The notes under the pieces were generated by a model. That model saw nothing but the letters and a program-made list of their open reading frames with translations. It did no database searches and was not told the DNA's origin. DNA of 33,847 nucleotides from a virus, in the IMG/VR virus record IMGVR_UViG_3300035698_007153, positions 1-33,847 of that record; one strand, 5' to 3'. A program made the position numbers and the translations under genes. Of this stretch, positions 1 through 33,847 are shown piece by piece. Each line of letters opens with the position of its first letter. The stretch's first letter is position 1.

Positions 1-1
1 C

Positions 2-1081
2 CAGGGTGTGAAGGGAGATGCAGGTGACCAAGGAGAAACAGGTTTACAAGGCGCTGCAGGTTCTCAGGGTGACCAAGGTGAAACCGGAGCCGGTATACAG
101 GGTACCACTGGCTTGGACGGTGCTAAGGGCGATCAAGGAGATCAAGGTGAGACCGGGTCTCAGGGCATACAAGGCACGCAAGGCGACCAAGGTGAGACAG
201 GATTAGCCGGTGCTCAGGGCCTAACTGGAGCCCAAGGTATTCAAGGGACTCAAGGCGACCAGGGTGATACAGGATTGCAAGGATCCCAAGGCACACAGGG
301 TGATACCGGTGTCCAGGGGATCCAAGGAGATAAGGGAGACCAGGGTGATCAGGGTGAGACTGGAGCAGAAGGCACCCAAGGTACTCAGGGAGATCAAGGT
401 GAAACAGGGGCTGAGGGTACACAAGGTATCCAAGGCGATCAGGGAGAGACCGGGGCCGAAGGGACAGTAGGAGCTCAAGGAGACCAGGGTGACACAGGAC
501 TTGGTGGAGTCACGGGGCCTTACACGATTGATCGTGGGTCAGCATTCCCGGGCAGCCCGAATGACATGGACACGTTCTATGACAACGAGGACGAAGCACT
601 CTATGTCTACGACGGTACCGCCCAGGCTTGGGTCCAGGTATCAGCAGCAGCTTGGCAGGGTGAGACCGGTCAGGTAGGGGCTCAAGGAGACCAAGGTGAT
701 ACTGGCTCACAAGGCGAGACCGGTGTTGGCCCACAGGGAGACCAAGGTGCCACTGGTATTGATGGTACCAGCGTGGATTCATATACCGGGCACATCGAGG
801 TAGGTAAGGATCAGACTATCACTATCGATCAGTATGCAGCCACGGCTTATACGATCAATTCACTGGCTATCAAGACTACGTCAGGTACGATTACGGTGGC
901 CATCAAGATTGATGGTACGGATGTTACGAGTCTATCGGCTGTGTCTGTCACTGACTCAGAGTCTGTGACCAGTGCTACTGGGGCTAATTCAGTATCGGCA
1001 GGTAACACCGTGACGTTCGTGTCCAGTTCGAATAGTGCCGCTCAGAACATTTCCTTCACCCTGGCAATCACGAGGGCATAA
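2..1081 (+). CDS. Collagen-like tail fibre protein, C-terminal part (runs off the left end)
   Basis: The frame is open to the first base, so the start lies outside the window; the first in-window start-like codon (GTG at 8) is simply inside the repeat. About 170 residues of Gly-X-Y triplets rich in GDQ, GET, GAQ and GIQ, with almost no proline, form a predicted triple-helical stalk. It is interrupted near residues 175-217 by a small globular insert (motifs AFPGSPND and LYVYDG), followed by a short second collagen stretch. The last roughly 95 residues are a Ser/Thr-rich beta-sandwich-like tip of a kind common at the end of phage fibres. It probably trimerises into a tail fibre or appendage for host contact (inference from collagen-like phage fibres). 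The stop TAA overlaps the next ATG by one base, so the two are probably co-translated. It is in compatible frame with the collagen gene at the right end of the window and is probably the same gene. Confidence 0.85.
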   Translation, partial: QGVKGDAGDQGETGLQGAAGSQGDQGETGAGIQGTTGLDGAKGDQGDQGETGSQGIQGTQGDQGETGLAGAQGLTGAQGIQGTQGDQGDTGLQGSQGTQGDTGVQGIQGDKGDQGDQGETGAEGTQGTQGDQGETGAEGTQGIQGDQGETGAEGTVGAQGDQGDTGLGGVTGPYTIDRGSAFPGSPNDMDTFYDNEDEALYVYDGTAQAWVQVSAAAWQGETGQVGAQGDQGDTGSQGETGVGPQGDQGATGIDGTSVDSYTGHIEVGKDQTITIDQYAATAYTINSLAIKTTSGTITVAIKIDGTDVTSLSAVSVTDSESVTSATGANSVSAGNTVTFVSSSNSAAQNISFTLAITRA

Positions 1082-1764
1082 TGGGAAATGTACTGATACA
1101 GCAAAACACTAATCCAACGATCTCGAATCTCAACAACTGGTACAAGTGTGATGAGGGGTCAGGGACAGATCTGGTTGATTCCTCAGGGAACGGGTATGGC
1201 TTGACACACTTCGGTTCATACGACTCAGGAGGCCCTAATGGAATACAGGGTAGCCTGTCTCCGACAGGCACTGGTGCCGTATTGATTGACTCAGCCGGGA
1301 ATATGAAGCTGCTTACAGGTGACTTCTCATTCGCATGTTGGATTCAGAAGGATTCAGCAGTCCCGACAGGACCAGTAGTGTCCAGGTCAAAGAACGTTGG
1401 TGGCTCAGATTATGCTGGGTACTACCTTGCTTTTGCTGCTGCCAACTGGACCCTTTACTTGGGTAGAGATACTTCTGGGTTTGAGTCAGTTACAAATACG
1501 CACGGTATTAGCACTGACGGTGGCTGGTACCATATAGCTGTAACATGGGACCTGAGTGAGAAGGAAGCCAAGTTCTACTTGAATGGCGTGTACCGAAACA
1601 ACGATGACACTACTGCATCATTCAGGGCAGAAGAGTCCGATACTTTCATAGTAGGAGACACTGGATCATTAGCACCTTTCACAGGCAACATGTGTGATAT
1701 GAGAGTTTATAAGAAGCTCTTGACAGCAGGCGAAGTACTATCAATTTACAGATACTTAGGGTGA
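1081..1764 (+). CDS. LamG/concanavalin A-fold lectin-like phage surface protein (copy 1)
   Basis: This 227-residue protein has the LamG-like pattern: an N-terminal NNWYKCDEGSG followed by a DSSGNG turn, a central FSFACWIQ strand, a GGWYHIAVTWD strand near residue 150, and the C-terminal FTGNMCDMRVYKKLLTAGEV, which matches the usual G-x-hydrophobic-D-x-R-hydrophobic-Y-x-x-x-L-T-x-x-E ending of the family. LamG-fold modules bind carbohydrate or protein ligands, so a host-surface adhesin or fibre-associated role is inferred. No catalytic residues are recognisable. It starts on the last base of the preceding collagen gene's stop codon, which suggests coupled translation and a partnership between stalk and lectin head. 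A second such protein occurs at 3157. Confidence 0.75.
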   Translation: MGNVLIQQNTNPTISNLNNWYKCDEGSGTDLVDSSGNGYGLTHFGSYDSGGPNGIQGSLSPTGTGAVLIDSAGNMKLLTGDFSFACWIQKDSAVPTGPVVSRSKNVGGSDYAGYYLAFAAANWTLYLGRDTSGFESVTNTHGISTDGGWYHIAVTWDLSEKEAKFYLNGVYRNNDDTTASFRAEESDTFIVGDTGSLAPFTGNMCDMRVYKKLLTAGEVLSIYRYLG

Positions 1765-1772
1765 GGTAAACA

Positions 1773-3146
1773 ATGGCATTTCCTACCAGTCCATCAGATG
1801 GACAGAGATACACGACCAGCCTGGGTACTGTTTATGAGTACGTAGACGCTGATGTCAAATGGACACTTGCTACCACAGAGCTCGGGGTTACCGGGGCCCA
1901 AGGTGCCACAGGCACACAAGGCAATACAGGAGCCCAGGGAATCCAAGGTACACAGGGAGATACTGGTTCACAAGGAGAGACCGGGTCACAGGGTTACACA
2001 GGTGCCGAGGGTGATGTAGGGGAGACTGGAATCCAAGGTGATCAAGGAGATACCGGGTTACAAGGAGTCACAGGAATATCACCCCAGGGTTTAGAGCTGT
2101 TTTGGCATGATGTCTCAGACCCTGACATTGCTGACTATCAGAAATGGCGGAGGACTGAGCCGACAGGTACGGAGAAGACTGTCACGGCAACAGGCAAGAA
2201 CTCAGATGGTGAGATCCCATTTACTGATACATTTGAGTGGGTAACCTCAGTAGGCTCTCCCGGTATACAGGAGATCCCAGTAGGGTTGTGGGAAGCACAC
2301 ATCTACGCCAAGGTAGATAACGGCACTGGTGATTCGAATATTGTCTGGAAGATGTATAAACGGAATCTTGCCGGTTCTGAAACTGAGTTGTTTACCTATA
2401 CATCTGCTGACATCGATAATCTCACCGTGCAAATGGTGGGCATGTGGATGGTACAGTCTACCTCTATACCACTGTTAGCTACTGATAGGCTCGTGATCAA
2501 AGCATACTTCCAGACCACTCGTAGTTCTGATGTCACGTGTACGTTCTATTATGATGGTGCTGTTAATGCATCGCATGTGCATACCCCTATTACAGTTGGT
2601 GCTGAGGGCCAGGACGGGGCCCAAGGTGAGACTGGCTTGGTTGGGGCCCAAGGAGACACTGGGGTTGATGGTATCCAAGGTGATACAGGAGCAGGTATCC
2701 AAGGGGATACTGGGCTACAAGGGGCTGATGGGTCTGACGGCAGCCAAGGAGAGACTGGTGCCGAGGGAGCAGATGGATCCGCAGGTGACCAAGGAGAGAC
2801 CGGTGTTGATGGAGGTCAGGAGGATCCAGTAGAGTTCACAGAGTACAATATCGGGAACTCAGGATCATCCAAGCAGGTTGAGCTGTTCCGGGGCCAGAAG
2901 CAGAAGGTTGCTGTGTCAGAGAACACCACACTCTATGCCGGGGCAACTGGTGTTAGTGGGGCTGGCACGTACACATTGAAAGTCACTTATTCAGGTGCCT
3001 ACACTGTTGGTTGGACTGGCATAAACTGGCCTGGCGGGGAAGAGCCTTATTGGAGTGAGGCAAGCGGTGCAACTGATGTTGCTACGATCTATTTCGATGG
3101 AACCAATTACTACGGCCAAGCAGGCACTGGGTATGCTATCCCGTAA
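1773..3146 (+). CDS. Collagen-like tail fibre protein (second copy)
   Basis: This 457-residue protein is complete. Residues 1-37 are a small beta module (FPTSPSDGQRY, VYEYVDADVKW) related to the insert in the preceding collagen protein. Then come about 65 residues of Gly-X-Y repeat (GAQ, GDT, GET), a globular beta-rich domain near residues 105-270, a second collagen stretch near 272-345 (interrupted once as GAGIQGDTG), and a C-terminal beta domain near 350-457 with the INWPGGEEPYW motif and a final YYGQAGTGY. The architecture is typical of multi-domain phage fibres with collagen-like shafts. The ATG lies 8 bases after the LamG stop, with GAGGT upstream. It is followed 10 bases later by another LamG protein, so the stalk/lectin pair is repeated. 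Confidence 0.85.
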   Translation: MAFPTSPSDGQRYTTSLGTVYEYVDADVKWTLATTELGVTGAQGATGTQGNTGAQGIQGTQGDTGSQGETGSQGYTGAEGDVGETGIQGDQGDTGLQGVTGISPQGLELFWHDVSDPDIADYQKWRRTEPTGTEKTVTATGKNSDGEIPFTDTFEWVTSVGSPGIQEIPVGLWEAHIYAKVDNGTGDSNIVWKMYKRNLAGSETELFTYTSADIDNLTVQMVGMWMVQSTSIPLLATDRLVIKAYFQTTRSSDVTCTFYYDGAVNASHVHTPITVGAEGQDGAQGETGLVGAQGDTGVDGIQGDTGAGIQGDTGLQGADGSDGSQGETGAEGADGSAGDQGETGVDGGQEDPVEFTEYNIGNSGSSKQVELFRGQKQKVAVSENTTLYAGATGVSGAGTYTLKVTYSGAYTVGWTGINWPGGEEPYWSEASGATDVATIYFDGTNYYGQAGTGYAIP

Positions 3147-3156
3147 GGAGATATAG

Positions 3157-3870
3157 ATGGCTGGTTTTCCTATACCAGATATTCACTGGAAGTTCAATAG
3201 CAACGGGACTAATGATGGTTCCGGAGGGTCATCATACAACATGACCCTTGCTGGTGGTGCTGGGTACAGTTCTGACAGGATAGAAGGACCTAAGTCAGGT
3301 GATTTTGGAGGCGGTTTAACTACCGGTGAATACGGGTACACGTCGAGTAGCCCGATAGTTACCAACCAAGCGTTCACTGTTGGTTTTTGGGCCAAGCCTT
3401 CTGCTTATGGGTGGGCCGGTTGCTCAGTGAATTTCGGAGGAAACACAGCGAGCACAACCCACCTTTTGAAGGTAGGGGCTGACAACGGTGGAGCTTTTGC
3501 GCTTAATGTGCCAGGAAACACTTCAATTAGAGCAACCGGGTGTACCTTCATAGCAAATAAATGGCATTTCTACTGTGCTATATACAAGGGCACGTGGGAC
3601 ACTACTACTGGGTCTAACACTATGAGGGCTTTTCGCGATAGGACAGAGGCCTCAGGGTACACGCAAGAAGGTACTCTAAACCCATTCAATCTTAGCAGCA
3701 CTATCTCAATTGGGAGAGTGTATCTCGGTTGGGTGGGATCTTGGTACTACAATGGTGCTGGGTTTATGGATGAGGTCATGGTATGGGACAATGTACAATT
3801 GACAGAGGCCCAGGTAATGGCTGTCTATGATTTCACTGCCCCTAAGTTCGGGATAGGGAGTTACGCATGA
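3157..3870 (+). CDS. LamG/concanavalin A-fold lectin-like phage surface protein (copy 2)
   Basis: This 237-residue protein shares the LamG layout of the protein at 1081 but is strongly diverged. It has an N-terminal IHWKFNSNGTNDGSGG, an internal AFTVGFWAKP strand near residue 73, a KWHFYCAIYKG strand near 143, and the closing FMDEVMVWDNVQLTEAQVMAVYDF, which is the family's terminal signature. The ATG is preceded by a strong Shine-Dalgarno AAGGAGATATAG just after the collagen stop. Role inferred: ligand-binding or decorating head of the fibre encoded immediately upstream. The stop overlaps the next gene start as ATGA. It is not an obvious enzyme. Confidence 0.75.
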   Translation: MAGFPIPDIHWKFNSNGTNDGSGGSSYNMTLAGGAGYSSDRIEGPKSGDFGGGLTTGEYGYTSSSPIVTNQAFTVGFWAKPSAYGWAGCSVNFGGNTASTTHLLKVGADNGGAFALNVPGNTSIRATGCTFIANKWHFYCAIYKGTWDTTTGSNTMRAFRDRTEASGYTQEGTLNPFNLSSTISIGRVYLGWVGSWYYNGAGFMDEVMVWDNVQLTEAQVMAVYDFTAPKFGIGSYA

Positions 3871-4109
3871 TAATGCCAGTAGCCGACAACTCAGATTTCG
3901 ATGCCATCTACGAGCAGTACAAGGATGAGGATGAGATCATCTTAGCACTGGCCCCGAGGCTTGATGGTGCTGACGCCTTGGAGATCGAGAAGAAGTGTGA
4001 GAAGTACAAGGTCAAGATGACCAAGAAGCCTAAGGGAGACAAAAGCGTGGTCTATCCGGCTGAGCAATACATCCAGATCATCCTGAAATCGAAGGAGAAG
4101 GTGAAATGA
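3867..4109 (+). CDS. Small charged protein of unknown function
   Basis: This 80-residue protein is not recognised. It is hydrophilic and highly charged: an acidic first half (DNSDFDAIYEQYKDEDEI) and a basic second half (KKCEKYKVKMTKKPKGDK), predicted mostly helical. The start at 3867 overlaps the preceding TGA as ATGA; an alternative ATG lies two codons downstream at 3873. It is followed with another ATGA overlap by a cysteine-rich microprotein, so three genes are translationally chained. Its position between fibre genes could mean a fibre-assembly helper, but that is only a guess from context. Confidence 0.6.
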   Translation: MIMPVADNSDFDAIYEQYKDEDEIILALAPRLDGADALEIEKKCEKYKVKMTKKPKGDKSVVYPAEQYIQIILKSKEKVK

Positions 4110-4246
4110 CAGGGCATACTCACTACCGCAAGACTTGCAGGATATGCAAAGCTGAGATCGAGAAATGCGACTGCGTGACTGACATGCATGAGCCGAGATT
4201 CGGTGTCTGTGAAGAGTGCAAAAAGGAATCCAATAGCCCTTCCTGA
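4106..4246 (+). CDS. Cysteine-rich microprotein with two CxxC knuckles (putative zinc ribbon)
   Basis: This 46-residue ORF starts with ATG overlapping the upstream TGA (ATGA) and has an AAGGAG Shine-Dalgarno about 10 bases before it. It contains CRIC at residues 11-14, a CDC pair at 21-23 and CEEC at 35-38. That spacing (CxxC, about 20 residues, CxxC) is characteristic of zinc-ribbon or rubredoxin-knuckle folds. Histidines at 4, 6 and 28 could also take part. It may bind zinc; target and role are unknown. Real-gene status rests on the overlap, the Shine-Dalgarno and the regular Cys spacing. Confidence 0.6.
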   Translation: MTGHTHYRKTCRICKAEIEKCDCVTDMHEPRFGVCEECKKESNSPS

Positions 4247-4252
4247 TGGGCA

Positions 4253-4272
4253 AGATAAGATACAGATAAGAT
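4253..4272 (+). repeat. Two 9-bp direct repeats, AGATAAGAT, 11-bp period
   Basis: AGATAAGAT occurs at 4253-4261 and again at 4264-4272, one helical turn apart, in the 66-base gap between the microprotein and the Ig-domain gene. The gap otherwise holds only the Shine-Dalgarno AAGGGAGA before the ATG at 4313. It could be a weak binding site or chance. Confidence 0.35.
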
Positions 4273-4312
4273 GAACTGACAGGGCAAATCATTTTATCAA
4301 GGGAGACAGACG

Positions 4313-6049
4313 ATGGCAGTAACGTATAAAGACAGGGTCGAAGAGCAGACGAGATCTGCTTCGATATACCGCGCTCACCGGTATGCATACCATGATGGCA
4401 ACAACCGCTTCATAGTGGGGACTCAAACCCCCCTATATGCCAAAGAGTCATACTCGTGGAACGGTTCCTCCTTCGATTTCGAAGGAGGGATCACAGGGTC
4501 CATAACACAGATTGACGGGGATGTTTCGAGGGTTTACGGAGCAGGCACTGCTGATCCTTATGACGTGTCACTCGGTTACACAGGGTCTGTGTTCAAAGCA
4601 TACACCATCGGCCCTGGTGGGTTTGGTCTACAAGACCTTATCGATTACAACCCACAAGGCACGACAACAGATGTATCTGTTGGCCCATTAACAGGCGCTC
4701 ACCAATCAATCTTCGCATCATCGAACGATGGTAGCGGACCCGGTGCTGACGTAGTAGTCAACTACTTGCGTTTTGATGGTACAAATCTTCATTATGATGG
4801 AGCCATGGCAGGGCTTACTGGCTCATCTACATCAGCAGCATCGGACTCCATCTACTGGTTGAACGGGTACGCTATTCAGCTCAACGAGGAAAGAGCATTC
4901 ATAATGTCTTGGGATGGGTCATCCCTAACCTTGTTGGATGCCTTCACTGGGACCAGCGTTATCAGTTCATCAGCTGGTATATGTGACGTAGTGTACCTGG
5001 GCGGGTACTACTACTTTTTGAATGAGTACGGCAAGATAATAGTGATGTCATTTGATGGATCGAACTGGTCATTCGAAACCTCAGTACAATCAGCCACGCC
5101 AATAACCAATTCAGTTGACTGCTCAATAACCACTGACGGTACCTATATCATAGCAGCTAATCCGGCTATGGTGTCGGGTGGCAGCATAGAGATATGGCAG
5201 CCTTCCGGGAACACACTCAAACTCAGACGGTTTCTTACCAACACAGGTTTGCCAGCATCCAATAACGCCAATCTCGTCAGAGCTAAGAGTGATGGCAGGA
5301 TCTTCTTTGTTCGTGATACGACACCTGATGAAGTGGCTACTTTCGAGAGGTCTGACTACTCACGAATAGTTGATGGCCCTCAGGACCAGGATATATACGC
5401 GGGAGACACAGCAACCTTTGAGAGCAGCGTTACCGGAACAGCAGGTCCTACTGGTCCTGCATCATTCGTCTACCAATGGTATCAGATTGATGCTGGGACC
5501 ACAGGGAGCCTCTCAGGGGATACTGGGATTTCATACACCACCCCAATCAGAACATTGCCAGACGATGGCGATGGGTACTTCATCGGGGTGTCTGAGTATG
5601 GTGATGATGTCGAAGAGTACAGTGCCATAGCAGATCTCGGAGTATCCTCTGCTTTTGGGATAATCTCACAACCGCAGTCATCAACATATCTATCAGGTAA
5701 CGACGCAGAATTCGATGTTGGTGCCACCGGGTACGGTCTTACTTATCAGTGGTACAAGGTTGAGGCCGATACTGGGGCTACTGGGGCTATCTCAGGGGCC
5801 ACTGGTGCTGATCTAACAATACCATCTGTCGGTGCGTCTGATGATGGGGATGGGTACTTCATTACGGTAGCAGAGCCTGGTAACCCAAGCTCTCCTTTGT
5901 ACTCTGATCTTGCTACGCTATCAGTGGCAGACATCAGCGGGCTCACGGGTCCGGTTGATCAGTACTACTACAACGGGAACACGGTGACATTCGATGTGGC
6001 TGGATTCGATGAGAGTGGTCTTACTTTCCAGTGGCAGAAAGAGGATTAG
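4313..6049 (+). CDS. Beta-propeller-like and Ig-like domain tail protein ending inside an Ig domain
   Basis: This is a 578-residue protein. Residues 1 to about 345 contain recurring blade-like motifs (SWNGSSFDFE, RFDGTNLHYDG, SWDGSSLTLLD, SFDGSNWSFET), suggesting a beta-propeller. Residues about 352-444 and 446-537 are two Ig-like domains with the YQWYQI and YQWYKV core strands and a DDGDGYFI strand. A third begins at about 538 but stops at FQWQKED, right after its first core Trp strand. The missing second half of that domain is encoded at the start of the next gene, in the -1 frame. Ig-like domains on phage tails and capsids are known as weak carbohydrate-binding accessories, often added by frameshift. 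The ATG at 4313 has AAGGGAGA upstream. It is probably a tail-tip adhesin, joined to or partnered with the hub gene. Confidence 0.75.
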   Translation: MAVTYKDRVEEQTRSASIYRAHRYAYHDGNNRFIVGTQTPLYAKESYSWNGSSFDFEGGITGSITQIDGDVSRVYGAGTADPYDVSLGYTGSVFKAYTIGPGGFGLQDLIDYNPQGTTTDVSVGPLTGAHQSIFASSNDGSGPGADVVVNYLRFDGTNLHYDGAMAGLTGSSTSAASDSIYWLNGYAIQLNEERAFIMSWDGSSLTLLDAFTGTSVISSSAGICDVVYLGGYYYFLNEYGKIIVMSFDGSNWSFETSVQSATPITNSVDCSITTDGTYIIAANPAMVSGGSIEIWQPSGNTLKLRRFLTNTGLPASNNANLVRAKSDGRIFFVRDTTPDEVATFERSDYSRIVDGPQDQDIYAGDTATFESSVTGTAGPTGPASFVYQWYQIDAGTTGSLSGDTGISYTTPIRTLPDDGDGYFIGVSEYGDDVEEYSAIADLGVSSAFGIISQPQSSTYLSGNDAEFDVGATGYGLTYQWYKVEADTGATGAISGATGADLTIPSVGASDDGDGYFITVAEPGNPSSPLYSDLATLSVADISGLTGPVDQYYYNGNTVTFDVAGFDESGLTFQWQKED

Positions 6050-6051
6050 AT

Positions 6052-9000
6052 ATGTCTTGGAGTGATATAGTCGGAGCAGTATCATCGTCGTACACCACGG
6101 CTGCTTTGAGCATAGCCGACAACCTGTCTAAGTACCGGTTGGCCATCACTGATGGGTCTGGGAATGTCACCTACACGTCGGGTGCTTACGCCCTTCTACG
6201 CAAGCCGAATATCAGGTACGCTGTGGTGATAGAGACTGACTCTACTGTCACAGATGCAGACCGTGGAATCGAGGACGGGACGTTCCGGTTAATCACTGAT
6301 CGTCCTGGATGGGACGGTACTGGTCCTGATTACCCTCAATGGGAAGACAGCACCCAGAATACCGAGAAGTGGCATGAGGGGGTCCTCTCGAAGAAGAGCA
6401 TTGGTAAGATCACCAGACAGATTGATTTGACGGTATCCGGGGACTATGGGACTTTGCAGGGTACGACTGTGAGTCTCATGTCGGATATGGTAGCCGGGTC
6501 AACGAACCCGTTCTGGTTGTTCCTATCAGACTATGATATCTTCCTTGGCAACCGGCAGATGAAAATCTACGCTGTCATCAACGATACCTTCTACGACGTG
6601 TGGAGGGGTGTCATAGCTGACATCCAATGGACAGAGACCACGTTTGTCATTAAGGGAGCATCTGATCACAGGAAGATCCACAAAGATATCCCGCCTAATG
6701 TTGTAACGAAGACTAACTACGGCGATGCTGCTGATTCATCACAGTCTGACACTGTCCCAATTGCCATTGGAGAGGTGCCTTACGCTGCTTCTATTTTCAC
6801 AGAGGAAAGACCTGTATTTGAGAATCTAAGCAGAGCCAGGATATCTGAGAAAGAAGTCACGATAGCTGGCGGAGCTTCATATGTAGCAAGTGCCTCAGAG
6901 CTGGTAGGAACTTATCTGTGGCCACCAAAGCTTGGCCTGTGGACGCGAGGTAAGACGTTTGCGGCTAATCATTTCTCCGGGAAATACCTTTTTGTAAGCA
7001 CTAATGCAGAGGAGCTATCTGACAATCCTTCTGAGAATCTCGTTTACAAAATAGTGTATAGTCAACCTACAACAACTGTGTCCGGGAGAGAGATCACATA
7101 TCTATATCTTGCAACACCGTTGTACACCACAGATGAGATAGTAAGTGGTGCTGACTTCGACACTAAGTATTCGGTTCTCGCTCCTGCTGACACGAAGGAT
7201 GTGTGGTGGTTCAGAGTGTCCGGTATAGACATATCGTACAAGTTTTCAGATAAAGCGATATCATCATTCACACTTGATGATCAGAACAGACCAAGACTGA
7301 TGCAGTATCCTGGGGCAGGGGCACAGAGTTTCGTGAGTATTTCTGACATTGTTTCAGTTGCTAATATTGCAACTGGGTCAGCAACGATAATTCTACCCAC
7401 ACTCCTTGAGGGTAACATAGTGTCTCAGCACTACATCACCCCGATAACGACCATGAGTAACCCTGAGATAGGTAATGTATTCAATCCATCATCGAGCTTT
7501 GCATTCGGTAGATTGTCAGATAAAAATAGGGCAACAAAAATCGAGTGGAAAACAACGATAGCAGGGTTACAGCACGACTTCGGTGGGACCATAGACTGGC
7601 CAGCAGGGTTTGATCCTGCTGACTATGATAGGCTCTTCTTCTGCTGGGACATCAGGGACTACACCGGAAACTTGAGGAACTCATACGAAGTGCTGTTCAG
7701 GCTGCAGGACATATATGGTACTCTGATCGTAGAGGATGCAACAACAATACCTCTGCAGACTGAGCTTGCGTGGACCAATCTAAACACGCTACCTAATGAG
7801 TACTATGCAGCAGGAAACGCCAACAGTGAGAACTCTATCTTCGGTATAGCTGACTTCCATACCCCCGGCCAGGCTGTCAGGACTGTTGTCAAGATCCCTG
7901 ACTCAGTAACATCTGCGTTCCAGAACGCCGGGGCTATGTACTTCCTTAACTACACGTTCCAGGTTACGAATGACACACCGTTCAAGGCCTTCTTCGACAT
8001 CAAACAGTTCGGGATAGTAGGTGAGAAGATCACGCAGGTAACTGATGATCCAATTTATGCATCTATACTCGGTGAAAAGGTAGGCGGGGTGGACACAAAC
8101 ACGCTGCCGTATGCTTACAAACTTATCCTTGAGACGTATGATAAGATCCCTACTGCAGACATAGACTACGGCAACCTGTTTACTAAGAGGGATGACTGGT
8201 GTGTAGGGCGTCAGCTTACCCAAAGGAAGTCATCGTACGACTACCTCAAAGAGCTGTCACAGCAATCCTACGTGGCTATGTTCTCATCCAGGGGCAGGCG
8301 TAGTGACCACACTGAAAGCAAGCTCAGATTGACAGCGTTCAGGGACGATGAGACCTCGATAGCGACACACGATGCAAGTGTGATTTTGAGGGACACGTAC
8401 ACCAAAACTAAGCAGACCCCGGTTAACAAGATCTACAATGATTTCGAGGTGCTATACTCATGGAACCCGGCATCCAACAAGTATGATCGAGGATTTGTGG
8501 TTACCAATATTGACCAGGATGCATTCCCGGTATCAACTCTTGATACGAACGGTGATGGTATCATGGATTGGCAGGATTACTTCGGGGGCCTGGACGCTAC
8601 ATCGTACGCTGATGCAAAGTACCAGTGGGACCTGTGCCACGAGGCATGGACCAGGGTGAATGCTATCCAGGAGTTGCCTACTACCCTTTCGAAGTGCCCT
8701 TGGTACATTGACAGGAAGCTATTCGACCCAACTGCCACTGAAGGGCTCGGGGTTGATTCGAGTGCTTACAAGTACCTTGAGAACCTGATAATATGGGCCA
8801 CACAGAGGAAATACATCGCAAGCTATAGCCTACCAATGACAGAGACTCATGTGGTTCTGGAGTTGGCTGATAGGGTCACAGTCAAGGACGCTATCCAGAC
8901 GAATAACACCGAACGTGACGGCTGGTTAACCAAGATTGTTCTTGAGCCAATAAAGGATATCATATCTGTAGAGACTATGATGGACCCACTCGACCCAGTC

Positions 9001-9111
9001 TTGACTGACGGTATCATTGAAGAGGTCGGGCAGACCAAAACTGATGATACCGTAGAAGAGCAGGGTGACGGTGTGAACACTGATACAGTAACCGAGACAG
9101 GAGTTGAATAA
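6052..9111 (+). CDS. Large tail-tip hub / tail-associated protein with N-terminal half Ig domain
   Basis: This is a 1019-residue protein starting at ATG 6052, two bases after the preceding TAG, with AGAGG seven bases upstream. An alternative GTG at 6031 lies in the same frame inside the upstream gene. Residues 1 to about 38 (SDIVGAVSSSYTTAALSIADN and onward) complete the Ig domain begun upstream. The rest is a large beta-rich protein; the C-terminal third has the feel of tail-hub or Tal-type proteins (SSYDYLKELSQQSYVAMF, LRLTAFRDDE, NKIYNDFEVLY), which form the tail tip and contact the host. An EF-hand-like loop DTNGDGIMDWQD at residues 831-842 should bind calcium. The last 50 residues are acidic and Thr-rich. 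Being the largest adhesion-module protein and lying downstream of the tape measure in the tail order supports a hub assignment; no peptidase or muramidase motif was seen. Confidence 0.65.
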   Translation: MSWSDIVGAVSSSYTTAALSIADNLSKYRLAITDGSGNVTYTSGAYALLRKPNIRYAVVIETDSTVTDADRGIEDGTFRLITDRPGWDGTGPDYPQWEDSTQNTEKWHEGVLSKKSIGKITRQIDLTVSGDYGTLQGTTVSLMSDMVAGSTNPFWLFLSDYDIFLGNRQMKIYAVINDTFYDVWRGVIADIQWTETTFVIKGASDHRKIHKDIPPNVVTKTNYGDAADSSQSDTVPIAIGEVPYAASIFTEERPVFENLSRARISEKEVTIAGGASYVASASELVGTYLWPPKLGLWTRGKTFAANHFSGKYLFVSTNAEELSDNPSENLVYKIVYSQPTTTVSGREITYLYLATPLYTTDEIVSGADFDTKYSVLAPADTKDVWWFRVSGIDISYKFSDKAISSFTLDDQNRPRLMQYPGAGAQSFVSISDIVSVANIATGSATIILPTLLEGNIVSQHYITPITTMSNPEIGNVFNPSSSFAFGRLSDKNRATKIEWKTTIAGLQHDFGGTIDWPAGFDPADYDRLFFCWDIRDYTGNLRNSYEVLFRLQDIYGTLIVEDATTIPLQTELAWTNLNTLPNEYYAAGNANSENSIFGIADFHTPGQAVRTVVKIPDSVTSAFQNAGAMYFLNYTFQVTNDTPFKAFFDIKQFGIVGEKITQVTDDPIYASILGEKVGGVDTNTLPYAYKLILETYDKIPTADIDYGNLFTKRDDWCVGRQLTQRKSSYDYLKELSQQSYVAMFSSRGRRSDHTESKLRLTAFRDDETSIATHDASVILRDTYTKTKQTPVNKIYNDFEVLYSWNPASNKYDRGFVVTNIDQDAFPVSTLDTNGDGIMDWQDYFGGLDATSYADAKYQWDLCHEAWTRVNAIQELPTTLSKCPWYIDRKLFDPTATEGLGVDSSAYKYLENLIIWATQRKYIASYSLPMTETHVVLELADRVTVKDAIQTNNTERDGWLTKIVLEPIKDIISVETMMDPLDPVLTDGIIEEVGQTKTDDTVEEQGDGVNTDTVTETGVE

Positions 9112-9989
9112 TGGCTAATTATGAATACGATGTCCTGAGGCTACATGGCACCGAGACCGGGATGCAGCCTCTCATGAGAAGCAAGATGGATGGCTTCGCG
9201 ACAGACACATACAAACTCATCCATAAGTTCCCGGACGGCTCCACCAAGAAGTGGAGCCCAGATGACCTGGATGATATCTATGCGAGCGAAGTGATCCTCG
9301 AAGATCACTCCCCATATTCGAATGTCCAGACAGCATTGGATTATCTGCTGTATACAGCTCCTGATATCACCGTGTTCACGAACAACATGGCGAGCCTTGA
9401 GAAGGGCCAGACTACCAATGAGGCTCTGTTCTCGTGGACCGTAACGAATCAGTCAGGACTTGACCCATCGGACACGGGGTATATCGTAGGTGTGAATGCT
9501 GATAATGCCGGAGGTACCACAGGTTCTTTGACGATAACAGATGGCCAGTACTACGTGACAGGTATGGCAGGGCTCTCAACAGATAGGGCATACACCATGT
9601 ACGTTGATAGTGAGTACACACAGCCTGTTGATACCTCATCGAGCTACCTCAGGTTCAAGCTGTACTCTTACTGGGGACAGTCTGCATCAGGTACACCGAA
9701 TGAGACTATCATCGAGGCAGCACTTGCAGGAGGATCCACGCTTGAGGTTGACACAGCCTCCAGTAGGTCCAAGAGCTCGTTCAGCCAAGCAGGCGGGGGA
9801 AACTACCTCTACTATGCTTACCCGTCAGCATGGGGCTCTGTGAGCATCACAGTGAATGGGTTCGGGTCGACATGGAATGAGACGACGGTGAGTGTGACCA
9901 ATGCATCAGGTAACACCGAGAATTACAAGTGCTACACGTCACCGAATCAGATTTCTGGCACAGTAACTTTGGCCTTCGCCGCCGCATAA
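9111..9989 (+). CDS. Tail fibre / receptor-binding-type protein
   Basis: This 292-residue protein's ATG overlaps the hub stop by one base (TAATG), so it is probably translated with the hub. The N-terminal 90 residues (DGSTKKWSPDDLDDIY, DHSPYSNVQTALDYLLY) resemble attachment segments that anchor fibres to the tail tip. Residues about 90-200 form a beta-rich repeat region. The C-terminal 90 residues (GGGNYLYYAYPSAWGSVSIT, ASGNTENYKCY) match a beta domain widespread at the tips of phage fibres. Role inferred: fibre bound to the hub, with the C-terminal domain exposed for receptor contact. Confidence 0.65.
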   Translation: MANYEYDVLRLHGTETGMQPLMRSKMDGFATDTYKLIHKFPDGSTKKWSPDDLDDIYASEVILEDHSPYSNVQTALDYLLYTAPDITVFTNNMASLEKGQTTNEALFSWTVTNQSGLDPSDTGYIVGVNADNAGGTTGSLTITDGQYYVTGMAGLSTDRAYTMYVDSEYTQPVDTSSSYLRFKLYSYWGQSASGTPNETIIEAALAGGSTLEVDTASSRSKSSFSQAGGGNYLYYAYPSAWGSVSITVNGFGSTWNETTVSVTNASGNTENYKCYTSPNQISGTVTLAFAAA

Positions 9990-10002
9990 AGGAGACAGAA
10001 AC

Positions 10003-11811
10003 ATGAGTGCAATAGTTGGGACTAACATCGGGAGCGCTCTGGCACCTACCGATACAGCGGACACCTACCCAACCCATGATGCGAATTATGGGAAGGGTGG
10101 GATCCATCATGTGGCTGACACTACGGCCCGTGATGCAATCACAACCGATAGGCGGTATGAGGGGCTCATGGCCTATTCACTTGCTGATGAGAAGACTTAC
10201 CAGCTCATTGGTGGGGTCACCAACAGTGACTGGATCACCATCCTCTCAGGAGGTGCTGGTGTAGATGGGTCAGGGGCAGCGACACAAGTTTCATATTGGA
10301 CAGACGCTGATACCATAGCAGGGGATGCTGGACTCACCTACAACTCCAGCACAGACACCCTGACCTCAGGCAAGTTGGTGCTTAGTGCTTTGGCAGCCGG
10401 TACTGATAACACGGTACTGGTAATGTCCGGTACTGATGTGGTCACTGATGAGATTGACGCGAGGGTATGGGGATCAACATTGGTTGATGGGTCTGGATCA
10501 GCGGGTAACCTGACATACTGGACAGGCCCGAGTACCCTTGGCATACTGCCGATGCAGTACTTCTCGGCGACTCAGGATATCTGGTTCTATCATGCGAATG
10601 ATGACGGGACAGAGTGGCCGATACACAGTCTGTATGTACAGTCTGCTACTCCGGCAGCAGATGACACACTTGGTGAGCTGCGGTTCATGGGGTACGAGAG
10701 CAACCTGAATCGGCATGTGTACGCCAGCATCCGTGGGTACACTGGGGAGCCTACCTCTGGTTCAGAGGACGGGGAACTCAGACTCTACATAGCGAGTGCA
10801 GGGGCTGAGGTCAATCCTCTCAGGGTGACTTGGGAGACAGCAACTGGTTACAAAAAACCAGGTGTGCTGGTCCCTGCGGGATTTGCATGTGGTATAGGTA
10901 CTGATACTATCAGCTCGTCAAGTTCATTCGAGGTACACGGCGATAAGGGAATCGTGGTCACGACGTCATTCTACTTCTCGGTTAATACAGACTACGAGAG
11001 CCTGTATGGACCTACGAAGATGTTGCAGGCAGGGTTCGCTGATAAGTCTGATCCTGACACTCCAGGCACATCAGGAGATGCAAACCTAACGTGGGATGAT
11101 ACGTCAGCACGATTCGAATACCGGTCTAACAATGACACTACCATCCGCCAGATAGCTCACCTCGGTGATATAGCAACACCTGACCTGGATGACCTGGGTG
11201 ATGTGACTATCACGACACCGACTGATTACGAGACTCTCGTGTACATAACGGATACGTGGGTCAACCGGGCGTTGGAGTTCACGGATTTGAGTGATGTGAC
11301 GATTGATGAGACACCGACAGCCAAAGACATTGTGAGGTACTCAGGATCCGGGTGGGTGAACTATTCAAAGACTATTGGGTCTTTTTCAGGGTCGTACTCA
11401 TCGCCGAACACGACCGCATTGGCAGACACTACGTACGTATTGGTTGATCTCACAGCGGCTAACTCAGACACGGTAGTAGCAGAGGGGACCGCAACAGTAG
11501 ACACCACTACCAATAGTGATATCGAGGTTACAGCGCCAGGTACCTACCAGATAACAGCCAGGATCACTGGTGAATTGACGGGAGCAGCAGAGATTACGTT
11601 AAAAGTGTCCGATGCCATCGGTACTTCATCTGATGGTGGGTTTGTTAAAACTGAGGTGGATGCATCTGGGGATAAGTTCACACTGGTGTATACAGAGGTA
11701 GAAGTGTTCACAACTACCTCAGCCAGATTGATGTATATCAAACAGATATCAGGAGGCAGCCTGGACCTCGAAATCAGCGATGTGCAGTTCTCGGTGGTCC
11801 AGATCTCCTAA
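10003..11811 (+). CDS. Large tail fibre protein with C-terminal C1q/TNF-like beta domain
   Basis: This is a 602-residue protein with ATG preceded by AAGGAGACAGAAAC. An N-terminal module near residues 30-85 (HHVADTTARDAI, RRYEGLMAYSLADEKTYQLI, DWITI) is common in phage fibre proteins. The middle is Ser/Thr/Gly-rich beta structure. Two copies of an LDDLGDVTI / FTDLSDVTI motif near residues 395-455, each followed by a trailing WVN strand, are typical fibre spacer repeats. The final 130 residues, with alternating short strands (GTYQITARITGEL, SLDLEISDVQFSVVQIS), resemble C1q/TNF-type trimerising heads. It is the last gene of the rightward late block and converges with the leftward cluster 6 bases later; no convincing intrinsic terminator was found between them. 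Confidence 0.7.
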   Translation: MSAIVGTNIGSALAPTDTADTYPTHDANYGKGGIHHVADTTARDAITTDRRYEGLMAYSLADEKTYQLIGGVTNSDWITILSGGAGVDGSGAATQVSYWTDADTIAGDAGLTYNSSTDTLTSGKLVLSALAAGTDNTVLVMSGTDVVTDEIDARVWGSTLVDGSGSAGNLTYWTGPSTLGILPMQYFSATQDIWFYHANDDGTEWPIHSLYVQSATPAADDTLGELRFMGYESNLNRHVYASIRGYTGEPTSGSEDGELRLYIASAGAEVNPLRVTWETATGYKKPGVLVPAGFACGIGTDTISSSSSFEVHGDKGIVVTTSFYFSVNTDYESLYGPTKMLQAGFADKSDPDTPGTSGDANLTWDDTSARFEYRSNNDTTIRQIAHLGDIATPDLDDLGDVTITTPTDYETLVYITDTWVNRALEFTDLSDVTIDETPTAKDIVRYSGSGWVNYSKTIGSFSGSYSSPNTTALADTTYVLVDLTAANSDTVVAEGTATVDTTTNSDIEVTAPGTYQITARITGELTGAAEITLKVSDAIGTSSDGGFVKTEVDASGDKFTLVYTEVEVFTTTSARLMYIKQISGGSLDLEISDVQFSVVQIS

Positions 11812-11817
11812 GGCTGC

Positions 11818-12018
11818 TCAGTCAGGTTCCCCTGATGTGGGGACAGGTGGAGTATCAGGTACAACGGGAGCTGGGCCAACTGGTCTGGCTCCCTGTATCT
11901 TTCCCCTGAGTTCTGCGAGAGCGATCCCGCCATCAATGGACATCTTCCGTGGCTCATTGAGGATAGCGATCAAGTTCTTCTGGTCCTGGTCAGTAATTGT
12001 TAACACGAGCGTAGTCAT
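11818..12018 (-). CDS. Small protein with Pro-rich tail, unknown function
   Basis: This 66-residue protein reads from ATG at 12018, which overlaps the glycosyltransferase stop as ATGA; the in-frame TTG at 12024 is a less likely start. The first 40 residues (LTITDQDQKNLIAILNEPRK and onward) look helical, and the last 22 are Pro/Val/Thr-rich (VGPAPVVPDTPPVP), probably disordered. It is the last gene of the leftward operon and ends 6 bases from the convergent fibre gene. Function not recognised; similar short helical proteins with Pro-rich tails are common next to phage structural genes. Confidence 0.55.
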   Translation of the reverse strand: MTTLVLTITDQDQKNLIAILNEPRKMSIDGGIALAELRGKIQGARPVGPAPVVPDTPPVPTSGEPD

Positions 12019-12587
12019 ATCCAATACCCCTTGTGGTGTTTGACCCTTAGATCAGGGTCACAGTGAATAGAAATCCCATTGTCATATAGTGCCCGGCAGT
12101 ACCCTACGTCTTCACCGGCTGGTTGTCCGTCAATCATAGTGTACCTGTACCACGGGAACTCCAAAGACAAGTAGACCGAAGGCTTGATGGATAGATACCC
12201 ACCAGGGCACCAGTCAATCTTGGTTAGCCCGTCCCAGGTTTTGATTTCATCATGAGTGTACCTGGGGAACCGTGGATCCCACTTACCCATTGTAGGCCTA
12301 CCGTCAGCGCCATTGTACCAGCCCGTCACTACATCTTGGTCGTAGCTGATCAATCGGAGGAACTGCTCGGGGGTCCACATGATGTCTGAGTCGATCCATA
12401 CGATCCTATCGGTACCATCGCTGAGGGCCCCACGGGCCATATCATTCCTGAGGTTGAATACATTAGGAGAGTACGCCAGCATCAGTTTGTAATCGATCTT
12501 CCTGGAAGAGAGCTCGGCCTGGGTAGTCACCCATGAGGTGACTACTTTGTGGTGCCAGGTGAGTCCAGGTACGAGGACGTGGATCAT
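12015..12587 (-). CDS. GT-A-type (family 2-like) glycosyltransferase
   Basis: This 190-residue protein has an N-terminal HVLVPGLTW strand, a segment rich in Arg/Asn (LRNDMARGAL), then VWIDSDIMW with the metal/sugar-nucleotide-binding DxD at residues 66-68, a GGYLSIK acceptor-loop motif near 129-135, and PAGEDVGYCRAL with the candidate catalytic acidic pair at 159-160, ending in a His-rich HCDPDLRVKHHKGYW. This order is that of compact phage and bacterial GT-A glycosyltransferases. It would transfer a sugar from a nucleotide donor; acceptor unknown, plausibly virion proteins, phage DNA or host surface glycan. It is shorter than cellular members (about 230-300) but has all core motifs. Its ATG overlaps the stop of the 44-residue ORF upstream. 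Confidence 0.75.
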   Translation of the reverse strand: MIHVLVPGLTWHHKVVTSWVTTQAELSSRKIDYKLMLAYSPNVFNLRNDMARGALSDGTDRIVWIDSDIMWTPEQFLRLISYDQDVVTGWYNGADGRPTMGKWDPRFPRYTHDEIKTWDGLTKIDWCPGGYLSIKPSVYLSLEFPWYRYTMIDGQPAGEDVGYCRALYDNGISIHCDPDLRVKHHKGYWI

Positions 12588-12718
12588 TCCCCCACCTCCT
12601 TCTCAAGGAACTCTCTCAGCAATCTCCGGATCTCCTGGGTCTGGTCATTGACCTTGATCACCAGTTCCAGGATTGTCTCCAAGCTGGGCTTCTCCTCTTT
12701 TACTATCTCTACTGCCAT
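12584..12718 (-). CDS. Short helical (coiled-coil-like) protein
   Basis: A 44-residue ORF from ATG at 12718 to a TGA that overlaps the glycosyltransferase start as ATGA. The sequence alternates charged and aliphatic residues (LETILELVIKVNDQTQEIRR then LLREFLEKEVGE), giving a strong heptad-like pattern for one amphipathic helix. It overlaps the 3-prime end of the gene at 12645 by 74 bases in another frame. The coupling and pattern support a real gene, but its role is unknown. Confidence 0.5.
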   Translation of the reverse strand: MAVEIVKEEKPSLETILELVIKVNDQTQEIRRLLREFLEKEVGE

Positions 12719-12881
12719 ATAGGGCCTTCAGTTCCTCTGCGAGTTGGTACTTTCTCATCAGGTTGATCCTGTACTTCTCGGTCCGGTGGCAGGTACCGTT
12801 GAGGGTACACTGCACCTTGCCAAGCTCTTCACGTATCTCAGACTCAGTCTTCCCGGATGGTTCGTTTACGTTCTGTTCCAC
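12645..12881 (-). CDS. Small hydrophilic protein, unknown function
   Basis: 78 residues from GTG at 12881 (GGAG five bases upstream) to 12645. The first 58 residues are helical and charged (SEIREELGKVQCTLNGTCHR, MRKYQLAEELKALYGSR) with two cysteines six residues apart. The last 20 are Gly/Asp/Gln-rich and overlap the 44-residue ORF, so this tail may be unconserved. It overlaps the end of the lipoprotein gene by 38 bases. An embedded position beside a lipoprotein resembles spanin gene arrangements, but there is no membrane anchor, so I do not call it a spanin. Confidence 0.5.
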   Translation of the reverse strand: MEQNVNEPSGKTESEIREELGKVQCTLNGTCHRTEKYRINLMRKYQLAEELKALYGSRDSKRGEAQLGDNPGTGDQGQ

Positions 12882-13161
12882 TCGCGCTCCAGTACTTGAT
12901 CAGGATCTTACCATCCCCGGGCACAACCACATCTGTGGTACGATCCCTGGGGATGTCTGTGATGTACGTTCTGTACCCGAGGCGCTCCTTAGATACATCA
13001 CTGGTCCTCGGAGTATCAGGGGCCTCTCGGTAGACCTGACAAGGCCCACAGGACTCATCCGGGCAGTTGATCTGCAGACTCACAGTACCATCATCAGCAG
13101 ACACCGGGCTATCGCATCCGATAACAGCGAGCAAGGCCAGGAGGCAGAGTAGAGTTCTCAT
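12844..13161 (-). CDS. Small lipoprotein with CGPC motif
   Basis: This 105-residue protein begins with a lipoprotein signal: MRTLLCLLALLAVIGC, with the lipobox VIGC and acceptor Cys16. Asp at position +2 would favour inner-membrane retention under the E. coli rule, if the host is Gram-negative. The mature part has Cys33 and a CGPC motif at 38-41, the active-site sequence of thioredoxins, but the domain is too short for a full thioredoxin fold. It may be a membrane-anchored redox or superinfection-exclusion-type protein (both inferences). It starts two bases before the stop of the gene upstream in the same leftward operon. Confidence 0.6.
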   Translation of the reverse strand: MRTLLCLLALLAVIGCDSPVSADDGTVSLQINCPDESCGPCQVYREAPDTPRTSDVSKERLGYRTYITDIPRDRTTDVVVPGDGKILIKYWSASGTERKRTIRED

Positions 13162-13162
13162 G

Positions 13163-13405
13163 TTATGCCTCCTTCACTTTCTCATTCATTCTGATGATCA
13201 GTTCCTCGGCACGATTGAAGTCACCCATACCTATTGCAGCGGATACAGGGCCCACCAAAGCTTTTGATTTGAGACGTTTGTCGAGCCTGGTCACGAAGAC
13301 CATCAGGTTCTCCATTACCTGCCGCTGGCTGAAAGCATCAAAAGCTGGCTTCATGCCCTCGAAGATGTCCCGGTTGATCTGTACGTTCATTGTCTTGGTA
13401 GCCAT
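13163..13405 (-). CDS. Small protein, possibly ribbon-helix-helix-like
   Basis: 80 residues from ATG at 13405, with AGGAG seven bases upstream. The short N-terminal strand-like segment (TMNVQINRDIF) followed by helices (MKPAFDAFSQRQVMENLMVF) is reminiscent of ribbon-helix-helix DNA-binding proteins, although the helical part is longer than usual and the RHH turn is not clear. The C-terminal half (FNRAEELIIRMNEKVKEA) is another amphipathic helix. It is the first gene downstream of the promoter/operator at 13426-13480 and precedes the lipoprotein. It could be an autoregulator of this operon; weak evidence. Confidence 0.5.
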   Translation of the reverse strand: MATKTMNVQINRDIFEGMKPAFDAFSQRQVMENLMVFVTRLDKRLKSKALVGPVSAAIGMGDFNRAEELIIRMNEKVKEA

Positions 13406-13425
13406 ATTGGCACTCCTATTGGTTT

Positions 13426-13480
13426 GTAGTGTATGCTATAGTATACTACATTCATATAGGATATGCCATAATTCTTTCAA
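13426..13480 (-). promoter_or_regulatory. Leftward promoter with overlapping 24-bp dyad
   Basis: Read leftward, TTGAAA (13475-13480) and TATATG (13453-13458) are separated by 16 bases, a plausible sigma70-type promoter for the 13405 operon. Just downstream, 13426-13449 is an imperfect inverted repeat centred at 13437/13438 (half-site GTAGTATACTAT against GTAGTGTATGCT, 9 of 12 matching), in the position of a repressor site. Confidence 0.45.
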
Positions 13481-13483
13481 CTT

Positions 13484-13741
13484 TTATTTTGCAGCAGCCA
13501 GCTCATCCAAGCGGGACTTCTCCTGGGCCTCTTTGCGATCCTTCCGGTCCCACTCAAGGCGGTCACGCTTGTAGGCGTCCAGGAGAGGTTCTATGCTCTC
13601 TGCGTCCAGCATGTGGTGTAGAGCAGTGTTGACCACCTCTGATCGATTCAGGTGCCCCCAGAGGGTGTCCATGCGCTCCTGGATGACCGGGTCACATGAC
13701 CAGGACATCGGCTTCCGGGTTGATAGCTTCTTACTTGGCAT
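13484..13741 (-). CDS. Ribbon-helix-helix-type DNA-binding protein
   Basis: 85 residues. After a basic start (MPSKKLSTRK), the segment MSWSCDPVIQERMDTL then LNRSEVVNTALHHML fits the RHH pattern: a beta strand, helix A, and a helix B opening with N-R-S-E-V as in CopG/MetJ-like regulators. The C-terminal 40 residues form a long charged helix (AYKRDRLEWDRKDRKEAQEK). Such proteins dimerise and bind operators through the paired strands. The gene overlaps the end of the 257-residue gene upstream by 11 bases and lies next to the dyad at 13426-13449, which is a candidate binding site. Confidence 0.65.
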   Translation of the reverse strand: MPSKKLSTRKPMSWSCDPVIQERMDTLWGHLNRSEVVNTALHHMLDAESIEPLLDAYKRDRLEWDRKDRKEAQEKSRLDELAAAK

Positions 13742-14504
13742 TAGGTACCTCCCCCGTGAACCTTACGTGTAGGACTGCATTTGCGATATCAAGAGTCTTA
13801 TTCAAGGCGTATGCGTGCAGTTGCCCATTTTTGAGGGAAGCCTCTGTGGCCATGGTCCGCCTCAGATAGCAGATCTGCCCTGGTTCGATAGTGATCAGCT
13901 CATCGGCATCCACCAATTTGATGGCACCGATGCTTGGGCCAGAGTAGTCAATGACCAAGAAGTCATCAGTAATGCGCTCTTGGAACTCTTTTGAGCTGTA
14001 TAACACCTCCATCGGTACATTGCTCCTGGGTTCGCCATGGCAGTATACTGCCAGATGCCTCTCACGGAATGGTGGGAGCGCTGGCTTTTGCTCAGTTTTT
14101 GGGTGTTCGTAAGCCATTGGTTCCATGTCAGTTACGCCCTGGTCAGGCACAGTAGGGCCCCTATACCACTCAAGATCTGCCAGTTTCTTGGAGTTTTTCT
14201 CGATAATCCATGCGACAAACTCTGCTATCTCACCATTCCCTGGCACAAATTTGGTGAGCAGGTCAGGTGATGCTGTCAGTAGTGGGAGCAGGACCTTCTT
14301 CGAAAATCCGTGGTAGGCATCAGTTATGTCCAGATAGGTTGGGATCTCGGCCCGGCACTGTATCCCGAACCGGAACCCCTTACCGGCGTCCCCTGGGGCT
14401 GTAACGTATATCTGTATGTAGCCTATTTTGGCGTCATACCGTACGGCAAGGATCTTGTATCCCCCGATTATCTCTCGGTGGGGTGTGCTGGTGCTGTCGA
14501 GCAT
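13731..14504 (-). CDS. Conserved-looking protein of unknown function
   Basis: 257 residues, ATG at 14504. I do not recognise the family. The N-terminal 60 residues are beta-rich (GGYKILAVRYDAKIGYIQIY, GFRFGIQCRAEI); residues 60-120 are helical with an EFVAWIIEKNSKK segment; a Pro/Glu-rich linker near 125-150 separates a second beta-rich half (HLAVYCHGEPR, FLVIDYSGPSIGAIKLVDAD, LHVRFTGEV). It contains no transmembrane segment and no catalytic motif that I can identify. It overlaps the gene upstream (14468) by 37 bases and the RHH gene downstream by 11, so it belongs to a tightly packed leftward operon. Confidence 0.6.
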   Translation of the reverse strand: MLDSTSTPHREIIGGYKILAVRYDAKIGYIQIYVTAPGDAGKGFRFGIQCRAEIPTYLDITDAYHGFSKKVLLPLLTASPDLLTKFVPGNGEIAEFVAWIIEKNSKKLADLEWYRGPTVPDQGVTDMEPMAYEHPKTEQKPALPPFRERHLAVYCHGEPRSNVPMEVLYSSKEFQERITDDFLVIDYSGPSIGAIKLVDADELITIEPGQICYLRRTMATEASLKNGQLHAYALNKTLDIANAVLHVRFTGEVPNAK

Positions 14505-14689
14505 CTAAGTGCCTCCATTGCTGGTATGCCTGGTTTGAGTTTCCCGTGGCGGATCATTCTAATCAGCGAATCAAGCCCGGATCCTGAGTACTGTAAGGCC
14601 TCATACTTGTTGAGTACCATCCAGGTCTCAGACTCGGTGATGACCACAACGCCATATTCTGACTTGTAGTAGTATGGTTCTTTGAGCAT
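14468..14689 (-). CDS. Small protein, first gene of the leftward operon, unknown function
   Basis: 73 residues if read from ATG at 14689, which has GGGAG about 11 bases upstream; the GTG at 14710 would add 7 residues but lies inside the palindrome and has no Shine-Dalgarno. The sequence (YYYKSEYGVVVITESETWMV, NKYEALQYSGSGLDSLIRMI) suggests an alpha/beta fold; no family recognised. It is the first gene left of the divergent regulatory region shared with the sigma-like gene at 14800. Confidence 0.5.
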   Translation of the reverse strand: MLKEPYYYKSEYGVVVITESETWMVLNKYEALQYSGSGLDSLIRMIRHGKLKPGIPAMEALRCSTAPAHPTER

Positions 14690-14707
14690 AGACTGAAGAT
14701 CTCCCTT

Positions 14708-14731
14708 CACATAATAATATATTATTAAGTG
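14708..14731. promoter_or_regulatory. 24-bp near-perfect palindrome in the divergent intergenic region
   Basis: A dyad centred at 14719/14720, with half-sites CACATAATAATA and CACTTAATAATA (11 of 12 identical). It sits between the leftward gene at 14689 and the rightward sigma-like gene at 14800 and is AT-rich, so it could overlap -10 elements in either direction. The half-site CTTAATAAT recurs in the palindrome before the scaffold/capsid genes at 22981-23000. Candidate operator. Confidence 0.55.
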
Positions 14732-14799
14732 AGGTCGTTCTCCACGGCTTTCTGTACAAATTTGCCATTAGGGCTCACAAACCGTCATCAGGGAGCTCT

Positions 14800-15309
14800 A
14801 TGATATTCGATGCCGATCCAATCCAATTCGTTACGACCAACTATGAAGACCTCCGTAAGATGGTCCTGTTCATCGCAAAGTGCCGGATCCCAGACGAGAT
14901 TATACATGACCACATCATGGACTTTGCTTGGCGGCTCAAGCGCTATGACATCCTCACAAAGTTTGATATCAGCAAATCATCGCTATCCACCTGGATCTTC
15001 CGGGCACTGGTAAGTCAGATGGCAACAGACGCCAAAAGGAATAGGCGTCGGGCGATGACATTAACATACACACCTTACTGCGAAGACATGCAAGCCCCGC
15101 CCACCAACCGCCACCAAGATCGGATGCTTGATCTGATGAGGTTCGCGGATTACTTGCTGAAGAAGAACAGGAGGCTGTACGAAGTGCTCAAGTACATGTT
15201 GGCAGGCAATAACCAGACCGAGACGGCTTCTGAGATGGGGTACACGGTTGCAGCCATCAGCAATTGGGTCCAGCAGATAAGATCGGAGCATGAACGGTGG
15301 GCAAAGTAA
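14800..15309 (+). CDS. Sigma-70-family-like (ECF-type) transcription factor, copy 1
   Basis: 169 residues, ATG preceded by GGGAG. Residues about 18-85 follow sigma region 2: helices (LRKMVLFIAKCRIPDEII), then SLSTWIFRALVSQMATDAKR and a basic cluster, the usual S-x-x-x-W-hydrophobic-x-x-hydrophobic-N/S-x-x-x-D-x-x-R pattern of the -10-binding helix. Residues about 115-160 (YEVLKYMLAGNNQTETASEM then GYTVAAISNWVQQIR) are a region 4 helix-turn-helix for the -35 element. A linker of about 30 residues joins them. It would redirect host RNA polymerase to phage promoters, probably late genes (inference). It overlaps the following gene by 13 bases, which in turn overlaps a second sigma-like gene. Confidence 0.7.
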   Translation: MIFDADPIQFVTTNYEDLRKMVLFIAKCRIPDEIIHDHIMDFAWRLKRYDILTKFDISKSSLSTWIFRALVSQMATDAKRNRRRAMTLTYTPYCEDMQAPPTNRHQDRMLDLMRFADYLLKKNRRLYEVLKYMLAGNNQTETASEMGYTVAAISNWVQQIRSEHERWAK

Positions 15310-15779
15310 GGCCAGGGAGAGCGGACTCTCAGTTCGTGAGCATCGATGAGTTCCGGGATTTTGTGGATGACATCGAAGAGCGGTGCGGATTCACGGTACG
15401 CCGGGCAGCCCTGATCCGGTCGATGGTTGATACCCTTAGGCGGCACCCAAAGATACTGGCAGAGTGTGTGGCATACCCATTCGTTGATGCGGCATACAAG
15501 ACTACAGCAGCATACAAAAAGGCAAAGCGTCGTGATGCCTGTGACCGTGGGTCTGATGAAGCCATGGAGGCCGCTTTGATAGCTCACCGGATCAGGGCCG
15601 GGCATGTGCGGAATACCGTGAAGGAACGGCATGAGGCTGCCAAAAAGAAGGAGATGGCCAGCTATACAGGAGACGACGTGTGGTATGCCAAGGCCGGGAT
15701 CCTGAAGGATGGTGACAAAGAAGTAGAACCAGAGAATTGCGGGCATGTTGAGGAGTTCAACGATGACATCGGACGCTAA
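15297..15779 (+). CDS. Unknown helical protein between two sigma-like genes
   Basis: 160 residues from GTG at 15297, with GGAG eight bases upstream; overlaps the sigma-like gene before it by 13 bases and the one after it by 17. It is rich in Arg/Lys/Asp/Ala and predicted mostly helical (FRDFVDDIEERCGFTVRRAA, IRAGHVRNTVKERHEAAKKK), with an acidic C-terminus. Not recognised. Position inside a two-sigma operon suggests a role in transcription control, such as an anti-sigma or RNA-polymerase-binding partner, but there is no sequence evidence for that. Confidence 0.6.
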   Translation: MGKVRPGRADSQFVSIDEFRDFVDDIEERCGFTVRRAALIRSMVDTLRRHPKILAECVAYPFVDAAYKTTAAYKKAKRRDACDRGSDEAMEAALIAHRIRAGHVRNTVKERHEAAKKKEMASYTGDDVWYAKAGILKDGDKEVEPENCGHVEEFNDDIGR

Positions 15780-16458
15780 CCCAATCAAGTACAAAGGAAT
15801 AATCCACTGGTGCTTCATCAAGCTCTGGCGTGGGCACATCCCTGACGACGTCAAGGCCGAGCTTGTCCAGGATGTAATGGTTCTGATCGTGCGGCACGGC
15901 TACCCCAATGCCAAGCAGGCACAGTTCGCTGATAGCACATGGGTCTATCGCATCTGCCAGAACGCCATGACCACTCGGAAACAGAAGCTGGCTTCGCATT
16001 GGCACAGAAGTGTGGACAGGGTCGAAGATATCAACGCAGTGGGTCACCCGGATAGCACGTTCGATGCCTCGGGACTTACTGGCCCAGAGCAGGAAATTTA
16101 TGTCGATGAAATGATAGCACGATTGGATGAGGTCGGTAAAGACTCGTTTGGAGTGCCTGGGATGCTCGGTACGGTACTTCGAATGAGGATGGGTGGCTTT
16201 ACTGGCCAGGAGACTGCGGAGGCTCTGGGGGTCTCCCAGGCCTCCGTAGCAAGGGCTCTCAGGTTTGCTCAGAGCCAGTGGCTTTCTCTTTCAGGAGAAA
16301 AGCGGCGTGTCCGCAGATCGAAAAGAGTTCACGTCGTGAAAACCGACCAAGCTGTGCCGTCATGTAGGCCGAACGTGCCCACTGACGCAGGCCCTTCTCA
16401 GTCTCGTCTTCGAGGTCAGCGAGGAAGAAGCCCATCTCTTCTGACATCTTCCCCTTGA
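15763..16458 (+). CDS. Sigma-70-family-like transcription factor, copy 2
   Basis: 231 residues from ATG at 15763, with GAGGAG upstream. Residues about 10-80 resemble sigma region 2 (IPDDVKAELVQDVMVLIVRH, DSTWVYRICQNAMTTRKQKL), and residues about 130-172 region 4 (LGTVLRMRMGGFTGQETAEA then LGVSQASVARALRFAQSQWL), a clear helix-turn-helix. The remaining 55-60 residues are Arg/Ser/Pro-rich and lie antisense to the leftward gene 16259-16495, so they look like an unconserved read-through tail. It is diverged from the sigma-like protein at 14800 rather than a recent copy. Expected to bind host core polymerase. Confidence 0.7.
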   Translation: MTSDANPIKYKGIIHWCFIKLWRGHIPDDVKAELVQDVMVLIVRHGYPNAKQAQFADSTWVYRICQNAMTTRKQKLASHWHRSVDRVEDINAVGHPDSTFDASGLTGPEQEIYVDEMIARLDEVGKDSFGVPGMLGTVLRMRMGGFTGQETAEALGVSQASVARALRFAQSQWLSLSGEKRRVRRSKRVHVVKTDQAVPSCRPNVPTDAGPSQSRLRGQRGRSPSLLTSSP

Positions 16459-16495
16459 ACCTCTCGACCTGGACTATTACTGGAGTCTTGATCAT
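16259..16495 (-). CDS. Small protein overlapping the 3-prime end of a sigma-like gene, unknown function
   Basis: 78 residues, ATG overlapping the ORF6N gene stop as ATGA, which argues for a real coupled gene. Sequence (VIVQVERFKGKMSEEMGFFL, KGLRQWARSAYMTAQLGRFS, ELFSICGHAAFLLKEKA) is amphipathic and protein-like; no family recognised. Its last 200 bases are antisense to the C-terminal coding part of the sigma-like gene, making a convergent overlap. Confidence 0.6.
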   Translation of the reverse strand: MIKTPVIVQVERFKGKMSEEMGFFLADLEDETEKGLRQWARSAYMTAQLGRFSRRELFSICGHAAFLLKEKATGSEQT

Positions 16496-16809
16496 ACCGA
16501 AACGTCAGACACCTTAGTGGCAGTTACAGATTTGAGGACTCCTGAGAGAGCGAGGGCACCTTGTTCCGTGTAGACCCACGGTAAGTTGTTGATTTGTAAG
16601 GCTATCACATTTTGTGATCTCATGCCATCCAACTCTTTTCGTGTGAGCGGGAACCTCTCTTGGTTCCTGGACACAGCTTGGTTCCTTGACACAGCTTGGT
16701 TAATAGCCCTCGACTCCACCTCATACAGTTTGGCCAGATCTCCGGCAAGCATCACCTGGGTGCCTCGAACGCTGTGGATCATCGTTCCGATTGCTTGTAG
16801 CTCATTCAT
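16492..16809 (-). CDS. ORF6N-domain protein, short, with internal hexapeptide duplication
   Basis: 105 residues matching the ORF6N domain of phage proteins: IHSVRGTQVMLAGDLAKLYE then VESRAINQAV, ERFPLTRKELDGMRSQNV, and LPWVYTEQGALALSGVLKS. ORF6N is found at the N-terminus of many phage and prophage DNA-binding/antirepressor-type proteins, usually followed by another domain (KilA-C-like, for example). Here the protein stops just after the ORF6N core, so it consists of little else. Residues 39-44 and 45-50 are an exact repeat of AVSRNQ in the helix that is normally a single R-N-x-x-R-F segment. Role inferred: regulatory, DNA-binding. Confidence 0.8.
   Translation of the reverse strand: MNELQAIGTMIHSVRGTQVMLAGDLAKLYEVESRAINQAVSRNQAVSRNQERFPLTRKELDGMRSQNVIALQINNLPWVYTEQGALALSGVLKSVTATKVSDVSV
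16660..16695 (-). repeat. 18-bp tandem duplication inside the ORF6N gene
   Basis: Two adjacent 18-base copies (16660-16677 and 16678-16695) differ at one base and encode AVSRNQ twice. The frame is kept. The near-identity points to a recent slippage or duplication event. Confidence 0.85.
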
Positions 16810-16839
16810 TTCAAACCTCCAGGGTCAGTGTTGATTTGG

Positions 16840-17331
16840 CTACTTGAAAAACTCTTTGTAAGTGAGCGCACCAGACTTCTCAATCTTTTCTCTAAGTATC
16901 TGATCTTCCTCTTCACGCAGCCTCTTAGCCTTGCGTTGCTTGTTATGGGCCAGGGCCTCGTTCTCTTCACTCCTGCCATTGATCAGGTGCTGGGAGAAAC
17001 GCCGGATGCTATCGAGCTGATCCTGTCTCCACTTGTTCCCGGCTTTACGCCAGAGCGGCCAAGTAAGTTCACGTACCTTCTCAAAGACTTCGGCCTCTTG
17101 GTTATCCAGGCAATGCTGTACAAGGGTCCCGATAGGTAGTCCATCTCTCGGTGGCCATGCTATCCATTTGGAGGCTATCTCGAAGAGGCTATTCCGGTCA
17201 ATAGCTGTGAGCTTCTGTTCCCAGGGTATGCTCTTGGACATCACAGGCCTCGGGTGGTATTTGTCTTCCATCGCTAATATCCTATCGGCTTGCCGCTCGA
17301 AGACCTTTTTGAATAATGATTGGAAGCTCAT
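16840..17331 (-). CDS. Helical charged protein, unknown function
   Basis: 163 residues, ATG overlapping the upstream gene's stop as ATGA. N-terminus basic (MSFQSLFKKVFERQADRILA), a Trp-rich centre (ASKWIAWPPRDGLP, RELTWPLWRKAGNKWRQDQL) and a long, highly charged C-terminal helix (HNKQRKAKRLREEEDQILRE). No recognised family. The basic helical tail would suit nucleic-acid or protein contacts. It is the third gene of the leftward operon from the promoter at 18146-18174. Confidence 0.55.
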   Translation of the reverse strand: MSFQSLFKKVFERQADRILAMEDKYHPRPVMSKSIPWEQKLTAIDRNSLFEIASKWIAWPPRDGLPIGTLVQHCLDNQEAEVFEKVRELTWPLWRKAGNKWRQDQLDSIRRFSQHLINGRSEENEALAHNKQRKAKRLREEEDQILREKIEKSGALTYKEFFK

Positions 17332-17825
17332 ACGCCCTCCAATTCAGATTCAATTGATGGCCCACCGAACTGTTTATCCATTTGGTCAAACAAGCTGTTC
17401 TTTGGTTTGTTTGGCTCGAAGTCCGGTCTTAGGTAGACAGGGATGGGGTTATTCTTCCGTAGCCACACGACATAACCACCATTAAGCTTAGGACCAATCT
17501 TCGTGATTTTAGGTAGAGTCTGCTCATCCTTGTCACCAGACTCGAAGGAGATAACAGCCTGCATCTTAACAAGGCCACCTCTCAGTGCTTCAAAGTCAGG
17601 TAAGTCTTTCGGTGTGCCTACTTCTCTCCCGTACCAGGAACAGACGAACTCCCATAGTTGCTTCGAACCAAGGTCATAGCCATCAGAACGTAGCAGGAAT
17701 GCTTGACCACCCCTACGAGCAGAAGCTTGGAAGTAGAAGTAGATCTTCGTTTTTGTTTTGTTGAGCAGAGCAGCATAACAGACAAACGGGCGGTCATCAT
17801 TGAAAATTGACATTGCATGAGTCAT
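17328..17825 (-). CDS. Unknown protein, weak resemblance to phage single-strand-binding-type proteins
   Basis: 165 residues from ATG at 17825; a second ATG at 17813 is possible and neither has a strong Shine-Dalgarno. The order of strand-rich N-terminus (YAALLNKTKTKIYFYFQ), a middle helix (SKQLWEFVCSWYGREVG), a short strand (LVKMQAVISFESGDKDE) and a KITKIGPKL stretch, then a Pro/acidic C-terminus, vaguely recalls phage OB-fold single-strand-binding proteins (DUF669-type). This is only an impression; if right it would be the sole replication-associated gene in the window. It is coupled to the next gene by ATGA. Confidence 0.5.
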   Translation of the reverse strand: MTHAMSIFNDDRPFVCYAALLNKTKTKIYFYFQASARRGGQAFLLRSDGYDLGSKQLWEFVCSWYGREVGTPKDLPDFEALRGGLVKMQAVISFESGDKDEQTLPKITKIGPKLNGGYVVWLRKNNPIPVYLRPDFEPNKPKNSLFDQMDKQFGGPSIESELEGV

Positions 17826-17857
17826 ATCGTTTTGGTATCTTTCAAGGGCATGAGTTC

Positions 17858-17897
17858 AGGGTGGTATCCTCCGGCAAGAGGTATCACCCTATTTTTT
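17858..17897 (+). terminator. Rightward intrinsic terminator opposite the leftward operon
   Basis: Arms 17858-17868 (AGGGTGGTATC) and 17880-17890 (GGTATCACCCT) pair over 11 bp including two G-U pairs, with an 11-base loop, followed by A and six T (17892-17897). The T-run is on the + strand, so it would stop rightward transcription although all nearby genes run leftward. Confidence 0.5.
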
Positions 17898-17900
17898 GAG

Positions 17901-18104
17901 CTAAATGTTGGCCATAGTACCGCCAGAGTAAGGCACACTCTTACGTTCTTTACGGGCAGCCTCATTAGCTTTTCTGTCCTTGTAGTACCGAATAAGAATC
18001 TCTTTGATAGTGCCTGACAAGGATTCATTCAACTTTTTCTGGTCCTTCTCAATATCCATAGCAATCTCCAAAGGAACCTGAGCACTCACAGTAACCATCA
18101 TCAC
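17901..18104 (-). CDS. Small ribbon-helix-helix-like DNA-binding protein, first gene of the leftward operon
   Basis: 67 residues, ATG at 18104 with GAGGAG six bases upstream. The N-terminal strand MMVTVSAQVPLEIAMDIEKD and following helix LNESLSGTIKEILIRYYKDR fit the RHH pattern of CopG/Arc-like regulators. The tail (ANEAARKERKSVPYSGGTMA) is basic then flexible. It lies directly downstream of the near-consensus promoter at 18146-18174 and may bind the neighbouring repeats or autoregulate the promoter (inference). A 75-base gap containing a rightward terminator separates it from the next leftward gene. Confidence 0.6.
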   Translation of the reverse strand: MMMVTVSAQVPLEIAMDIEKDQKKLNESLSGTIKEILIRYYKDRKANEAARKERKSVPYSGGTMANI

Positions 18105-18145
18105 AATCTCCTCAGTAAATGTTATCCAATAAATCTAATACCTAT

Positions 18146-18174
18146 AAGATAACACAATATCTGGCCACTGTCAA
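18146..18174 (-). promoter_or_regulatory. Near-consensus sigma70-type promoter, leftward
   Basis: Read leftward: TTGACA (18169-18174, perfect -35), exactly 17 bases, then TATCTT (18146-18151). About 40 bases lie between the -10 and the ATG at 18104. It should drive the leftward operon 18104-16259 using the host's primary sigma factor, that is, early expression (inference). Confidence 0.7.
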
Positions 18175-18189
18175 CCCCTAAATGCAACA

Positions 18190-18252
18190 ATAACTCATAC
18201 CCTATCCAACATAACTCATACCCTATCCAACATAACTCATACCCTATCCAAC
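18190..18252. repeat. Three perfect tandem 21-bp direct repeats (iteron-like)
   Basis: Identical units at 18190-18210, 18211-18231 and 18232-18252, each containing ATAACTCATACCC and CTATCCAAC. A 21-bp period is two helical turns, so bound proteins would stack on one face. Placed between the divergent leftward promoter and the terminase genes, they could be an origin iteron set, a packaging site, or operators. Confidence 0.8.
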
Positions 18253-18292
18253 AGAAAACGGACGGAAGTTTAAGGAAAACGAAGGAATAGTG

Positions 18293-18397
18293 TAAGATTC
18301 AGTACAAGAATCCTATAAGATTCAGTACATGATTACTGTACAGTATACTATACATGAATCTTGTACAGGATTTACGTTAGACTCTTGTACAGGATTT
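18293..18397. repeat. Cluster of paired direct repeats and small palindromes
   Basis: TAAGATTCAGTACA occurs at 18293-18306 and 18316-18329 (23-bp spacing). TCTTGTACAGGATTT occurs at 18359-18373 and 18383-18397 (24-bp spacing). Between them lie the perfect palindrome ACTGTACAGT (18335-18344) and AGTATACT (18342-18349). All share a GTAC core, arranged roughly symmetrically around the central palindrome, which suggests a compound protein-binding site. Confidence 0.65.
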
Positions 18398-18425
18398 TAT
18401 AAGAATCTCGTTCGTTTCCAATAAT

Positions 18426-18582
18426 CCTCCTTCCTTTCAGAGTGCTTCGCACGGAATACCCAGGAGAAGGCCTGAAAGCCGGAGGAGGAAGACCCTTGAA
18501 TGAACTAATCCACCTGGGATCGTTATAATGGACTGGAGGCTTTGTCTGGAACAAAGTCTTGAATGGAGATCCTTGAAGGATC
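18426..18582 (+). other. Hairpin-rich leader before the terminase genes (candidate pac/cos or regulatory RNA)
   Basis: Inverted repeats in sequence: CTTTCAG (18434-18440) with CTGAAAG (18472-18478), flanked by CCTCC and GGAGG tracts; a small hairpin GTGCTTCGCAC at 18442-18452; CTTTGT/ACAAAG (18540-18545 and 18551-18556); and GATCCTTGAAGGATC (18568-18582). A perfect TATAAT at 18524-18529 could be a -10 box, but no good -35 lies 17 bases upstream. Such structure just before terS is where many phages carry the packaging-initiation site. Confidence 0.4.
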
Positions 18583-18613
18583 AATCTTGTCAGTTCAACC
18601 CTGGAGGTGCTTA

Positions 18614-19120
18614 ATGGCCAAGGAGCCTATTGTGAAACTATCACCTAAACGTGAGCAATTTGCTCAGCATTATGCGACTACCCTTGATGGGACAGAGTCA
18701 GCTCGTAGAGCAGGATACAGCCCTAAGAGCTGTGACTCACAAGGATCTCAGCTTCTAAGTTATCCTAAGATCGCAAAAAGAATCCAGCAGCTCTTGCAGG
18801 ATACCGGTGATAGAAACCTCAAGTTAAAAGCCAAAGTCCTCAACCTACTTGATGAAGCAATCTCATTCAATCCTATCGGCTTGATCGATAAGGACGGGAT
18901 CATATCTGATTTCCGGAAACTACCTGGTACACTGATCACAGGGATCAAGCCTACCAGGAATGGGACTCAGGCTATCATGTTCTCGAAGGAGAAGGCATTG
19001 GAGTTGCTTGGTAAGCACCTCGGGATGTTCACTGACAAGGTTGATTTGACCAGCGCAGGTGAGAAACTCCAGACTGCTCCTATCAGTGTGGTGTTCGAGG
19101 AAGTCCGGAAGGATGGGTGA
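18614..19120 (+). CDS. terS: Terminase small subunit
   Basis: 168 residues from ATG at 18614 with GGAGG six bases upstream (an in-frame earlier start at 18563 lacks this). Residues 10-60 (LSPKREQFAQHYATTLDGTE, SARRAGYSPKSCDSQGSQLL, YPKIAKRIQQL) are the DNA-binding helix-turn-helix of the Terminase_2 family, and the rest contains the helical oligomerisation region (KAKVLNLLDEAISFNP, KEKALELLGKHLGMF). It recognises the packaging site and recruits the large subunit. Length is normal for the family. The stop lies 8 bases inside the terL start, so the two are co-translated. The repeat-rich DNA immediately upstream is its likely target. Confidence 0.9.
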   Translation: MAKEPIVKLSPKREQFAQHYATTLDGTESARRAGYSPKSCDSQGSQLLSYPKIAKRIQQLLQDTGDRNLKLKAKVLNLLDEAISFNPIGLIDKDGIISDFRKLPGTLITGIKPTRNGTQAIMFSKEKALELLGKHLGMFTDKVDLTSAGEKLQTAPISVVFEEVRKDG

Positions 19121-20318
19121 TGTAAGGCTACAGATATCCCCAAAGCAGAGACAGTTCCTGGAAAGCACAGCGAAGGGGACTATCTACCGTGGAGGAATCG
19201 GGAGTGGTAAGACAAGGGTCATGTGCTACAAGTCGATCCTGGGGGCTCTGAGGGGCCGTAGATCGGCAATCATATCCCACTCTTATCCGATGCTGAGGGA
19301 TGTGGTCCTTGCGACCATGATAGAGGTGCTGCCGCTATACGGGTTGGAAGAGGGTAGAGACTTTACTCTGAACAAGTCCGAGATGATTGTCTCGGTACGT
19401 GGGAGCCAGATCTTGCTGCGATCAGGGGATAACCCTGGGAGTTTGAGAGGGCTGAACTTAGATGACTTTTACATTGACGAAGCCCGGGAGTTCAAGGATG
19501 ACGCAATCTTCCTCATCATGCTGGGACGTATTAGGGAGTCTGCTGACGCCCAGTGGTTCATCGTTAGTAGCCCAGCAGGTAAAAACTGGGTACACAAGCT
19601 TAGCGAGAGTGATCCTGAGGGGATCAAACTCATTATCCAGAAGACGGCTGAGAACCCGTTCCTGCCAGATGGGTATATCGCAGAGCTCCGGAAGAGGTAC
19701 ACGACACAGTTCGCAGCACAAGAACTTGACGCGGACATTGTAGAGGCAGTCGGAGGGATACTTAATGGAACATGGTTTAGAAGAATCAACTTTGTACAAC
19801 CTGGTAAAGGCGCTCGCTTCTGGGATGTGGCAGTTTCTATCAAGACTCATGCTGACTATTCTGTTGGTGCCTGTTGTTCTTACGGGTTCACTGCTCCTGG
19901 CATTTTCTGTATTCACGATATTGTTCGTGGCCGGTTTGAGTATCCCGATCTTCGGAAAGAGATTGTCAAGGCAGCTCTCGTTGATGGCAGAGGCGTTCAG
20001 ATTGGCCTCGAAGAAGCAGGCCAGCAAAGAGGATTCATCGACGACCTCAAACGACTCGACGACCTTAGGCCCTATACAATTCGAGCACTTAAGCCCAGGG
20101 GAGATAAACTTAACAGGTGTTTACCGTGGGGAGCACGGGCTGAATTAGGGCAGGTGTCTTACTGTGACGGAACCTGGAACCAGGACTTCCTTGATGAGTG
20201 CAATGCCTTCACAGCGGATGATAGCCACCTACACGATGACCAGGTGGACGCGGTATCAGGAGCATACGAGATGCTTGTTAAACCGAGTAAGGCGATAGGT
20301 AGACGAATAGTTTTTTGA
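19113..20318 (+). CDS. terL: Terminase large subunit (ATPase/nuclease)
   Basis: 401 residues from ATG at 19113, overlapping terS by 8 bases. The N-terminal ATPase has the Walker A GGIGSGKT at residues 27-34 and the Walker B/catalytic Glu in LDDFYIDEA (Asp122, Glu123), then the VSSPAGKNW coupling motif near 151. The C-terminal RNase H-like nuclease has acidic residues in WDVAVSIKTHADYS (Asp238), GLEEAG (300-301) and HDDQVDAVSG (Asp375, 376, 379). It cuts concatemeric DNA and powers packaging into the prohead through the portal encoded next. The length is slightly short but complete. Confidence 0.95.
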   Translation: MGDVRLQISPKQRQFLESTAKGTIYRGGIGSGKTRVMCYKSILGALRGRRSAIISHSYPMLRDVVLATMIEVLPLYGLEEGRDFTLNKSEMIVSVRGSQILLRSGDNPGSLRGLNLDDFYIDEAREFKDDAIFLIMLGRIRESADAQWFIVSSPAGKNWVHKLSESDPEGIKLIIQKTAENPFLPDGYIAELRKRYTTQFAAQELDADIVEAVGGILNGTWFRRINFVQPGKGARFWDVAVSIKTHADYSVGACCSYGFTAPGIFCIHDIVRGRFEYPDLRKEIVKAALVDGRGVQIGLEEAGQQRGFIDDLKRLDDLRPYTIRALKPRGDKLNRCLPWGARAELGQVSYCDGTWNQDFLDECNAFTADDSHLHDDQVDAVSGAYEMLVKPSKAIGRRIVF

Positions 20319-20346
20319 TGAAAAACACCCATATATGGAGGAAAAC

Positions 20347-21867
20347 ATGGCACAAGGCGAGAATAGTTTTGACGATGTGATTGCCGGAGCAAGGGGTGAC
20401 GCTAACACCGCTCACACGAAATCCTACACAGCGATCCAGTCTGAGAACGTCTATACGTTCCTGACCAACTGCTACGACGGCACTGGTGGGTTCCGGAACG
20501 GTAGATACCTGGTCCCACATTCAAGGGAGATGTTCTACGAGTCAAGGCGGCAGCTCTGCTACTACCGGAACTTCACGAAGCCTATCACACGGGCCATGTA
20601 TCAGCCGGTATTCACGGATCCTATCCCGAGACAGGTGAGCCCAAATTCATCCATATTTGGTAGCTTTTTGGATGACGTTGACAACCGTGGTACAGGGATC
20701 CAGGAGTTCATGGAGAACGCCATGCGCTTGTCCAGGCTCCACGGCGTGTCCTTTATCATCATGGAGAACTTCCCGGCAGATAAGATGCCCACTACGATTG
20801 GTCAGGCTAAGGAAGCCAGGATCTATCCATACCTCTACACCCAGCAGGCTCAGTCGGTAGATGACTTCGAGACTGATCGGTTCGGGAACATCGAGTGGAT
20901 AGCATTCTATGACTCAACCAAGAAGAATGGCAAGGGAGAGAAGGAAAAGCTCTACCGGATATGGACCAGAGATCAGTCCATCCTGGCCAAGAAGAAAAAG
21001 GATTCATCCAATCTTGAAGGGCTTGCCAAGTATGAGGTAATTCAGACCACTGACCATAACCTTGGTGTGACCCCGATAATCCCTGTGTACTCAGCCAAGC
21101 CTGATAACGCTCAGAACATCCTCCCGGACCCGCCTCTATATGATATAGCCCGTATCAACTGGGCCATCTTCAACAAGGACTCTGAATCACGAGATCTCGA
21201 ACGATCCCAGGGATTCTCAGTACTCGTGGTCCAGGATGACTCGGGTGGTGAGTTGACAGTCGGGTCGAACAACGTGATCTTCGTGCCAACCACCTCCAGC
21301 AATATGCCTCAGTACATCAGCCCTGACGCGAACATCTTGAAGGGTTTGGTTGAGAACTCAGAGAAGCTACGTGAGGATCTGTTCAGGATAGCCGAGCAGC
21401 TCGGGGTCTTTGGTACAGTTAAAGAAGCATCAGGAGTGGCCCTGGGCTATCGGTTCTTCGCACATGAGTCCGTCCTGAAGTACACCAGTTCAGTTGGATC
21501 AGAGACAGAGGACAAGATCGCTCTACTCTTCCAGTTGTACACTGGTACAGCTTTTACGTATGAGACAGAGTATCCGATGGAGTTCCAGGCAATTGACATG
21601 GGTGGTGAGGCAGATACCCTGGACAAGTTCCTGATGCAGGAATTGACCCCAGAAGCCAAGACTTTGGCTCTCCAGAAGTACACACGGCTCGTGCTTGGTG
21701 ACCAGGAACCAGATAAGGTAGCCAAGGCCGTGGACTCTTTCGAAGAGCGCCAGGATGAGATGATCCAGGCTGCAGCGGCAAAGGAAGAGGCTGAGGCAGC
21801 AGCGAGAGCAGAAGCATTAGCAGGCCCAGACGAAGAGGTGATAGTGACTCCTGGTGAGGAGGAGTAG
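20347..21867 (+). CDS. Portal protein
   Basis: 506 residues from ATG at 20347, preceded by GGAGGAAAAC (an upstream in-frame ATG at 20335 lies before the Shine-Dalgarno). It resembles phage portal proteins of the SPP1 gp6/DUF4055 type: an N-terminal region with Tyr/Arg-rich helices (FYESRRQLCYYRNFTKPITR), a middle NILPDPPLYDIARINWAIFN segment preceding the long stem helix, a NSEKLREDLFRIAEQLGVFG segment, and a charged Glu/Ala-rich C-terminal tail. Twelve copies form the DNA entry channel at the capsid vertex. It follows terL by 28 bases and ends in a TAGTG overlap with the head morphogenesis gene. Confidence 0.85.
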   Translation: MAQGENSFDDVIAGARGDANTAHTKSYTAIQSENVYTFLTNCYDGTGGFRNGRYLVPHSREMFYESRRQLCYYRNFTKPITRAMYQPVFTDPIPRQVSPNSSIFGSFLDDVDNRGTGIQEFMENAMRLSRLHGVSFIIMENFPADKMPTTIGQAKEARIYPYLYTQQAQSVDDFETDRFGNIEWIAFYDSTKKNGKGEKEKLYRIWTRDQSILAKKKKDSSNLEGLAKYEVIQTTDHNLGVTPIIPVYSAKPDNAQNILPDPPLYDIARINWAIFNKDSESRDLERSQGFSVLVVQDDSGGELTVGSNNVIFVPTTSSNMPQYISPDANILKGLVENSEKLREDLFRIAEQLGVFGTVKEASGVALGYRFFAHESVLKYTSSVGSETEDKIALLFQLYTGTAFTYETEYPMEFQAIDMGGEADTLDKFLMQELTPEAKTLALQKYTRLVLGDQEPDKVAKAVDSFEERQDEMIQAAAAKEEAEAAARAEALAGPDEEVIVTPGEEE

Positions 21868-22985
21868 TGCCAAAGAAGAATCCAGTCAGCCCCATAGCCG
21901 ATGATATAGATGGCCTAACAACCAGGTTGTCTGCTCAGGTAGTTACCCAGTACCGGAAGCTCCGGAAGAGTGGGTATGGGCCTGAGCGTGCCCTGGATGA
22001 GGCCTTCAAGCTGGTGGATTACCCCGGTGTACTGTCTACGAGCACCATGATCGGGGTGGAGGCTGCCTTGTTCAAGACAGCAGCCATCAAGATTGGGGAT
22101 CCAGTAGGGTTCCGGAAGTGGTACCTGAATAAGCACTGGAAGGGCCAGGACTTCACACTCAGCCAGACCGTACACCGCACCGGCACCAAGACTATTTCCG
22201 AGATCAAGTCAGCCATCAGGGTCCGTATGCGTGCTGGAAAGGCTTGGCAGTCAGTAGCCAGGGGTATCACTCAGGTTGGAGCAGATAAGGGTGCTCTCCC
22301 AAAGTATATGACAAGGATGTTGTCGGCCGGGAAGCGTGCAATGGCTGGGGATGTAGCTGCTATGGCTGAGTACCGTAAGACTGTGTTGGCAGCTCAGAGG
22401 CAGATAGGAAGATTGACCACGAGCAATGCATCGTCTGTACGGTTGTCCAAGGCCTACCAGAACCTGATCAGCAAGACAGCCCAATTGGATGCTGCCCAGA
22501 TGGCTAAAGCAGTCGACCGAGCCATACGAGCCAAGGTGAATTACAACTCCTCCCGGATTGCCCGCACGGAGCTCGCCCGAGCTTATGGGGTGGGTGAGGG
22601 TGAGAGGATAGCCGCTGATGAGGATGCAGTGGGCGTCCGGTGGGAGCTTTCTTCAGCCCATAAGATCTATGACATCTGTAATATCAATGTTGGAATTTAC
22701 CCAGTGGACCAGGTGCCGAGCTACCCAGCACACCAGCATTGTTTATGCCAGCTATCAACGGTCTATGATAAGTCCAAGGACACCAGGAAGGTATCAGACC
22801 CCAAGGCCAAGATTGCCAAGGCTACTGAGGAGGAGAGGGTGAAGTTGCTGGGGAAGAGGGGTGCTGCTTCCTTCAAAAGGAACCCTGATAATTACAAGAG
22901 GCACCTCCGGAATCGGCCAACTTACCAGTCATTATCGGGTAGGAATGGCATTCCAAAAAGGTTCATTGAGGTACCCGAACCTTAA
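21867..22985 (+). CDS. Head morphogenesis / minor capsid protein (SPP1 gp7 / Mu F-like)
   Basis: 372 residues starting at GTG 21867, which overlaps the portal stop TAG by one base; GAGGAG is 5-10 bases upstream. The C-terminal half carries the family signature: RIARTELARAYGVGEGERIA, WELSSAHKIYDICN with Cys, and PSYPAHQHCLCQL, as in SPP1 gp7/Mu gpF-like minor head proteins. The N-terminal half is helical. These proteins bind the portal and DNA inside the head and affect ejection. The stop TAA lies within the palindrome at 22981-23000, so the operon boundary begins here. Confidence 0.85.
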   Translation: MPKKNPVSPIADDIDGLTTRLSAQVVTQYRKLRKSGYGPERALDEAFKLVDYPGVLSTSTMIGVEAALFKTAAIKIGDPVGFRKWYLNKHWKGQDFTLSQTVHRTGTKTISEIKSAIRVRMRAGKAWQSVARGITQVGADKGALPKYMTRMLSAGKRAMAGDVAAMAEYRKTVLAAQRQIGRLTTSNASSVRLSKAYQNLISKTAQLDAAQMAKAVDRAIRAKVNYNSSRIARTELARAYGVGEGERIAADEDAVGVRWELSSAHKIYDICNINVGIYPVDQVPSYPAHQHCLCQLSTVYDKSKDTRKVSDPKAKIAKATEEERVKLLGKRGAASFKRNPDNYKRHLRNRPTYQSLSGRNGIPKRFIEVPEP

Positions 22986-23024
22986 TAATCTTTTATTAAG
23001 GCAATGAACTTATCCATATATGAT
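22981..23024 (+). promoter_or_regulatory. Palindrome and possible promoter before the scaffold/capsid genes
   Basis: CTTAATAA (22981-22988) and TTATTAAG (22993-23000) are a perfect 8-bp inverted repeat overlapping the stop of the preceding gene. Directly after it, TTAAGG (22996-23001), a 17-base spacer and TATGAT (23019-23024) resemble a sigma70-like promoter with a weak -35. The half-site CTTAATAAT matches the palindrome at 14708-14731, suggesting common control. Confidence 0.45.
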
Positions 23025-23041
23025 TGTTATATTGATATTGA

Positions 23042-23058
23042 ACTGTCCCGGAGACAGT
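23042..23058 (+). other. Small hairpin ACTGTC/GACAGT in the scaffold leader
   Basis: ACTGTC (23042-23047) and GACAGT (23053-23058) form a 6-bp stem with a 5-base loop, without a T-run. It lies in the 120-base leader before the scaffold ATG and could be an operator or a leader-RNA stabiliser. Confidence 0.3.
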
Positions 23059-23105
23059 CCAGACACTGGATGTCATCGTTTATCTAAGAAGCCCAGGAGG
23101 CCGTA

Positions 23106-23825
23106 ATGCCGTTGGATCTCGCCAAACTCAAGAAAGCCCTGAAGGATGTAGAGGGCAGTGACGAAATCATCGAGAATGTCCTTAGTTCCGTGGAAGAAGA
23201 AAAAGATCGCGGAATCGAATTGAAGCGAAAGTCCGACAGAGAGGCCAAGGGGCTTCGGTCTTACAAGAAAGCTCTCGAAGCAGTCGGTCTCAAAGATGGG
23301 CAGGAAGTAGATGAGTTTCTGAATGATCTTGTTGAGGCAAAAGAGAAGTTCTCAAGCGGCGATGTGACCGATAAGAGTGAATTGACCAAGGTGATGAAGA
23401 CCTTGGAAAAGCTACAAGGTCAGTTTGATGCTAAGACTGCAGAAGCAGACACTCTCCGGGATAAGTCTAAGAAGGCTTCGATCCGGTCAAAGCTTCAGGC
23501 TGCAATAGGTGACAAGGTTTACGGCCCACAGTACGTGATAAACGACTTAATAAGCAATGGCAAAGTTAGCCTCGATGAGTCTGACAATGTCGTTTGGATA
23601 GATGGCGAAGACGAGAAGGGGTTCGATGATGGCCTCAAAGGCTTCATGACAGCGAACTCTGACATCGTCAAGAACAGCCAACGCCCTGGAGGCGGCTCGA
23701 ACGGGAGCGGTGGGACAAAGGCCGCGAAGTACTCTTCAAGTGACCTCGATGAAATGTCAGTTGATGAGATCATCGCGAACAAAGACGAAGTGCTCGCTTC
23801 TCTCAAAACAGAATCAACAACATAA
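23106..23825 (+). CDS. Capsid scaffold protein (GP20-like)
   Basis: 239 residues, ATG with AGGAGG upstream. Residues 1-130 are strongly charged and helical (KKALKDVEGSDEIIENVLSS, DRGIELKRKSDREAKGLRSY, LEKLQGQFDAKTAEADTLRD), as in coiled-coil scaffolds. Residues about 135-180 are a compact region (IRSKLQAAIGDKVYGPQYVI). Then comes a Gly/Ser linker (RPGGGSNGSGG) and a short helical tail (SSDLDEMSVDEIIANKDEVL) that probably binds the coat protein. The position directly before the major capsid gene fits. It acts inside the prohead and leaves or is degraded before packaging ends. Confidence 0.8.
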   Translation: MPLDLAKLKKALKDVEGSDEIIENVLSSVEEEKDRGIELKRKSDREAKGLRSYKKALEAVGLKDGQEVDEFLNDLVEAKEKFSSGDVTDKSELTKVMKTLEKLQGQFDAKTAEADTLRDKSKKASIRSKLQAAIGDKVYGPQYVINDLISNGKVSLDESDNVVWIDGEDEKGFDDGLKGFMTANSDIVKNSQRPGGGSNGSGGTKAAKYSSSDLDEMSVDEIIANKDEVLASLKTESTT

Positions 23826-23840
23826 CGGAGGGGTTACTCC

Positions 23841-24695
23841 ATGGCTATTGACAATTTCAAACCGACACTCTGGAGTGCGCTGATCATAGATGCTCTCCGC
23901 AAGTCACTTGTCTTCGGGAATGTTGCCAACCGCAACTACGAAGGCGAAATCAAAAACGGCGGCGAGAAGGTAAAGATCTTGGAGATCGGTGACATCACAG
24001 TCAGCGATTACTCGGGCACAGTGTCCTACCAGGACATCCAGGATGCTTCCAAGTACCTGTTGATTGATCAGCAGAAGTACTTCGCATTCGGACTCGACGA
24101 TGTTGACAAGGCACAGGCTGCCGTCGACGTTATGGCCCGCGCCACAGAGAAGGGAGCCTACAAGCTCCGCGACACTTCCGATCAGTTCATCGCCGGTCTC
24201 TATGGAGATGCTGGTGTGACATCTGGCCTCGGAACAACCGCAGCTCCTCTGACAGTTACTTCCGCCGGTGCTTCTGCCACAACCTCAGTCAAGAGCCTAT
24301 TCTCCTCAATCGCCAAAGGCCTTGATGAGAAGAACGTTCCTCAGGAAGGCCGCTGGATCGTCATCCCACCTTGGCTGCACCAGAAGATCGTCCTGGCTCA
24401 GGATGCTCAGCTCACCGTCGAGAACTCTGCCACAACCAATGGCCGTGTTGGAGTGCTCTGGGGCTTTGATGTTCGCATGTCGAACAACGTCGCCACAGTC
24501 AGCACCGGCACAGTTGCCAAGGTCATGGCCGGAACGAACGAAGCTATCAGCTACGCTGACCAGCTCGTGAAGATCGAAGCACTCCGTAGGGACACTTCTT
24601 TCGCCGATGGTGTACGTGGTCTGCATGTCTACGGTGCGAAGGTCGTACAGAACGATGCTCTGGCAGTAGCCAGCGTCAGCGAAGGCACAACCTGA
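23841..24695 (+). CDS. Major capsid protein
   Basis: 284 residues, ATG after GGAGGGG. The sequence has the hallmarks of an HK97-fold coat protein: a MAIDNFKPTLWSALIIDALR start as in many P22/phage-coat-like proteins, an N-arm and E-loop region (KVKILEIGDITVSDYSGTVS), a P-domain spine helix (VDVMARATEKGAYKLRDTSD), a GRWIVIPPWLHQKIVL strand typical of coat proteins, and a C-terminal A-domain (ALRRDTSFADGVRGLHVYGA). The codons look more GCC/CTC-rich than those of neighbouring genes, consistent with selection for high expression. A strong terminator follows immediately. Confidence 0.9.
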   Translation: MAIDNFKPTLWSALIIDALRKSLVFGNVANRNYEGEIKNGGEKVKILEIGDITVSDYSGTVSYQDIQDASKYLLIDQQKYFAFGLDDVDKAQAAVDVMARATEKGAYKLRDTSDQFIAGLYGDAGVTSGLGTTAAPLTVTSAGASATTSVKSLFSSIAKGLDEKNVPQEGRWIVIPPWLHQKIVLAQDAQLTVENSATTNGRVGVLWGFDVRMSNNVATVSTGTVAKVMAGTNEAISYADQLVKIEALRRDTSFADGVRGLHVYGAKVVQNDALAVASVSEGTT

Positions 24696-24698
24696 TAA

Positions 24699-24739
24699 GT
24701 AGAACGGGGGACTAACCTCCCCCGTTCTACCCGGTTTTT
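24699..24739 (+). terminator. Strong intrinsic terminator after the major capsid gene
   Basis: A perfect 12-bp stem, GTAGAACGGGGG (24699-24710) with CCCCCGTTCTAC (24719-24730), an 8-base loop, then CCGG and five T (24735-24739). It should end or attenuate the capsid transcript before the next structural gene. Confidence 0.9.
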
Positions 24740-24790
24740 GTGTGCTGAGTGAACCAATGACAAACGAAAAACAAACAGGAGAGAATAATT

Positions 24791-25174
24791 ATGGCACGGA
24801 CAGCAATTACTGTTTCTGATGCTTCCCTTAACGCTGGTGTTGACGTCTCCGCGACGGTTGGCCAGGGTTCTACTGGGACGAACGGATGGAACATCGCCGA
24901 CTTCACGAAGGATGAGATCGTCCTCCTGGTCGAGAACACTGGTAGCGTTACTGGCGCTATCGAGATCAAGGCTCCCACTACTGCAGGCCTGTACAGCACC
25001 GCGAAGAACGTTGGTGACTTGTCTGTTATGATCGGTGGAGCAGTCGAGATGGTGATCATACTCGACGGTGCTCGCTTCAAGAAGACCGATGGGTCTATTG
25101 ATGTCGATGCAGCCGCGACTTCTGGTACAGCCTTTACAGGTTCTATCAGAGCGATCAACCCGACCGGCCTCTAA
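24791..25174 (+). CDS. Capsid decoration / head fibre-type protein (probable)
   Basis: 127 residues, ATG with AGGAGAG upstream. It is small, Thr/Gly/Val-rich and all-beta in appearance (ARTAITVSDASLNAGVDVSA, EIVLLVENTGSVTGAIEIKA, VEMVIILDGARFKKTDGSID). This resembles small decoration or accessory head proteins encoded right after the major coat gene. It is isolated between two strong terminators (24699-24739 and 25201-25239), which would give it a separate high-copy mRNA, as expected for a virion protein needed in hundreds of copies. No signal peptide or membrane segment. Confidence 0.6.
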   Translation: MARTAITVSDASLNAGVDVSATVGQGSTGTNGWNIADFTKDEIVLLVENTGSVTGAIEIKAPTTAGLYSTAKNVGDLSVMIGGAVEMVIILDGARFKKTDGSIDVDAAATSGTAFTGSIRAINPTGL

Positions 25175-25200
25175 GACTGGGCACAAGGATTTCCTGAGTC

Positions 25201-25239
25201 AAGAACCCGGTACTGGCATTGCCGGTGCTGGGTTCTTTT
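25201..25239 (+). terminator. Intrinsic terminator after the decoration gene
   Basis: Arms 25201-25217 (AAGAACCCGGTACTGGC) and 25221-25237 (GCCGGTGCTGGGTTCTT) pair over 17 bp with three G-U pairs and a 3-base loop, followed by T at 25238-25239. With the T's inside the right arm this gives CTTTT at the end. Confidence 0.85.
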
Positions 25240-25252
25240 AGTAGGTACCCTT

Positions 25253-25636
25253 ATGAAGTTTCGTATAAAGGCAGATTACAAGAAAGCTGCAATGGCTTTC
25301 ATGAAAGCCCCTAAGAAGATCTCACGCGAATTGCGTATAGGTATGAAGAAGGCCACTGTCATTATACAGAACGCTGCGAGGAAGGATCATCGATTCGATA
25401 CACGTAGCGGCATGCTTGAGCGATCTGTACAGCAATCAGTGGTATCATCAGGGCTGTCAGGTAAGGCTTACTTGGATAAGGGTATAGCTGTCTACGGGCC
25501 GAGGATCCACACAGGCTGGGGATCATGGGGTCCGGATCAGTTCCTCTACAAGGCTGCAAAACGTGAGGGCAGGGCTGTGAAGACGGAAATCCAGCTTGCT
25601 TTTGAAAAAGCATTCAAAAAGGCGGGGCTAACATGA
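25253..25636 (+). CDS. HK97 gp10-like head-tail connector / tail completion protein
   Basis: 127 residues, ATG at 25253 (Shine-Dalgarno weak: TAGGTACCC). It has the gp10-like order: N-terminal basic helix (KADYKKAAMAFMKAPKKISR), a KKATVIIQNAARK helix, then DTRSGMLERSVQQSVVSSG beta hairpin, YGPRIHTGWGSWGPDQFLYK and a final helix. Members of this family assemble at the neck or tail end; the gene lies just after the head genes as usual. Its stop overlaps the following start as ATGA. Confidence 0.75.
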   Translation: MKFRIKADYKKAAMAFMKAPKKISRELRIGMKKATVIIQNAARKDHRFDTRSGMLERSVQQSVVSSGLSGKAYLDKGIAVYGPRIHTGWGSWGPDQFLYKAAKREGRAVKTEIQLAFEKAFKKAGLT

Positions 25637-26043
25637 GTTGGATTGATAGTGACGGAGCAGAGCAATCCGACTTCATTGAGGTCGGTGATGTCAAGGATTC
25701 AGTATCGAATGGATTCGAGCTCGAAGAGTACATCGGCGAAGTCAATGAAGAGATCATAGACCTTGCCGAGCGTAAGGGCGTGAGAGACACCTCTGATATA
25801 TCAACACCGGTACATTACAAGATCAAACGTTTCGGGATAGTGTTCCTGCTCATGCGTCTCTTCCAGGACAAAATGGGCGTGAACAACGTTGAGCTCGCTG
25901 ACATGGAGAAGTATGTCATCAAGTACAACGTATACAAGAAGGAACTGACTGACCTGGATGCTCGCATTTCGTATGCAATGATCACAGGGAGTGTTGATGA
26001 GATCAGAGACAGAGTCAAAACAACTACACTCTACCGGGGTTGA
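25633..26043 (+). CDS. Probable head-tail connector/adaptor protein
   Basis: 136 residues, ATG overlapping the previous TGA. Composition is acidic with helical segments (FELEEYIGEVNEEIIDLAER, FGIVFLLMRLFQDKMG, LADMEKYVIKYNVYKKELTD) like gp15-type or gp6-like adaptor proteins. I assign this mainly from position between the gp10-like and tail-terminator genes, where an adaptor or head-completion protein is expected. I do not recognise a family signature. It shows no signal or transmembrane segment. Confidence 0.5.
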   Translation: MSWIDSDGAEQSDFIEVGDVKDSVSNGFELEEYIGEVNEEIIDLAERKGVRDTSDISTPVHYKIKRFGIVFLLMRLFQDKMGVNNVELADMEKYVIKYNVYKKELTDLDARISYAMITGSVDEIRDRVKTTTLYRG

Positions 26044-26044
26044 T

Positions 26045-26281
26045 ATGACAGACAAGCAGCGATGTGATGAGTGTCCTGAGTTGATGCATAAAGTGGATCA
26101 GATCCACGAGTCTTTGATATCAGGGTTGGATGGAAAGCTCGGCCTTATCGAGAGAGTACGACAGCTTGAGCTCTTCAAGGCCACAGTGTCAGGCATCACA
26201 AAGACGCTGATAACATTGACAGTAACGAATGTAGCAGCATTGGGTGTACAGGTTGCAATGCACTTCGTAAAGGGACAGTAG
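26045..26281 (+). CDS. Small membrane protein, XhlA/holin-like candidate
   Basis: 78 residues from ATG at 26045, just after the previous stop at 26043 (longer upstream in-frame starts are inside that gene). It has a CxxC (RCDECPEL) at the N-terminus, a short coil-like stretch (LIERVRQLELFKATVSG), and one C-terminal hydrophobic helix of about 25 residues (TLITLTVTNVAALGVQVAMH). That order, soluble helix then one transmembrane segment near the C-terminus, is that of XhlA-type phage proteins that aid lysis. No endolysin partner is nearby, so a different membrane or virion role is equally possible. Confidence 0.45.
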   Translation: MTDKQRCDECPELMHKVDQIHESLISGLDGKLGLIERVRQLELFKATVSGITKTLITLTVTNVAALGVQVAMHFVKGQ

Positions 26282-26282
26282 A

Positions 26283-26768
26283 ATGGCTTCTATGCTGACA
26301 TCTATCGAGAACGGCATGGCCACCCTCATAGCAGGGATGGAGCAAGGCGCGTACAATTTTGATTGGACGGCCCAGGGTATTAACCAACCAGATATGGCCA
26401 AAGCCACCTTCCCTTCTGCGGAGATCATGCTCGAAACCGAGGAATCCTTGGATGAGCCTGACAGCCCATTTGCTGATGCTTACATGCAGGAAGCCATGTA
26501 CATCATCAGGGTCCGTACAAGACTTGATGAGGAGACAGATGTTCCTACGTGGGAGATCAATGCGGAGATGAACAGTGCCTTGGATGACTTGAAGAAGCTC
26601 TTTGGCACCAACTACTCTGCTGGCGGGGTATGCGATACGATCATGTATGTGGGGATGGAGCGAGAGGATGAGCCCGGTGGGGACATCTTCATGCCGAAGT
26701 CCATGCTTACCAGGTGGAGAGTGCGATACGCTCAGGACCGTCGTGACCCTGAAATGATAGCACAGTGA
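26283..26768 (+). CDS. Tail terminator / tail completion protein (probable)
   Basis: 161 residues, ATG two bases after the previous stop. The profile is like tail-terminator proteins: an early helix (LTSIENGMATLIAGMEQGA), a strand carrying FPSAEIMLETEE, central EAMYIIRVRTRL, an amphipathic helix WEINAEMNSALDDLKKLFG, and the final strand FMPKSMLTRWRVRYAQDRRD. The terminator forms the ring that ends tail-tube polymerisation and joins the head. Placement between connector and tube genes supports it. Confidence 0.6.
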   Translation: MASMLTSIENGMATLIAGMEQGAYNFDWTAQGINQPDMAKATFPSAEIMLETEESLDEPDSPFADAYMQEAMYIIRVRTRLDEETDVPTWEINAEMNSALDDLKKLFGTNYSAGGVCDTIMYVGMEREDEPGGDIFMPKSMLTRWRVRYAQDRRDPEMIAQ

Positions 26769-26775
26769 GGTAATT

Positions 26776-27066
26776 ATGGCTGAGTTCAGAGTACCCGATT
26801 GTGAGATCCGGAAGGTTAACGGACGGATCTATGGAGCGGGCGCGGTTATCCCAGGATACACAGAAGACCCTAAGAGCCCCCAGGAGGCACCCAAGGTTGA
26901 AGAGACCCCAGAGGTCAGTGTGCCTAAGGAGCCTGTGATAGAGGAGCCCTTGGAGGCCACAGTGTCAAAACGTAACAAGAAGAAGAAACGGAGTCTCTCT
27001 GAGAACTCTGCGGAGACTAAAACTGAGATGACCGTCGAGGACATTCTCAATACTGAGGAGGGTTAG
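26776..27066 (+). CDS. Small Pro/Glu-rich linker protein, unknown function
   Basis: 96 residues, ATG at 26776. After a short N-terminal segment (MAEFRVPDCEIRKVNGRIYG) it is disordered-looking: Pro/Glu/Val-rich (EETPEVSVPKEPVIEEP), then a basic cluster (KRNKKKKR), then acidic. Similar short genes often sit between terminator and tube genes in siphoviruses; no function can be given. The stop is 1 base before the tube protein ATG. Confidence 0.5.
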   Translation: MAEFRVPDCEIRKVNGRIYGAGAVIPGYTEDPKSPQEAPKVEETPEVSVPKEPVIEEPLEATVSKRNKKKKRSLSENSAETKTEMTVEDILNTEEG

Positions 27067-27067
27067 G

Positions 27068-28096
27068 ATGAGTGATTACTATCTGAAGAATCTCCGCATC
27101 CTCGTGGCGAAGCTTGAGACTACGCCCGGGACGATGGAGACTATCACGAGCGCCGACTTTGATACCCGCGTGCGGGCACCGGAAGTCACACCTACCATTG
27201 AGGTAGATGATGAGTCTTCCAAGTATGCCAACGGGCATCACGGAGAAGACGAAGTGGTCATGGGAGCCCAGAGCTCACAGGTCGCTTTCAATGTCCGTAT
27301 GACCTGTGCCGCAACCGTTACATCAGAGCCGAAGTGGTGGAAGTTTGCCAAGGGTTGTGGGCTCGAAGCTGCAGCCTGGGGATCAGCCGGTATCGGCCTG
27401 TACCCTCGTAAGGCATACGACGAACAGACCCTCACGATTTGGGTGTATGACATCCAGCGTGGATCCTCTCCTTCAGCCGTCTGTTACAAGATGTCTGGCT
27501 GCATGGGCAACATGGTAATCGGAGCTGAGGGTGTTGGAAAGCCTTGGATGGCCAACTTCACTTTCACCGGTAAGATGGAAGACATCGACATGGCTGTCAG
27601 CAATGGTGACATCCTTGAGTTGATCAGCCCTGATACGACTTGCTCGGACAAGATGTTGAACAACACTCTATTGATTGGCACGACTGCCATCAATACGAGC
27701 ACGTTCTCATTCGATCCAGGCAACGAGATCCAGCCTCAGATCAATCAGGCAGAGGCCACAGGGTACGACTACTTCGCGATCACTTCCAGGAAGCCGCGTC
27801 TTTCGATCAACCCGCTGCTCCAGGCCAACCGTGATGTGTGGGGAGACCTGACATCTGGTTTGACAGGTTGCCCGGGTACATACGAGATCATGCTCGGCGA
27901 CACAGGTCTGGACAACAAGTACACTCTCCGTGTACCTAAGGCCCAGGTCATCAGTGCCAGCTTGGCTGACCGTGAAGGACTGGTCAACTGGGATCAGAAC
28001 TGGAAGTGTCTGACAAACGGTACCACCGGTGCTTTGTCGGATTCTGACCTGACCGTAGAGGATACGTTCGAGCTGCTCCAGGGTAGCCGTTCGTAA
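27068..28096 (+). CDS. Tail tube protein
   Basis: 342 residues, ATG at 27068. Beta-rich with a typical N-terminus (YLKNLRILVAKLETTPGTME then TITSADFDTRV), a KYANGHHGEDEVVMGAQSSQ segment, an ANFTFTGKMEDIDMAVSNGD strand pair as in tube proteins, and a DREGLVNWDQNWKCL C-terminal part. Similar in layout to phage major tail proteins of siphoviruses; stacks of hexamers form the tube. No sheath gene accompanies it, so the tail is non-contractile. The gene is followed by a strong hairpin. Confidence 0.75.
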   Translation: MSDYYLKNLRILVAKLETTPGTMETITSADFDTRVRAPEVTPTIEVDDESSKYANGHHGEDEVVMGAQSSQVAFNVRMTCAATVTSEPKWWKFAKGCGLEAAAWGSAGIGLYPRKAYDEQTLTIWVYDIQRGSSPSAVCYKMSGCMGNMVIGAEGVGKPWMANFTFTGKMEDIDMAVSNGDILELISPDTTCSDKMLNNTLLIGTTAINTSTFSFDPGNEIQPQINQAEATGYDYFAITSRKPRLSINPLLQANRDVWGDLTSGLTGCPGTYEIMLGDTGLDNKYTLRVPKAQVISASLADREGLVNWDQNWKCLTNGTTGALSDSDLTVEDTFELLQGSRS

Positions 28097-28118
28097 TGGC
28101 CTCTCGCAAGAGAAAAAC

Positions 28119-28148
28119 ACCCCGGGGGAACGAGACATCCCCTGGGGT
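28119..28148 (+). other. Strong hairpin between tail tube and chaperone genes
   Basis: Arms 28119-28129 (ACCCCGGGGGA) and 28138-28148 (TCCCCTGGGGT) pair over 11 bp including one G-U pair, with an 8-base loop. There is only a short T stretch after it, so it may be a transcript attenuator or mRNA-end stabiliser rather than a full terminator. It explains the preference for the chaperone start at 28174. Confidence 0.6.
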
Positions 28149-28173
28149 TTCACCTACTAAGAGGAGACAGGGC

Positions 28174-28614
28174 ATGTCAGAGCTAAGAATGACGGATGAG
28201 GTTAAGGAGCAACTTTATGGAGTACTCCCTTTCTCACAAGACAGCACAGTAGACTACATTCCTCAGGCCTACGAAAAAGTAGATCCTGAGTTCCGGCCGA
28301 GTTTCACACTGCGTAGTTTCACGAAGACAGAAGAGAATCAGGTACGCAGGACTCTCGCTAAGCTCCAGGGTTCAGTAGATCCAACCAACATAGAGACTCA
28401 GGCCCAGGAAGCAGTACGTAAGTGCCTGCTCGGTTGGACCAATCTATGGGACGTGGGATCAGGGACAGTAGTAGACTACGAGTCTGATCCGAGCGGTGGG
28501 TGTCTAAAAACATGCTTCGAGCGTCTGCCATCTCTGATAGTAGTAGACATGTTCATGTATATCGGAAAGATATCCGGTATGATGGACATCGAAAAGAAGG
28601 GTTTAAGGTCTTAG
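28174..28614 (+). CDS. Tail assembly chaperone, short form (G-like)
   Basis: 146 residues from ATG at 28174 with AGGAGA upstream; the earlier in-frame ATG at 28096 would read through the hairpin at 28119-28148 and has no Shine-Dalgarno. The protein is helical and acidic with a conserved-looking FTLRSFTKTEENQVRRTLAK segment and ends shortly after the slippery site. In siphoviruses this gene lies between tail tube and tape measure and coats the tape measure with help of a longer frameshifted form. Exactly that layout is seen here. Confidence 0.75.
   Translation: MSELRMTDEVKEQLYGVLPFSQDSTVDYIPQAYEKVDPEFRPSFTLRSFTKTEENQVRRTLAKLQGSVDPTNIETQAQEAVRKCLLGWTNLWDVGSGTVVDYESDPSGGCLKTCFERLPSLIVVDMFMYIGKISGMMDIEKKGLRS
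28599..28605 (+). promoter_or_regulatory. Programmed -1 frameshift slippery heptamer GGGTTTA
   Basis: In the zero frame the codons are AAG GGT TTA AGG TCT TAG, so the heptamer reads G GGT TTA, the canonical X XXY YYZ arrangement. Slipping back one base joins the reading frame that runs to 28976. The zero-frame stop TAG is at 28612-28614, just downstream. Confidence 0.85.
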
Positions 28615-28976
28615 CCGCTATCCATGCTGGCGTACTCGAACTTGATTGTGAGCTGTGCCAGCATGACCCTGTTTTCAAGGAGAACATGGGTTGTGACAAA
28701 CCTACACAGATTGCGGTTTGGGTGGATGGTGAGGACCAGTACTTCAATTGTCCTTTGAAGTTTATACCATGGAGCGTACTTGACTGGTACGCAGAGTACT
28801 CATGGATAAAGGAAGTCGGTTCAGCACCAAGGTACAGCGAGCTATCTGCAAGATGGCATGACGCATGGACTCACTATAAGGCTTCTTACGCTGGGTTTAC
28901 CGAGCAGGCTCTTGATGAGAAGAAAAAGAACGCTGACGGCTTAGACAAAATGAGGCGATCATGGCCCAAAAAATAG
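28605..28976 (+). CDS. Tail assembly chaperone, frameshifted extension (T-like part of the G-T fusion)
   Basis: The -1 frame from 28605 to 28976 encodes 123 residues (KVLAAIHAGVLELDCELCQH onward) with no start codon of its own at the junction. Joined to the short form through the slippery heptamer, the product is about 267 residues (28174-28976). It holds two Cys-x-x-Cys-like groups (CELC) and Trp-rich helices (FIPWSVLDWYAEYSWIKEVG), and a charged tail. It overlaps the tape measure ATG by 16 bases. The long form, made in a few percent of ribosomes in known systems, bridges tape measure and tube protein. Confidence 0.75.
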   Translation, partial: KVLAAIHAGVLELDCELCQHDPVFKENMGCDKPTQIAVWVDGEDQYFNCPLKFIPWSVLDWYAEYSWIKEVGSAPRYSELSARWHDAWTHYKASYAGFTEQALDEKKKNADGLDKMRRSWPKK

Positions 28977-31612
28977 AAGTAGAAGCTTCCGTAATAAATA
29001 ACATCTCGAAAGAGCTTAAGAAGATCTCTGGAGATGTTAAGAAATTCGGGAAGACAGCAGAGAGTACAGGTAGCAAGGCCTCAAGCTCTCTGGGGTCAAT
29101 GGGTAGCGCCTTTGGAGGGGTGTCGCTTGGTGCCGCAGGCGCAGCAGCGGCAGTTGTTGGTTTCGCAGTAGCCTTTGCAAAAGCAAACTCAGAGCTCGAA
29201 ACATACACTACTCAGTTCAGTGTGCTACTCGGTGGGATGGACCAGGCCAAGAAGCGGATGAAGGAGCTATCCAAGTTCGCTCAAACTACCCCGTTTAAGC
29301 TCTCAGAGGTAGCCGGGGCTTCTAAGACTCTACAGACCCTCACGCAAGGTACTCTTGCCACAGGCAAAGGCCTACGTATGGTAGGTGATGCAGCAGCTAT
29401 ATCCGGTGAATCATTCGAGAATCTCAGCGTACACGTCGGTAGAGCCTACGCCGGACTTAAAGGCAATAGGGCTATTGGTGAGTCACTGGCACGCCTGTCA
29501 GAGCTTGGTCTCGTAACAGTTGAAGCACGTAACCATATTGAGGATCTTCAGAAGGCAGGAAGAGGCAAAGCAGCTTGGTCAGTTCTGGAGAAGGAGCTCA
29601 TGAAGGTAGATGGCGGTATGGAAGCCCTGTCTAAGACAGCGGGAGGTCTTTCCTCAACCATACAAGATCAACTATCTGAGGCACTGAGGCAGCTCGGAGA
29701 AGGCGGTATATGGGATGGCATTACCGAGGGTCTTGAGAATGTTAGCTCCCTGCTAAATGACTTCCTCGATAGTGGGCTCTTGCCTAAGATAGGTGCAGCT
29801 TTCATATTCGCATTCGAAGCAGCAGTAGCCTCCATAAACCTCTTGATAGTCGCATGGAGTAAAGCACAAATATTCATGTTGAAAGCACTCAGGAAGATAA
29901 TGCAGGCCATACCAGGCAAGCTTATACCTGATGGTTGGATCAATGGGATTAAAGCAGCAGAAGCATCTATGCAGGAGTTCGGTGTAGACACAATGGGCGA
30001 TGTCACCACTGGGTTCGAGAAGATGACAAAGGCTGCTGAGACGATGGCTGGTATTCAGCAGAAAGAGGCTCAAGAGACTGAGAAGGCAACTGATAAGAAA
30101 AAGAAATCTGCAGCAGCTACCAAAAAGCAGGCAGACGCATACAAGAAGCTGCAGCTCGCTATACAGGCGGCACGCGCTTCTGCTGCCGACTACATGAGTT
30201 CTCTTGAGAATCTCAACCTACAGAGCTATGAGGTAGAGATTAAGGCCAACACAATGGCCTTCACTGAGCTCGCCGATGCACTTATCAAGGTAGGTAAGGC
30301 GGCAGAAGCTGAGGTGATCAAAACTGCCGGTATCACAAGGAATGCTGATATCTACATAGAGGCTCAGAACGAGATGGCCAGGTCAGCAGAAGATGCTGCC
30401 AGAGAAGCAATGGAGGCCTACGGAGAGCTTTTCAATATGCTTGAAAAGCAATCGAGTAAAAGGACTGTTGCGGTAAATTTCAGAATGGCTACCGGAACCC
30501 CTCCAAGTGCGTCCGACCTCACAGCAGATTCTTTAAGGGCTAAGGCTAAGCAGCAACCAAGTACAGCAGGTGACCGTGTCCAACACTTAGAAGCACTGCA
30601 ACAGCTTAAAGACTTTAATGCTGCCAAGAAGGCCATGCAGGATCAGGAAGATAGTGCAGCCCTAACAAGAACCATATCGGCTCAGAACAAGAGGTTCGCT
30701 ACCGTAGAGGGCCTATTGCTCGCAGAGCGTGACGCTAAGGCTAAGGTGGCTGAGGAAACAGGTGGAGACCTGTTGGCTATAAACAAGCAATTCACCGATA
30801 AGTCCATCATGCTCGAAGAGGTCCGTGCTGCCAAGATAGCTGAGGTAAGAGCTTCCGCTGCTGAAAGCCAGAGACAGGCTGAGATGCAAAGTATTGCTGA
30901 TCAGTTGGATATGTGGGGAGGGGCGGCTTCACAACTTGGTGATGTGATGAGTGGGTTTGCTCAGTTGAGAATTGACAACGTTAACAGAGTCAAGGACGCT
31001 GAAATAGCCGCTGCAGATCTCTCTTTCGAGAGAGAAAAAGCTGACATCCAGATGATGCGTACGTCTGCTAAGACCAAAGAGCGACTTGAAGGCGCTGCTA
31101 TGAGGAAGCATGTAGATGCTGTACAGGCAGCAAAGGATAAGGCAGATGCTGAAACCAAGAGGGCTGCGGCCTTCCAGAAGGGTGTTGCAATTGGTCAGGC
31201 TACGATAGCCGCTGCCCAGGCCGTGGTAACCGCACTTACGGTACCACCTCCTGCCGGTATAGCGCTCGCAGCAATAGTCGGAGCAATAGGGGCAGCCCAG
31301 ATAGCCCTAATAATGGCTACCCCGGCATTTGCCAAGGGTGGTATTGTACCAGGCACAGGTGGGGTTGACTCGGTAGATGCCAAGCTCTCACCTGGTGAGA
31401 TGGTGCTCACGAAGGGCATGCAGATGAACCTGTTCAAGCAGCTTAAGGGCGGCGGGCCTGGTGGTGGAGTCTCTATGGGTGACATGAACATTGTGATCCA
31501 CGGAGATGCTGACAGAGATATGGTTGAGGGAGCTTTGGCTTCTTCCAGAGAACAGCAGATGGAGAACATGAGAGAGTTACTTAATGAGATGGAATACGCG
31601 GGGCAGCTCTAA
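28961..31612 (+). CDS. Tail tape measure protein
   Basis: 883 residues, the longest head/tail gene on this strand, ATG overlapping the chaperone extension. Typical tape measure layout: an N-terminal helical and glycine-rich hydrophobic segment (residues about 50-75), a long amphipathic helical body with Lys/Ala/Glu, two hydrophobic regions near 275-300 and 765-810 (LAAIVGAIGAAQIALIMATP), then a FAKGGIVPGTGGVDSVDAKL stretch found in many tape measure proteins. At the usual 0.15 nm per residue this predicts a tail of about 130 nm. No lysozyme or peptidase domain was seen. Confidence 0.9.
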   Translation: MAQKIEVEASVINNISKELKKISGDVKKFGKTAESTGSKASSSLGSMGSAFGGVSLGAAGAAAAVVGFAVAFAKANSELETYTTQFSVLLGGMDQAKKRMKELSKFAQTTPFKLSEVAGASKTLQTLTQGTLATGKGLRMVGDAAAISGESFENLSVHVGRAYAGLKGNRAIGESLARLSELGLVTVEARNHIEDLQKAGRGKAAWSVLEKELMKVDGGMEALSKTAGGLSSTIQDQLSEALRQLGEGGIWDGITEGLENVSSLLNDFLDSGLLPKIGAAFIFAFEAAVASINLLIVAWSKAQIFMLKALRKIMQAIPGKLIPDGWINGIKAAEASMQEFGVDTMGDVTTGFEKMTKAAETMAGIQQKEAQETEKATDKKKKSAAATKKQADAYKKLQLAIQAARASAADYMSSLENLNLQSYEVEIKANTMAFTELADALIKVGKAAEAEVIKTAGITRNADIYIEAQNEMARSAEDAAREAMEAYGELFNMLEKQSSKRTVAVNFRMATGTPPSASDLTADSLRAKAKQQPSTAGDRVQHLEALQQLKDFNAAKKAMQDQEDSAALTRTISAQNKRFATVEGLLLAERDAKAKVAEETGGDLLAINKQFTDKSIMLEEVRAAKIAEVRASAAESQRQAEMQSIADQLDMWGGAASQLGDVMSGFAQLRIDNVNRVKDAEIAAADLSFEREKADIQMMRTSAKTKERLEGAAMRKHVDAVQAAKDKADAETKRAAAFQKGVAIGQATIAAAQAVVTALTVPPPAGIALAAIVGAIGAAQIALIMATPAFAKGGIVPGTGGVDSVDAKLSPGEMVLTKGMQMNLFKQLKGGGPGGGVSMGDMNIVIHGDADRDMVEGALASSREQQMENMRELLNEMEYAGQL

Positions 31613-32382
31613 TGCATATCAGCGGTGTAGGCATAACGGAGTTCGAGGCTGACATAAAGCCCGACTTCCGTCCACTCACTACTCTGGCCATCAATTGGCA
31701 GCAGAGGAGCGATGGTAATTATGTGGGCACTGACCGTGGTACATCAGCGGATGTATACCAGGCTGACTTCAGGCTCTATGCTCATGAGTACAAGATCAAC
31801 CAGTTCATTGATGAGCTCCAGGATAACAGAGAGCTGTTCAGCAATGTCATCACGATGTCTTGGTTCAGTGATACTGAGCATATCTTCGGGGCAGATGTGG
31901 ACCACTCGGGATCAATCTCGGCTACGGTATTAGAGTTCGACACGAAGAAGCAGGGATCTTGGAAGGGATTCGGACTCCGTTGTAAGGCTCAAGCCCTGTC
32001 TCCGAGTTTTACCGGGTCCGGATCCCTCCCTACTTTCAAGTGGCTCGGGGTCGGTTACGAGGGTGATAGTGACCCAACTATCCTGAAGCCTGACAGCTAT
32101 GACGGTACGTTCGCGTACATGGATCATGAAGCTGATGCAGGTACCTTCAAGGGGATCCTGACACTCACCGATGCCGAGATGATAGCCTTCCGGAGATACG
32201 CAGCCTCTCAGAGGACCGGCGTGTTCACGATCAATGACATCTACGGGGTAGACTATCCGTTCGGTAGCAGGAGAGGAACCACTTATCCGATCTCAGCGAG
32301 ACTGGTGAATTGGAAAGACCTCGGGATGTACGGTGTCCATTGGTGGCGTGTAGAGGTAACATTCGCGGAGGTGATCTCATGA
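31612..32382 (+). CDS. Distal tail (Dit-like) protein
   Basis: 256 residues, ATG overlapping the tape measure stop by one base. Beta-rich; N-terminal half (ADVYQADFRLYAHEYKINQF) and a GFGLRCKAQALSPSF segment, then a C-terminal domain with FTINDIYGVDYPFGSRRG and a GVHWWRVEVTFAEV ending. Position directly after the tape measure is where distal tail proteins lie; they form the ring between tube and hub. Assignment rests on context and fold impression. The stop TGA overlaps the next start as ATGA. Confidence 0.55.
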   Translation: MHISGVGITEFEADIKPDFRPLTTLAINWQQRSDGNYVGTDRGTSADVYQADFRLYAHEYKINQFIDELQDNRELFSNVITMSWFSDTEHIFGADVDHSGSISATVLEFDTKKQGSWKGFGLRCKAQALSPSFTGSGSLPTFKWLGVGYEGDSDPTILKPDSYDGTFAYMDHEADAGTFKGILTLTDAEMIAFRRYAASQRTGVFTINDIYGVDYPFGSRRGTTYPISARLVNWKDLGMYGVHWWRVEVTFAEVIS

Positions 32383-32825
32383 CCATCGCCGTGAACCCAG
32401 TACGTCACACGATAATGGGCAAGAAGTTCCTGGGCATGCTGCCGGTGGTCTCGTCTAAGACCAGGGCAACTGTCGAAGGATATATGGAGATCAAGATACC
32501 GACGCTATTGTCGGTTGGCACCCCAGTTGTGGGTGTGTATGCTATACAGGCTCCCACCGATGATGATGGGAGATACATCCGGACAGCTCCGAATACGAAT
32601 CTTTATACGAGCTATCCAGGATGTTTGGAGTACAGCATAACTGAGAAAACAAGCGGTAGGGTTGTGGTCTTCTGGAGGTTTCTCTTGGAGGCTTTACCCA
32701 GTGTGTCTCAGGACACCTATTACAGCGTAGAGATAAACATAGAGGATGAAGACAATGCAGACACGGCTACCACCTCGAATGTGAAGGGGCAGGTCATAGT
32801 CAAAGCCAGCGATAGCATTGTCTAA
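32379..32825 (+). CDS. Small tail protein, stand-alone paralogue of the fibre N-terminal domain
   Basis: 148 residues from ATG at 32379 (an upstream in-frame start at 32310 lies inside the Dit-like gene). NPVRHTIMGKKFLGMLPVV, then VEGYMEIKIPTL, LYTSYPGCLEYSITEKTSGR and a final VEINIEDEDNADTATTSNV align along their length with residues 1-145 of the collagen fibre that follows (NPLRHTILGKKITAFLPVV, IEGYIDIKIGTL, LYGTYPGSLTYSIDEKSSGR). It is a beta-rich domain that would plug into the tail tip. The stand-alone copy lacks the collagen stalk. Probably an attachment ring or adaptor. Confidence 0.65.
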   Translation: MTIAVNPVRHTIMGKKFLGMLPVVSSKTRATVEGYMEIKIPTLLSVGTPVVGVYAIQAPTDDDGRYIRTAPNTNLYTSYPGCLEYSITEKTSGRVVVFWRFLLEALPSVSQDTYYSVEINIEDEDNADTATTSNVKGQVIVKASDSIV

Positions 32826-32870
32826 TCCATGGGGCCAAGCACCCCTTTATCCAAATAAGGATGGAATAGA

Positions 32871-33847
32871 ATGGCACGGATCAACCCACTGCGGCATACG
32901 ATACTCGGTAAGAAGATTACTGCATTCCTCCCGGTCGTTGAGACCAAGGTCGACCAGACCATTGAGGGGTATATCGATATTAAGATCGGTACGCTCACTG
33001 ATGTGGATCAGTTGGCTGCTGAGATCTATCGGGTAATCCCGCCTTCTTCCACAGAGACCAGGTATTCCAGGTACGGCTCAGAGCTGTACGGGACATACCC
33101 TGGATCCCTCACCTATTCAATCGACGAGAAGTCATCTGGCCGTCAGACACTGTTCTGGCGGTTCCGGCCTGATGCTATGACAGGGATCAATCCCGAGCAT
33201 GGCCAGTACTACGGGTTAGAGTTCTCGGTTAGTGAGACCGGTGCCGTAGGCACAGCCGCTACTGTAGAGGTAGGCCCGGACGTCGTGGTCCAGCTCCAGA
33301 ACTTGATCGATGATACAGGCATCACTGGTACAACCTCTGAGAGCGTCTATGAAGGCCCTCAAGGTGACACGGGATTTGGTGGACCTGGCCCACAAGGGGA
33401 CACAGGAGTCCAAGGTGTCCCTGGCGGAGCTACTGGATACGCAGGGACCACAGGAGCTGATGGTATTACAGGAGCCTCTTCGATAGGTTCTACTGGTCCT
33501 GTCGGTATGACAGGAGCCCAGGGTAACCAGGGTGACACTGGAGTACAGGGTGCCCAAGGAGATACAGGCTCACAAGGTTTGACCGGTGGGTGTGGTGATA
33601 CTGGTGCTCAGGGTATCCAAGGGGACACAGGAGTCCAAGGGGCACAAGGAGATCAGGGAGACACAGGAGCTCAAGGCCTCCAAGGCACACAGGGAGACCA
33701 GGGAGATACCGGGTTGGCCGGATCCGATGGTAGCCAGGGCAATACAGGTTCTGAGGGACAAACGGGCGCACAAGGCCTCCAAGGAGCTCAAGGCGATCAG
33801 GGCGAAACAGGCTTGGCAGGTGCTGCTGGATCCCAAGGAGACCAGGG
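32871..33847 (+). CDS. Collagen-like tail fibre protein, N-terminal part (runs off the right end)
   Basis: At least 325 residues from ATG at 32871 (AAGGATGG upstream). Residues 1 to about 145 are the paralogous attachment domain shared with the preceding gene; residues about 150 onward are Gly-X-Y repeats (GDT, GVQ, GAQ, GDQ), with a break near GASSIGSTG, still open at the last base. The frame continues correctly into the collagen frame at the start of the window, and a 6-base CCAGGG overlap keeps Gly-X-Y register, giving a predicted protein of about 683 residues. Role: tail fibre shaft. Confidence 0.8.
   Translation, partial: MARINPLRHTILGKKITAFLPVVETKVDQTIEGYIDIKIGTLTDVDQLAAEIYRVIPPSSTETRYSRYGSELYGTYPGSLTYSIDEKSSGRQTLFWRFRPDAMTGINPEHGQYYGLEFSVSETGAVGTAATVEVGPDVVVQLQNLIDDTGITGTTSESVYEGPQGDTGFGGPGPQGDTGVQGVPGGATGYAGTTGADGITGASSIGSTGPVGMTGAQGNQGDTGVQGAQGDTGSQGLTGGCGDTGAQGIQGDTGVQGAQGDQGDTGAQGLQGTQGDQGDTGLAGSDGSQGNTGSEGQTGAQGLQGAQGDQGETGLAGAAGSQGDQ

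Follow-up and report, generated by a model that had tools for sequence, protein, structure and literature searches.

We have found an Ig-like domain which is shared by two neighbouring genes of an uncultivated phage. The end of gene 1, an adhesin-like tail protein, contains the first half of the domain, and the start of gene 2, a large tail protein, contains the second half. The limit between both genes is probably a real boundary of two separately initiated genes, and it falls within a loop of this Ig-like domain, which was probably acquired. It is a single instance: no relative carries the same split.

Organization of the gene pair

The phage corresponds to virus record IMGVR_UViG_3300035698_007153. 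The window that we have analysed is the whole record, 33,847 bases. Its features are collected in Table 1. Gene 2 covers positions 6052–9111 (1019 residues) and its frame is open back to 6013. The N-terminal region of gene 1 has a weak resemblance to a propeller-like protein of a relative, and its C-terminus reads ...LTFQWQKED (in a longer form, ...FDVAGFDESGLTFQWQKED ahead of the TAG). Gene 2 starts at its ATG with MSWSDIVGAVSSSYTTAALSIADNLSKYRLAI, which is also given as MSWSDIVGAVSSSYTTAALSIADNLSKYRLAITDGSGNVTYTSGAYALLRKPNIRYAVVIETD... The preliminary description of this DNA had placed the stop and the start correctly, and the good restart site which it had noticed is borne out. The two genes are spaced like a translationally coupled pair, in which no more than about 10 nt separate stop and start, and gene 2 has a ribosome-binding site of its own.

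Table 1. Position of the features discussed in the text
Feature	Position	Strand	Remarks
Gene 1, adhesin-like tail protein, 578 aa	4313–6049	+	N-terminal region, then Ig1, Ig2 and first half of Ig3
Ig1	5366–5647	+	Gene 1 residues 352–445, full model 1–92 (HMM)
Ig2	5660–5926	+	Gene 1 residues 450–538, model 1–91 (HMM)
Ig3, first half	5945–6046	+	Model 3–37, up to the end of gene 1 (HMM)
Stretch open in both frames	6013–6049	+	Only place possible for any -1 shift; without slippery heptamer
GAGG, Shine-Dalgarno-like	6041–6044	+	7 nt ahead of ATG 6052
Gene 1 stop, TAG	6047–6049	+	
Gene 2 start, ATG	6052–6054	+	2 nt past the gene 1 stop
Ig3, second half	6055–6201	+	Model 43–86 at gene 2 residues 2–45; last strand to about residue 50
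Gene 2 body, large tail protein, putative hub	6205–9111	+	Point where the genes of relatives begin
GGGTTTA slippery heptamer	28599–28605	+	Tail-assembly-chaperone-like pair; internal positive control of the scan

Other regions of the record have features of their own. Its two ends (1–1081 and 32871–33847) are located in a collagen-like gene, in frame across the circular join. A related IMG/VR contig (L165) likewise ends in a collagen-like repeat. This contig and RPRK01000145.1 (L173), from a Burkholderiales MAG, both have 12,723 bases and the same match: they are likely a single viral contig which was binned with the MAG. Between the tail and terminase genes, in positions 11811–18563, there are ORFs on both strands with few recognisable families.

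A single Ig-like domain in two genes

The Ig HMM was built with Ig1 and Ig2 of the window, five Ig repeats of Synechococcus phage S-BM3 and one Ig domain of Vibrio phage AQKL99. The full recovery of Ig1 and Ig2 is thus expected, since both are members of the model. Residues 545–577 of gene 1 match model positions 3–37 (1e-6), while residues 2–45 of gene 2 match positions 43–86 of 92 (1e-7). The N-terminus of gene 2 reaches 26.7 bits, versus 11.3 bits for the top one of 5000 shuffles. As the end of gene 1 and the start of gene 2 cover adjoining parts of the model, the two halves are contiguous on one domain of 92 positions: only the loop positions 38–42 are absent, which is the pattern of a split protein with two fragments covering one domain. 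The division of an Ig-like domain had already been proposed in the preliminary description, which we can confirm. The cut had been placed in mid-strand; we find it instead in the loop which follows the FQWQK strand. This loop, which leads from the FQW strand to the next one, has a different length among the aligned domains.

The same result is obtained by other comparisons. Pairwise alignments of the gene 2 N-terminus are found with S-BM3 (residues 2–54) and AQKL99 (residues 2–45). We also prepared a joined Ig3 query, formed by both halves with an X placed at the break. It matches Ig domains of 128 phage records across the break (best E 2e-5), and also the tail protein of Shigella phage Sf14, which has a solved structure (9c2d, 5e-6). 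Once joined, Ig3 is therefore matched as a whole phage Ig-like domain. Typical Ig positions are kept on both sides: gene 1 has the FQW strand, while gene 2 has GAVSSSYT, L..AD...YR and the final strand. With Pfam alone gene 1 gives an Ig match under the curated cut-off, and no Ig family is hit by the joined Ig3. AlphaFold models (gene 2 with four relatives, gene 1 alone) have a mean pLDDT of 35–36, which is too low for an interpretation.

Relatives of gene 2

Gene 2 as a query gave nothing usable in viral, genome, phage and plasmid collections. The major capsid protein led to many phages, with no gene 2 match among them, and a prophage search in 399 genomes of one order found none. Relatives were reached through the minor tail protein in 27068–28096, on contigs which are 43–58% identical in that protein. 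In this way we have found gene 2 homologs, with about 30% identity, on four distinct contigs (G105, G106, G108 and G110); a fifth one (G107) also carries a homolog and is an apparent duplicate of G106. All the homologs (L190, L191/L192, L193 and L194) have their own start codon and begin at a point equivalent to window residue ~52, without the Ig half. Their starts are MSTISYAIEITTD, MATINYAIQVTTD, MSKLHYAIRLTTD and VAVINYAIKIETG.

The gene upstream of the homolog is different on each contig. In G105 a frame of 318 codons stops 8 nt before the homolog start and weakly matches the middle of gene 1 (E 0.001). A long upstream frame also stops within about 10 nt of the homolog start in G106/G107 and in G110. 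In G108 the nearest long frame upstream ends about 250 bases away. The homolog in G110 is directly downstream of the counterpart of the gene found at 31612 in the window. This neighbourhood, together with the gene order after the tape measure, is the reason why we call gene 2 a putative hub. In Pfam and PHROG neither gene 2 nor its relatives match a family, known tail hub families included.

No Ig match is found in any contig with a gene 2 relative or in any other locus compared, with the exception of S-BM3 and AQKL99, which are part of the model. Since in the relatives gene 2 is separate and has no Ig, the simplest history starts from a separate, Ig-free gene 2; among the phages that we have seen the array is specific to this one. 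This lineage appears to have acquired the Ig array for itself, across a gene boundary which already existed. Ig3 runs unbroken into gene 2, which indicates that a single frame connected the array with gene 2 at the end of the domain; the gene boundary is now inside Ig3. The preliminary description had suggested a comparison with relatives, in search of one continuous frame. As they have no Ig and a separate gene 2, the comparison does not refute the split and gives no direct confirmation of it.

A possible assembly of the two halves

The following sequence of events could explain these features. The adhesin-like gene upstream would have gained an Ig array at its C-terminus, and the third domain of this array would have run into the N-terminal part of the gene that follows. 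Translation would stop at TAG 6047 and restart at ATG 6052, by termination-reinitiation. Both proteins would be made side by side and their half-domains would pair, completing Ig3. The adhesin would in this way be docked on the large tail protein by a non-covalent contact. It is conceivable, as a tentative proposal, that the half-domains of the two tail proteins fold together in this way as a non-covalent snap-fit, which would fix the adhesin to the tail tip with neither fusion nor frameshift.

A somewhat unlikely alternative is that the stop and restart are real and the half-domains do not pair: they would be non-functional leftovers of recombination. The split is found only once and the relatives manage without any Ig, as would be the case for such leftovers. 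However, both halves have recognisable Ig positions. These would be lost in a long decay, but they would equally be intact after a very recent event.

Nature of the gene boundary

The preliminary description had offered three options: a stop-restart, a programmed frameshift and a sequencing indel. The stop-restart is the best supported, because the start site is good, the 2-nt gap is of a kind common in this genome (in about half of the 22 neighbouring gene pairs listed, stop and start are within about 15 nt) and the gene 2 homologs are separate genes. The programmed frameshift is unsupported and the indel remains as the main rival.

In the latter case there would be one long gene for an adhesin-Ig-tail protein, broken by a recent single-base mutation or by an assembly error, and the restart site would be fortuitous. 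We consider this unlikely. Both parts must have been fused in a continuous frame at one time, if only briefly, since Ig3 passes into gene 2 at residue ~52 with no stop or start of its own. Furthermore 26 nt separate the two tryptophans on either side of the break, one nt less than in the 9-residue version of the loop, which one S-BM3 domain has. Against this, no homopolymer of at least 4 bases is present around the break, and the genes of the window, leaving out the collagen-rich ends, have no further frame break when compared with proteins of relatives, in which gene 2 stays a separate gene. The start site itself would have to be a coincidence. We simulated 32,730 single-base indels in the genes of this phage, with criteria which were set after the junction had been seen, so that the results are a rough guide. 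An ATG at 10 nt or less from the resulting stop, with a 4-base Shine-Dalgarno at 5–9 nt, appears in 2.1% of cases. The value is 0.66% when the ATG must additionally be at 21 nt or less from the indel and 3.5% with looser criteria: depending on strictness, a comparable site is found in 0.7–3.5% of random indels. A coincidental start site at the junction is thus unlikely, not negligible.

Two separately initiated genes remain our preferred reading. Read-through of the stop was also considered and rejected: the frame of gene 1 meets TAG again at 6068 and the domain is not restored.

Search for a programmed frameshift

It is very improbable that a programmed -1 frameshift in 6013–6049 yields a minor fusion of adhesin and tail protein, as no recognisable site is present at the junction, while the same scan succeeds in two positive controls. 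Neighbouring genes are out of frame by chance in two of three cases. The -1 relation pointed out in the preliminary description is true, but by itself it says nothing about frameshifting. Re-reading one base after the AAA codon does give, as had been described, a frame open through the whole domain, and the attachment of Ig domains by frameshifting is known (PMC5009743). However, there is no in-frame X XXY YYZ heptamer between 6013 and 6049, such as accompanies frameshift-attached Ig domains. The sole cognate -1 slip (TTC to TTT, at 6026) precedes the conserved W and would destroy the FQWQK strand. The RNA at the junction has no structure beyond that of shuffles.

The internal control is the GGGTTTA of this phage. 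It is found in the chaperone-like pair (28096–28976) just ahead of the first stop, where a -1 programmed frameshift is likely. The second control is Proteus phage YP1 (L199, 1495–2010): GGGAAAG is placed at the domain boundary, just before the stop of the major capsid gene, and a complete Ig comes after it in the -1 frame. Ig3 differs from this pattern, since it is cut inside instead of being entirely downstream of a shift site. In YP1 the annotated ORF at the capsid-linked Ig begins inside the Ig.

Comparison with known systems

The same type of Ig is present in tail proteins of S-BM3, of Vibrio phages AQKL99 and ALK and of Shigella phage Sf14 (9c2d), with which the joined Ig3 aligns across the break. 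In all of them, unlike here, the Ig domain is inside one protein. We compared a spread of 60 phage records out of the 705 which have this Ig type. Among the annotated rows, almost all have the matched domain within one feature. The Ig match touches more than one feature in three rows (MW202615, FelixO1 and YP1), none with the arrangement seen here: in MW202615 and FelixO1 the annotation is nested, sparse or on the opposite strand, and YP1 has a frameshift-type site. Around the Ig-like match of MW202615.1 (L195, 4001–4225) the annotated ORFs of both strands are all short, and the match is not covered by any ORF on its own strand; a non-standard code or a missed gene is possible there.

Ig-like domains are joined to phage structural proteins by programmed frameshifting in T3 and in Lactobacillus phage A2 (PMC5009743); the major capsid protein of YP1 is of this kind judging by its sequence. 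Our case resembles these phages and YP1 in having an Ig-like domain across a change of reading frame beside a virion gene. It differs from YP1, with its heptamer and whole downstream Ig, by the absence of a heptamer, the cut inside the domain and the own start of gene 2. If the halves pair, phages would have a third means of fixing mobile Ig domains on a virion protein, in addition to fusing them in frame and to programmed frameshifting.

There are known cases of phage genes which are split and have reassembling products, in Aeromonas phage Aeh1 (nrdA), phage 25 (genes 43A/43B) and T4 (topoisomerase); reassembly was tested for two of these split enzymes, and Aeh1 NrdA and the phage 25 polymerase are the precedents (PMC2988022). 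As in them, one folded unit would be formed from two adjacent genes. Those enzymes were split by insertions, whereas here we have a small beta domain which is cut in a loop and has no insert. Pairing of the halves would make it a natural split-Ig assembly module.

Finally, the GeneTack survey describes translationally coupled gene pairs which resemble frameshifted genes, and takes as a working assumption that two genes do not share one conserved domain (PMC3711429). Gene 1 and gene 2 are like these coupled pairs, with stop and start within 10 nt; unlike what the survey assumes, a domain is divided between them. If its halves pair, it would be a counter-example to the assumption that conserved domains are undivided.
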